Shown piece after piece: positions 1 to 64,000 of a stretch of 64,000 bases of DNA. The first letter of the stretch is position 1; the number at the start of each line of letters is the position of its first letter. The stretch is from Arctopsyche grandis (lineage: Eukaryota > Arthropoda > Insecta > Trichoptera > Hydropsychidae), in NCBI RefSeq assembly GCF_051622035.1, contig NC_135358.1:622501-686500 (forward strand), written 5' to 3'. The notes beneath the pieces are model-generated. The model made no database searches, had not been told where the DNA came from, and worked only from the letters and a program-made list of their open reading frames with translations. Made by a program: the position numbers and the translations under genes.

Positions 1-349
1 TTCACTTAGCATCGGCAACTGTCGACGAACTTTCAATGTCGAACGGTTGAAATCCAGGTGCATGTCAGATTTCACATTTTTCAGCTGAACATACTACATA
101 CATATGTCCTTTGTAAGGTCTTGTCATGTGAGAGCACTCGCGTAGGCTTACCGACCTCAACCTATAATTGTCCCATTCAACTGAACTGGTAAATGGTTGG
201 TTAATTACATATAGTTAAATCTATTGATGATAAACTCCAATGCATCTGATAAGGATGCCAAATAAGTAACATTTATTTATTATTAAATAGCAAATTGCTA
301 ATGAATTATTTCAAAATTAACAATTTTAAACTAAAACTAACAACTATAA

Positions 350-643
350 TCTATCTATGTATATATGTATATATAAAATTGAATGTCTGTCTGTGTTTCG
401 TATAGGCTCGTAAACCACTGAATCGATTACGATGTAACTTTCAGGTTTTGTTGTATGTATGTCCGGGAAGATTACTGTGAAAAAAAATCGCCCAAAAATG
501 GGAACAGAAACGGGAAAAACGGGAATGAGTGTCATTGCAACGCAATAATTTCAAATGTGTTCGCTGCCTGCGTTTTTCCGACAAATGGGAACGGGAATTG
601 CATGCGTTATTGTGGCATTGCAACGCATGCCGGGTTCAGCTAG
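350..643 (+). mobile_element. Non-autonomous Helitron-like element
   Basis: The segment starts TC after a host A (A|TC at 349-350) and ends CTAG followed by T (640-644), the usual Helitron termini with insertion between A and T. The 5' part carries the 'AATTGAATGTCTGTCTGTG' type motif seen at the start of many arthropod Helitrons. The last 40 bases contain short self-complementary runs around GCATTGCAACGCATGC before the CTAG. There is no Rep/helicase coding, so it is a short non-autonomous copy of about 294 bp. Confidence 0.7.
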
Positions 644-734
644 TATAACTTAGTTAGAAAAATTAACAAAACTATAATTAGTAACCCTAAAATAATATAA
701 TATATTTCCAAACATGGCATTTTATTAAACTTGC

Positions 735-1223
735 ATATATTTTATTTTTATTTTTATTTTATTTTACAAATATACCAGGAAGGCTTAACAGGTAAACCCC
801 AAATGCGCCTTCCTGGTCCACATAATTATTACATAGATACATGTAAATCTAAATAATATCTGACATCTATGGTCAGTATACATATATTACAAACATCGTA
901 TCAATACGATAAATAACGATGAATAACTTTCATGTAACAATATGAATTTTATATTCGATAAACAACCACAGAGACATCTATGGTGAGCAATATGGCGAAA
1001 CCTAAGATATAACAATAACTAAAGGTTCGCAACAGAAAATTGGGAAGGAAACGCCAATTTTACAGGAATCGTTTCAATGAAAATCAGAAAAATTGGCAAA
1101 TTCTGATAAGAAACGATCGAACTAGACAAATCAAGGTCTGGCCAACAGCGAAACTTAGCGGGGAATCGAACTCGTAACATCAAGTACGAAATAATTCAAC
1201 ATTCACCACTAGACCACGCTGCT
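735..1223 (-). mobile_element. tRNA-derived SINE, full-length-like
   Basis: Read on the minus strand it begins near 1223 with a tRNA-like head. The A-box-like TGGTCTAGTGG and B-box-like GGTTCGATTC equivalents are both present but mutated. A conserved body follows (TTTCATTGAAACG... and GTTTCGCC...) and then a tail with AGGAAGGCGCATTTGGGG, ending in an A-rich tract seen as T-runs near 735-770 on the plus strand. The same body recurs at 6109, 14023, 18618 and 53825-54624. It is a SINE, not a functional tRNA. Confidence 0.75.
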
Positions 1224-1239
1224 GGTTATATATAATTAC

Positions 1240-1425
1240 GTCATCTTCCACAGAGGTATCCATTAACACCCCTCAAGAAAGCACCAATGTTACCTCTAAA
1301 GCACCTCTAATGCTCTCAGGAAGGGCATTGTATATTTGAACACCTCTGTGGAAAACACCTCCTGCAATTTTTGCTTTCTCAATTTTACCTATAATTAATT
1401 TATTCCTATTTTTAGTTATGTATAT
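1240..1425 (-). mobile_element. LINE C-terminal fragment
   Basis: On the minus strand this reads a degenerate '...VFHRGVQIYNALPESIRGAL...' type stretch, typical of the extreme C-terminus of jockey/CR1-like reverse transcriptase proteins. A related fragment lies at 11935-12085. It abuts the SINE on its left. Confidence 0.5.
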
Positions 1426-1514
1426 CTTAATAATTATGTATATCTCTATTCCTAACTATACTAGAGTCTATACTATATATATAATAGAGGCTACAATTTA
1501 TCTTGTGTCTTAAT

Positions 1515-2319
1515 CGGGGACCCGAGCCGTTATCTTTTTCGTTCCGGTTCGGTTCGATTCTGTTCCGGTATTCGGTTCGAATCCAAATCCCGTAAAAATC
1601 ACTCGAAGTCATTTGCTCGCTTTGAAATTTCATCGTAGATTCTTTTAATGGCCGTAATGTCTCAACGATGACATTAATTTCGATCCATTTATGTTCTGGG
1701 AAATAGTACTTCATATTGTTTTCAGCTATTTTTGAACAACATTCTTTACATAACAATAAATAACTTAACATATCGAATGTCTATAACAGGTCTTTTAGTA
1801 TCATTTTCGTTAAATATCATAATAAGAGAAGGAATTCTTAACTTTTTAACCAACTCTCGAGCTTCACATATAATTGGATATAAATCGTAATCGTTAATAG
1901 AATATTTGATTGTTATAACGATTCCGTTAATATATATGTATGTGCCACATAATTTATCCCGATGAGATCAGGGAAAGAACAGTTCTCAATAGAAGGTAGC
2001 ATATTTGCTTCACAATCTCGTTCTTAATTAATATTCTGGTTTTCTTCTTCTATTTCGGTTTCTAACAAGTTGACAGATTTGATCATATTAGCTCCATTAT
2101 CTGTTGTAAAAGAGTAGATTTGTTTGATATCGATATTATATTTTTCTAAAAGTTTCAAAAACATGTTTTTAATATACATTCCTGTATGTTTGTCCATTAA
2201 TTCTATCATTCCCAAAGTATACAAGAAAAAAATATTGGTTCAGTTTCGTTTTTCGTTCCGGCAAAAATAACGGTGATTTGGGTGTTCGGTTTTCGTTTCG
2301 GTTCCGGTTCGGGTCCCTG
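1515..2319 (-). mobile_element. hAT element, internally deleted
   Basis: The ends are inverted copies of a C(A/G)GGGACCCGARCCG motif (1515 rightward, 2319 leftward). The 8-bp flanks (1507-1514 GTCTTAAT, 2320-2327 GTCATAGT) agree at 6 of 8 positions, consistent with an aged hAT target duplication. Inside, minus-strand frames encode pieces of hAT transposase: 2224-2024 has a TTDNGANM motif, and 1771-1570 has PLKESTMKFQSEQ and DFYGIWI. The second frame runs directly into the terminal repeat, so the C-terminal part of the transposase has been deleted. Confidence 0.7.
1570..2224 (-). pseudogene. hAT transposase remnant
   Basis: Two separate minus-strand open stretches give recognisable hAT transposase pieces. 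The first covers the RNase-H-like core segment with TTDNGANMIKSVNLL, including the second catalytic Asp context. The second covers the region before the C-terminal dimerisation domain (KWIEINVIVETLRPLKEST). Stops separate them and no dimerisation domain follows, so this copy cannot make a working transposase. Confidence 0.65.
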
Positions 2320-2454
2320 GTCATAGTGGCGTTAGAAACAAGGCACCTTCTTATGAATTTACTAGAGTTTTAGGCCTATTTTAAGCAGATTTTTGGAGAA
2401 CATGGCCAATGTATAGGTAATTTCACTAAATTACCAAAATGCATACAGTTGTTT

Positions 2455-2640
2455 TGTTTCCTATTATGCTGTACACTACCATTAGAATAATATAATACTA
2501 TGATTACTAACAAAATTTAATTAAAATTGTAAAAGTAGAAAATGATCAGAAGATCAGTAGCTATTAATATAGATATAAGATATATTGTGAACATAATTTA
2601 GTAATAATAAAAAACATTTAAAAATTAAAAATAAAATACA
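2455..2640 (+). mobile_element. LINE family 1, 3' UTR fragment
   Basis: This segment matches the 3' tail shared by the copies at 3905-4118, 7619-7798, 53060 and 62967: CCTATTATGCTGTACA, AATGATCAGTAGATCAGTAGC and TATTGTGAACATAATTTCG. It ends in an A-rich tail. Only untranslated sequence is left. Confidence 0.7.
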
Positions 2641-3904
2641 GTTGTTTAAATTTTGATATAGTCATTGACCAAGGTATGCGTAGCTATTGGAACTACAACT
2701 AAAATAATACATTAACGCCAATTGATGGAAAATATTACCATCATATGTAATGTTACAGGTTTTTTATTTTTAAAATTTAAAACCTACCCAAAATCTGTAG
2801 CGTTTTCCTTCTTAGTTATATGTATTCCAAGTAATGAATTAGATGAAACGCTACATTTGCAAGTCGAGTTATATGTAGTTATTGACCACATGAACTGAAA
2901 CAATACATTCACGCCAATTGATGGCAAGATAATATATTTCCAACATTTACTAGTGTACAGAAATTTCTCGAATGTGACAGTTGTTATTCACAATTTTCCA
3001 ATATAGATGATTAGATTTGGCCGTAATGCATTAATTCACCACCTCCTGTAAGACGAGGCTTATTAATTGAGACGCATGGAAGATTGAGATACAAATTATA
3101 CACCTGTCATAATTTGTAATTACATATTCGATCGCTTGCGATGGAGATAAAATGCAATCTGTTGATGTAATTAAAGATTGCATCAGAGAGTGCAGAGTCA
3201 GTTGGCCGATTAATTCGGTATGCGCCGCTCGCATACATCAAACGTCCTTGTCAACAGTGCATAAATTGGAACAGAAACAAAACGACCGTCGAAATAAAAA
3301 CAGAACGAAGATGGCGTTGAAAATACCCGTCCGGCTCGAAGGACCCACTCGGGTGAAGGACGGCGACTAGGGCTGTGCCAAAATAGAAGGGTCGAGCAGA
3401 CGAAATTAGATCACAAAGGGTCATCCCGAGCCTGAGGGGCACTAACTACATACACGAGTAGTAGTAGTCAGCCTTGAAGTGGGACTTTTCGTGTTCGGAT
3501 GATTGATTCGAAGTGTCGCACACTCTGAAGCGAGAAACCTCGAAGAGACAGTTTCATCATCATCATCATCATCATCAGTATCTGCATTCCTGAAAAATAT
3601 ATTGAGGGAAAAGAGCACCTGGAGATGCGTGCGTCAATCATCACAAAAACGTCGCTCGATATGTAGAGCGGAGCCAAACCCAATGGACGCGAGATAATAT
3701 TTCATACATTGTCTCTCGCCATTGTGTCGCAGGTCTACAACACTTTTTTATAATGTAATAATAATACAATATTTCCATTGTCTGTAGTCCAAAAAGGCCA
3801 TCTCAATGCTAAATCGGAGACAATTCGTTGTCTATGAGCAGGTCTGCACAGTCAGTAACTGAACTATTACAGTAATAATGTCAAATTTCAAATACCATAT
3901 ATTT
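2641..3904. other. Gene-free interval with an ATC microsatellite
   Basis: No coding region was recognised. Short open frames near 3031-3440 and 3468-3697 have no family signature. A (CAT)n run of about 8 units sits at 3555-3577. GC content is a little higher than in flanking DNA around 3130-3480. Confidence 0.4.
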
Positions 3905-4118
3905 AAGGATTGTAAATAGGTTTTTGAGCTCTTTTTCCTATTATGTTGTAGATTAACATTAGAATTAGAATAATATAATACTATGATTACTAACCAAATT
4001 AAATTAAATTGTAAAATAGAAAATGATCAGTAGATCAGTAGCTATTAAAATAGACATAAGATGTATTGTGAACATAATTTCGTAATAATAAAAAGCATTA
4101 AAAAAAAAAAAAAAAAAA
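3905..4118 (+). mobile_element. LINE family 1, 3' end with poly(A)
   Basis: A 3' UTR copy starting at GGATTGTAAATAGGTTTTTGA and ending in a run of about 21 A (4098-4118). The uninterrupted A tail fits a fairly recent target-primed insertion, truncated at the 5' side. Confidence 0.75.
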
Positions 4119-4143
4119 ACCATATATATGTACATATATAAAA

Positions 4144-4278
4144 CTAGTGGTTTTATCCGGCTTCGCTCGGTATTTGTAATATAAACCGCTTAAACATAAC
4201 TAATCTAATAGTAAACATTTTATTGAATTTAATTGAATAGTTTTATTTTATATAAATTTATTTGAATACTATATAGCA
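4144..4278 (-). mobile_element. Helitron-like 3' end fragment
   Basis: On the minus strand it ends ...CGAGCGAAGCCGGATAAAACCA-CTAG followed by T. This is the terminal signature shared with the complete short elements at 46955-47382, 58415-58589 and 31769-31988. The 5' TC end is absent. Confidence 0.6.
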
Positions 4279-4770
4279 GGGATGGCGAACCTAGGGCACG
4301 CGTTTATTCCGTTTTATTTATTTTATTTTATTTTATTTTACAAAATCAATTAATGAAGCACACTCGTCTAACAGATTGCTCCAAAGCAACGAGTGTGCTA
4401 AAAATATTAAGAAGTACAAAAGGAAAAAATACAAGTTAAATAAACAAATTATATATACAATATACAAATTAAATAAGGAAAGGATATCTAAATAAAACAT
4501 GAAATCATAATTAAAAACACTAGCTCAACCTTTCTTAATGGTCGCGACCTCCATAACTTAGGAAGTGGTGCAGAGAATGAAGAGAGACGTGACAAATGTC
4601 AATGGCACCATCCAGTGAATTTAAGAAACGGAGGCCGCGAGGAATGGGAGAATAACTAAAAGCCACAGTTCTAGCCAAAATAGTGTGAAAAAGGGGACGA
4701 TGGCGCGTCCATATCACACTCTCTGGAGCATGAAGGCCCAACTCAGCCAGGATTATTAATTATCAAATGT
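4279..4770 (-). mobile_element. LINE 3' fragment beside a hAT-like end
   Basis: A single hAT-type terminal motif, CAGGGATGGCGAACC, lies at about 4279. Next to it a minus-strand frame (4741-4535) reads ...FHTILARTVAFSYSPIPRGLRFLNSL, a stretch matching the ART...PIPRA/LN motif of jockey-like reverse transcriptase C-termini, also seen in the 41590-42042 copy. The T-rich 4300-4340 tract is the reverse of its A-rich tail. Confidence 0.55.
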
Positions 4771-4801
4771 TTTTGCAGAAGAAAAGCCAGATATGATGAA
4801 G

Positions 4802-5722
4802 TGGAATTTTATTTAATTCTCATATAAAGACAATTTAATATATTATTCTATTTATTCAATTCAAATTCGTGTAAATACGAGTAAACACTCGTACGAGCTT
4901 TTAGCTTGCAATTTTACCGATTTAAAATTCAGCACACTTCCAATTAACCCTTTTAAACAAAAACAAAAAATAGTGTGGCCAGAACACTATCCCAATAAAC
5001 ATGTTTCAATAGAAAATACTCAATATAAAATAGTGTTACGTACGCCGTGGATTGAGCGAATTGTACTTAGACCAACGGATATCTGTTATCGGTTAACTAA
5101 ATGCATGCACTTACTTCCAAAGATTATATCTGGACTCTAAGTGCATTTAGGCTAAACAATGACCGTTATTAGTTATTTCTCAGAATCGGTACGGGAAGAT
5201 CCAATGTCTTGGAAATACATATCCGAATACGTGACTATACAACAGGTAAACAGATTAGGCGTCCTGAGAAATCTACCCTTTATAAGGCGGTACGTAGGCG
5301 ATATAATTCATTCTGGACGGAGCAGTGACAGTGCGTGTAACTCCTGAATCATCAATAAATGCTGTGAAACGACTGTTGGCCTTTTACTTGGATCCTCCAC
5401 CCACCCGTACGCAACAATAGTATTAACAGTGGGAAAAAATCCCAAGTGAAAATACGTACTTTTGACTTTTGATTTGAACTGGACGATTAATTAGAGAGAT
5501 TTGAAAGCTGAAAAGTACTACAAATGAAAGATAAAATACCCGACTTCAATAAAGATAAAACACCCGATTCGAATATTCCAATATATATTTTGAACAGGAA
5601 ATTGCGCGATTTAAAAAACACATATATTTCCGAATCTCGAGCCAATCAACATTTTTTATTACCAGATTCGTGTTCACTGGGCATAGATCTATAAGAAAAG
5701 TCATATCTCGTCTCTAAACCAA
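4802..5722. repeat. Interspersed repeat A, split by a solo LTR
   Basis: 4802-5029 plus 5421-5722 together match, in opposite orientation, the uninterrupted copy at 21814-22372. They are also partly matched at 29440-29705. Shared landmarks are AGTGTGGCCAGAACACTAT, AATAGAAAATACTCAATAT and GAGCCAATCAACATTTTTTA. The uninterrupted copy is an empty-site reference for the LTR insertion. Complete ends in other copies read CACTGTTCGACAC, suggesting a DNA transposon. Confidence 0.7.
5034..5416 (-). mobile_element. Solo LTR, 383 bp, with ATAG target duplication
   Basis: The segment begins TGTTACG and ends GCAACA. It is flanked by ATAG at 5030-5033 and 5417-5420, while the related repeat at 21814-22372 has a single ATAG at the same place. 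Two relatives at 36159-36494 and 53914-54303 share the core (TTATAAAGG TATA-like box, CACAGCATTTATTG, end GCTACA). By the TATA-like box the LTR is read on the minus strand. No internal retroelement domain is nearby, so it is a recombination-derived solo LTR. Confidence 0.8.
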
Positions 5723-5734
5723 AAAAAAATTGTA

Positions 5735-6000
5735 ATTCATAGATTGAAAAGAAATAAAAGGTAAAATCAGAAAAAGACTATAAAACAAAAGAAAAATAGT
5801 ACATAAGGAAAAATAATCACAGCGAGGTTCAAATGGAAGAGAGTAGATTAAGATTCCACTCGTTTATCACATTTAAATTAAGAAAATAATAATGAGCGCA
5901 GCTTACCAGACAAATATGTATGTTAAAATAATATCCGATAATCTACGCTCACCGAGGTGGAAAATATCGCAATCAGGGTGGAAAATATCACATTTTCCAA
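5735..6000 (-). mobile_element. LINE family 2, 3' fragment
   Basis: Shares AGCGAGG(C/T)(C/T)CAAATGGAAGAG and TAAGATTCCACTC with the 41364-42058 copy, and its A-rich 3' tail with 58319-58385. Only the end of the coding region and the 3' UTR remain. Confidence 0.6.
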
Positions 6001-6108
6001 ATGAATTTACGACTACATACGTCTTTGTTCACAACATAATTTTTCATATTATCATGTCTGTTCCTTCTACATTTCGAATTTACTATTGCTTTGTTGAATA
6101 ACAAATTA

Positions 6109-6440
6109 GCAGCGTGGTCTAGTGGCGAGAATTGAATTCTTTGGTACTTGGTCACGGGTTCGATTCTCAGCAAGAGTCTCGTTGTTGGCCAGACCTTGGT
6201 CAATCGTTTCTTATCAGAATTTGTCAATTTTTCTGATTTTCATTGAAACGGTTCCTGTAAAATTGGCTTTTCCTTCCCAATTTTCTGTTGCAAACCTTGA
6301 GTTATTGTCATATCTAAGGTTTCGCCAGATTTCTTACCATAGACGTCTCTGTGGTTGTTTATCGAATGTAAAATTCGCACTGTTACATGAAAAATGTTAT
6401 TAATCGTATTTATACGATGTTTGTAATATCTGACCATAGA
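6109..6440 (+). mobile_element. tRNA-derived SINE
   Basis: The head GCAGCGTGGTCTAGTGGCG carries a good A box, and GGGTTCGATTC about 40 bases later is a good B box. The SINE body follows (TTTCATTGAAACGGTTCC, GTTTCGCCAGATTTC, AGACGTCTCTGTGG). There is no acceptor stem pairing or CCA-proximal structure, so it is a retroposon rather than a tRNA gene. Confidence 0.8.
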
Positions 6441-6544
6441 TTCGAGGTATTCTTTCGATTTACACGCGTATATATGTAATAATTATGTATTTAGATGTCT
6501 CGTTAATTATGAGTTTTCAATATCTTGTAATAAATTAGACTAAT

Positions 6545-7179
6545 CTATAATGTCACTATGGCGAAAACGTTCAGATCTGAAAATCCCCTCTGGAGAAAGT
6601 CTGAAATGGCAGTCAGTAATAAAATATTTAGGAGTAACGTTCGATAAAAGAATGAGATGGGCACCTCACATTGAGGCAGCGAAATGTAAGGCGATGCGGG
6701 GTATATCGTCAATATACCCAATATTTAATCGCCATAGTTCTTTATCAACTTAAAATAAAATAAAATTATATCGCGCGCTCATATTACCATTATTAACCTA
6801 TGCTTCATCTGTATGGAATAACGCCTCGAAAACTAACCTTTCCAAGCTCCAAGTAATACAAAATAAATCCCTAAAAATAATTTATAATAAACCCATATAT
6901 ACTAACTTGAAAAAACTGCATGCCATACATAATATTCCCTTTGTTACAGACATTACTAACAAACTAACCAGTAGATTCTATGACAGAATCACACTAACAC
7001 ACTTGTGAAGAGTCTCGGTGATTACAAAAAAATGTCTATACCCTTCAGGTATAACACACAGATTATCTAAACACAATTTGCTTTAGGTCATCAACTTTAG
7101 ATAGTCTTTAATTAATATTATGTATTAGATGTATTATGAGCATTTATAAGAATTGTAAATAGGATTTTCAGCTATTTTT
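6545..7179 (+). mobile_element. LINE family 1, RT C-terminal pseudogene
   Basis: The plus strand encodes, with in-frame stops and frameshifts, the same C-terminal reverse transcriptase region as the 63231-63998 copy. It includes KYLGVTFDKRMRW, HIEAAKCKAMRGISSIYP and IYTNLKKLHAIHNIPF. A stop interrupts the frame after SSLST near 6752. The copy continues into its 3' UTR and is interrupted at 7180 by repeat C, resuming at 7619-7798. Confidence 0.8.
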
Positions 7180-7618
7180 ACATACCTCCTTTACGTTTCA
7201 CATGGCTTTCGTGTCAGTGGTCATTTTTATCTCTTATCCGATCGTTTTCATACTTTGCCATATTGCTCATTTTGGTCATCAATACACGTTAATGTATCGT
7301 CTGCCATTACGTTGGAGATAAAATATCGTATACAAGGCGTTTTAAACACGCGGAAAGTAAATCTTTTTGACGTTTAATAAGCGTTCATCCCGTATCTTCC
7401 AACCTGTTCGCCTTGATATGGCGATATAAGATTTTAATTGTTTAAACGCCTATAATTCACTCTATATTTTATGAAATTTGCTCTATTGGTTCTCGTTATC
7501 TCTAATATATAAATATTTAAAGTTTTAACTCTCATATGTATATATAAATTTCAAATTGGCGTGTAGCTTCTTGTAGGGTAATACACGATATATATTGATT
7601 TTTGGCCAAATATGTCAG
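7180..7618. repeat. Repeat C inserted in the LINE
   Basis: 439 bp interrupts the LINE 3' UTR. ATTTTT is found on both sides (7174-7179 and 7619-7624), read as a target duplication. It starts ACATACCTCCTTTACGTTTC and contains TCGTTTTCATACTTTGCCAT; related copies are at 27651, 28842 and 44607. No terminal inverted repeat or coding region was seen, so the class is unknown. Confidence 0.65.
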
Positions 7619-7798
7619 ATTTTTCCTATTATGCTGTACATTAACATTAGAATAATATAATACTATGATTACTAAACAAATTAAATTAAAATTGTAAAAT
7701 AGAAAATGATCAGAGTAGATCAGTAGCTTTTAAAATAGATATAAGATGTATTGTGAACATAGTTTCGTAATAATACAAAGCATTTAAAAATCAAAAAC
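7619..7798 (+). mobile_element. LINE family 1, 3' UTR (continuation)
   Basis: The LINE tail resumes after the repeat C insertion: CCTATTATGCTGTACATTAAC through TATTGTGAACATAGTTTCG, ending A-rich. Confidence 0.75.
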
Positions 7799-9284
7799 TA
7801 TGGCGAAATTGTAAAAAATAAATAAATAATAATATTTTCTAGATATATAATATGTAGATATGTTTGTCTGTATGTATGTATGTATGTTTAGTTTAGCACA
7901 CCTGTCGAATGAGTGTGCACGTTCACTAGAACATATCGAGCGTTGGCAACGGATTCGGTATATTGTTAAATGTAACAAACTGCCAGCAGATGAACAAAAC
8001 TCAACCGGGGACACATCGGTAACTTCTTAATAGATTTTTTTAAGAATAGTCGCGAATGATATACGATCACAATCGGGATAATTTACGGTACAGAAAGCGT
8101 GTCCTCAACGCCGTTGAATTATCACTCTGGCCGGTCGAAGGTCGCCTTGAAACAAATATCATAATTTTTCAGCCGTTTGGCATTGTTTTAATTCAGACCA
8201 TCAGGTAATCGAGTGATTCGGTGAATCATCTCGTCTATTATTACGTGTCGGTGTGTGCGTAAGTGACGCGATTTTCCGAAAGCACAAATTGGAAAAATCG
8301 TCGGGTGGACGTTGATGGATGTTGGCCGTGGACGAAAAAATGTAAAACGCGTCAATAACGCCACGCCAAATCCGACAAAACATTTTAACATATATTCGTG
8401 TGAAATGTCTAGTGCGGTATGCCGTTCGAGATGATCTTTGGCGCCATCAACGTGCTGACGATCAAACGGCGAGAACAAACAATCTACCCTTTGTTTAGCA
8501 ACATTTCAAAATCGCCGTTGAATAGCTTGTGGTCAAACCCACCCCTGGATGATTAGTGCATGAAGATACTACGTTTACACGTGCGTCATACTTGCCTGTC
8601 ATGTATCTTTTAATTTTAGATTTTAGGCACGTGAGCACTCGTAAAGGTTTCCCAACGTTCTAATTTATAGTAATCCAAATAAGTTGGCTGCAATTAGGGT
8701 TTGCAATACTAAATAAGCCTTTGGTTAATACCGGTCTAACTTTGAATTGCAGTCGACTATTTTTTACTTTATCTATTTGGTACTAAGCCGGCTTTAAAGG
8801 TCAAGGAATTTGACCCTTAAAGCCCTCAACATGAGGCCACCACCCCCCCAACGAATACAGTCTAAGAGACCCTTTCGTCGGAGAATATTTTCGAATGAAT
8901 ATCGCACAAGAACAACCGCACATCACTGTTCTATTAAAAAAAACCACACTGTACATAACCAAGTACAAAATAAACAACAACGCATGAACACATAAAGCGC
9001 GCATGCGTTAGGAAACAATACCTGAAATGTGCCGTGCGAATGCACGCACACTTCAAGTAAACATACATGTATGCATGTTTATACGTGCACAAACACGCAC
9101 ACACACATTCACAGAATAAAAATAATAATAATAAATTTTATCTATGTACGTAGTAACAATAGATGAAGTTTTTTGTTGTTTGTATCCTAGCAAAGAAATG
9201 TTTATTACAATTTTTGTATTTTCTTGCCGCCCCATAATGTTGTCGAAGCATTTCTATCAAAATATCGTCAGTAGATACATATCT
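7799..9284. other. Gene-free interval
   Basis: Open frames here (for example minus 8478-8188) show no recognisable domain. 8040-8520 is unusually GC-rich for the window and looks single-copy, so it could be regulatory or a decayed exon. 9060-9115 is rich in CACACA and TATGTATG simple sequence. Confidence 0.35.
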
Positions 9285-9515
9285 CTTAACCAAATCTTAA
9301 ATGAATAGGACCAACCTTAACTTAACCTAATCTATCCGGACCCTTAAATAAATAGGTTTTTTAATAAATGTTTTTTTTTTTGTGAAAATATTGATGAAAA
9401 AAAGATATTATAGATATAAAGAAAAAAAGATACAGCCAACACCTATTTATTTAAGGGTCGGGATAGGTTAGGTTAAATTAAGGTTGGCCCTATTAATTTA
9501 AGGTTGGGTTGTTAG
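9285..9515. repeat. Fold-back (long inverted repeat) element
   Basis: The left arm (9285-9355) and right arm (9441-9512) are near-perfect reverse complements over about 70 bases: AGGACCAACCTTAACTTAAC against its complement, and CCCTTAAATAAATAGGT against ACCTATTTATTTAAGGG. They surround an 85-base AT-rich loop. A single arm recurs at 22437-22530 and a weaker one at 9785-9860. The RNA would fold into a long hairpin. Confidence 0.75.
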
Positions 9516-11359
9516 GGTCGGTATTATTCCATCTCAGTGTCACACGCTAGAACTGAGACAGTGAGACCGCATATTAAAGTAAAAACGTGAAGGTAGATCG
9601 CATACTAAAGTAGCACCACAAAAAAGATATACCGATAGTATGGATTTTTTAAAATCGTAAATTTTATTTGTCGAAAACGACATCTCCATGGCCAAAAACT
9701 ATATAATGATCAATGCATATATATTATTGCAAGCAGTGAAAATGTATCAAACAATGAATTAGTAACGTTTAACTCTATACATCTAACTCTATACCTATCC
9801 TAACCCTTAAATAATACCAACCCTAACAATCTAATCATAAATGAAAAAACCAACCCTGCAAATGTAGCTGTTTAATATATTTTCACTTGAAATATAATTT
9901 CACCGTGACATATGGAAAAAATATAATTTATATTTCAACAACTAATTCCCCAGCTTGATTGATGGTTGAATCTTTGTTTGCATCTCCAGTGAGCTATGAT
10001 TGGGTATCTGATAAGCTTAAGTCGGAATTGCTAGTTTCTACGAAACATTATAATCCTTTATACCTGGGACGTACCTACTTAACAGTTTTGTACAGAAATA
10101 TTTGAAAGTTTAGGTTTGGCAAATTTTTCAATAAACATTTTGAAACATACAAACGGTGCTCGGAATATCAATAAATTAATTAAAAAATACAGAAAGTACC
10201 GGTAAAACCGGTACTGTTTTTTTTTTTATTTCGAAAATTCCGGTATTTTTGCAATCCCTAGCTGCAATGTACGTGGATTTGACACTGGTTGATCGCGATA
10301 TATTATATTACGACACAATTCAATTGTGCGGTGATTTTGTGGTTTTCTTTTTTAAGATTTTTGCACCAGCTGCAGGCGGTTGTCAAACTTAAAATTATTT
10401 AAACGTTTTATATGCAATAAATTCAGAAAATCTCTTATCCAAGAATGTTGGAGGATGTTGGACGAAATTTATCAACATTGTCGTAAATTCGAAAAGGACT
10501 CTTAAATGCCACATTTAGAGAAGGCAAAATGCACATAACGCAAATTTAAAGTACGTTTATCGCAATTGGCTCGAACTCGAACTCAAACGCTTCAAATTCG
10601 AAATAAATACTTAAATGCCTACGCAACAAAACTCGCGACAATTTCCAAAACGATCGTTCAAACGTCAAAATGGTTGACGTTGGCGACCCAACGCCACCTG
10701 TCCTCTCTCGTTCGCACAAATCGAATACTATTAATAGCCTTTTATGATATTCGACTAGACTAAACTGATGTTTTGATTAATTATCTCCCCGTGTCTTATG
10801 ACTATGAGTTTTTGCAAAAAGTTCATTTTAAAATTTCTCCCCTTTCTTTTATTTTACATACAATCGGTGCAATCTCACTTTCGTAATATCTCTTGTCCAT
10901 TTCGCTATAATTATGTATAATTCGGTACGGAGTGTTGGGTTTTCCGTTAAATTGTAGTTATTTGCGGTCACTGCGGTTGTTCGTGATTTTTTCCGATCTT
11001 TTGTGACGAGGCCCTGACGCTGTTCCGTGACGTCACAGGTTCATAAATATATTTCAGCAGCCTCAATGCCACAGACGTCGGACACACCATTTTGGACAAA
11101 CTGCTGCCAAAACGTACAACTACGTCGGTCTTGGTTGAATAATATTTTTTTATACACCCTCGTAAGCTACGAACGTTGCACTGGCGAAAAGTTATCGCAT
11201 TGTCTATTTTATCGCAGCGTCATATTAAATTTGAATGCCAGGAAACAAACGGTGGATTTCCATATATCAATTGTTCTGATCGAAACATGACAATGATACA
11301 TTTCGTTTCATTGACTTGTACCGTAAATTTATTTTGTTCGGGAAGGAATGAAAAATATT
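9516..11359. other. Gene-free interval with a hAT-like terminus
   Basis: ACCGGTAAAACCGGT is a palindrome at about 10198-10212, and TTGCAATCCCTA at 10250-10261 resembles a hAT 3' terminal repeat read inward. A similar TTGCTATCCCTA occurs at about 24460. 10560-11300 has short open frames with no family signature. Confidence 0.35.
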
Positions 11360-12085
11360 TTATTTTATTTATTTATTTATATAATTTTAGCTATTTAGCT
11401 AATTTAAAAATACATTCTTAATTACTTAACTTATATCTATTTATTATTTATAATAATAATAACAATAAAATGACCAGTGTGACCAGACAGGTTGCCCCAT
11501 AGCGTCACACCAGTTTTACAAAACAAAAGAAAGAAAATAACAAAATAAAAACAATAAAAATTCCAATCATTCATATCTCATTCAAATAGTCTCGTATTAA
11601 ATCTCAAGAAAATAACCAGCTCATCATCATGACAATTGAACAGGTGCAAATGCTCATCAATCACATTAAGGAACCGGATAGCCTTTACAAGAGACGAGTT
11701 ATTGAAAGCAGACGTTTTCATAGGAATAGGTTGGAAAAGTAAATGATGACGCAAAGCTTTTACGCATTCAGGCGCCGAAAATTTTAATTCCAATAAAATC
11801 GAAGGGTTGTCGATTCTTCCCTTTAATACTCCAAAGAAATATTTGGAAATGGAAATAATTCTTCTCGGAGATAGTGAGTAAAATCCTAGCATACTTTGTA
11901 AAAATGAATAATATTATGGTAATATGTACTGTCCCTCACAGAGGTGTCTCTTAGTACCTCGCAAGAATGCATCCACGGTCTTAGAAGACCTGATGCATTC
12001 AGGGAGGGCATTGTACATGAGCACACCCCTGTGAAAAACACCCCCAGCTGTTTTCTTCTTTCTTACTCTACATACTTACAACTAG
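11360..12085 (-). mobile_element. LINE fragments (jockey/CR1-like C-terminus)
   Basis: A minus-strand frame (11892-11578) starts MLGFYSLSPRR and contains an LxGRIDNPSILL region. This corresponds to the 'MLGFNSLE.RR...LLxGxxxxP.LL' C-terminal region of jockey-like LINE proteins. 11935-12085 adds a '...FHRGVxMYNALPE' end. The plus-strand TTTATTTTATTT at 11365 is the reverse of its A tail. The protein is broken. Confidence 0.6.
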
Positions 12086-13477
12086 TTTGTCCTTATTTCT
12101 AGTATAAAAAATATGTATATCTCTATTCATTATTGTATAATCCTTAAAGTTTTTACAAGGCTTTTCTATGTTTCACTTCGCTAATGATTCAGTCGAAATT
12201 CCTGCATTCTTCCGATCGGTTTAAAATTTTGCCACCGTTTGGTATTCAAAAACAATCCTGTCATATAGTAGGTGTACCTATATATTATAATATAAAAGTA
12301 CGTTAAATAAAAGGTACCAAAATGTAAATTTCGAGCAAGGGCTAAATTTGGCCCTAACAATGAAATTTGATAAATCTTTTAAGTTATTTTTTAAATTGTT
12401 TTCTGTGTAACATGACCTGTGTTTAAATTCCGAGGCTGACCGATTTTCCTGTGGAATCTGACACCGACGATGGACGTATGTATTTTCCGTTGAAAAATAC
12501 ATATCCACTAATAAATCAAATAATCGCATACGATGTTTAAACTAAGAATAGTGTGTGTTGAGCAAACGGGATAATAGGCTAGCTAGTTTGCCAAAATGTC
12601 TTATCAAGATTGATAACCCAATTACATTGCGGCGAAAAGACAAAGCGACGCACACACTAGCAGGTGAGTTTTAGCCGAGCGAATATCGGTTTTTGAGAAT
12701 TCGATACATTTGTGCGGTTTTGAGTGGCTGTCAAATAAATCATGTACGGATTGTCGACAGGAAAAGCTTCACGCCACTACCAAGAAGTCAGTAATCCAAG
12801 ATGAAAATTGCACGATAGTTCTAGAGCAGCACATTTCACATGTCTGCGAGAGCGTGACGACAAAACCGAAATAGAAGATTACAGACCGGTTCGTTCTATT
12901 ATGCAATTTTGTTTGACTTTCTGTCCGAATTGCACGATTAATGGCCGCCGTCTGTCAGAACTCGCAGAAACGGGGAAAACTTCTGTACAACGCGCACATA
13001 ACAAAACAACGGTGGAAACTCATGGAAATTTACTCAACTGTGTATGAAGACTTCACCTTTGCTAAGTCAAAATAAATCATATGAATATGTTTAATTTATA
13101 TAAAATACAGAATAATGCCATGATAAGAAGAATGGAAGTAGAAATAAGAAACATAACTTTAAGGGAATAAATAGGAGGATCATATTATATATGCACACAA
13201 TGTATTTAATATGTAAATATAATAAATACGAGGGAATACATTGGAATAGTCTTTTAATAATGATAGATTTCAAGCGAATTAACAAAGGAATGGATTAGAA
13301 GAGGCGATTGACCTCATTTTGTAAACGGCTTCTTTATATCAAACATCTTTCCCCCATTAGGTCTAAATATATTTTATGGCGGCTTTAAATAATTTATTGA
13401 TTTGATTTTTAAACGTATTTTATTGTTCACAATATACTTGAATAGCTTCTGATCCAGTGATCATTACACATACATAC
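12086..13477. other. Gene-free interval with a possible untranslated exon edge
   Basis: The relatively GC-rich 12540-12680 block ends with CTAGCAG|GTGAGT at about 12660, a strong donor-like site without an associated reading frame. It could be a 5' UTR exon of a gene outside the window, but nothing else supports that. The rest is AT-rich without signature. Confidence 0.25.
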
Positions 13478-13682
13478 ATATGAGCCCTTATAATTGAAAG
13501 TGGCATACGTCCATTTTTCTTCATTTTGAGAGATAACAATATTTAAAAATACTAGTGGCCTGAAATACGTTTATTTTGCTTTTCTGAAATTTTGCACATT
13601 TGTGAATTAAGTCAAATAGAAATAGTGATTTTGGAACTGAAAATTGGACTAGCGCCACTTTCAAATATAACAGCTCATATAT
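13478..13682. mobile_element. MITE with imperfect terminal inverted repeats
   Basis: The left end TATGAGCCCTTATAATTGAA and the right end, read inverted (TATGAGCTGTTATATTTGAA), pair over about 25 bases including GAAAGTGGC. A partial relative lies at 42143-42310. A TA dinucleotide flanks both sides, which would fit a Tc1/mariner-type origin. No coding is present. Confidence 0.55.
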
Positions 13683-14022
13683 TTTACATTTTTTTTTCTC
13701 GTTGTCAGCTTTAAGTAATAAAAGTAAATAAATAATTTAACAATCTATAGAGTATAATTTATATATGTACATAAATATTTATAAAATTTATATTTTATAA
13801 TAATTAAAAATTATATTAATTGTTTTATAAACTTTAAATATAGGTAATAAAATCTTGGTAATAACATCTAGGAAATTTCTATTTTTTCATAGATTTTTTA
13901 AAAATTTATTATACAGTTTATATTTTTTCCATTCGTTCGCAATTACGAATAAAAAAAAATCAAATTATATTAAATGTACTCAAGTAGGAAAGCTTTTCAT
14001 CCAAACCCAAAAAAACGTATGT

Positions 14023-14395
14023 GCAGCAGAATAGACTAGTGGTTAGCATATAATGCTTTGAACAAAGTGGTCACGGGTTCAAATCCCACTGGTTTCTGCT
14101 GCCCAGACCTTGGATTTTCAATTCATCTGATTTTCATTGAAACGGTTACAACAAATTGGTAACCTTACCCATTTTCCTACAAATCTAGACTTTTCAGCAA
14201 TCTCGAATTTCGCTGAATTGATTAAAATGCTGCAAACTTACAAATTTTACCATAAATGTCTCTATGGGTGCTCATTGATATATATTTACTTTATATTATG
14301 ATACTTATATCAAATGTACAATTTTTATGGCTATGGAGGCACATTAGGGTTACCTGCTAGGCCTTCCTGGTATAAATAAATACCCAAAATAAACA
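14023..14395 (+). mobile_element. tRNA-derived SINE, near full length
   Basis: The head GCAGAATAGACTAGTGGTTA gives an A-box-like region and GGGTTCAAATCCC gives the B box. The family body and the terminal GGCCTTCCTGGTATAAATAA follow. This is the best copy for reading both ends of the family. Confidence 0.8.
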
Positions 14396-16880
14396 ATAAA
14401 TATATAGATAAATAATCTATTTCCTATTTCGACCCATCTTCCTATTTTGTAAGTTTATTTGAAGTAAAAATAATCTAATATAGATATCATTTTGGTTATG
14501 GATGAAATAACAAACTATGGAAATATTACACAAGTACATAATACAAACACGTATATCTATACAAAACAATTCAATTTGATATTTTTAAAATCAGAATCTG
14601 AATTTAAGTCAGAGTGGTATTCACAATATCTATGTAATGTTCAAAATTTGATTGAATTTATTTGAATATCATCGTATTTTTAGAGTATTTCAGTTGCATA
14701 TTGCAAGACATCGATGTAAACATTTCATTAGGGTTCACGGTAAGGTTCCATAGCCCCTTGAGTCGATGACCAGCAGATGGAGACCACGGAAATAGCAATG
14801 TTTATGCGCGTGCAAATGACACGGAGGGCGTGGGTGGTTCACCGTTGTCGGTGAAAGCTCGTGGAAATGCCGACGTTTCGCAACTGCTAAAGCTCACACA
14901 TCTTCACCAAGGAGACGACGAAATTCCACCTCAATTTACTGCCGTCGGCTAAAGCTCGAGGAAGTCCAGGAAAAATAATTACACCCCAACACAACACAGT
15001 AAAATAATGCACAAGTCATTCGTAATGCAGATTTCATTACATTGGAAGTGTATTGGGTGGTGTTTATTCTATCAATAATGTTCAAGTGCGACGTTATGAT
15101 TTTTTTCGCAATGTTTGTGCAATAATTTTCCTTAAATTGAGATGAGCCGTTGGCAGTTTTATAAATAAAATCGGCCTCGCGTGAAAACAAACAGATTATT
15201 TTAAAACAGCGGTAAAACCAACGTATATCACATACCCTAAGGTCAGGTGAAATCGACCTTTAGCAATGATGATATTTTATATGGAACCGGAGCACTTTGT
15301 CTTCGACCACGAACGATTGCCAAAAATATAGAGATTTTTTTTATTGCAATATAAAATAATACACTTTGGAGCATTTTAAAATAAATGGGAAATGTTGATA
15401 TCATATCATATCAAGTTTATTATTTGTATAATTCGAACAGTTTATTTTTCTTACAATATACCCGTTATTGATTATGCAGTTTTAATGCTAGTAAATTATC
15501 GATAATTGTGATTGTTAGTCAGCTATTGTTGTGTAAAGGTATTCCTAACTCAATTCTGTTCTTCACTCTACCGAGCAACAAGCAATGATCTTTATTATCT
15601 TGTCCTCTATACCCTCTTGGAGATCATTCGAGTACCTCTTCTATCTTATCTTCCAGCCACATTACCATTGAAATCTCCTTACTCGCTCTACTAATATCAG
15701 CTATTCTAATTGTACGTTTTTCGCTACCCTTTTCGTTATACCAAATATTCATATAAACTTTCATTATTCGCGAAGTGTATTATACTTAGTTCAAAATTAT
15801 GGCATTCAGTGGTCTAGTTTTATGTACATGTGTACATAAATACATAATGACTAGTAAAAAGTTTCATTTTAAGTAAAGTCAGTCCTTTTGAGTAGAGCAG
15901 ATGGAGTCTAACTACATACATACATAGATATGTCTGCAAACTGAATATTGAGAGTTCCTAAATACATCCTCAAATACTGCATCAAACAGCTTAGGAAAGA
16001 CAATTTGCCTTATCCCACACCATTTTCAAATTTGAACTTACATATATGGTTTTGTTCAAAGCCCAACCAAAGTTGTAACGTTTTTGTTGGTTCCCGTCAG
16101 CAGTCCCACACAAGGTTCTGGAATTTGCAGTATTCTGACGTAAAATACATATGTTTTATATATAAAATTAAATATGAATGAATGAAAAAGTAGATTATAC
16201 ATGCATACACACACACAAACATATATGTATGTATATTATATATGCATATATATACATACATATGCAGTATTGAAATGAAAAGTAAAATCGTCTGTGCATT
16301 GCACTCAATCTATTTTGAGGGTGAAATATGCAAATGCAACGTTTCTGGTTTGTATCATAAGATTTTCATTGACATTTCCGGTTCATTGATGCGATTCAAT
16401 ATGATACAAAAGTATGTACACGCATGTGTATGTATGAATGTATATTTATGACCCATTTATATATGATTGTATATATTTATGTATTCAAAAATAAAAAAAC
16501 AATTTGAGTTTTGTTGAAAATTTCAATAAAAATAATAGCATTTCAAATACATATATACAAAAAACAATGAAAATACAAAGCACATCTTAACAGCGCGGAA
16601 AATCCCTGTAAAATAAGAGATTAAAAAAAAAAAAATTGGGTATAATATGTATGTACATACATGTGGATTTTACGGATTAAATTAAGTTAATTTTTAACGC
16701 CAGCAGTACAATTAAATATCACAAAAACATTATGATATTACAAAGTTTAATTCACTAATACAAGTTACAATTGAAAATTACATCGTTCTTTCATTAATAA
16801 ATAAGAGTATTCATCAAATATGTTAAATTCTAATACATTTTAGTAATTTTATAGTTCAGTTGTATGTGGGAATGGTTGGC
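14396..16880. other. Gene-free interval 3' of PNLDC1
   Basis: The GC-richer block 14740-14990 contains two degenerate copies of GTCGG(T/C)(G/T)AAAGCTCG. The remainder is AT-rich with TATGTATGTACATACA simple sequence (16200-16260, 16640-16660). The PNLDC1 3' UTR lies at its right edge; a variant poly(A) signal ATTAAA is readable on the minus strand near 16745-16750. Confidence 0.35.
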
Positions 16881-16947
16881 TTATAACTTTTTGAGCTGAT
16901 AAAAAATCAAAGCCATTGTGCTAATACTCGACAAGAAAAATCCACTC
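16881..16947 (-). CDS. PNLDC1: PNLDC1 exon 10 (C-terminal membrane anchor)
   Basis: The acceptor is TTCCATTTTCAG. Residues 528-549 form a hydrophobic segment (SGFFLSSISTMALIFY) followed by QLKKL and a TAA stop, the layout of a tail-anchored outer-mitochondrial-membrane protein. Confidence 0.82.
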
Positions 16948-19900
16948 CTGAAAATGGAAATCTTTGTTGAAATATATTATTTATAAGATATTATATTATA
17001 ATGTAATACTGTAAAACCTACCAAAGTGTCACCCTTAAAATTGGCGAATGTTTGATTGGATTAAAGACCGACACGTCATAATCTTTACTATGCTTGAATT
17101 CTTCAAAAATTTTCCTACAACTGAAAATTAACAAAAAAATATTAAAAAATGTATTTATGTGTAAACTATTTGTACTTAAACTGGAAAATAAGCATCTACG
17201 TGAAAGTTCCAGTGACAGCAATCAGCACGGAGGTTTTTCCGTACTTCCTCACATCGACAGATCCGTATCTCGACAGCATGCTTGCAATCTGTACGTAATA
17301 AACGAATACATCAGTTTTAAAAATCAAAACATTTTCTATTTCAAAATCATGTCATTGTCAAACGTTTGTACTGCCAAGACCATATGTACGGTGTTATATA
17401 ATGCGAAACTACTGGCGTTTTTTTTCACGTGCAAAAAAAGACACTTATAAGCGTAACTAAAATAGCAATCTTGAAATAACCGGGCAGCCTGCACAGATTA
17501 TCATCTGTCTGCTGTATGTACAATTAGTGACTCTTTCATCCAGTATTCGTGAAAGCTTTGGATGCGTGCCAACGTTTTTGAAACAATAAAATATAATAAC
17601 ACCCGGTAACATACAATCCGTAATCGTATTAAGTATTATCGAGCTAAATGGAATTTTCAGCATCTCCATGTGACCTACAGAATATAAGGTAGAGAAAAAA
17701 ATACGGCTGATCTATGGATCTATGTAAATTTTGAATCCTAAAGCAGTGTTAGATTCAGATTAGCTTAGGTGAGGTCAACAGGGAAATCCTTATAAACTGT
17801 TGAATGGTCAAAGGAAGTACATAGTACTAGTCAAAGACTTCTTCTTCTAATTTCAAATCCGTATTCGGACGTAGGCGACTACCATGAGCAGACATCGTTT
17901 ATGGCCCGTGCGAATTCTTCCCTATCATGGGCAAGTCGAAATAACTTTTCGAGACCGAGTCCCATCCATGACCTGATGTTCCGGAGCCAAGAGAGCTTCT
18001 TTCTCCCAAGCCACCGTTTGCCTTCTATGATTGTTTGTAAAAGGCGATATTTGGGGCCGCGAATAATGTGGCCAAAATATTCCATCTTACGGCGCTTCAA
18101 CGTGTCAAGAAGCTCTCTCTTTTTATGAAGAAGCTGGAGGACTGTTGGAGTTGGATGCTTTTTATGAAGAAGCTGGAGGAATCAAAGACTGATAGGGCGA
18201 AAACACAGAGTAGTATAGGACGTCATGTGTCTTTGGCTTCCCGCTGTGCACGTGCAGAATGAATATGTTTGGGAGGTCACACGTGTTTCCATGTACAACC
18301 GAAAAGTTTTTCATAGATTTCTTCAAATATGGGATTCACCGTTATCGATCACTGTCAAGCAATGATAAATACAAGGATAAAATATCATCGAAAACATTCC
18401 AGGGGGTGATTTTTAGGACTGTATACCAGTGGCGGCTCGTGAGAATTAGCAGTGGGAGGACTGCAGAGATGAATCGAGCTGTAGTAGGTCGTTGACCATA
18501 CCGGTGATCAAATGCAAACAAAAATAGCATGCATATGTAACATAGTAGGAGGGCTGCAGGCCCACAGTCCATATAGACGAGCCGCCACTGCTGTATACCA
18601 TGTATATATAATATAACCAGCAGCATGGACTAGTGCATATCTTGCTATGGTCAGTGTGGTTACGAGTTCGAGTCACACTGGTTGTTGCTGGCCAGATCTT
18701 GGTTTGTGACCAGGTTGGTAGAGTTTGCTAATTTTTCTGATTTTCATTGAAACGGTTCCTGCAAAATTGGCTTTCCCTCAATTTCAATTTACATCGTAGT
18801 TTGACAGTTTTTAAAAGTGTCATGGCGATCGCCCGCATTCTACATAAAATTTCAGGGGTGACACCAGAGAAATGTAAAAATGATTTTTAAATAAATGTAA
18901 AAATATCCCTCGGTGGCGCCGGATACTCAATTATATTAATAACCAATTATTTAAGTTTGATTAATATAAACATCGTTAATTTTATATTATACATATGTTT
19001 GTTGAAACTAAATCACACATTAATGTAAGAGTTCCCAAGAACAGATAAATACAAAAAAGTGGATAAAAATAATCCGCCAACTGAGAAAATAAACGGATTG
19101 GCCACCAACGCCCATCACCACCATATACTCAAATTGTAAATAAATCTATATCAAAATGAAACTTTAATTTCGTATTTTGGGCATTTTGCTATTAATACTT
19201 AATTGATGCTAAAATTCGGAATAGATGCTAATAGATGCTAAATTCGTAAAATATGCGAATAGATGCTAAAATCACAAACAAAAGTGAAATTTGCATAAAA
19301 TTTATAAAATTAATAGATTATTTAGAAGGGTCTTCCTATTCCTTTGCCCATTTATTATGTGAAGAAATTGAGGGGATAAAACAGAGCTTGCAGTTTACCA
19401 TAGACGGTGTTTTTCCTGTCAAAACCAAGCAACTGCTTTTGTCTACTATTGTAAACAAAAGAAGACAGTCGGAGCTGTGTATCCAAAAGGTTGCTCAAAA
19501 AAGCGTCTTAAAACTAAACTCGCACTCAAGACTAAATGAGACAAATCTATTCCTCCAAATATTGATTAAACTATTCAATCCATCTGTGGCAGGTACAAAA
19601 TCTAATATTAATATTAAAGAAACAGTTTTGTTTTTTAGAAACCTGCCATTGTTTAATGTATTAACAGAGGCTCAATGTTTGGAAGGATATCGGCACTTTT
19701 TTAGACAATTAATAGAGAATATAAAAAGTGAATCCACGCCGGATATATTGCTACTATTGATGGCAACAAAAATGAAATATGAAGAGTTTGGTTGTGCAGC
19801 TCTAAAATCTATTTGGTGTCCCGTCAATAGTGTGGACGCTGAAAGGTATTTTAGTAAATACAATATAATTGTTACCGATCGTCGCACGAATCTCAAAAAA

Positions 19901-22900
19901 GAATCTGTAGAAATATGCTCCATGTTTTAATAAATTTTAATTGGTATTATATTTTTATATTCATATTTTTTGTCTTTGTATTTTTATATTCATGTTTTTT
20001 TCATTGTAATTTTAATTCCAAAACATTTTTGAATTTTTCTATTATTTTTTAATTGTTGTGCTGTCTTTAAATTGTATATATGTACATGTCTCTAGTGATG
20101 ACCCTGATTATATTCCGTGCGTTGTAAGAAATGAAAAGAAAAGCATTGGTAAAGGCGCTTCTATTATTAAAACATTTTTCTGACTAGGGGGAGTTTTTAG
20201 GGGTTTGAAAATATGATTTGTAAAAGCAGCAGAGGATAACTTCATCCATAGTAAAAATGTCAAAGGATGGAGGAAGTTTTCGAGCTTCTTTCAAAGATTA
20301 ATTTCTATACACAACACATCTGCAATGGTTCAAAATTTAGATTGTCAAGAGATTTAAATGGAATTGCATCCTGAACTTTTTTGAATTGCATGAATCAAAT
20401 CTCTAATTGATAGAAAAATAAGTGTTTTATGTATATTATAATACACTCAAGAAAATTGGCATACTTTGGTAATGAAAAGAAGAAGGTCCATAAGTCGTAA
20501 AATTTCCTAGTCAAAGTACTTAAGACAGTAGTTTGAGAAGAACTACAAATTGTGCACTAAATCACTAACGAATAGATGGCACTATAATTAAACCAGGTTA
20601 TCAGCATTACTCTTCAGCTGTGACTTAATTGAATATGAATATTAAGCCTTTCTTCTTTGTTAATATTTCTGAAGTTGCACGTAATTTGAAGTGTAACGTA
20701 ATTTAAAACCTTTTCATATTAGAATCGGATCAACCCGATTCTATTCCGACATATAATATCAGATTTATGTATATATGAATTAGGTGGGGTGATCCGATTA
20801 TAATAATAAATAATGCAAGGATAGAAACATATCGCACTGCAGATAACTATCTATAAAAATTGACTCCTGGCAACAACGCAAAATTCTGAAGAATTTTTCA
20901 AAATTTAATCTATTTTCAGCTGCACAATATATTCGCGACCATTTTACATTATTCAACGTCAAAGCTTCTCTGGATCATAGCGGCAATACTCACGTGTACA
21001 TATATACATATATATATTATTGGTCTGTACCTCGGGAAGATCCAAAATTTGATTCTTCAGCAACCTCATGTATAAATATGGCGGACGGTGATTTGCAGGA
21101 TCATTTTCATTCAAACACTAAAATTAAAAATATTTATGAACATACAAATATTAATTAATATTGATACACATCTGAGTTATATATGTAATTACTAAATGTG
21201 GCTGCGAGGCTCTGCTCAGATAAACATTATTGCGATGTATTTTCACAGCGTTAAAGTGTTCATTGGTCGTTAATGGACGATTCGATCCTGAATTATCGCT
21301 TCCCAACCAGTGACATATTTTTATGAAACAAAATCCTAAACAAATCGAACGTTTTAATGATTATATTAATATGTATACTATTAATATGATAAAAAAAAGA
21401 TAAAGATCAATTACCGGTACAGTAAGAATCCCATCCAGCTTGATGGAACCACGGTTTAGTATCAAAATCATCTTTCATTTTAATCCTCGGCGAATACATA
21501 CAAACGTATTTCCCCTTTTTTTCGTTGAAAAATGTATAGACACTAAAATTATATTTTATTTCAAAGCAATTTGTGTATACATATTACATATAAATTATAT
21601 ATTTAATAAAGGCCTCTATTTAACCGATCAGTAAAAAAAAGCATTTGGTAGGTACAAATAATGGATTGATCAGTGAATATAATAAATGATCAGTTGCTAT
21701 GCGATCAGTTATTAAATAGAATGATAAGTATTTAAATAATCTGAGCAGTAATTAAACCAAAATGATCAGTATATAAAACGAATTGATAAGATTTTAAAAT
21801 AAATGATCAATTACACTGTTCGACACAAAAAATGGTTCAGACACGACTTTTCTTATAGATCTATACACAGTAAACACGAATCTGGTAATAAAAAATGTTG
21901 ATTGGCTCGAGATTCGGAGATATATGTGTTTTTTAAACCGCACGATTTTTCTATATCTTGATGTTGCTCGGTTGATGTCTCAAAATCTGTCAATTTCCTG
22001 TTCAAAATGAATATTGGAATCTATAGTCGGGTATTTTATATTTCATTTGTAGTACTTTTCAGCTTTCAAATCTCTCTAAGTAGTCGTCCAGTTAAAATCA
22101 AAAGTATGTATTTTCATTTGGGATTTTTTCCCATTGTTAATACTATTTTATATTGAGTATTTTTCTATTGAAAAATGTTTATTGAGATAGTGTTCTGGCC
22201 ACACTATTTTTTGTTTTCGTTTAAAAGGTTTAATTGGAAGTGAGCTGACTTTTAAATCGGTAAAATTTCCAGCTAAAAACTTATACTAGTATTTACTCGT
22301 ATTTAAACGAATCTGAATTGAATTAATAGGGATAATATATTAAATTATCTTTATGTGAGGATTAAATAAAAAAACCCCCTCGCTCCAGGTTAATTTCAGT
22401 CTCACTGTCTAAGTTCTTGCGTGTCTGTTAAATTAATAAATACCGACCCTAACAACCGAATCTTAAATGAATAGGACCAACCCTAACTTAACCTAACCTA
22501 ACCTGACCCTTAAATAAATAAATGTTGGCTGCTTTGATCTAAGATGGGCGACGCGCTATCATCCAACTGTCAAAAATTATAATTGATTTGGTTTTACTTA
22601 TCATTTATATTATTTATCTGATCACTTATTTAATTAATTGCTGATTGAAAAATTGTTATTTACTGATCGAAAAATGAATATTTACTGATCATTTATATTA
22701 TTTAACTGATCACTTATTTAATAAATTACTGATCGTTAATCTTAATTTTTAACTGATCATTTTAGTTCCCTTTAATACATAATAAAGATGTTTTAGGCAT
22801 ACTTTTGTAGCGATGAATTATCAAATACGGAATCCTTTTTTATTAAATGTTTCAATTTCAAGATAATATATTTGCTATCGTATATTTCTGGGAAAAGTTT

Positions 22901-23573
22901 ATGTACTTCCCGTTTGAACGATTTGTAGCTCGCCGGAAGCGGGGCTATGAATTGATTATAAAACATGGCAATGTCTCCAAATGCATTGTGAAACACCAGA
23001 GGCTTTTTATTATCTTCGAGTAGTTTAACGACATGTGAAAAGCCTAATGCGTAATTAAGTACATCGTCGTTGAAAGACGTGTGTTTTGTGGCGGGCTGAG
23101 AGTTCGAATTAATGTTTAAATTCTTCCCAATAATAATCTGCAATCGATTAAAAATAAGATTAACACACAAGTTTAATTGGAAACTATCGATTTGCGGAAA
23201 CATTATCACCTCGCTATTTTCAGTCGTAAAGGTTAGGATTGGAAATGAACTTTTTAATTTATCGATGATGTATAATTGAAGAATAGAATTCTCTTTGATT
23301 CTCAAAGTGTCTTTGTCAGATGCTGACGTCATCCATCTGAAACATTCGACGCGAATTAAAACACTAAATTGTACACATAATATAATAATATATATACAGG
23401 CTGTTCAAATGCATTACGTCACTACTTTATTTTTGATTTCCCAAAACCGTTCGACGTCTTCGTATCGTAAAAAGTTCTCAATCATTCCATTTTTTAATAT
23501 ATGTGTCAATGAGATTTCTTCGTATTTGTTCAAATAAGGAATTCCTTCATAAGCAAACTGAAATTGTAAAATT

Positions 23574-23663
<90 letters not shown>

Positions 23664-25987
23664 GGGTTGGAATTGAACGAAAGGCTGATGTATGTATGTT
23701 ACGACTGATTGTGAGAAGGGGATGAAAAGAGATGTAACGTTTAGTCGCAGTTGGACCTGTGCTCAGCGTGTAGTTTATTAAGCTCCGCTTAATAAACTAC
23801 ATGACTGAAAACGCACGTGTTTGGTCTTCCGTCAGGATTCTCTACCACATATGTACATATTAAAAGTCGACTCAATTCTCTTTGTATAATATAACATTTC
23901 ATACATAAGTGTCATCCAATTTCCGTAACAATTAGGGATTACAATACAAAATTTCACCATCTTTGTAAACTATTTTATCGCGAATTAAGTACATACCTAT
24001 ATACAGGTATATTTATATACATATTATTGCATTATATTATATAAAAAATCGATGCGAACGGAGTATTATGGATTAGGTTGCTTCGAATTCGTTTATTTTT
24101 AGTATTAAATGAGGCAATTTCAAATTGATTAATTCAATGGCAACACAGATATTATAGAAATTTTAATAAAAAGCGATCAGACGGTTGTTAAATTATGATC
24201 CAAATTTTAATATAAATAAAGACGATTGGTTAAAAATAAAAATATATTTATTATTACGAATTTAATTTAATGCATTTATGTGACATTATTCATTTTTAAT
24301 GATTTACGATTCAATTTAAGTTAGCGTTTTTAGGAAAAACAACCACCTACGGTGGTCTAATCCACGATAAACGTTTTTTTTCATTTACTGGTAAATACCG
24401 GTATAATGGTAGTATAAAAAACCATTCACCGTTTACCAGTTTGTGAAATTTGACGATAAATTGCTATCCCTAGTAACAATAATAAAAAATAAAAACAACG
24501 AAAATGTGATCGGTGATTAATTTTTAAAAATATTTTTTATTGAGTTTTGTTATCATGTTTCCGGCCATAGTGACGCTTTAGGGCAGCCTGTAAGCTCATT
24601 GTGGTCTAATTTTAATTTTTTGAAATAAATCCTGGTAAAAATCGATCATCTCGGGGTCACATTTTCTTACTATCATAAAATTTTATGTATTGATACTTCA
24701 TATACATATGTAAATAAAGTAAAAATGAATACAATTGGAATTAAAAAATCCATTTTTAATACTGTAATAATAATAATATGCTATATGAAAGTTTACATAT
24801 GTACTAGCGTTGTTTATAAGTCTGCTTTTCAAACAAAAATAAGTTGTGCCGTATAGAATGGTCGAAGTCACGATTATTCAAAAAATACAAATTGTTAAGG
24901 TTAGGCTCTATTGGGTTGATAATAACATGTGCTGAATTTTACCAAAACATTAAGCAGCAGAATGAAGCTATTCGGGAAGTAAAATCTTCAGCCAAGTACA
25001 AATAAATAAAGGCGAGTGTTGGGAAAAATATATTATTTAATATTGTTATTTTGATAGTTCAAGAGTACTATATGTAGTTTGTGTTGTGTCATTTATGATT
25101 GATATTATAGAAATAAACATTAGAAATATTGAAGTATGCGTTTCTTTAGGTTGTTTCGCGTTTTGCTCTTAGATTTCTTTATCTCACACGACATTGGTAA
25201 AATAATTATCTGGAAATGCTGCTACATACTGCATATTTATAATTATAATTATATGCATATTTATAGATTTTTTTCACAGATCATGCTCTTGGTGCTATAA
25301 AATTAACATTTTACGAACTACATACTACATATTTAATTTCAAAAATATCCCATTACTTATAGGTAGCTCAAAAACGTATTGCTGGAAAGCGGAAGTTTAT
25401 TTATGAATACATTTTATAACACGTTTCAGAATATTTTAAGATAGCACTGCATAATAACTTATAAATATATATGTATGTACATACCTTGTTGAAGTCAAAG
25501 TTATGTTTCTCTAAGAAAGTTAAAACAGAGGCTTCGAAAGTACACGTTTGATTTATACTGCCAATAAATTGCGGACATAGATGAAAGGTATACGTAGCAG
25601 ATGCGTAAGTGTTCAAATCTCTATCAAAATGAAATATCGATAGTCCGATTTGTGTGGCGATGATTCCTTGAGTACCTTTTCTATGTTTATTGTATCTTTC
25701 CTCTACCGAATCAAATAAACTGAAATAAATACATACGACTTTTATGTATATATATATATAAACATATGTTTAAAAGTACATCAAATACATATATAAAAAT
25801 AAATTTGGATTGGGTTACAAGTTCTATTTACTTTTTATAGAAATATGTTGTTGACTAACCTATTAGAGCAATCGTCTCTCGTGCGAAGTCCTGATAGTTC
25901 AATATCGAGAGATATAAATTTACATGTGGGGATTTCTTTGCGTAAATTTTCCAAAACTGATGGAAAATTATATTTTGTGACCTCCAT
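16881..25987 (-). CDS. PNLDC1: PNLDC1 (Trimmer-type) 3'-5' exoribonuclease, 10 exons
   Basis: PARN-family DEDDh exonuclease; PNLDC1 trims the 3' ends of pre-piRNAs on the mitochondrial surface. Exons on the minus strand: 25987-25860, 25719-25485, 23557-23418, 23336-22803, 21542-21415, 21335-21193, 21117-21031, 17288-17200, 17120-17022, 16947-16881. All introns are GT-AG and all phases join, giving 549 aa. Catalytic residues are D28 and E30 (SLDIELSGL), D289 (HNAFGDIAMFY), H379 and D384 (HQAGWD). IYDSKY (318-324) and FNK..YEGIPYL (119-129) are further family motifs. Residues about 170-240 fit the R3H-like insert. The C-terminus (526-544) is hydrophobic and ends QLKKL, a tail anchor as in PNLDC1; PARN instead has an RRM. 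The start follows a clean 5' leader and matches the family MEVT...F start. Introns 2, 4 and 7 carry transposons. Naming rests on motif recognition; an alignment would settle PNLDC1 versus PARN. Confidence 0.88.
17022..17120 (-). CDS. PNLDC1: PNLDC1 exon 9
   Basis: The acceptor is GTTAATTTTCAG. Residues 495-527 (KIFEEFKHSKDYDVS...KHSPILRVTL) match the 'ILKEY...HSP' segment that precedes the PNLDC1 membrane anchor. The donor GTAGGT is in phase 2. Confidence 0.82.
17200..17288 (-). CDS. PNLDC1: PNLDC1 exon 8
   Basis: The acceptor is TTACGTACAG. Residues 466-494 read LSRYGSVDVRKYGKTSVLIA, matching the 'FG.VDVR...K' region after the nuclease domain. The phase fits exon 7 exactly. Confidence 0.82.
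17840..18135 (-). mobile_element. Non-LTR retrotransposon C-terminal fragment
   Basis: A minus-strand frame (18100-17879) reads KRRKMEYFGHIIRG, RLLQTIIEGK and GRKKLSWLRNIR. This is the C-terminal signature of endonuclease-reverse transcriptase proteins common in arthropod LINEs. Truncated copy in PNLDC1 intron 7. Confidence 0.75.
18427..18590. mobile_element. hAT-type MITE, 164 bp, intact ends
   Basis: Perfect 14-bp inverted ends, CAGTGGCGGCTCGT and its complement, are flanked by identical 8-bp duplications CTGTATAC (18419-18426 and 18591-18598). Sub-terminal GGAGG(A/G)CTGCAG appears twice. There is no coding capacity. The intact duplication implies a young insertion, within PNLDC1 intron 7. 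Confidence 0.9.
18618..18790 (+). mobile_element. tRNA-derived SINE, 3' truncated
   Basis: The head CAGCAGCATGGACTAGTG and GAGTTCGAGTC (B box) are followed by the family body TTTCATTGAAACGGTTCC. The copy stops soon after and lacks the usual tail. Confidence 0.7.
19253..19930 (+). pseudogene. hAT transposase C-terminal remnant, 225 aa frame
   Basis: A 225-residue open frame ends with CPVNSVDAERYFSKYN...TDRRTNLKKESVE, the C-terminal dimerisation region of hAT transposases. It lacks the zinc finger and the catalytic N-terminal part, and the frame starts inside short tandem copies of GATGCTAAA(T/A)TC (19205-19275). No clear terminal repeats were found around it. It lies in PNLDC1 intron 7 on the opposite strand to the gene, so it is a relic rather than an exon. 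Confidence 0.75.
19931..21030. other. PNLDC1 intron 7, remaining part
   Basis: AT-rich sequence with no recognised repeat or exon. A minus-strand frame at 20850-20970 was considered as a terminal exon and dropped, because the exon at 17200-17288 fits phase and family. Confidence 0.4.
21031..21117 (-). CDS. PNLDC1: PNLDC1 exon 7
   Basis: The acceptor is AATTTTAG. Residues 437-465 (CLNENDP...RPPYLYMRLL) correspond to the GPD..RPP region of PNLDC1. The donor GTACAG is weak, and a 3.7 kb transposon-bearing intron follows. Confidence 0.8.
21193..21335 (-). CDS. PNLDC1: PNLDC1 exon 6
   Basis: The acceptor is TTGTTTAG. Residues 389-436 continue the nuclease fold (FCFIKICHW...VYLSRASQPHL). The donor GTAATT is in phase 0. 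Confidence 0.85.
21415..21542 (-). CDS. PNLDC1: PNLDC1 exon 5
   Basis: The acceptor is AATTTTAG. Residues 346-388 contain WFHQAGWDSYCTG, the DEDDh His and last Asp. The donor GTAATT is in phase 1. Confidence 0.87.
21814..22372. repeat. Repeat A, uninterrupted copy
   Basis: Begins CACTGTTCGACACAAAAAAT. Its body is the reverse complement of 4802-5722 without the LTR. The 29440-29705 copy ends in the matching CGTGTCGAACAGTG, so the terminal motif is reproducible. Located in PNLDC1 intron 4. Confidence 0.65.
22437..22530. repeat. Single arm of the fold-back family
   Basis: AATGAATAGGACCAACCCTAA, three AACCT units and CCCTTAAATAAATA match one arm of 9285-9515. No opposing arm is nearby. Confidence 0.6.
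22803..23336 (-). CDS. PNLDC1: PNLDC1 exon 4 (R3H-like insert and catalytic Asp)
   Basis: Residues 168-345, the largest exon. It carries the R3H-like insert, HNAFGDIAMFY with D289, and the FPEIYDSKYI motif. It ends CAAAA|GTATGC in phase 2; a stop four bases beyond the donor shows that splicing is required. Confidence 0.88.
23418..23557 (-). CDS. PNLDC1: PNLDC1 exon 3
   Basis: The acceptor is TACAATTTCAG. Residues 122-167 begin FAYEGIPYLN, completing the FNK-YEGIPYL motif across the splice. The donor GTAATG is in phase 2. Confidence 0.85.
23577..23656. repeat. (AT)n microsatellite, about 40 units
   Basis: Uninterrupted alternating AT of about 80 bases in PNLDC1 intron 2, ending at TACATG. 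Confidence 0.95.
23660..23850. mobile_element. Possible solo LTR with a perfect hairpin
   Basis: The segment runs TGTAGGG...CTACCACA with an internal AATAAA. It contains a perfect 14-bp stem (23769-23782 with 23788-23801, loop CTCCG). No target duplication was found, so the LTR reading is tentative. Confidence 0.35.
23851..25484. other. PNLDC1 intron 2, remaining part
   Basis: AT-rich. 24360-24470 has ACCGGTA-rich inverted motifs ending TTGCTATCCCTA, hAT-terminus-like. 24565-24630 matches the 'GCCATAGTGACG..TTAGGGCAGCCTG' LINE 3' UTR motif also found at 31525 and 11490. No exon was recognised. Confidence 0.4.
25485..25719 (-). CDS. PNLDC1: PNLDC1 exon 2
   Basis: The acceptor is TTTATTTCAG. 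Residues 43-121 include SLFDSVEERY and QIGLSIFHFD, both family landmarks, and FLEKHNFDFNK at the end. The donor GTATGT is in phase 0. Confidence 0.88.
25860..25987 (-). CDS. PNLDC1: PNLDC1 exon 1
   Basis: Starts at ATG 25987 in an AAAATGG context and encodes residues 1-42 with the first catalytic pair, D28 and E30. It ends AG|GTTAGT in phase 2. Confidence 0.88.
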
Positions 25988-26160
25988 TTTCGATTTTGAA
26001 AGTGTAATCTTCTGTCACATCGACGACGTGCGAAAGCCGGTGGGTTTTGCTTTCATCTGACGTTTAGTTTTAGGTTAGCATTCGAAAGTGACAGTTCGTT
26101 CTGTGGTCGTAGCACTCATATACACGGCAATGGCCGAACGAGCAAATCGACTGCTTCTTA
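25988..26160 (-). promoter_or_regulatory. PNLDC1 5' leader and proximal promoter
   Basis: DNA immediately upstream of the PNLDC1 start, GC-richer than average and free of recognised repeats. No TATA box is clear. The position is inferred from the gene start only. Confidence 0.35.
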
Positions 26161-27560
26161 ATTGGTGGTAATTTGATTATTAGTCACATTGCGATCGCCT
26201 AAAAGACAATTTTTGCCATGAAAATCACGAATACGGAATATTTAGCACTCGAGCTCTTGTTAGTGATAGTTATCGTTAGTATTTTATTTTATTTTATTAA
26301 TTGAAAAATCAACAGACAGGATGTACATAGATATGTATAAAAAAAACAAATAGTAAATAAATAATATATGTAACATCCGAGTCCAATAATAGATTTTTAC
26401 AAAAATGAAAAAGATAAATATAAGGAAAACAAATTAAAAAGGGAAGAATAAAGGCATGACAAAATATGTAGAACATTGCATAATTAAACTATAGTATTAA
26501 AATATTTGGAAAAGGTTATAAAATAGATTATAAGAAGAAATTGAAATTTACAAATATAAAACAAATGAAAAAGGTAAATACAAAATAAACAAATGAAAAG
26601 GAAAAGAATGAAAGCTATAATATGATTAAATAGCACATTACATAACTAAACTAAAGTATAAAAATATTGGAAATATTGGAAAAATAGAATAGGAGAAGAA
26701 ATGAATCAATCGGTCAAGATTCTCTTGATGTTAGACCTGAATTGATGTAGGGAAATACCAAATAGATCAACCTCATTCAGCTCTCCGTTAAACATACGAT
26801 AAACGCGCTGCAGATAAAAATATTTTTGGGAATTAGTATTGAAAGGATCAAGTGAAAAGAGTGCAACGCGTCTAGAGTACCGAAATGGGATTCTGAAATT
26901 AACCTTATTCAGTAAATCAGAACAATCAAGGAAACCATTTATGAGCTTAAAGAAGAATATAGCATCAGTATGTCGTCGCCTGACAGAAAGATTGTCAAAA
27001 GAAAGGATTTTTAAAATGTCGGAAACAGTAGAATGGGTATAGGTAGGAAAAAGGTAGCGTAAGGATTTAATAAATTTAAGTTGAACTTTCTCAATACAAT
27101 TAATATGGGATAAATAAAAAGGTGACCAGATAATTGAGGCAAATTCAAGGTGAGACCTTACAAAGGAAAAATAAAGTAATTTTAGTACATAAGGATCATT
27201 AAAGGGTTTTGTTGAGCGGAGTAGGAATCCAAGAGATTTAAATGCTTTGTTGGTAATAAAAGAAATATGTTCAGAGAAATCTAGTTTATTATTGAGTATT
27301 ACACCAAGATCCTTAATAGAAGATGACGTGTTAAGGATTGAATGATTTAATTGATATTGATTAGTAATAATTGATTTATTTCTAGTGAAATTTAAAATAG
27401 AGCATTTTTCTAGATTAATAAAAAGATCATTAAGTATGAGGGACTTTTCGACTGCCAGATGTTCCGTTATAGAGATTTTTGTGACTTATGGGCGAGCGCT
27501 TTTTGACCAATAATCACCGAACCATTTTGGACACCGTTAGTCTTATCAAGTTGAAATTTA
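26161..27560. mobile_element. MITE B split by a LINE insertion
   Basis: The left part (26161-26279) and right part (27442-27560) together match the uninterrupted relatives at 37433-37620 and 57293-57510. Imperfect terminal inverted repeats read GATTATTRGTCACA then GCG(C/A)TCGCC(C/T)AAAAG. The interior includes CGAATACGGAA and CTGCCAGATGTT. The break point holds the LINE at 26280-27441. Confidence 0.65.
26280..27441 (-). mobile_element. jockey/CR1-like LINE, RT C-terminal part, decayed
   Basis: On the minus strand, successive frames read KDLGVILNNKLDFSEHIS, SHLEFASIIWSPFYLSHI, SLRYLFPTYTHSTVSDILKI and LFSLDPFNTNSQKYFYLQRV, followed by a 3' UTR and an A-rich tail at the plus-strand left edge (26280-26300). 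These are the post-catalytic segments of a non-LTR reverse transcriptase. The YADD core is missing and stops break the frame. Confidence 0.75.
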
Positions 27561-28545
27561 GTATCGTTTATTGAAATTCTTATCGATACAACGCAAATCT
27601 TTAAGTTGACCGGAAATGGTACCTCCTCTTATAGGTATCCTCTTTTTTTTACAAACCTCCGTTACGTTTCACTTACGACTATTACAAACCTCCTTTACGT
27701 TTCACTTACGATTAAAATTCAGGAAAAAAATTGCCTCTTATCAGATCGTTTTCATACTTTGCCATATTGCTCATTTTGGTCATCAATATAAGTAAATGGA
27801 TCCTCCGCCATTACGATAGAGATAGAATATCGTTTAAGACGCGTTTGAAGTTTGCAAATTAGAAATCTGGGTGACGTCTATGTAGTCTTTAATTTTATTA
27901 TCTCCCAAAGTGCTCTGCAGATTAAACGATTTTTTTTACATGTAATAAAAATTTAATACGTTAATATTTTTTGTTTACTCTAGAGATTCAAGGTTTTTAT
28001 GTTTTTCTTAGAAATCTTTCAATACATTGAACTGAAATTTCATATTTAGCCGCTTAAGCGTAATAAAAAGTATGTAATATATGAAATTTAGTGAAGACAC
28101 ATCAACCGGATGTGGTTAAATATTGTTCCACTTTTCTTTGACTGTTTCTTCCACAATTCTTTATGAAAGAATTCCAGTATAATCCTAGTATCAATATACC
28201 TATATGTAATGAAAAAAAATAGCAAATCTGATAAACTGAAGTGGTATTTTTTCACTTTGAAATGTCAAAAATCTGTGACCACGCGATTTTTTCCACACTA
28301 CTGAACGTATCGAGCAGTAAATTTATATATTTGTATTCTTTATGTACTAGCTTAGAGTTGGTAAGGTTTCGGCTAGAATTCGTAAGCCAGAAGTAGTAAT
28401 TTAAAAAAAATATATAATTCAATATTTTATTTGACGTTTTAAATTGTAGTCTTCTTTTATGCTTATAATATTTATGGTGATAATAAGTAATAAAATTAAA
28501 AAAAAATCCGACAAGGTTATTGATCACTTGAGTTTTGAAGTTGTA
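27530..28545. repeat. Repeat D, copy 1, with repeat C inside
   Basis: 27530-27650 and 27887-28545 match 32140-32850 in inverted orientation: GGAAATGGTACCTCC, ATTATCTCCCAAA, GTGACCAC(G/A)CGATTTTTT and TTTATATTTGTATTC on the matching strand. The middle (27651-27886) is a repeat C copy inserted after a T run. Confidence 0.65.
27651..27886. repeat. Repeat C copy
   Basis: Starts ACAAACCTCCGTTACGTTTCAC with a tandem second start at 27685, then TCGTTTTCATACTTTGCCAT as at 7180. It interrupts repeat D. Confidence 0.65.
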
Positions 28546-28841
28546 TGTAGTACATACATACTACATATGTATGTATATTAAAATCCCTATGGTATCATTA
28601 TATATATAATATAGTATATATAATAGCGTCATAGTATATATACAATAGCACTATTCTGTGTGTATGTCTGAGATAACGCTCGCCGTAGTATAATAGTCGT
28701 TCCGATTCTACATATGGTGAAAAAACCTGTATATATACTGTTTGCTACCAATATTTCCTTTAGGGAAATAGTCACACGAGCATTTAGTGCCATATATTGA
28801 AAATTAATTAAATTTTCTACCGGTGGTAGGTAGTTTTAATA

Positions 28842-28955
28842 CATACCTCCTTTACGTTTCACTTACGATTACAATTCAGGAAAAAGTTTGCCTCTTATCC
28901 GATCGTTTTCATACTTTGCCATATTGCTCATTTTGGTCATCGATATAAGTAATTT
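28842..28955. repeat. Repeat C, partial copy
   Basis: ACATACCTCCTTTACG through GGTCATCGATATAAGTAA, the first 110 bases of the family. Confidence 0.6.
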
Positions 28956-29275
28956 ATAATACACCCTGAAATTTTCAAAAAAAAAACCAAAACCACGAGT
29001 TGAAATTTCAACGGACACAACACTAATGTATTATACTACCGAGAACCTTTCACGCTTTCGACAATATTTCCGTGCATTATAAATTGATAGAAATACATAA
29101 AAATAATGCCGTATATGTATTATTTTACCGTTAATAAGCGTCATTATAGTGTTTTAGTTTTGGTGGCCAATAACTGTAATTGCAACGTTTCTTATGTTTT
29201 AAACTCGGAATACATACGAACTTATACCTAAATACATAATATTCACCAAACTATGAGGGAATTAAACAAGTTTAC

Positions 29276-29280
<5 letters not shown>

Positions 29281-29372
<92 letters not shown>
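29281..29372. repeat. (AT)n microsatellite
   Basis: About 90 bases of alternating AT with one ACATAT interruption. The open frame through it is a repeat artefact. Confidence 0.95.
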
Positions 29373-29373
<1 letters not shown>

Positions 29374-29439
29374 AAAATAATACTGCAGTGACAAATTTGA
29401 GGCCGGAAAAAAGTTTGCTTCTATTATTAATTATTGAAA

Positions 29440-29705
29440 ACCGAGACGTTAATGAAAATGAAAGATAAAATATCCGACTATTGATTCCAATAGATATTCA
29501 TTATGAACAGGAGATTGACAGATTTTGAGACATCGACCGAACAACATCAAGATAAAGAAAAATCGTGCGATTTAAAAAACACATACATATATCTCCGAAT
29601 TTCGAGCCGATCAACATTTTTTATTACCAGATTCGTTTTCAGTGGACATAGCTCTATAATAAAAGTCATATCTCGTCTCTGAACCATTTTTCGTGTCGAA
29701 CAGTG
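29440..29705. repeat. Repeat A, partial copy
   Basis: Matches the distal part of repeat A and ends CGTGTCGAACAGTG, the inverse of the CACTGTTCGACAC start at 21814. Confidence 0.65.
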
Positions 29706-29721
29706 TTATTATAGTTGTTAA

Positions 29722-30218
29722 GAGGGCTGTACACCCGAAACCTTAATTTTGTAGCCGTTCCTTTCTTCGATATATATATTGAGTGAATGCGACAATATAC
29801 AATATATTGAGTGAATGCGACAGTTGCGCTTCGACCAGATAAAACGTATTTTAAATTGACAAAATCGAGGTTTCGTATTCTCCTATTTTCTCCTCCGAAA
29901 TTGGACCAATTTAAAAAAAAATTTCATCATCGGTATGAGAAAAATATTTTCTGTGCAACTATGTGCGTATTTTTTTTTTAAATCGACCGTTAAATAAGCA
30001 CGCTGGACTCTTTTCGTGGGTGTAAAAAATAGGCGATTTTATTGATGTTTGGCGGCTCCTAGCTCCTTTAAAAAATAACTAATCAAAAAAATAAAACGAT
30101 AGATGCAACCCAATGGTGGATATCCATAGCATATTAAAAATAATTTCTCTAGTGCCATAACTGAGGAAGGGAGAAGTCTAATACGTTTGTATAGACAAGG
30201 CGCTGGTGTCCAGCCCTC
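29722..30218. mobile_element. piggyBac-like MITE with TTAA duplications
   Basis: The ends are GAGGGCTGTACACC at the left and its inverse GGTGTCCAGCCCTC at the right (one mismatch), each directly bordered by TTAA (29718-29721 and 30219-30222). TTAA duplication is diagnostic of piggyBac-type insertion. The 497-bp interior has no transposase frame, so it is non-autonomous. It sits 0.7 kb upstream of the MCORP start. Confidence 0.8.
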
Positions 30219-30752
30219 TTAAAGAGCCACGATAAATTGTACAACAGAATATTTCTAAAACCAATACAACAAAATATCTACATTATTCTAATCATTGTAT
30301 ATATTTGATAGACCTTCTAGTTACTAAGGTACACATTAATGCATAAACGAGCGATAAATGGTACAAGACAAATTCTCCCTATACATTTTGGCTTCATCTT
30401 GTTTTGATAAATAAAAAAAAACACTTACGAATATGATAGAAACTTGTACAAATTTCCAAAATTGTTGTATAAGTACTTATTTGTGCCTTGATTATAGATT
30501 TACATATCCGTAGGCAGTCAATAGGCAGCAGATTAGGGAAGTCAATCGGATGCATATGTATAGCCGAGCGTAATTCGTTTTTATTATATGATACAGGTGA
30601 TAATTTGCGTAACAGCCGAATCGTTTGTGAAAGAAAACGAATAATAATAAAAAATACATAGGATTCGTCTGCAGTAACACGGTGAACGGCAAAAATTACC
30701 ATATTATGAGATCGACCCAGTGGCCATGCTGAGCACTGGTTCAACACTGGTC

Positions 30753-30899
30753 TTCAGTTGTTAGTTAGTCGTGGAGGAGTGCGGTACCTCCACGACAACA
30801 CCATGGACGACCATTGAGTATCCCCATCACAAAATAAACAAACGTTCATAGCGGTTTTCAAGTGCTATTTCGATTTTGTTTGGACTTGTTGTCGTCAAA
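30753..30899 (+). promoter_or_regulatory. MCORP leader: initiator-like site, hairpin and uORF
   Basis: TTCAGTT at 30753-30759 resembles an arthropod initiator. GTCGTGGAGG (30768-30777) pairs perfectly with CCTCCACGAC (30787-30796), forming a 10-bp stem. A four-codon upstream ORF (ATG GAC GAC CAT TGA, 30803-30817) has a strong CACCATGG context. Together these would be expected to dampen or gate initiation at 30900. The TSS is inferred. Confidence 0.45.
30803..30817 (+). CDS. Upstream ORF MDDH in the MCORP leader
   Basis: A minimal ORF that ends 82 bases before the main start. The start context CACCATGG is better than that of most insect genes. Whether it is transcribed depends on the true TSS. 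Confidence 0.35.
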   Translation: MDDH

Positions 30900-31053
30900 A
30901 TGATCACCAAGATGGAGGAGAGCCAGCAGATAATCGATTCTAAAAAATACGTGCCCCCGATCGATTACAGGAGGTCTTCGATCAAAGGGATTGCTGTCAT
31001 CATAGGGTTGGCTATGTTCGTCGCCTTGGTCATTTACTTCTCACCGATGCCTG
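30900..31053 (+). CDS. MCORP: MCORP exon 1 (signal-anchor exon)
   Basis: Encodes residues 1-51 with the transmembrane segment GIAVIIGLAMFVALVIYF. It ends CCTG|GTTAGT in phase 1. An in-frame upstream extension would need a non-ATG start, so 30900 is chosen. Confidence 0.85.
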
Positions 31054-34000
31054 GTTAGTTCTATTTGTTATGAAATTTTCGTCGAGGTTGAAGTGTTTTC
31101 TGTGGATGTTGCGAAATGAATGGTTTGATTTCAAGGTAGTACAATATATAGTGATATTGTTGCTTGCATCATGTTTATCTATTAGTGTTTGTCAAGTTGT
31201 AAAGTTTCGACGATGTTCAGGTTTCAACATTCCTTCCGTTCAAAAACCTTACGAATCTGGTATACCTATTCGATGCCAGTTATGTTGAGTTGGTGGAACA
31301 CATCCTAAATAGCACGATATAAATTTTTCAATCTTATTTCTTTGTTTTTATTTTGTGTACATATTTTTTACTTGATTTTTATTATTTTTTTATGATGTTT
31401 TTTTTTTATTTATGATTTTTATTATTTTCTTATGTTTTTTTTTATTTATGATTTTTATTATTTTTTTTATGATGTTTTTTTTGTAATTTTTATGATTTTT
31501 ATTATTTGTATTAAAATCACATTGACGCTTTGGGGCAACCTGTCAAGTCTCTGTGGTATTGATTTTTTAAAATAAAATAAAAATAAAATAAAAATATAAT
31601 TTCGAAAGAGACTTTGTATGTAAGTAAATGTTGTTGGTTGGAAAATGGTGGGGAACTTCGAAAACAAGTCGATATTTTCATGACGACATGGGGACGGGAG
31701 ACGGGGAACGGGGGGCACCGGGGGCGAAAGCCCGGGGGGCGCCGGGTTCTTATATAATATTAAATAGATCTAATATATAATTTCGAAAGAGACTTTGTAT
31801 GTTTGTAACTATAGTTGGTTGAAAATCGAAAACTAGTCAATTTTATGACGATTCGATTGGTTGAATATATTTTTTTTCTATTCAAATAATAATTCAATAA
31901 AAAAACAAATGAATATTTACTATTAGATTCGCCGTGTTTAAGCTGTTTATAAAAACAAATACTGAGTGAAGCCGAGTAAAACAACCAGTGTAATATAAAA
32001 GGAGAATTTTTAGTATATATAGTATTTCATATATAAAATCCTGTTTATATACATTTTTTTATACACATATTTATATTTTTAATTTAAATATCTAATATAT
32101 GTAAAACAAATTCGGATGAGACTAATCCATGATTTTATCTATTAATTTGTGGAATACAAGAAGGATAAAAAACAATTCGATAATTATACATATGTATGTA
32201 TGTATATACACGTTCACACATTTTACATACAGGCTATTAGAGCAAATACAAAATTTCTACTTCTGGTTTCTAAATTCTAGCCAAAACCTAATCAACTCAG
32301 TACATAACGAATACAAATATAAATTTTCAGCTTGATACGTTCAGGGGTGTGAAAAAAATCGTGTGGTCACAACATTTGTGAATTTTGTAAGAGGAAAAAA
32401 ATCTCACTTCCGGTTTATTAAATTTGATGATTTTTTTTATTTTCATCAAATTGATACAAGGATTATACTTGAATTTTATCGTGAAGAGCACATATATTTA
32501 AGGGGAAAAAATAGTTTAAGAAAAATCGAAAAAGAGTAAACTGCCATTTTTATATATAACTTGGTATTAAGCTTAAACTTCTAGATATGAAATTTCAGTT
32601 CAATAAAAATTTCGGTTGAGGTAAAAATATTTAAAAATATTAGGGTATAGAATTTATAATTTCTATTACATGTAAAAAAAATTCTGTATTATTTGGTTAG
32701 AGGTTTGGGAGATAATTTAATTAAAAAACTTAAAAAAAAAACACCTATAAAGGGAGGTACCATTTCCATTCAACTTAAAAATTTGAAAAACCACCAAACA
32801 TAGTAACCGATACTATGTTTCAGTTCGATAGAACTAACGATGTTCAAAAAATCCACTGATGCACAGACACATATTTTCTAGACCAGTGGTTCTCAAGTGG
32901 CCGCATGTGGCCACTAGTGGATTTTACTGCGGCCACCAGCGACTTAGTAGTAATTAATACTAATATTTAAAAAATATATATATATATTTTAAAAACTACA
33001 AAAAAGTAACTTAACAATAGTAGAAACCAACCTCATCACTGACAAACTAAAAAATATAGCGAAAAGCCTTGTGACAGAAGTTGAAAATGACAATTTTTCA
33101 ATTTTATCTTCTGTTAGTGATTTGATAGATAAGATGACAGACACAACTTCAAAATTAAAATTAAAACTTAAAATAATAGAGTGTCTTAAATCTCTGAATC
33201 TGGAACTTGATAAAAGGTTCGAAGAATTGAATTTTTTTAAAACTGTTTCTTTTGTATCTTCCCCTTTTATTATCATGACAAATGAAAATTTCATAGTACT
33301 ACAAAATAGATTAAAATCATTTTCATTATAGAGATTAATTAACTGGGCTAGCGTAAAATATGCATTATTAGAAATTAGTCATGATCAAGTTTAATAATAT
33401 TTCGGTTCAAAAATTTTGGTCGGAAATATACGTTGACAATGAAACAAACTAATATAAAGATTTAGCTTTATTAATATTGTCTAATTTTCCCACTACCGTA
33501 TATTGCGAAAGATCATTAAGTGTAATGCACTTTATTAAAAACAAATTTAGAAATCAGCTGAAAGACGCAAACTTAGAAGCAGGAATGCGGCTTGCATTGG
33601 AAGAAAGGAGTACTGAGCAATTTCCATTTGCATTATTATTAAATAAATAGATACCAAAATGTTAAAATTTATTTTATTTTATGAATGAATTGATCCACTT
33701 TTTTGTAACTTTAATTTATTTGATTAAATTTGGTGCGGCCACCAGACATTTCCATGGGACCATTATTATCACCTGTGCGGCCAAGGTAAAATTTTGCCTT
33801 AGAACCACTGTTCTAGACGTGATCAGTGATCGATTCAGAGATCTAATCAGTCAAAATCTCGAGTTCGAATTTTCGCATGATCACAAAACTTCATGTATTG
33901 TTACTACGTATATAGTAAAATAATCGTATAAACATATATTATTACGGGTAGAACAAATTGATTGCAGAAAAGTTGATTGGGGGGGGGGGGGGGGGGTGGT

Positions 34001-37000
34001 AATAAATTTTGAAAGCATTATATATGCATATTGGACAATTTAAATATTTTTACATAAGCTTTTCCAAAAATTGATAAAAAATGCGAATTATTTGTGATGT
34101 AGAAATATGTATGTATACATATTTAGATAAATTTGTTTTTTTCTGGTGAATTATTTTGATAATAAACATAATTTATTTACAAAATATAATGTTTGGTAAA
34201 TACATTTTTAACGGTTTTTATGACTAGGCGTTCAATTAAAGTAGTAAAAACAAATTAATTCATGAAAAATGTTTTATCGAATAATCTATCATTCATACTT
34301 ACTCACTCGTACATGGAAAGTTGATTATGATAAAACTATTAGTGCCACATAAAATTCTTTCAAAATTATCTACCTATAGACGAATTAATAACAAACTTTC
34401 CGTTGCGATGAACAGATTGTGTGTATTTCCATTCTCAACACAAAACATGTAAAAAATATCATTGTCAACATAATAGGTAAAATATATTTAGTTATGTCGT
34501 GTGTATAACATGTACAAAATATATTTGACGAATTGCGGAAATGTAAAAGTGAAATTTTATTTAAATGATAGAAAAGCCGTGCCATAAAAAATACGGATCA
34601 GGAAAATAACGCTTATTTAATTATTTTTTATTGAGATTATCGTGTATTCAATTCAACGCTTTTTAATTCGTTAGACATTTTTCTCGCGAATGTGCAATAG
34701 ATATGATACTATTTTCTAGTGAAAAATTACATTTTTTTTTTCACATAGAAAAGAAACGAGAATTATAAATAGCGAGAGAATGCCAAGTGCATCAAAAATA
34801 TTGTAAATAGGAAAGGTGGGTGTATATACATATTTACATAAGAAAAAAAATCAAAATCGTGCATAAAAATGCGCTTTAAACATTATCGGATATGAAAAGC
34901 GTTTCGTGAAAAGTAAAAGTATATAATAAACGGCTTTGATGTGTATGTAGGTGCATATAATGAAGGCTTTTTATGCATTAAAAAAACTAGAACAGCATCT
35001 ACGAATCAAATTCACAGCAATAAATCGGTGAGAGCGTCAAAACCATAAACCTGTTTGCAAAGATAGCAAATGGAAAAAAGCAGCATAGCAAATTCATTTC
35101 TCATGACATTTCGTTTGCCTAGTGCAAATATGGTATCATGTTCCAGTGACGTCTGCAAAGTAAGCCATATGACGTATTTTTTAAATTGAATCAATTGCGT
35201 GCACGTAATTGTCAAGATATTATCAGTCGAAAACATGCGATATTGTTATAAATGTTTGTTGAAAGATATACAATTTGTATCGGTAGTATTTTAAACCTTG
35301 GTATTGACAGTCGAGACAGGCCTGCTATATGAAAACACACGCAAATAAGGATCAAGTCAAATAACATTTGCTATGTTGCTGATAAGACAAACAATAAATA
35401 GGTCAAACAATAAATATGTCCGATATAGTCCGGTCATTTTAGCATAAAAAAGGGAATTAGAGATAATAAGCTGAATTTTCGTATATACCTTCATTTTGAC
35501 GTTCTAAAAGTTGTCTCAAAAGTCTCATAAAATTTCGTGTCTGCGTCGTAAGTTATTCAAGGTCAAAGGTAAAAAAAAACAGTTTTTCACGATTATCTCG
35601 GTTTATATTGCTCCAATGATGCTAACATATGTATATTATAAACATTGTAGAGCGTAAAATTTGCGACAAATTTTATTTGAAACTGATATCGAATCACCAT
35701 TATAATATAAACATGTAAGCATTCAATATATAACCTATGAGTGAAGTAGAAATATATACATATGAGAGATAATGAGAACCTTTAATGCAAATTTTATAAG
35801 ATTGTGTGTAGTGTGAAAAAGAAAAAGTTATAGGCGTTTAAACAAATAAAATCCGCAGTGGCGTAACGTGAATTTTAGGCGCCCCGCAAAATATTTTAAG
35901 GCGCCCCCCCCCCCTTATACACATTATTTCCTTCTCGAAATGTCAAATTACATTTAGCAGTTGAATGAATTGATGCCAATAATTTATACGACTTTACAAT
36001 TCTAACGAGATATGTATATTCTTCAATTGTCTCTGAATTTTTCCACAAATCGTACGTAAAACAGGATTTAGTGTGAACTTGTGATTTTTCATTAATTACA
36101 TTTTTTTTGAAAGTCCTCTACAGTATTTTATCCCTACAACCCAAGAATAGTTATAATATTGTTTTTTTTTTGTCAGCAAAAAGCCAACACAGTACACTCT
36201 ATTCAGTTTTACTGAATCGCTTCACAAAGCATTTATTGGGTGATTAAAGAGTACCTGCTTATAAAGGGCAGGTAGCTCGCTGCATCTATCCACCAGATAC
36301 GCAGTCACATACGCAGGCATGCAGTACCACGATTTTGCGCTGTCAGTTCTAAGAACTCTAGCGGAAAGTGACCAAATACCGTTACCGACCACTAAGTCAA
36401 CTTGGGGGGTCTCCATTGTTAGCCGGCTGCACTTTAGCCTGGAGATAATCCTCGAAAACCAATTAAAGCGGCGGCTCCTTTTAGCATATGCTACAATACT
36501 AATTGATGCAAATACTGATCACTCAAGTCAAGCATTATGTTGTACTAAACATGCAATACATAGGTTTGATCATTTAGAAATCAATTATCAATTTCACTTG
36601 AAAATTTTTTACCGAGACATAAAATACAATCAGTTTCGGTGAATTGTTCTTTATTTTAACCGTTAAGTTTGGCCTTAATTAAAAAGTGCAGTTAGTCTCA
36701 ATTCTGTTCGGTTAAATATATATCTATTAAATTATTGCATGTGACAGTTCGAAGGTAATTTTTGAAAAATGAAATGTTGGATGTCACTGGAAATCGCCAA
36801 ATTCAATACAATGTGACGCAATACAATTTTGTTTCGTCACTTTTTTCGCGTGATGATTTGTGCTAATCAAACGGCGCACGCATGTTATGGTCATGTCAAA
36901 GATGACGAAGACAATATGAGTATTAAATGTGATTTAAACGAGCGGTAAAGCGGGAAACTTTCCATCGTTCGTAACAATATATGTATATGTATATGTACGT

Positions 37001-40000
37001 GAGGAGCGTTTATGTCGGATGACACAAAAGGTATTCTGTCATTTAACAGTTGAGCTACAACGCAAATTGGCTATGAAGATGCACAGCACAGTCTGTAAAA
37101 ACAAACAAAAAGTAATGCAAAAACGGAAAAAATGACAGAACGTGATCCGTTATTGCGACTCACAAGAAAGCGGAAAGTACGGTCAATGTTGGAGAAAAAC
37201 GGTGAAAATTTTCGTCGTTATGTCAACGTGAAAAACAATGAATGTGAAGGTATGTGATTACGTGAATTTAAAAAGGGGATTATGTCGTGCTATGTGTGCT
37301 TACGAAACTCCAATCTATTAAATAAAACTGTATTTATAATCATTTAACGCCACATGCTATGTTGGTCGTACGGTTTTTACTGCTTTTTTTAATATTATAT
37401 TTTCGATAATGTTGAAATAAATATATGTATTTATGGTTCGGTGATTATTGGTCACAAAGCGCTCGCCCAAAAGTCACTAAAATCTTTATAACGGAACATC
37501 TGGCAGCTGAATTCTATCGATAACTATTATACTAACTCGAGTGCCAAATATTCCGTATTCGCGATTTTTATGGCTAAAATTGTCTTTTGGGCGATCCAAT
37601 TACCGTATTTAAAGTGTAAATTTAATTTTATATAATAATGACGGCTGTTTGATCAATTAGAATGTATGAAAATTTAATTCAAATGCCAAAATTATAATAA
37701 TAATGTTACAAATTTTTTAACTCGTATTAATTCATTACTTTTTTATTCTGCTTATTTACATTTTTAAGAATTTTTTTTCAGTTCAAATGAATATATCGTC
37801 ATCTTTGCCATTTGTCTGCAACATACATATAAAATCACGCGTGCCATAATGTGGCATGCTTCTTTCATTCAATTAATTTTGAATTGCAGAGTTTTCAAAA
37901 ATTGCAGAGTAAAAAATAGAAATATATTTTTTTGGAAGAAAATTGCATACTTTTAAAAACATTTTTCAACTATTTACTATTTTTCTACTATTACTATTTA
38001 TGAAAGTTATCTACACACATACAACGTATAATATTTTCATATTATGCATTTTGAACTCGGCAACAAGTTCGTGGAAAGTAAATGTTTTTATAATTTAAAT
38101 GATAAATTGATGAATCTCTTTAGATTGTAAAGAGAAGATTGAGAGGTGATTAAATTTATAAAAATGTTCAAAGTCATTATAAATGTCAAATTAAAAACCA
38201 TTTAATGGTTGAAATGAAATCTCTCGTCTAAGAGGTACTACTTTTTACCTAGAGAAAAAAAATATAGGTACATACATATGTATGTATGTACTTACAGTTA
38301 GAAATAATGTTTATTTTCAAATGCAGTATACCTACACTTTAACAAGTTTGGATTATTCTATTTAACTGAATGCTTATTAAATGAATTAGATTTATACCTC
38401 AAAATTTTATTCATGTACATAGATACTCACATTTAATACTTATTTATTAATTACAATTTAGCCATAGTGACATTATAAAGTATGTAGTTCCAAGTCGTAA
38501 CTATATGTTAAACATAAAACGAAAATAAAATAAAACATAATAAGAACAAAATTAGCATACATCAAAAACTAATAATACAATAATAGAACACGTTTCAATC
38601 TCAAATTAAACAGTACCAAAACTAGATCAGCATATTTTTGATTAAAAATATCTCTTCATGAACTTACCTTTCAATAAACCGGATGATCAATGGAAAGGAA
38701 AACTGGCTAGATTTAAGCGAAAAAACTTCATTTATCCAATTTAACATCAATTCAATCAAACTTTCACTTCAATTCGATTACAATCGACTGAAACAACTTC
38801 TATTCAAATCGCATACACATTTGATTTTAAAATTTAATAAAGCCTTAATGCATATTTTTTCATACATTCAATTCAGACGTCAACGCGGATCCATGTCTAA
38901 GGTTGGCACAATTTTAACATGTTGACATACAATTGTTGTTCACTTTCACAACGTCGAAAATAAAAATGTTGATGGCTTGCAAAAATTACATAATTTTAAT
39001 GCGGTCGCATCTGGCTTGTAAATTCATTCTATAATTAATACAAAATGAAATTTAAAGTTACGCAATATAATTAAAGATTAAAATTTCATGGGACGAGGAA
39101 AATTCAAATTAAATTAGTGACTTTACTTGACATTAGAAATTATTTGAGTGTGTGAAGTCAAGTGATTTCATGACGGTCGACTCTCTTTTGTAGATATTCT
39201 CTTCTTACTCGAAAAAGAAAACATGTTTATTTATTTAAAATTATATTTGAATACACACACCTATATAATATGTTTATACAGTCAAGAACGGAACATGCTC
39301 TCTGGCATTATCCGTATATGGCGAAAGAGTGCCATACTCTTGACTGGTGAAAGTTGCATATCTTTTGTCAGTTTTAAGAATCAACATCGTTTCTTTTATC
39401 TGAATTTTTTTTAATGGGTTTTGTTTCTTTCTTTACAGAGGAATACTTTGAGAGTTGCGACAGACCTTGCCACGAATTGGATTGGCCGATGATTTGCAGG
39501 GTGAAACTCACTTTGGAAGTTTATAAATCACTCAGCAGGTATGTTTATTGGTTTCTTCATACCCTAATTCAAATTGTACTTTAGTGAACCGTTACAAATT
39601 CTTTCACAGATCTTGCAAAGAATGTCCGGGAAATTCATCCGATTGTGAGAAAAACCACTGCGTGAGCGCTGATGGGCATTCGAGAGGAATCTTGGCAGCA
39701 AATCGCCAACTACCAGGACCCAGCATCCAAGTGTGCGAAAACGACATCATGGTCATTGACGTGGTTAACCGGGTACCAGGTCAAGGTTTGACCCTACACT
39801 GGAGAGGACAGCCCCAAATCGAAACCCCTTTCATGGACGGAGTACCAATGGTGACACAATGCCCAATCCCGAGCTATACAACATTCCAGTACAAGTTTAG
39901 AGCTTCAGCACCTGGAACCCATTTGTATCATGCTCATTCGGGAGCAGAATCTTCAGATGGACTGTTCGGTGCTTTTATAGTGAGGCAGCCTGAAAAGATC

Positions 40001-43000
40001 GAACCTCATATAAAGTTGTACGACTTTGACAAGAACGAACATGTTATGGTTATATCTGAGTGGAGTCATGGATTTGCTATACAGAGCATTTTGGATACAA
40101 TCCCTCTATCGGTCGAGTCTCTTTTAGTGAACGGCAAAGGGGTGCATAAGGATACCAAAGTGTCTGAAAACGAAGGGAAAGTTCCTTTGAGTGGTTTTTC
40201 TGTGTCGCCTGGGAAGAGGTACAGGTTTAGAGTGGCTCATGCTGGTGGTGTTAAGGGCTGTCCTGTGACTTTGACAGTCGAGGATCATGTGTTGCAGCTG
40301 ATTGCTCTAGATGGACATCCTGTAGTGCCGAAAGATGTGAACTCTTTGATTTTGGGTCGCGGAGAAAGGGCCGATTTCGTTCTGAACGCGGACAAGGAAG
40401 TTCGATCTTATTGGATAAAAGTTTCCAGCGTGGAGAATTGCGTTTCTCCGATTTATAGCGCTGCCGTGTTGAAGTATGAAAGTGACGATAGTAATAACGG
40501 AAAGACGGAGATGGAGAACGATAAAAGTGACGTTGATGATTCGATGCATCATGAAAACGAATTGAATACAGTGACCGGAGACAAATGCGTTGACGAGAAG
40601 ACATTGTGTGTCAGTGAAGTGCAATCTTTGAATAAGATGCCTGTGGAGTTGACCGCAGAGAAGATGCAAACTACTATATATCTGCCGTTCAAGCATAAAA
40701 AGCAAGATTTTCATCCTAATGCAGGTATGTGCAACTTATAATATATTGTGTCACTTGTAGTCGCGTCACTATGAACGCAGATTGAATTTAGTCGCGTTGC
40801 TTCATGTTGCGTCAGCGTGCGACAAACCTAGGGTTTCCAAAAAATTTTATATAAAAATAATTGAAAATATAATACATGAAGGAAAGATTATTGAACGGCG
40901 AGTGTGTGGTTAGCGAACGTGCATGGTATGAAGCGTGTATGGGTTATTTGCCATGAGGCTTGCCTGACGTTAAGACGTATAAATAAACACTATCTAAGCT
41001 ACTACATGTGCATTATTTGGAACATCCAGAATCCTACATATGTACATATATTATGTAGGAGAAATAAATAAGCTTTGAACGAAATCCTTATAAATTATTG
41101 TTTATTCAAGGGTCCCAACAGTTTCGACCAGTAGGTTGTATCAAAAATTGTGCCCATAATTCCGAAAATGGTTTGAAGTCAAGAAAATTTTATTTAATCA
41201 ATTACATATTTCAATATAACCGATATTAAACAATAAATTTTAAATTTTTTTCCTGACTTAGACCACTCAAAAAAATGGACACACTTGTTCGAAGGTCGGT
41301 GAGCCACAACCTAATGAAATAATAAAATAAATAAATAAATTTCCAAATATAATAATTTATTTATTAATAGTTTTGGACCATTGTGGCATTACAGGAAGAA
41401 CCTAATGCGCCACAATGGCCTACATTTAAAAAAGATAATACAAGTAAAAAAAACAGAAAAATTAGAAAGCAGAATAAAAAAATAATAAAAAGTAACAAAA
41501 GGAAAATAATAATACAAATAAAATAGTACATAAAATGTACAAAGGAGAAAGAAAAAGTAAAATAAATCAACAAAATATGAAAAATAAAATCACAGCGAGG
41601 CCCAAATGGAAGAGAGTAGATTAAGATTCCACTCATTCATCACATTCAAATTAAGAAAGTAATGATGAGCGCAGGTTACCAAGTTACCAAGGTGGAAAAT
41701 ATCACATTCAGGGACGGCAGCAACGATTTCATTGAGAAGTTGAATAGCTCTTGGAATAGGAGCCATTCGAAAAAGAACTGTGCGAGCAGCAGGTACAACT
41801 ATCAAATGATGATGTCTACCACGCACATAATTATTAGGGACATAAAGTCCCAACTGTTCCAGCAACAACGGGCATGACGTATTACCACGCAATAGCTGGA
41901 GAACGAAACGAATTAACGAGAAGTTTCTCCGAAGTTCAAGGGAATTATACCCAAGCATGCCCAAAAGGAAAGGAGTAGGATAGAGATATGGGTAGTACCC
42001 ATACTCTTTCTTATAAAGAAAACGAAGAAATGCTTTTTGCACTTTTTCGATAATGTAATCGGATATTTAATATGTACATATGTATGTATGTTATATAGTT
42101 TTTATGAATTTATCATATAATGTTTTGTTTTTAAAAATATACTAGTGGCCTGTTGTAATATGTGCATTTATTCTGCTTTTGCGAGATTCTGGACATATCG
42201 AATTAAAATAAGTGATAACAACTTGTGAATTGAGTCAAATAGAAATAGTGTTTTTGAAACTGAAAATTGGAATTCCGCCACTTTCAAATATAGTGGCTCA
42301 TATCTTTAATTTCTAGCTAAGCAGTTTATCTGGGTGAAGTTAATAAAATAAAAGGCTTGTAAAAATTTAAAGGGCCACGAGGCGAATTTAAAGTAACCAT
42401 GGTATATGTTGTATCTTTCGTGGCAAGAAAGTTTTACTTTTCATTTAAATCACCCCTCGTGTCTTTGCGTCTTAAGCAAAATGTACCTTTGCTGTGGCCT
42501 TGTTTAAGTAATTGAAACTACTCTCAATAATATTTTATTATGACCTGGTCCTCGCCAGTTACTAAATCTCAAAGCAAGTGCTAAGTGCTGGCCCTTTTTT
42601 GTGTTGTTCAAAGAAATATAAGCCTATTTCCTAACCTAAGTCCAAATATGTTAATTTTTTTCGTTCTTTCATATAAATTTGAAATTCATTATTGTTAGCT
42701 TTGAGAAAAATAATAAATGCAAAAAATCCGGTTTTCTGCTTCAATTAAAATAGGAATTAAAGTCAATAACGGAGAATGTATTCTTACTGTATGTATATGA
42801 AAAATATTTACTTTTACAATAAATTGATTAAAAATGTCGTGCTTAAATTTTATAAATATATTTGGATACGATGAGTATTTAACTCCCTTTAAACGAATGC
42901 ACACGTATTATATAATTTCCATGTAAAGGCATTGAAAAGTGTGCTCCAAGACGATGTGAATGACCGTATAATAATTCCGAAATCAAAATGGCGATTTTGA

Positions 43001-46000
43001 CAGTTGTCGAAGGCCACGCGCTAAAGCAACAAAATCGGATTTCATGCTATCAATTGGCAACATTTATATTTAGCAAAATATGCATAGGTATAAAAAAATG
43101 AAACGGATACATATTTGTATATAATTAATTATAGGCACAATACTTTCATTTTGATGATTTGACAGCTGACGATCAATCATCGAAAAATCGAATGCATGCT
43201 ATGGATGCTCAATCAATCGTTCAACGTGCTTTTAAAATGATCGATAGCGTTCGCTTTTTTATACGACGTTTAGTATTTCAATCATATTTTGCAAAATGTA
43301 CACACACTTGCGATTATCATTAGAGGTGTATTGAGCTTTCAGATTTTAATTGAGTGCGATTCTTTTATTATGGAATTACATGCATACAATACCTTGAGGA
43401 ATATACCTACGTAAATATGTGTAATAGCAATTATTCGTAATATGAGTTATGATCAATTAGATCAGCGGTTCCCAACCTTTTTTGTGTCGCGTACCCCTTG
43501 GTAGTACATAACGGTAAATTGTACCACCATATATAAATGATTGTATTTCATGAAATTTGTTTTTGCAAGTGTAATTATTATATATATAGTATTTGCATGG
43601 TAACGCAGGATAGACGCAATATGTAGATCTGTTTTGGTAAGAAATTTTGTAGAAAAAAAGTTATTGTGGACAATTATAATATGCTCAAAGTTTAATATAT
43701 TTATTTATATATAATTCTATTATTGATAAATGGTTTTAATAAAAAGACAAAATTACAAATACATATAATATATTTCTTTTCATAAATCTCATTACAAAAT
43801 AAATTTATAGAGATCATTGTACTTGCTTCGAGGAACATATATTTTTAAATATTGGTTAAAATGATGCGAGATGTACCCTTAAGTCTGGAGCTGCATTCAA
43901 TCTATTTCTATATTTGTCTTATTAAAATATATGAAGAGAAAGCTCTCTCAACCAGTTCAGTGCTAGTAAACGGCGACAGAAATTTAAGCACTGTCAGAAA
44001 GCTGTTCATAACCTAGCCAAAAATTAATAACCTTATTTATTTCGAATTCAGTTTTTAAATGCTATAATTTGAAAGTTCAATCAAGTTCTCCTTTTCCTTG
44101 GTAGCTGTCCAAAAATTTTCACTATCAAAGCCGTTTGAATTCCAATTGTTTGCTTCTTAAGGTTTGGGGAAGCACTGTGTAAAAGACGATTTCAGTCCTA
44201 TTAAATGTTCAGTTATTTTTTCACGTATATCCCGAGACATAATATTCTTGTTTTAAAATAAGAAATTATGTAAAGTACCTCAAATACCTCAGTTTTTTCA
44301 GTCGATCTCAGTCGATCATTTTTGATACATAGATTCCAACAATCTAATTTTCTAATCATACTTTCAATTTTATCTGCAACACAAAAGATTATTATCGAGC
44401 TGTTCTCGATAATAATAAGTGTCAAATTCAAGTTATTTATTTATTGGAGCGATAACGCGGTAAATTTAAAAATGCACTCCAAAATCCATGCCGGATCTGA
44501 CGAAAACGTATCGATTGCCAGATTTTCGATCATCGACTGTACATATTGACGTTGACGATGACTAATTAAGATAATGTTTATTAATTATATAAAACATATT
44601 TCTTTAACATACCTCCTTTACGTTTCACTTACGATTACAATTCAGGAAAAAATTTGCCTCTTATCCGATCGTTTTCATACTTTGGAATATTGCTCATTTT
44701 GGTCATCAATATAAGTAAATGGATCCTCCGCCATTACGATCGAGCAAAAATATCGTGTAAGACGCGTTTGAAATTTCTGAAAAGTGCCTGACGTTTATCC
44801 AGTTTTTAGTTTTAAACATACATATATGGCGATAGTAAAATAAAATTATTGGTATTTTTATTAAAAATAATTATGATTGTAAATCATATATTCCTGCATG
44901 TCCGCCATTACTGATTTTTTTTCGCGTACCACATGTTGGAAACCGCTGATTAATAATTTACTAATAATTATTTTAAATTCAAACAAATCTATTCATACAG
45001 AGGTAGCATTCAATTTTATTGACAACGGGATTTCAATGAAAAATCCCTCCCTATTTTAGTCACGAAAATAAAAACAATATATTGTGAAAATTTTGACAGG
45101 ATTTTTAATAGGAATTTTGTTCATATTTATACTATGAACTTAAATACATTCCAATACATACAATATTTATATATCGTTAATCAACTGGTTCGAAATTAAC
45201 TACTCAGTAGTATCTATGCTCGAATCTGCTTATAAAATGTAGCATTAAAAGCTATTGTAAAAGACTTATCGCAAGTGGAGATTGTGCGAGAATTGTGTCA
45301 AACTTTACGGTTGTAATAAATATAAACGATGGGGTATGTAATGGACAAAAAGGTCGTATCCATGTCTGATTGTAAATGTCAACTTTCACTCATTCCATTC
45401 GTAATGAGCTGGTACCTACTCTTAGTGTATATTATTATTTATTGTTTGGTTGACATAATACAAAGTGAACCTTTTCAAATTAAGCCCACGTGTGTACGTT
45501 TATATGTACGTTTCAAACTAACAATGGAAAGTCATTTGTATTGGAATTGTCTTTTAGAAACGTGAATTGAAAATTTATTAGTATTGTATGGGATGATATG
45601 TGAAAAATGATTTGTTTGAATTTTAATATCGAAAGATGTAATATGTACATGCATTTTTTCATTGAAGCATGATTCGCGAACTTTCATCTGAAAGTTCATC
45701 TTTGTCAATAATTGAAATAATGATCGATAGATGTTGTAAAAAAGGTACAAGATAAAAAAAACGAGGAACTAGATCGAACTTTCCAATCACGTTTCCTAAA
45801 AATATAATTGACTAAAATGTATTTAATTTTTTTTTAAATAAATTGTGATAGTACGTACATATGTACATAGATGATATATAATATAGAAGTAACTATTAAA
45901 ATGAAACCTTTTTTGTTTTGAATAAAATAACTATTATGCTATATATTTCGCAGGATATATTGATGTTCAAGTTAATATTTATAAATTTTATTATTCCTTA

Positions 46001-47612
46001 TATATGGTGTATGGTCTACCTATAAAATAGATTTGTTTTGATTATGTTATTAATGTACTTTAAAGATTAATTTTTTTGATGTTGTTTATTATTCGAAAAA
46101 ATCTTTTGGTAAATTAATAAAAAATACAGCAATTTGTATACAATTTAAAGCGAAAAAAGCTTATCGAAAAATCATGCTCTTAAGTTCTTTTTTTTCTACC
46201 GGAGTTGGAAGTTTACTCTTGTACACAATTTCAGTAATAACAGGCTTTTACGTCATTAGACTAATTTAGTAATTTTCTAAACGTGCATAACACCTCTGTG
46301 CAATTGTATTATTTATAATTTGATTTCATACGGCTCTCATCTTTAAATTTTATTTTGAACAATGACGAGTAAATTACTCTTGAATTCTTAGTCATTTGCT
46401 AAGCTAACAACCGAATATTAACTTTCCATTTCTGAACTCACTATTGGGATGTGTTGTTTTTTTTAAGCACAGGTAATTCAACTCGATTATTGGTATCCAT
46501 ACCTGGGCAGAAAAACCCGTCAGTGAAATCAAAAGTTGATATGCAAAACGCAAAGTTGATTATGCAGTTCAAGTTTAATATTTTAAGAGATCGATTTGCT
46601 TGATAATAAAAAATATTTTTTTATACACGTAAGCAACGTTCACTTTTAACATTTTTTCGATAACGTTTTATTGTAATCAATATAGCGATATACTTTTTAT
46701 ATTTTTATTAGAATGAGAAAATCGCGAACGAATGCTAAATTTCACTTTTTTTTGTTACGCTACGTTGGTTAGAATATTACTTTTTCCGTTTTAAAATAAT
46801 AAAAATATTTTAATAATATGAATAAAATTTAATCATAAATAAATTTTCCATTAAAAAATCATCTGCAGTTATACATTAAATTGAAAATAATTTCTACTTT
46901 GTACAAATTTTGCGTCGTAGATATAAAATGTTAATTTGTAAATTTATAAATAAACTACCTGTATTACCCGGCTTCGCTCGGTATTTCTAATATAATCCGT
47001 TTAAACATGACTAATCTAATAGTAAACGTTTTATTAAATTTATTTGAATAATTTTATCTTATATAAATTTATTTGAATACTCATTTTTTTTTATTTAATT
47101 GTTTGTCACGATCAAACAAACATATAGTAAGTTTCTTATAAAAATTATATGTACGCTCCCGGCGTCTGCGCCCCCTAGGGCTCCGCCCTCAGCGTCTGCG
47201 CCCCCGACGTTTGCGTCCCCTAGGGCTTCGTCCTCGGCACCTACGCCCCCGGGAACTTCAAATCCTTTGAATTAGAAAAAAGTGAATTATTTTTTCGATG
47301 ACGTCACGGATTTCTACGAACGAAGGATACATACATACATACATACATATATACAAAGTCTCTTTCCAAATTATATATTAGATTATTCATAAAATATAAT
47401 CAATTGTTTTTTTTCCCGAAGGTTCAGCTGAGATGGACGGGGTAACTTTCACCTTCCCACCTTCACCCTTGCTAACACAACCCCTGGACAAAAACCATGG
47501 TACTCTGTGTGTTCGTGCAGCCTGTCAAAAATCTGTCAGATGCGAGTGTGTACACGTCAGATCTATACCTTTGGGAAACACTGTCGAACTGATTCTGGTA
47601 GATCAAGGTATG

Positions 47613-47698
<86 letters not shown>

Positions 47699-50189
47699 AT
47701 ATAATTTACAGTGTACTCTCGGTTTACCGGGCTAATTCTAGGGAGGACGGGACCGGATAATTGAAAAACACGGATAATCCGAACAATCAATTTTAAATAT
47801 CGTTTCTGTTGTTTGAGTGAATGCTGTTGTTGAGTAATTGTTTGAGTGACAATAGAAACGATATCTGCATCATTTTCATCGCAATCAAACCACTCGATGT
47901 TTTCCCGATCCAAGATTTTCAAATCATTTAAAATTTTCCATTAATCTCAACATTTCCGATATATCATTTCCCTCCGTGTCTTCACAATCCAATAAATCTA
48001 TTTCCACGTTAGTAAGAATTTTTCTCCATGATCAAACCAGTGTTACTGGTCTTACTTTCGACCAAGATTTTGTTATTCCGTGATTAGCATCTAATATACT
48101 AATTTTTTTCCACAAATTGATCAAGTCATCATCTTCCTCAGCAAAAGTTTTGAGAACATCAGCACCATAAAGCCGTTTCATTAATGATATGAAACCTTGG
48201 TCCACGTGTTGAATTTGACTTGTAGTATTAGGCGATAAAAATTTAGCTATCATAAGACCGAAAATCAAAAATTTTTGCGTGTTTATATGAGAAATTATAA
48301 TTAAATGCAAAAATGCTCTAAATGTACTCATTATTATATATTCTCATTCTTATTTCAAGCACGGATAAATCGCCTACCAAATAATCTGTACCCGGGTAAT
48401 CGAGAGTGCACTGTATGTATATTAAATTCTATTATAAGACGTCTTCTCGTCATATGAGAATCTGTCAATGACCTGTCACAGCCCACAGGTCTGATTTAGT
48501 ATTCGATCGATAAGAATCTGACAATGAGAATGTAGGCGAGTACATTCGATAGTGAAAAGTCAAAACAATAATAAGTTATATTAAAATTAATAATAGGCTG
48601 TACCTTTCTACACTTTCTGCGATTTCTTCCGATACGCTTTCAATTTCGATATTTCTATTTAAATGAGTTCATTCGTTTTTTTTCAGAATATTTTAAAATT
48701 TATTCATATATAAGAAATCTTATTTTTCGGATTTTCAAAATTTATTCTCTATCACTGAAAGTGAATTTGTGATATAATTTTAATTTATTGACGCAGTTTC
48801 TTTTAATTTTCTACTATCTTCGATTCATCAACGCATCAATGATGCTGTAAAACTGTTTAACATATGATTACGCTTCTGTTAAAATAATATGAAATAAAAT
48901 ATATAAGAAATTATTCATCATCGCTTTCAGTCAAACGTCACCTATGTAATAATTTTCTATTTCTATCTACATATCTAAGGCCATACATTTTATTCAATTC
49001 CTTGCTTAATTTTTACTTGAGCCCTAAAAGTACTGAAAGAGTCAGCAAAAAGTTCGGGAAAATCATCAATACTATAGTAAAGATTGTACTATTAAATGGA
49101 GTGTTGTTATGATAAGGATACCATTAGCAATCTTGTATAAAAGTAAAAAAATCAGAAACCCTTCTGCGATGAGACAAACTAGCGATCTTGAAAAAAGAGA
49201 GTTATTATAAGTTGGCAGCAATCTTACAAGACCAGTCTTATGGGATAAATGGCGCAGAAAACGCTTCTGAATTGTCTCTAAATGATCTATGTTATATGGG
49301 TTTGGTATTAAGGAGACCATATGACTGAAGCATACTCCATATTACTACGAACCAAACTGTTATAGAGCAATATCAGAGTATGCGGATTCTTAAATGGTTT
49401 CGCAACTTGGCAGATAAATTCCAATAGCTTATATGAATTGGTGACTATATGGTTAAAATCTATTGGAATACCCAAGTCTCTGGCACAATTTTTCGTTATA
49501 AGGTCTTCATTATTAATATTGTAAATAAAGTTTATTAGATTATGATTTCTGGAAAGTGTCTGAAATATTGAGATACATAAGGCTTACATTACACCATTGG
49601 GATATTGTATCAATGTGGGATTGTAATTTTAAGCAATCCGATACACTATTGATAGGATGGAAAACCTTAAGATCATCAGCATAAAGTAAGCACTGGCACC
49701 GCAGAAGGGGAATGAGATCGTTAATATACATAATAAATAGAAGTGGTCCAAAGTGTGAACCTTGAGGGACTCCTGAAGGGATTCGTGTAAAATGATTGAT
49801 TTATCTTTTTTATTGCAGGTGGTGAAACAGACAACGTGTTTCATCTTCACGGCTACAGCTTTTACGTGGTGGCCACTAACCAATTTACAGAAGCACTCCA
49901 ATCTGGAGCAATCGAGCGCATGCACGAGGAGGGCACCCTCTTCTCCAAGAGGAATCTGATCGATCCAGTCGAAAAGGACACGGTGACGATACCCAAATTC
50001 GGAGCAGTGGCTCTTAGATTCAAAGCTGACAATCCCGGCTTCTGGATCCTGAGGGACGAGAGATCCAACCAGTGGACGAGAGGATTGGACGTCCTGCTCC
50101 AAGTTGGTGAAAGATCCGACTTCGTCCAGGCTCCGTCAGACTTTCCAAAGTGCGGCAGTTATGTCGGACCGCATTATTTTTTAATTTGA
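30900..50189 (+). CDS. MCORP: Multicopper oxidase-related protein (MCORP), 5 exons
   Basis: Exons 30900-31053, 39439-39538, 39610-40724, 47422-47607 and 49819-50189, all GT-AG with phases that join, give 641 aa. Residues 29-47 are a single hydrophobic signal anchor, so a type II extracellular membrane protein is expected. A Cys-rich segment (58-102: SCDRPCHELDWPMIC, SCKECPG) typical of insect laccases follows, then the cupredoxin domains. Copper motifs: HWHG is HWRG (148-151); HxHSG is intact (HAHSG 192-196); HPxHLHG is NVFHLHG (524-530) with the type-1 His lost; HCHxxxH is replaced by RDERSNQ (597-603), losing three His and the type-1 Cys. Five of ten His and the Cys are gone, so oxidase activity is not expected. 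This is the hallmark of insect MCORP, reported as needed for viability and ovary development in beetles. The ATG at 30900 has a CAAAATG context. Long introns hold many transposons. Confidence 0.88.
31290..31593. other. T-rich low-complexity tract and LINE UTR motif
   Basis: Start of MCORP intron 1. Repeated TTTATGATTTTTATTATTTT units, then GCTTTGGGGCAACCTGTCAAG at about 31530, a LINE 3' UTR motif shared with 24580 and 11485. Confidence 0.5.
31594..31750 (+). mobile_element. Helitron-like fragment with GC-rich core
   Basis: Starts with the family 5' motif ATAATTTCGAAAGAGACTTTG and contains a G-rich segment (31684-31740) like the C-rich one at 47158-47255. The 3' end is degraded. Confidence 0.55.
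31769..31988 (+). mobile_element. Short Helitron-like element
   Basis: Begins TC after A (TCTAATATATAATTTCGAAA), ends GAGTGAAGCCGAGTAAAACAA then CCAG, followed by T. A|T target, TC start and xxAG end fit a short non-autonomous Helitron of 220 bp. Confidence 0.65.
32140..32850. repeat. Repeat D, copy 2 (inverted relative to copy 1)
   Basis: Matches 27530-28545 on the opposite strand. It is uninterrupted, so it shows where repeat C entered copy 1. Lies in MCORP intron 1. Confidence 0.65.
32884..33810 (+). mobile_element. hAT element with perfect 8-bp duplication
   Basis: The ends CAGTGGTTCT (32884) and AGAACCACTG (33810) are inverted. Identical 8-bp flanks TTCTAGAC occur at 32876-32883 and 33811-33818. 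The sub-terminal GTGCGGCCAC/GTGGCCGCA motifs are also inverted. The interior carries a broken transposase, 3' part, on the plus strand. 927 bp in MCORP intron 1. Confidence 0.92.
33071..33651 (+). pseudogene. hAT transposase remnant in the 927-bp element
   Basis: A first frame (33071-33331) has coiled-coil-like KLKLKLKIIECLKSLNLELDK. After a frame change, 33462-33651 reads SNFPTTVYCERSLSVMHFIK then KNKFRNQLKDANLEAGMRLA, the C-terminal ZBED5-type hAT signature (FPTT..CE.SFS.M..IKNK.RN.L...NLEA). The DDE-like catalytic parts are deleted. Confidence 0.75.
33811..36158. other. MCORP intron 1, gene-free stretch
   Basis: A run of 18 G at about 33979-33996. At 35857-35920 a hAT-type end, CAGTGGCGTAACGTG, is followed by GGCGCCCC-rich sequence. 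The rest is AT-rich without recognisable features. Confidence 0.4.
36159..36494 (+). mobile_element. Solo LTR, related copy
   Basis: Same family as 5034-5416 and 53914-54303: shared CTTATAAAGGGCAGGTAGCTC, GCGCTGTCAGTTCTAAGAAC, GGGGGTCTCCATTGTTA and GCATATGCTAC end. AATA flanks both sides (36155-36158 and 36495-36498). Its left part is diverged from the other copies. Confidence 0.75.
37132..37249 (+). CDS. Candidate alternative first coding exon of MCORP
   Basis: An ATG in a strong insect context (GAAAAAATGA) opens 39 codons (MTERDPLLRLTRKRKVRS...) and runs without a stop to GAAG|GTATGT. It ends in phase 1, the same as exon 1 at 31053, and would join MCORP exon 2 in frame. The encoded N-terminus is very basic and has no membrane segment, so the product would lack the signal anchor. 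Codon use and local GC exceed those of the surrounding intron. There is no transcript evidence here; chance is possible. Confidence 0.45.
37433..37620. mobile_element. MITE B, right end degraded
   Basis: Starts GGTTCGGTGATTATTGGTCA, then CGCTCGCCCAAAAGTCAC, and near the other end GTCTTTTGGGCGATCC, the inverted partner. Same family as 26161-27560 and 57293-57510. Confidence 0.65.
37621..39438. other. MCORP intron 1, 3' part
   Basis: AT-rich. 38455-38600 carries GCCATAGTGACATTA, a LINE 3' UTR motif. No exon was recognised; the frame at 38683-38925 has no signature. Confidence 0.4.
39439..39538 (+). CDS. MCORP: MCORP exon 2
   Basis: The acceptor is TTTCTTTACAG. Residues 52-84 carry three Cys of the Cys-rich region. 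The donor GTATGT is in phase 2. Confidence 0.87.
39610..40724 (+). CDS. MCORP: MCORP exon 3 (cupredoxin domains 1 and 2)
   Basis: The acceptor is TTCTTTCACAG. Residues 86-456 include HWRG, LYHAHSGAESSDG and the SPGKRYRFR segment. An acidic low-complexity linker lies at about 375-390. The donor GTATGT is in phase 1. This is the most GC-rich, clearly coding stretch in the window. Confidence 0.92.
40745..41120. mobile_element. Possible solo LTR in MCORP intron 3
   Basis: TGTGTCACTTG... to ...GGGTCCCAACA, with TATAAATAAACAC and a GC-richer character than the flanks. The layout (TATAAATAAA then GGAACATCCAGAATCC) resembles 57905-58081. Ends are uncertain and no target duplication was confirmed. 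Confidence 0.35.
41364..42058 (-). mobile_element. jockey-like LINE family 2, 3' part
   Basis: A minus-strand frame of 150 codons (42042-41590) reads KAFLRFLYKKEYGYYPYLYP, MLGYNSLELRRNFSLIRFVL, YVPNNYVRGRHH and PIPRAIQLLNEI, the well-known C-terminal block of jockey-type reverse transcriptase. It ends in a stop and runs into a 3' UTR with TTAGGTTCTTCCTGTAATG. The block is open throughout but lacks the catalytic core. Confidence 0.85.
42143..42310. repeat. Relative of the 13478 MITE
   Basis: ACTAGTGGCCTG, AAATAGAAATAGTG, CCGCCACTTTCAAATATAG and GGCTCATAT match the right half of 13478-13682; the left end is replaced. Confidence 0.55.
42311..43462. other. MCORP intron 3, gene-free stretch
   Basis: AT-rich with no recognised repeat or exon. 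Confidence 0.4.
43463..44948 (-). mobile_element. Decayed hAT element, 1.49 kb
   Basis: The left end CAGCGGTTCCCAACC and right end GGAAACCGCTG are inverted, each followed inward by a CGCGTACC motif. On the minus strand near 44000-43900 a frame reads LKFLSPFTSTELVERAFSS, the hAT C-terminal region, with stops elsewhere. The 8-bp flanks no longer match well. A repeat C copy (44607-44805) is inserted inside. Confidence 0.7.
44607..44805. repeat. Repeat C copy inside the hAT element
   Basis: ACATACCTCCTTTACGTTTC through GATCCTCCGCCATTACGATC and GACGTTTATCC. Confidence 0.65.
44949..46954. other. MCORP intron 3, gene-free stretch
   Basis: AT-rich sequence; no frame with a family signature (45329-45565 was checked) and no repeat boundary was seen. 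Confidence 0.4.
46955..47382 (-). mobile_element. Helitron-like element with GC-rich core
   Basis: On the minus strand it starts TCTAATATATAATTTGGAAA (47382) and ends GAGCGAAGCCGGGTAATACA-GGTAG followed by T (46955). A degenerate C-rich array (GGCGTCTGCGCCCCC, GGGCTCCGCCCTC) lies at 47158-47255. It ends only 39 bases before the MCORP exon 4 acceptor. Confidence 0.65.
47422..47607 (+). CDS. MCORP: MCORP exon 4
   Basis: The acceptor is TTTTCCCGAAG. It carries DGVTFTFPPSPLLTQ and CECVHVRSIPLGNTVELILVD, the start of the third cupredoxin domain. The donor GTATGT is in phase 1, followed directly by a TA-rich repeat. Confidence 0.87.
47627..47696. repeat. (AT)n microsatellite beside a splice donor
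   Basis: About 35 AT units starting within 20 bases of the exon 4 donor. Confidence 0.95.
47709..48413 (-). mobile_element. pogo/Tigger-like element, deleted
   Basis: Inverted ends CAGTG(T/C)ACTCTCG(G/A)TT and ACCGGG/CCCGGGT, flanked by TA on both sides (47707-47708 and 48414-48415). The minus strand carries a transposase C-terminal part: 48331-48032 with LSPNTTSQIQHVDQGFI and LLDANHG-like DANHGITKSWSKVRPV, then frameshifted ENIEWFDCDEND (47905-47860). These match Tigger/jerky-type DDE proteins (PNTT..IQPMDQGVI). 705 bp in MCORP intron 4. Confidence 0.85.
48032..48331 (-). pseudogene. Tigger-like transposase fragment
   Basis: 99-codon open stretch. SPNTTSQIQHVDQGFISLMK is the region after the second Asp of the pogo-type DDE domain, and RLYGADVLKTFAEEDDDL matches the following helix. 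The N-terminal DNA-binding and first catalytic parts are absent, and the C-terminus is in another frame. Confidence 0.8.
49030..49800 (-). mobile_element. jockey-like LINE, RT palm fragment
   Basis: On the minus strand a frame crosses IPSGVPQGSHFGPLLFIMYI, NDLIPLL and CLLYADDLKVF, which are the conserved B and C motifs of non-LTR reverse transcriptase. Downstream come HLETIQKRFLRHL and RRS-like segments, with stops. It lies antisense to MCORP and ends about 20 bases before the exon 5 acceptor. Confidence 0.85.
49819..50189 (+). CDS. MCORP: MCORP exon 5 (terminal)
   Basis: The acceptor is CTTTTTTATTGCAG. It encodes NVFHLHGYSFYVV and NPGFWILRDERSNQ and ends at TGA 50187-50189. Candidate poly(A) signals AATAAA are at 50536-50541 and, weaker, near 50351. 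Confidence 0.9.
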
Positions 50190-51400
50190 ACATCCACGAC
50201 GAACTCTGAGAGCAATTTGAATCGGTTCAAAAGTGTGTCGTGGTAAATGTTCGATGTTGGTTCTAAACTGTGATGGAATGTCAGTGAAAAGCAGTGGCTT
50301 GCTATAAAATCGTTTTATAATGTTGGGTTTCATTGTCATAATGTGTATGATAATAAATGTATACGGCTTTTCTCTGCGAGCCAGCGATTGTGCGTATTAT
50401 TCCGTTTTACCTTGTGAAAGTTTGATTTCAAATTGAATTTTCGAGTTTCGTTTATTTTTGAATTTCACGAATTCGTATGTAATGGAATTTTTTTTAATTT
50501 AATCGTGCGCCTAGGAGACCTTTACGTTTTAACGCAATAAACAGAGCGTTGAAAATTACTTATGTTCGTACATATTACAAATGTATGCTAGTTTTGAAAT
50601 TATTGTTTATACATTTTCTATTTTGTATTATATTATTATAATTGTGACTGAATTTTGATCGTTTTACGTGATAAATGAATAACATTATGCGTATTCTTAT
50701 ATTAATTTTCGTCTAGATAAGTATCTGTTATGTAGTTTTTAATATTGCATGAATAAAATATTTGAATGAAAATGTGGCTATTAAAGTCACGTATTTTATA
50801 ATAAACGACGCTAATATTTATACGGACTGTTTTAAATAATCTTATTTTCATTTTTTTAATATATATATATATATGTACATACATACCTACTATGTATTAT
50901 AGTTTGCAGTAACCGGTATTTTCCGGAGTTCTGAAATGTATTTATTTTATATTCCAGCTTGAATTTCGATTCAAACACCGATTTCTACACGATTTTGGTC
51001 TAAAACTAATTTATACGCCTCTACATATATCATGCAACATTAAATAATCAAGTATATACATAGTACATATTCAATTTTATATGTATTTTAATATATGTAT
51101 GTATGTATTTACGTGTATTAATAGAGTGGATTTCACTTTGAGGAAGATTTTCCAATATTTTTGATTCATTGAAATATATAATATATGTACATATGAAAAT
51201 TTTAGTGAAAGTTTCAATGTCTAATTGGATTATTTTGTGTGTGTAGAATTAGCATAATAAATTAAAAATATATATTTCAACCTTAAAATGAAAAAAAAAT
51301 ACACTATAAAAGTAAAGAGGTTTACATACATAGGAACATATGAAAGTATACTTGAAAAACAAAATAAATCAAGAATCAAAGTGAAGACTAATACGTGTAT

Positions 51401-51457
<57 letters not shown>

Positions 51458-53059
51458 TTTTTGTTTTTTAAATTGATTATTAAAAATTAATGCCGTCTGG
51501 GAACGTAAAAATGTATCCAATGAAACGTTTATTTTATGTAATTTGTAATAATAAATTTATCTTCAGTATAATATAACAATTATTGTGCAATATCACGCAA
51601 CTGAAGTCTGACGCAATATAAGAAAGTAAATTCTGTTTTTATTGTATACATATGTAGGAAAATATGATTTTTTTTTTAATAAAATTTTAATGAATCAATG
51701 TATGTAATGTTTTCACGGTGGATGTTGTTAGAAAGAAAAAAGTCATAAATATCCAAGTATCGTTACGCTTTCTTTCAATTACGCGATAATGTACATAAAT
51801 TCGAACCCGTAAATACTGGATAAAGGTAATTACATTTGACAAAAAGTAAAAAAACCCGGTGAACGAAACTCGTTTTACGATTTCGTATCACTTTCAATTT
51901 GGTCACAGAGTGCGATTATTTCGACCAGTGTCCCAAACTAGTTTTTGGACTTGGAAAGTTTCTTTTCCTTTTCGTTTCTATAATATTATCATATATATAA
52001 AAAAAAAACTCTATTCGATATAGGCACCTTATTTATTATACTTTTTTTTATCCTCTCATGTGGAGATCGAAACGATGCTTTCGTTTTCTAATGATGAAAA
52101 AAAAATCACCTAGAACCCGTTTCGTTTTCAAATAATATGAAAATACGTGACACACGACCTTTTAACGCGGGATGATTATAATATTTTAAAATTCTATTAT
52201 CTTGATAAATCGGAGAGAGTTTACATTACATTAAAAACAAAGATTATTCTTGATTTAATATTGCTATTATATATGTATGTATTTTATGTGATTTACTAGT
52301 TTCGATGTTTTTTTTTATTATAAATTATGATTGATGTTACCAATTATACTGAAATTTACCTAAAATTATGACGTTTATGTGAATAAGATAAACTAAAAAT
52401 GTGATACGTATTTTAAAAACATTTTTTGTCACACATTTCTGTTTTAGTAAATAAATATTTTTACAAAAATGTTAACTCGATGTAATACTTTTAGCATTGG
52501 CATTAATTTTTACGTAATATGTGTTATATGGTCATTTTAATGACTGCCGTATTTTTTTGCCAGTAATCATTGATGTGATGATTCAGGTGAATCATCACAT
52601 TGATGTGATGATTCAGGTCAACGAGCAGAAAAAAGGTTAGATAATATATAATACAATTAGCTCACTACAAAGATGTTACGTAAAAGTGCAATTTTAATAA
52701 TTATTTTTGACAGCAGATTAAACGAAATTAATGTGGCGAGTAGAATAGCACTTTCATTTCTTTTTGGACCACGTCGAGATGATGCCGAGAGGAGTCACGA
52801 AAATTTCAAATAGCAACAATCATCTATGATCATCGCAAGTATGGTTTGATCTGCCAATGAATTATTACGTAAGAAAGAGAAAGCAAAGGTGAATTCTTTA
52901 TTGACAAGAGAAACTTGCCAAAAACGTGGTTCGACGATCGTGAAGCTGGTTCCGTTATTTTGGACAGGGCTGTCAATTAATGCTATGAATAAATTTTTAA
53001 TTAAATTGTACATATGTATGTACATAAATATACTATCTCGAAAGTTCATAAAACTGATT
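50190..53059. other. MCORP 3' UTR and gene-free DNA
   Basis: 50190-50541 is probable 3' UTR up to AATAAA at 50536. An (AT)n tract lies at 51402-51447 followed by poly-T. 52574-52599 is a perfect 12-bp-arm palindrome. No further gene was seen; the minus frame at 53049-52795 has no signature. Confidence 0.45.
52574..52618. repeat. Perfect palindrome with tandem half
   Basis: TGTGATGATTCA-GG-TGAATCATCACA (52574-52599) has fully complementary 12-base arms. The unit TTGATGTGATGATTCAGGT is then repeated once (52600-52618). Confidence 0.8.
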
Positions 53060-53625
53060 GATTTTTAAATGCTTTTTATTATTACGAAATTATGTTCACA
53101 ATACATCTTATATCTATTTTAATAGCTACTCATCTACTGATCATTTTCTATTTTACAATTTTAATTTAATTTTGTTTGTAATCATAGTATTATATTATTC
53201 TAATATTAATGTACAGCATAATAGGAAAAAGAGCTCAAAAATCTATTTACAATTCTTATAAATGCTCATAATACATCTAATACATATTATTAATTAAAGA
53301 CTCTCTAAAGTCGACGATTTAAAGCAGATTGTATTTGGGTAATCTGTGTTTATACCTGAAGGGTATAGATATTTTGTTGTAATCACCGAGAGTCTTCACA
53401 AGTGTGTTAGTATGGTTATTAGTGATTCTGTCATAGAATCTTCTGGTCAGTTTGTTAATAATGTCTGTAACAAACGGAATATTATATATGGCATGCAGTT
53501 TTTTCAAGTTAGTATATATGGGTGTATTATACATAATTTTTAGGGATGGATTTTGTATTACTTGGAGCTTAGAAAGGTTAGTATTCGAGGCGTTATTCCA
53601 TACAGGTGAAGCATAGGTTAAACAT
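53060..53625 (-). mobile_element. LINE family 1, 3' end
   Basis: The minus strand encodes MYNTPIYTNLKKLHAIYNIP and VKTLGDYNKISIPFRYKHRL (53534-53319). The 3' UTR follows, ending near 53060 with the reversed A-rich tail. The copy is broken upstream at about 53620. Confidence 0.8.
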
Positions 53626-53824
53626 AAAACTGATTAGAATGTCGTATAAGTTTGAAGAAATGTCACTCAGTTTTATGACATCATCACAATCATTGTTCAA
53701 TGGCGATGTATAAAGAAAGTGTCGTAAGTAATACAAACATAAATGTCTTTAACTTTATTTAATTAAATAAACTTATACATTTTCAGTACGCCGCATTATA
53801 ACAAACAATCTATACAATTTTTTT

Positions 53825-54624
53825 TTTAATTTATACCTGGAAGTCCTAACAGGTAACCCCAATGCGCCTTCCTGGCCAGAAACATTGTACAATTCATTAA
53901 AATATTATTAGTATTGTTGCGTAGGGGTGGGTGGAGGATCCAAATAAAAGGCCAGTGTCGCTTCACAGCATTTATTGGGTAATTAAGGAGAACCACGCAC
54001 TGCCAGTGCTCTATCCAAGTACTTGTTTATAAAGGGCAGGTCGCTCACTGCATCTTCGACTTCCGTTTACTTCCGACTCCCATTTTTTAGGCACGTACAC
54101 GGATATTCAGTCCTACGGTCCAAGGGACTCAGTCCCACGCTTTCGCGCTGTCAGTTCTGAGAACTCTAGTGGGAAGCGACCGAGTGCCGTTACCGACCAC
54201 TTAGTCAATTGGGGGGGTCTCCATTGTTAACTGACTTACACTTAAGCCTGGAGTTAATCCTCAAAAACCAATTATAACGGCGGCTCTTTTAAGCGTATGC
54301 TACAGTACAAAGTACGCACATAAATACATATCAATTAATATCCACAGAGACATCTTTGCCTAAATTTGTAAATTTGCAGCATTTTATACAATTCGGTGAA
54401 ATTCGAGATTGCTGAAATTCGAGATTTTGCGAGAAAATGGGTAAGGTTGCCAATTTGTTGGAACTGTTTCAATGAAAATCAGATAAATTGGCAAACTCTG
54501 ATGGGAAACGATCGACCTGGAGTCACAAATCCATGGTCTGGTCAGCAGAAACCAGTGGGATTTGAGCCCGTGACCACTCTGTTCAAAGCATTATACGTAG
54601 GTTAACCACTTTTCTATTCTGCTG
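53825..54624 (-). mobile_element. SINE split by a solo LTR
   Basis: 53825-53909 is the SINE tail (GGTAACCCCAATGCGCCTTC) and 54308-54624 its body and tRNA-like head, ending CTATTCTGCTGG. The 390-bp LTR sits between them with AGTA on each side. Confidence 0.8.
53914..54303 (+). mobile_element. Solo LTR, 390 bp, AGTA duplication
   Basis: Starts TTGTTGCGTAGGGGTGGG and ends GCGTATGCTAC. AGTA flanks at 53910-53913 and 54304-54307. Contains TTTATAAAGGGCAGG (TATA-like) and the shared GGGGGGGTCTCCATTGTTA. Ends could be shifted by one base to give the usual TG...CA. Confidence 0.82.
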
Positions 54625-54998
54625 GTTGATATAAAAATGCAAAAATGACTGGTTACGAATAAAATGATGAATTTACTTTTGGAAGAATGATCATGATTTT
54701 AAGATACAATATGCCGTTATGTTTGAAACTAAAGCTCTTTGCAATGCCAACTGTAGAGGAAGTGGTGGAATGAAGAGAAGGGATCTAATTAGGGACGCGT
54801 AGGTGAGTGATAGATTAGAAAGGGCCAGAATGGGACTTTATATAATGTATTTTTTTATGAAAAAAAAAAAAAATTACTCAATAGCGTTTGTGGTCATTTA
54901 ATAATATTTGTTTGAACGTAAAAATATTATTCAAAAATATATACATATGTACGTACATATCTATATCTAATATCTAATATGTAAGTTAGAATCTAATA

Positions 54999-55300
54999 TC
55001 TAATATATAATTTCGAAAGAGACTTTGTAATGTTTAATGTACATAAGTATGTGTTTAAGGTTTGGGCGGTAAAATCAAGAAAAAACCTGTATATATATTG
55101 TCTGTATCAACACTTCCTTTTGGAAAATACCCAACCATCTATTGAAAATAAATTTAATTTTAATAAATTAATTTAATTTAAATGTAATAAATCAAAATTA
55201 TTGCTGTTTTATATTATTTATATGTAGGTAGGTAGGTAAAAATTTACTATTAGATTAACCATGTTTAAGTGTTTTACATTACGAATACCGAACGAAGCCG
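54999..55300 (+). mobile_element. Helitron-like element, degraded 3' end
   Basis: Begins TCTAATATATAATTTCGAAA and GAGACTTTGTA; near 55290 the end motif ACGAAGCCGTA is mutated. Two extra partial TCTAATAT starts precede it (54965-54998). Confidence 0.55.
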
Positions 55301-55822
55301 TATGTATGAATTTAAATTTTTTGATCAAAATATTTCAATTAAATATTATTGAGACATCTATGTATAATATTATGAAAATAAACTAATGAGGGGTTTGCAT
55401 ACTGGTCTAAATACAAAAGTCGAGTAAAAATATTGGAATTTGTAATAATACTTTTTATTAATATTTATTACTTTTTCCAATAAATATTTAATTTCAAAAT
55501 CTAAATTTGACTCCAAATCGTTATTTGATCATAATTATTGAGTTTTTTTTATTTTTTTGAAAAATTAATGTACATTTATATTTTCAAGGATGTAGCACAA
55601 TTGTGTAAATATATATTTATCAACAACAGATATGTACTATTTTGTAATTTTGTATTTGGTTTATAAATAAGAAATGTAGACGAAACAATTTTAGAATCTT
55701 TGCTCTTAGCCAGGACGGTAGTCGTACACACACAATAGTCATTCTGGCGTCTCTTTCCTGTTCGCGAACAAGAGTGAAACAGAACTACTCGCACATCGTC
55801 AATTCACACGAGAGCAAGCGAG
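55301..55822. promoter_or_regulatory. Upstream region of the MADF-BESS gene
   Basis: AT-rich to 55690, then a GC-richer block (55690-55822) just upstream of the start that is the likely 5' UTR and proximal promoter. No TATA box was recognised. Confidence 0.35.
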
Positions 55823-55915
55823 ATGACAATACATATATCAGATACGCGAAACTGTCTGTTGGGTATAGCGTATGGATTTTCTGTCTGTCTGTTGCTCGTG
55901 GACGTTTGCCCTGCG

Positions 55916-56281
55916 ATGGCCTCTTCCGAACCTGTGAACCTGGATTTGACCTACGAGGAGACAATGAGGGTCATCAATGCTTTCAAGAAGCAAGGCGTGC
56001 TCTGGAATCCTCACCTCTTTGGCTTCCACAACAGACAAGTTAAAGAAGAAGCCTGGAGACTGGTCTCGGCCGAAGCAAATATCGAGATCGACACGTGCAG
56101 GAGGAAGCTCAAATCACTGACGTCATCCTGCAGGCGGGAAAAAGCAAGGATCATCAATAGCAGACGCTCCGGCAATCCAGAAGATGTGAGAGAACCCAGA
56201 TGGAGGTACTGGAATGCGTTCAAATTCTTACGCGGACTGGAAGATAACGATGAAGATCCGCTGGGCACTGCTCCAGAAATG
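55916..56281 (+). CDS. MADF-BESS gene exon 1
   Basis: Encodes the MADF domain and ends GAAATG|GTAAGT in phase 0. The coding region could start at 55823. Confidence 0.82.
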
Positions 56282-56769
56282 GTAAGTTTCAACTGTGCTT
56301 TCGATGGAAATTCAAGTATTGATAGTGATAAAGATTTTTTCAGGACATTCTGGATCCTGCTTTGGAACTACCAGCGTTGAAGGCAAAATTGAAGAGTTCA
56401 AAGTCTTCTAAACAGGAGCCATTTTCTCAAGGAAGTGGGGAAAAACCATCGATAGGTTCTATTGTAGCGTCGAAACTTCGCAAGATGTATCCAGACCAGA
56501 GACTTTACGCCGAGAATCTAATCAATCAAGCGCTATTCAAAGGGTCGCTAGGTCAGCTGACGAATCACTCGAAGATCAGAACTCCAGACTTTCAGACTTC
56601 GCCTGATGAGCAGAAACCGTCGTCGTCAAAGTCAATGAAACGTGATATGTCGGTTAAGGACGAGCCTTCGAATTGCACTACGCCAGATCCTTTGGATTCT
56701 GGAAGCTGTTCGCCAGAGTCGTCGGGCTTCGAATCGTCAGATGATAACAAACGAATATCGATGATTTAA
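55916..56769 (+). CDS. MADF-BESS domain protein, 2 exons
   Basis: Exons 55916-56281 and 56344-56769 join through a 62-bp intron (GTAAGT...TTTTTTCAG), giving 263 aa. Residues about 17-107 form a MADF domain (MRVINAFKKQGVLWNP, VKEEAWRLVS, C-RRKLKSLTSSCRREK, RWRYWNAFKFL). Residues about 162-190 form a BESS motif (IGSIVASKLRKMYPDQ...AENLINQALFKGSLGQL). Such proteins are nuclear transcriptional regulators: MADF binds DNA and BESS mediates protein contacts. The C-terminus is Ser-rich and acidic with KRDMSVKDE, a possible SUMO site context. An upstream in-frame ATG at 55823 would add 31 residues with a hydrophobic stretch (LLGIAYGFSVCLLLVDV), odd for a nuclear protein, so 55916 is preferred. The individual gene is not identified. 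Confidence 0.83.
56344..56769 (+). CDS. MADF-BESS gene exon 2
   Basis: Follows GATTTTTTTCAG. It encodes the BESS motif and Ser-rich tail and ends ATT TAA. A candidate poly(A) signal AATAAA lies at 57009-57014. Confidence 0.82.
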   Translation, partial: DILDPALELPALKAKLKSSKSSKQEPFSQGSGEKPSIGSIVASKLRKMYPDQRLYAENLINQALFKGSLGQLTNHSKIRTPDFQTSPDEQKPSSSKSMKRDMSVKDEPSNCTTPDPLDSGSCSPESSGFESSDDNKRISMI

Positions 56770-57292
56770 AGACGAACGAAGTGATATGTGTAGATTGACA
56801 ATATTCTTCCTATACTTTGTAGAAAATACATTTTGAAAAAGTATTATATATGTGAAATTTTGTAAAATTAAAGCGAGCTATGCATATTTTATTGAAGTAT
56901 TTCACGAATACTCATACGCGCAATAAGCAAACAGACGCTTCAATTACAAACATTTATGTGAATACGCTTTAGATATTAATTATTGTAAATATAATAACTA
57001 TATTTTATAATAAAAAAACATTTTTAAAATGAAAAAAAATAAAAAAACAAAAGATAAGTAGTGATGATACATTTGTTTTCAAAATAAAATGTTCTCTATA
57101 TTAATAGTACGAAAGATTATCAATAGATGGTAAAAAAGTGTATGACTTATATTTGTTGAGTAATTAATAATATTTTTTAAAAACTTCAATAGATGTCACT
57201 ACAAAACTATAGTTTTAAATTATTATTTTTTAAATTAAATTACTAGTCGGGATGCCCGGCGTCACCCGCATCAAAATTGTCTACATATGCAC

Positions 57293-57510
57293 AAATGGTT
57301 CGGGGAATATTGCACACAAAGCGCTCGCTCAAAAGTCACTAAAATCTCTATAACGCAACATCTGGCAGCTGAAAAATCCATCATTCTATCGATAACCATT
57401 ATACTAACGAGAATTCGAGTGCCAAATGTTCCGTATTCGCGATTTTCATGGCAAAAATTGTCTTGTGGACGATCGCAATGTGCGTAATAATCCAATTATC
57501 GTACAAATTT
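57293..57510. mobile_element. MITE B, most complete copy
   Basis: The left end GGTTCGGGGAATATTGCACA with GCGCTCGCTCAAAAGTC and the right end GGACGATCGCAATGTGCGTA then ATAATCCAATTATC are imperfect inverted repeats. The interior matches 26161 and 37433. No coding is present. Confidence 0.7.
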
Positions 57511-57696
57511 TGGCAGGTAAAACATATAAAGATTATATATTATACTTGAAAGAATAACTAATTATGGATTGAAGTATCTACGCTGAATTTGACTACTATG
57601 AATGTAGTTTCTAAGGTCACATACTAAACAGCTTTAAGTATTTACATATGCATATACCTATGTAAATAGTGGAATATATATAATTATTCATTTATA

Positions 57697-57900
57697 GTTT
57701 CGGACCATAGTGGCATTACAGGAAGAACCTAATGCGCCACAATGGCCTACATTTGAAAAAGAGAAGAACACAAAAATAAAATACAATAACATGCATAAAA
57801 TAAAAATAAAAAAAGCAAAAGCAGAAAAACATGATAAAAATAAGTAAACGAAAAAAGACAAAAGAAAAATAATGCATATAGGGATGATTTTTAAACTAGC
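57697..57900 (-). mobile_element. LINE family 2, 3' UTR fragment
   Basis: TTTCGGACCATAGTGGCATT and ACAGGAAGAACCTAATGCGC match the 41380 copy. The A-rich part runs to about 57870. Confidence 0.65.
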
Positions 57901-57904
57901 CATA

Positions 57905-58081
57905 TGTGTGGTTGGCCAAATTGCTAGGGATAAAAGTGTGTGTGGTATGCATGGGAGAGACCGAATGCGTGTTGCTATGGTCACTTGTTGGAGAACAAGC
58001 CGGACGACATGGTTATAATAAATAGATCTGACTGAATCTGCGCTTTTCACTTGGAATCCTTCACATCCGGATCCTATATAC
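57905..58081. mobile_element. Short solo-LTR-like insertion
   Basis: Starts TGTGTGGTTGGCC and ends GGATCCTATATA, with CATA on both sides (57901-57904 and 58082-58085). It contains ATAATAAATAG. Much GC-richer than the neighbours. The class is inferred from layout only. Confidence 0.5.
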
Positions 58082-58214
58082 ATAATGAAGGAGGTATGTA
58101 AAAATGATGATAAGGTGAAACAAATCAAATAAAAGCATAAATAAAATCCTCAAATCCTATTGTTAGTTTCACATTGAATATAAAGTGAGAATGATATTTA
58201 TTTAAACATTAGTT

Positions 58215-58385
58215 TGGACCATTGTGGCATCATTACTGGAATAATCAAATGCGCCACAATGGCCTCCATAAGAAAATAAGAGAGAAAAATAAAAATCATA
58301 ATAATAATAGTAATAATTCATAGATTAAAAAGAAATAAAAGGTAAAAGCAGAAAAATACTATAAAAAAAAGAAAAATAGTACATA
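58215..58385 (-). mobile_element. LINE family 2, 3' UTR fragment
   Basis: TTTGGACCATTGTGGCATCA and AATGCGCCACAATGGCCTCC, then the reversed A-rich tail as in 5735-5800. Confidence 0.6.
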
Positions 58386-58414
58386 TGTATATGTACATAT
58401 ATACATACATAGTA

Positions 58415-58589
58415 CAAGCGGTTTTACCCGGCTTCGCCCGGTATTTGTAATATAAACCACTTGAACATGGCTAATCTGTTTAAATGTATATTTGAATATT
58501 CATTCGTTTTTTTATTAAATTTAACGTCACGGATTCTACGAACCAAAACTTACATACATACAAAGTCTCTTTCGAAATTATATATTAGA
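58415..58589 (-). mobile_element. Short Helitron-like element
   Basis: On the minus strand it starts TCTAATATATAATTTCGAAA (58589) and ends GGGCGAAGCCGGGTAAAACC-GCTTG followed by T (58415). 175 bp, non-coding. Confidence 0.65.
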
Positions 58590-61500
58590 CGTGTGTTTTA
58601 TACATTTTATTAATGCTTAGGTTAGAAACTTGAATAATAATAATTGGAACAAAATTAATCACACCATTTTATCTATCCAATGATTACATATAATTTGCCA
58701 TTCGCAAAAAATGAAATCGATTCGAGTCGTAAGCTATCCGAATTTTAATCTGCATATAATTATGAAATAATTTCGCCGTTTTACAACAGATCGTTAGACC
58801 CGATCGAGTTTTAATAATGGCGTTACGGGCGAACGCGCAAATTTAATTTGACGACGGGCCAACTATCGTGCAATTTCCAACGTGCAAATTTCCGTAATTG
58901 GCGCACCTGCAAAATTCGCATGCATGCACTCTCGTCATGTAGCGAGTGAACGGTGGAAATTTGACAACATCCCCCAACTACATAACTACAATTTTATACG
59001 TGAACTTTGCCATGTCGGAGATCGATAGTGTGTCGTGTTCATGTAAATTTGTGGCATATCTAATATTTACCGGGGCTCCTGAAGATTTGATGCTGTAATC
59101 CTGCGTAATTGAAATTCTCCAACTCTATTAATTGTTACTAGAGTACTGGGGATTGTTATATTCTATTATATGTAGATATCCCTCACCGAAGTAGGGTATA
59201 CAAGTGCCCCAATTTTTATGTTTTTCCTAATAACTATGTGGTTTTCAAAGCTATACACCCTATATTTCTTGTATTCCTAGAATGAACTACAACAAATTTA
59301 TTTTAATACAGATTTTGTTTGATTTGGAAAAGGGGTACATCGTAAAAATTACATTTATACATTTCTACGTTCCAAAGTATGATTTAAAGGCGGTAGCGAT
59401 AAGTCATGTTTTTGACTGTTCGCTTGTATATTCTTGTTGATCGATGAATCTATGCGAGAGAAAGAGACAGCTATATTTTCGTAAGCTATTGTTTTCGTCG
59501 CTTTTGCCGCGTGGATATAGAGTCATGCAGTCGCCTGTTGGCCTTACCTATGTGCGTTTGCATGTCGATGCTTGTCGTTATTGTTTAATACAAAAATAGT
59601 CAAAAACATGCTATAGGACTAAAACTTTTTTAATGTTGATGTATAAAATGATTAATAAGATATATATTGAACCCATTTGATATTCAATTTGTAATAATAA
59701 TTATATATATGTAATAATGATCTTATAAACGTTCATAATGTTTATAAGATTATTACATATATATAAATTTACAATTTTTTTTTCATATAAAAATTTGAAA
59801 CTTCAAAAAAATCTTAATTTTCTGAAACCGGTGAAAGCCGGTCAACCGGCTTTTTATTTGTAAAAAACACCGAAAACTGGGCAGTTTTTTGGAACCATTG
59901 ATCTAGAAATTTGTCTGCACATCAGTCTCTCGAAGTCTCTGGTTACTGTATTTTTCTTTGCTAGAAACTTGTATAAATACATTTTACGATTTCTTTTAAA
60001 GTTTCTGTGCTCATTATTTATTGAAGTTTTGATCGCTTGAAAGTCCGTTATGAGGAAGTTTTTATTAGAGGTTATTAGTTATACACTGCATTTTTTTTTC
60101 AATTTCAACATTGCCATGTTTCATTTTATTGAATTGAATGTTCAGTTTTAGTATGTATGCATTTATTTTAGACGCCTTTTTCTAAATAAATATCAATTTC
60201 AGTGACGTGTGCGTTTGATTCGATGCACGTCTGTCTGGAATTGAGATACATATGTTAAGATATGCCATCAATATTCAAAATAAAGATATGGAGTAAGTGT
60301 GCAATGGAACGAATACAATATGAAAAGGAAAAGAGAAAAGTTTCTCCCTTAATTCGACAGATGAAAAGTCTTTCTGTCGCCGAGTTTATTTCAGTATCAT
60401 TTCTCCAGCATGTGTAATGTGACAGTTTTTTTTGTGAAAATGACTTTCGAATTATTTGAATGTGATCCGTATTTCTATGATGAATTGATGAATGTATCCT
60501 AAATATGTATAATTGATCTTTTTTTTAAGTTTGAGGAATTTTTTGCGTTAAGATCGAATGAAATAGTGACATTCACATAAGTATAACGAACATTTTTAGC
60601 GTACATTAATTTGTTGAATTCGTATTTATTTTATCCTCCCTGTAGAAGAGAGAAAGAGATTCATGAATAAATAATAAATCACGAAACTTCCACCGGTATA
60701 GTACCTATGTAGTACCCGAGCTAAATCCGAAATGTGTCAACAAGAACCCAACGAAAAAGCTGTTGAACTTTCGCCAAAGCGCCAAACTCTGCCATTTCGC
60801 ATTATTCATTGCAGGTGTTTAGCGAAACACGTAAAAAAAGTTCCTTTTATTTCATTTGAGTAGGAGGGGTATTGCGAAGGATTTGGTAGAGTAAAGAGGC
60901 TCTTCGTTTCTTGAAAAAAGAAAAAAAAAATACAGAGTCCTATGAGAGTTTCCACGCAATGAAAATTCTAGCGGATAATCCTGGTATGGGTGCGCGCTCT
61001 ATCAATCATCCGACCACACAAAAGGAAAATCAATTCCGTAGATTTCTCAGATAATCTCAAAAGGACAAACTTAAATCATCTACATGTGTATATGTATATA
61101 AGAAGTAATTGTAGATAGTTACAAGACAATAGGGTTTATAGCGAGCGGATTAAATGTGCTCGAACTTGCTAGAAATGCGCACGCTTGAAGATGCACTTGA
61201 AAAGTCGTTGTTTTAACTGTCAAAGATGTACGATAATGAATTGAATTTGTCATATGCATATTCATAATAGGTTTGAATTATGATGGTGATTCTGAATTTT
61301 GAATTTTTATTGCGAAAAATTTGAGTTTTCATCGATTGAAACGTAGTGATGCGTGTTGACAAATACATATGTAACAATTGAAATACATACTTTTGTTTGC
61401 CGAAAAAAATGTAAAAGCGATATTGCCATTGAATAATACAACGGACGTTAAATTTTTTTCTCCCCCACTGTCGTTTTTACGAAATTAAGGGTAGGAAATG

Positions 61501-62915
61501 TAAAAATTCTGACCGTGACGTTTGAATTAAGTTATTAAGGAATCCCCCCCAGGATTGTGCGTATTGTGCTCGAAAAATATTACCTCCGTGTTGTTTTTTA
61601 CCTTTTTTTTAAATTTCATTTCGTTCTGTTTTGTTTCGATACAATGTCTGATCGTATTTTTTTTATTTTTATTAAAAAAATAAAGAATTCCGTTCTCATC
61701 TCTGGAAACAGTGACGTTTTACAAAATGCAATGCAAGCTGGTTTCTGTCGCGTGTAACAATGATACCAATTTTAATAACATTTATCAGGCATATTGTATG
61801 TATAATAATATAATTTTCACTAAAAGTATTTAATATGTGTGTATATTTGAAATGTAACTATAGGCAGCGAGGTTTGTCTGAACAAGAAATACGAAGTATT
61901 ATATTATATAAATATCTCTATGACGGATTCTCCACCCTATATTTCGAAAACGTAGATATAATGTATAGAATTTCTTTTCTTTTCAATTACAGGCCTTCAG
62001 AAAAAAAATATACCTTGTCTAGAAGAGTAATGGCTTTCACTTTTACTATATCATAGGGCAAAATCGTAAAGATTTTATTGTATGAAAACGAAAAATATAT
62101 TTTATATTATCTTATAGATAACAAATGTAATAGTTGAATAGTCCGCTTTTACGTACGTAAAGTAGTATGTACATGATCGGCTTTATGTAAAACCCAATTT
62201 TAATATTGAAGAACATTACAAATCCTTTTCAAACTATTCTCAAGGGAGTCGATTCTATCGGACTATTTAGAAACGTTTCTCAAATAATAAATTTTAAAGC
62301 ACCCGATCTTTAATTTGACGTGAAAAAGAATGCTCGCTTCGTTTATTCGCTATATATTTTATGTATGGTTTTCCGTATTTCGTTTATAAGTTCGTTTCGA
62401 ATTTGGTTAATTAACTCGAAAAAAGCGTACTTCGCTTTGCAAATATACCTTCGTAGGTATATTATATTATATTATCGCATTTACCCAAAAAAAGTCTGGC
62501 ACAAAGCGACTTCCGGATACGCAAATTAAGATTACTGAAAAGGAAAAAAGTTTTGGCAACATGTAAAGCGTTATTATGAGAAAGTTATTTAATTTTTGTA
62601 AAGAGAAATATGAAGAGAGGAAAAAAAAAACGAACAGTCAAGTGACTTTTACTGAACAAATCTTGGGCAATGAAATATTATAAATTGGAATTGACGAATT
62701 TAATTTTTATATATTAATTTAAATTCTGACAATCACCTAAAATTCTTAAAATCACTTTAATTCTAAAAATCATTTTAAATAATTATTATATTTCTTTGCG
62801 CTTTAATTATATACTAAAAATAATAGCCCAATTTAGTTAAAATTAATTATTTTAAAAATAAAACTCAAGGAAAAAAATGTTTATCTTTAATTTTAAATTG
62901 CTTGCAAACATCTTA
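58590..62915. other. Gene-free interval
   Basis: No exon or known repeat was recognised. 58760-58960 is GC-richer and looks single-copy. 59390-59590 is also GC-richer. AAAGCCGGTCAACCGGCTTT (59834-59853) is a palindrome in an ACCGG-rich stretch like 10200 and 24390. Short frames (61557-62529) have no signature. Confidence 0.35.
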
Positions 62916-62916
62916 T

Positions 62917-62950
62917 ATATAATTTCGAAAGAGACTTTGTATATACATAT
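62917..62950 (+). mobile_element. Helitron-like 5' fragment
   Basis: ATATAATTTCGAAAGAGACT then TTGTATA, the family 5' motif only, abutting the LINE tail. Confidence 0.5.
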
Positions 62951-62966
62951 GTATGCATATATATTT

Positions 62967-64000
62967 TTTTTGATTTTTAAATGCTTTTTATTATTACGAA
63001 ATTATGTTCACAATACATCTTATATCTATTTTAATAGCTACTGATCTACTGATCATTTTCTATTTTACAATTTTAATTTAATTTGGTTAGTAATCACAGT
63101 ATTATATTATTCTAATGTTAATCTAAAGCATAATAGGAAAAAGAGCTCAAAAACCTATTTACAATCCTTACAAATGTTCATAATACATCTAATACATAAT
63201 ATTAATTTAAGACTATCTAAAGTCGATGACCTAAAGCAGATTGTGTTTAGGTAATCTGTGTTTATACCTGAAGGGTATAGACATTTTATTGTAATCACCG
63301 AGACTCTTCACAAGTGTGTTAGTATGGTTATTAGTGTTTCTTTCATAGAATCTACTGGTTAGTTTGTTAGTAATGTCTGTAACAAACGGAATATTATATA
63401 AAGCATGCAGTTTTTTCAGGTTAGTATATATGGGTGTATTATAAATTATTTTAAGGGATTTATTTTGTATTACTTGGAGCTTGGAAAGGTTAGTATTCGA
63501 GGCGTTATTCCATACAGGTGAAGCATAGGTTAATAATGGTAATATGAGCGCGCGATATAATTTTATTTTATTTAGCGTTGATAAAGAACTACGGCGATTA
63601 AATATTGGATATATTGAGGATATACCCCGCATCGCCTTGCATTTCGCTGCCTCAATGTGAGGTGCCCATCTCATTCTTTTATCAAACGTTACTCCTAAAT
63701 ATTTTATTACTGACTGCCATTTCAGACTTTCTCCAGAGGGGATTTTCAGATCTGAACTTGGCTTATGTTTTCTAACACTAAAGAATATGGCGTCTGTTTT
63801 GGTTTGATTAAATTGAATTTTCCACTTAGTGAAGTGTTCAGTCATTGTTTTAATTGCAAATTCAAGATTTTTAAGAATAGTGTCTGGTTTTTTGCTACTT
63901 GTGAAGCAAGCTGTATCATCTGCATATAGGGCTATGTGACAGTTTTTTGGAATAGGTATGTCATTTATATATATGGAGAACAAGAGTGGGCCAAGCAAGC
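62967..64000 (-). mobile_element. LINE family 1, RT and 3' UTR, runs off the window
   Basis: The minus-strand frame 63998-63231 is open for 255 codons: LGPLLFSIYINDIP, ALYADDTACFTSS (catalytic YADD), NQTKTDAIFF, KYLGVTFDKRMRW, LILPLLTYASPVWNNAS and KLQVIQNKSLKIIY. This is a jockey-like reverse transcriptase from motif B to the C-terminus, ending in a stop and then the family 3' UTR to 62967. It is the least damaged copy here; the 5' part lies beyond 64000. Confidence 0.88.
63231..64000 (-). CDS. LINE reverse transcriptase, C-terminal part
   Basis: Open without stops from the window edge to the terminator codon at 63231. It catalyses target-primed reverse transcription in intact elements; YADD is intact here. 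Endonuclease and ORF1 are not in view, so activity cannot be judged. Confidence 0.8.
   Translation of the reverse strand, partial: LLGPLLFSIYINDIPIPKNCHIALYADDTACFTSSKKPDTILKNLEFAIKTMTEHFTKWKIQFNQTKTDAIFFSVRKHKPSSDLKIPSGESLKWQSVIKYLGVTFDKRMRWAPHIEAAKCKAMRGISSIYPIFNRRSSLSTLNKIKLYRALILPLLTYASPVWNNASNTNLSKLQVIQNKSLKIIYNTPIYTNLKKLHALYNIPFVTDITNKLTSRFYERNTNNHTNTLVKSLGDYNKMSIPFRYKHRLPKHNLL

Follow-up and report, generated by a model that had tools for sequence, protein, structure and literature searches.

The gene at this locus raises the question of whether its host, Arctopsyche grandis, encodes PNLDC1, the enzyme that trims piRNA precursors in silkworm, or another member of the PARN family. We analyzed a window of 64,000 nucleotides (contig C4, 622501-686500) from a 475.7-Mb genome in 189 contigs, in which a gene on the minus strand, running from 25987 to 16881, very probably encodes the host PNLDC1: judging from its sequence, it would be an orthologue of silkworm Trimmer, that is, a membrane-anchored, trimming DEDDh exonuclease. 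The original prediction set this gene against a background in which Drosophila lacks the enzyme whereas Bombyx uses it, and the literature upholds that background. Excerpts of PMC13269885 describe Drosophila as being without PNLDC1, while excerpts of PMC11449332 state that silkworm trimming depends on it and that trimming by mouse PNLDC1 requires both the nuclease residues and TDRKH, consistent with silkworm. According to the excerpted text of PMC8421150, PNLDC1 is not conserved in Aedes aegypti, and Nibbler trims a subset of the piRNAs of that mosquito. Since the enzyme is missing in Drosophila and Aedes aegypti and present in silkworm, its occurrence in a non-dipteran insect would be unsurprising.

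Gene structure and the fourth intron

Eleven exons join into 1578 nt encoding a protein of 525 amino acids with no stop or frameshift, and all introns (10/10) are GT-AG, which confirms the coordinates, strand and intactness that had been predicted. The start codon (25987-25985) lies in a good context (AAAATGG), and a stop is found in frame 30 nt upstream, at 26017, with no ATG between the two. Exon 1 (25860-25987; aa 1-43; all features of the gene are on the minus strand) contributes the start codon and residues D28 and E30, and exon 2 (25485-25719; aa 43-121) lies inside the match to the CAF1 ribonuclease family. Exons 3 (23418-23557; aa 122-168) and 4 (23210-23336; aa 168-210) are followed by a 72-nt intron that stays in frame (intron 4, 23138-23209); beyond it, exon 5 (22803-23137; aa 211-322) carries the catalytic residue D265, and exon 6 (21415-21542; aa 322-365) carries H355 and D360. 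Exons 7 (21193-21335; aa 365-412) and 8 (21031-21117; aa 413-441) lead to intron 8 (17289-21030), which is 3742 nt long and holds a transposon-like fragment, recognized by a weak hAT dimerisation match, below cut-off, within an open reading frame on the plus strand (19250-19927). The gene is completed by exons 9 (17200-17288; aa 442-471), 10 (17022-17120; aa 471-504) and 11 (16881-16947; aa 504-525 and the stop), the last of which encodes most of a hydrophobic segment at aa 501-519. Downstream of the stop, the 800 nt searched contain a possible poly(A) signal, recognized by motif only (ATTAAA, 16746-16751, minus strand). Scans of the 64-kb window for tRNAs and Rfam families yielded no matches.

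When the 525-aa protein was searched against its own genome, 11 matches were obtained, ten at its own locus (exons 1-10; the short exon 11 gave no separate match) and one on contig C13. PNLDC1 is apparently single-copy in the host genome, a status short of proof because the search scores only the best candidates.

The gene had originally been modelled with ten exons and 549 amino acids, which corresponds to the 11-exon, 525-aa model with intron 4 retained as 24 codons; reading through this stretch (23209-23138) is natural, as it contains no stop. We rejected the longer model. Intron 4 is most likely spliced out, given its size and A+T content, a gap-free alignment, an intron in the host PARN and the position of a human splice variant. 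Specifically, its 72 nt fit the five other short introns of the gene (74-81 nt), and its A+T content (0.69) is higher than that of the pooled exons (0.645). Against splicing out, this A+T content is the lowest among the six short introns (0.72-0.84 in the others), and two exons also reach 0.69. With intron 4 removed, the alignment to a provisional human PNLDC1 sequence is gap-free across the exon 4/5 junction, and an intron of the host PARN lies about 4 nt away from where intron 4 aligns. The splice variant of human PNLDC1, c.607-2A>T, is reported in the excerpted review PMC12497819; it implies a phase-0 intron, whose position coincides exactly with the aligned point of intron 4 if the 520-aa numbering applies and is 11 residues off if the 531-aa numbering does. 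Pfam CAF1 does not discriminate between the two models (255.9 vs 255.0 bits). All five of the catalytic residues first reported are present in the 525-aa protein; D28 and E30 keep their numbers, while D289, H379 and D384 had to be renumbered as D265, H355 and D360.

Nuclease family and relation to PARN

The 525-aa protein matches the CAF1 ribonuclease family of the PARN type (Pfam PF04857) with an E value of 7.6e-76 over aa 3-368, and with this strength and span the match is not due to chance. In a search of solved structures, mouse PARN (3d45) was matched across aa 1-487 (E 1.6e-33), and the DEDDh residues D28, E30, D265, H355 and D360 align with it. Pfam returned no R3H or RRM match in the 525-aa protein at E values up to 1, and its match to PF01612 is weak and below cut-off. 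The 19-residue segment of highest hydropathy (aa 501-519) is near the C-terminus and has a marginal mean Kyte-Doolittle value of 1.62, the usual cut-off for membrane segments being about 1.6. The corresponding maxima of host and mouse PARN (1.33 and 1.36, respectively) are internal, and the portions of the two proteins that were examined show no terminal hydrophobic segment. The tail anchor that had been claimed is therefore borne out as a hydrophobic segment at the C-terminus, and the membrane anchor typical of PNLDC1 is predicted from hydropathy, near the cut-off.

The gene on C13, assembled without its first exon to 562 aa, is 39.4% identical to mouse PARN (BLASTP, 348 bits). It combines a CAF1 domain with RNA_bind, the RRM of PARN (PF08675, E 2.2e-22), which has no counterpart in the 525-aa protein; its R3H match is weak (E 0.0021, below cut-off), so that the lack of an R3H match in the 525-aa protein makes a weak comparison. 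By these features, the gene on C13 is the host's PARN and is distinct from the gene in the window. Even with the provisional human sequence set aside, the domains, the tail and the PARN on C13 would already mark the window gene as the other PARN-family gene, one with a tail.

Our sole PNLDC1 reference was a provisional human sequence, written out independently of any database record, which was used because the solved structures gave no PNLDC1 match (seven sequences at E up to 1, two of them PARN), and all comparisons with it should be read as leads. It agrees with published variants at both residues available from the excerpts of PMC11316121 (2/2). Among eight amino-acid rows of the excerpted review table in PMC12497819, three agree in the 531-aa numbering, one more agrees in the 520-aa numbering and four disagree; by our reading, rows 84 and 259 of that table conflict with their own nucleotide change. 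The provisional human protein resembles the 525-aa protein in being a CAF1-type DEDDh nuclease of similar length (531 aa) with D28 and E30 at identical numbers, no RRM or R3H match, a hydrophobic C-terminal segment and a similar C-terminus, including an HSP motif. It differs in the hydropathy of its tail (2.32 vs 1.62) and in sequence, with 26.0% identity over 442 columns. By BLASTP, the 525-aa protein scored 164 bits with provisional human PNLDC1, 129 with mouse PARN and 94.7 with host PARN. With 161-165 bits and 29.6% identity over the same 442 columns, mouse PARN is no more distant from the provisional PNLDC1 than the 525-aa protein is; similarity alone thus does not pair the latter two, and for their pairing we rely on the tree and the domains.

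We built a tree of four sequences (the 525-aa protein, provisional human PNLDC1, mouse PARN and host PARN) from 442 gap-free columns, and it placed the 525-aa protein with provisional PNLDC1 and the two PARNs together (AU p values of 0.0025 and 0.0009 for the alternatives). The observed likelihood gap of 20.6 log units was reached in none of 120 simulations run under the two alternatives (60 + 60); the favoured tree came out best in 11 and 17 of these, respectively, with a gap never above 4.5 log units. Exons 9-11 scored 51 against the C-terminus of provisional human PNLDC1, compared with 23.8 for shuffled sequences (s.d. 4.2, z 6.5), a score that 0/2000 shuffles reached. They do not resemble host PARN, with 1378/2000 shuffles reaching the observed score. 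As far as sequence can tell, the similarity to the provisional PNLDC1 C-terminus speaks for the original joining of the last three exons, then numbered 8-10, to exon 7.

These results bear on the possibility that the window gene is a duplicate of PARN, a general deadenylase, and not PNLDC1, which we consider extremely unlikely. The two share a nuclease family and catalytic residues, the match to mouse PARN spans nearly the whole length, and the sites at which the 525-aa protein agrees with a single partner lean slightly to mouse PARN (25 sites, compared with 20 for provisional PNLDC1 and 19 for host PARN). However, the informative quartet sites favour grouping with provisional PNLDC1 (20 vs 6 vs 6), the C-terminus is unlike that of host PARN, and C13 carries a full host PARN whose RRM is missing from the 525-aa protein; we rejected a PARN identity. 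The claim of PNLDC1 over PARN holds on account of this separate PARN, the hydrophobic tail and a C-terminus like that of provisional PNLDC1. With PNLDC1 as the preferred identity, it is still conceivable, and in our view very unlikely, that the gene is non-functional or that splicing over the 3.7-kb intron fails to connect exons 9-11 to the rest, leaving a tailless protein. Such an outcome would fit the length of intron 8, its transposon-like fragment and the A+T content of exon 9, the lowest of any exon (0.52 vs 0.61-0.69 in the others), but not the 1578 nt free of stops and frameshifts, the splice sites that are all GT-AG, the intact catalytic residues or the similarity that exons 9-11 still have to the provisional PNLDC1 C-terminus. 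The gene is intact and essentially rightly named PNLDC1.

Probable piRNA 3' trimming in the host

A functional PNLDC1 could also be present with Nibbler acting as the main piRNA 3' trimmer in this host. The genome contains a Nibbler/mut-7 homologue on C4 (best solved match 7jw3, E 1.2e-45), and Aedes aegypti, with its Nibbler-trimmed piRNA subset and no conserved PNLDC1, offers a precedent in the excerpts of PMC8421150, which place Nibbler in the DEDDy class. Nibbler is a 3'-5' exonuclease that trims small RNAs, as is predicted for the 525-aa protein; it differs in that the host homologue matches PF01612 above cut-off and is a separate gene. We consider Nibbler unlikely to be the main trimmer, as PNLDC1 has been kept with intact catalytic residues and is essential for silkworm trimming (PMC11449332, in excerpt). 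PNLDC1 may nevertheless not be the sole trimmer in the host, since a Nibbler-like exonuclease is present as well.

Other genes of the piRNA pathway were found in the same genome. Fifteen Argonaute-family matches are distributed over five contigs (C31, C8, C4, C3 and C5). The gene on C4 is nearest to silkworm Siwi (E 4.7e-90), and a fragment on C3 belongs to the PIWI clade; Piwi-like 1 and 2 are nearer to it than Siwi is, as expected of Ago3, a label that we apply to it as putative. Zucchini-like genes are located on C7, C2 and C1. One copy on C7 was compared with solved structures and matched the mitochondrial cardiolipin hydrolase 4gel (E 1.9e-35), which we take to be Drosophila Zucchini; the remaining copies were assigned by their similarity to this one.

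From what is seen, namely the family, the catalytic residues, the open frame, the separate PARN, the missing PARN RNA-binding domains, the hydrophobic C-terminus and the PIWI and Zucchini genes, we infer that PNLDC1 would be expressed, spliced as modelled and inserted into a membrane. The 525-aa protein would most likely act as a membrane-anchored DEDDh 3'-5' exonuclease, probably at the mitochondrial surface with Papi/TDRKH as its partner. There it would trim PIWI-bound pre-piRNAs from their 3' ends, a step that would precede 2'-O-methylation. piRNA trimming by PNLDC1 in this host can fairly be inferred.

This gene adds one clean, intact insect PNLDC1 to the record and leaves established views unchanged, the enzyme being known in silkworm, mouse and human (PMC11449332, in excerpt). 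We found no survey of PNLDC1 across insect orders in a limited literature search, and a genome in which PARN, PNLDC1 and a Nibbler homologue occur side by side is useful for comparing how piRNA 3' ends are finished among insects.

The Zucchini copies are odder than the PNLDC1 gene itself. They appear to be intronless and include a tandem array of four copies on C7, two of which lack the catalytic lysine. It is possible, though we regard it as improbable, that the piRNA 3'-end machinery of this host is in turnover, with PNLDC1 and Nibbler kept and Zucchini multiplied, and that the two copies without the lysine are non-cutting modulators of piRNA biogenesis. Finally, we counted TTAGG repeats, which were lost in Diptera and whose presence suggests that the host is not a fly, and obtained 46,861 overlapping matches across the genome (27414 forward and 19447 reverse), compared with 0 for the reversed control.

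Zucchini/MitoPLD-like genes of the host

Zucchini/MitoPLD-like genes were found on three contigs of the host genome (G000). Four apparently intronless copies (L037, L039, L040 and L041) lie in tandem on C7 (30942397-30981522); their proteins share 88-99% identity, and the DNA flanking the copies is likewise duplicated. In two of these four (L039 and L041), the HHKF motif, which carries a catalytic lysine, reads HHTF, and in L041 the serine of GSLNWT is additionally replaced by leucine. A further apparently intronless single copy is located on C2 (15254318; L038), and one that is apparently split by introns on C1 (8164555-8167285; L042).

A divergent argonaute and repeated frames

A single open frame on C31 (13171-14037; L010) codes for an 813-aa divergent argonaute, possibly a retrocopy, or else derived from a contaminant or parasite. 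On C54, two copies with identical open frames (7136 and 72250; L028 and L029), spaced ~65 kb apart, resemble a 3'-5' exonuclease-containing DNA polymerase and a helicase, and by eye appear phage- or plasmid-like.

Other genes and transposon remains in the window

By Pfam domains, pieces of a laccase-like multicopper oxidase span 39527-50186 (+), with Cu-oxidase_3 and Cu-oxidase at 39527-40738 (+) and Cu-oxidase_2 at 49800-50186 (+); a MADF DNA-binding domain protein follows at 55778-56377 (+; E 1.1e-14). A frame at 26709-27485 (-), judged retroelement-like by eye and without a match in a Pfam search, terminates ~0.7 kb upstream of the PNLDC1 start codon. Besides this frame, transposon remnants comprise a weak, below-cut-off hAT dimerisation match within PNLDC1 intron 8 (19250-19927, +; E 0.0093) and a reverse transcriptase fragment at 63234-63998 (-; E 3.5e-10).
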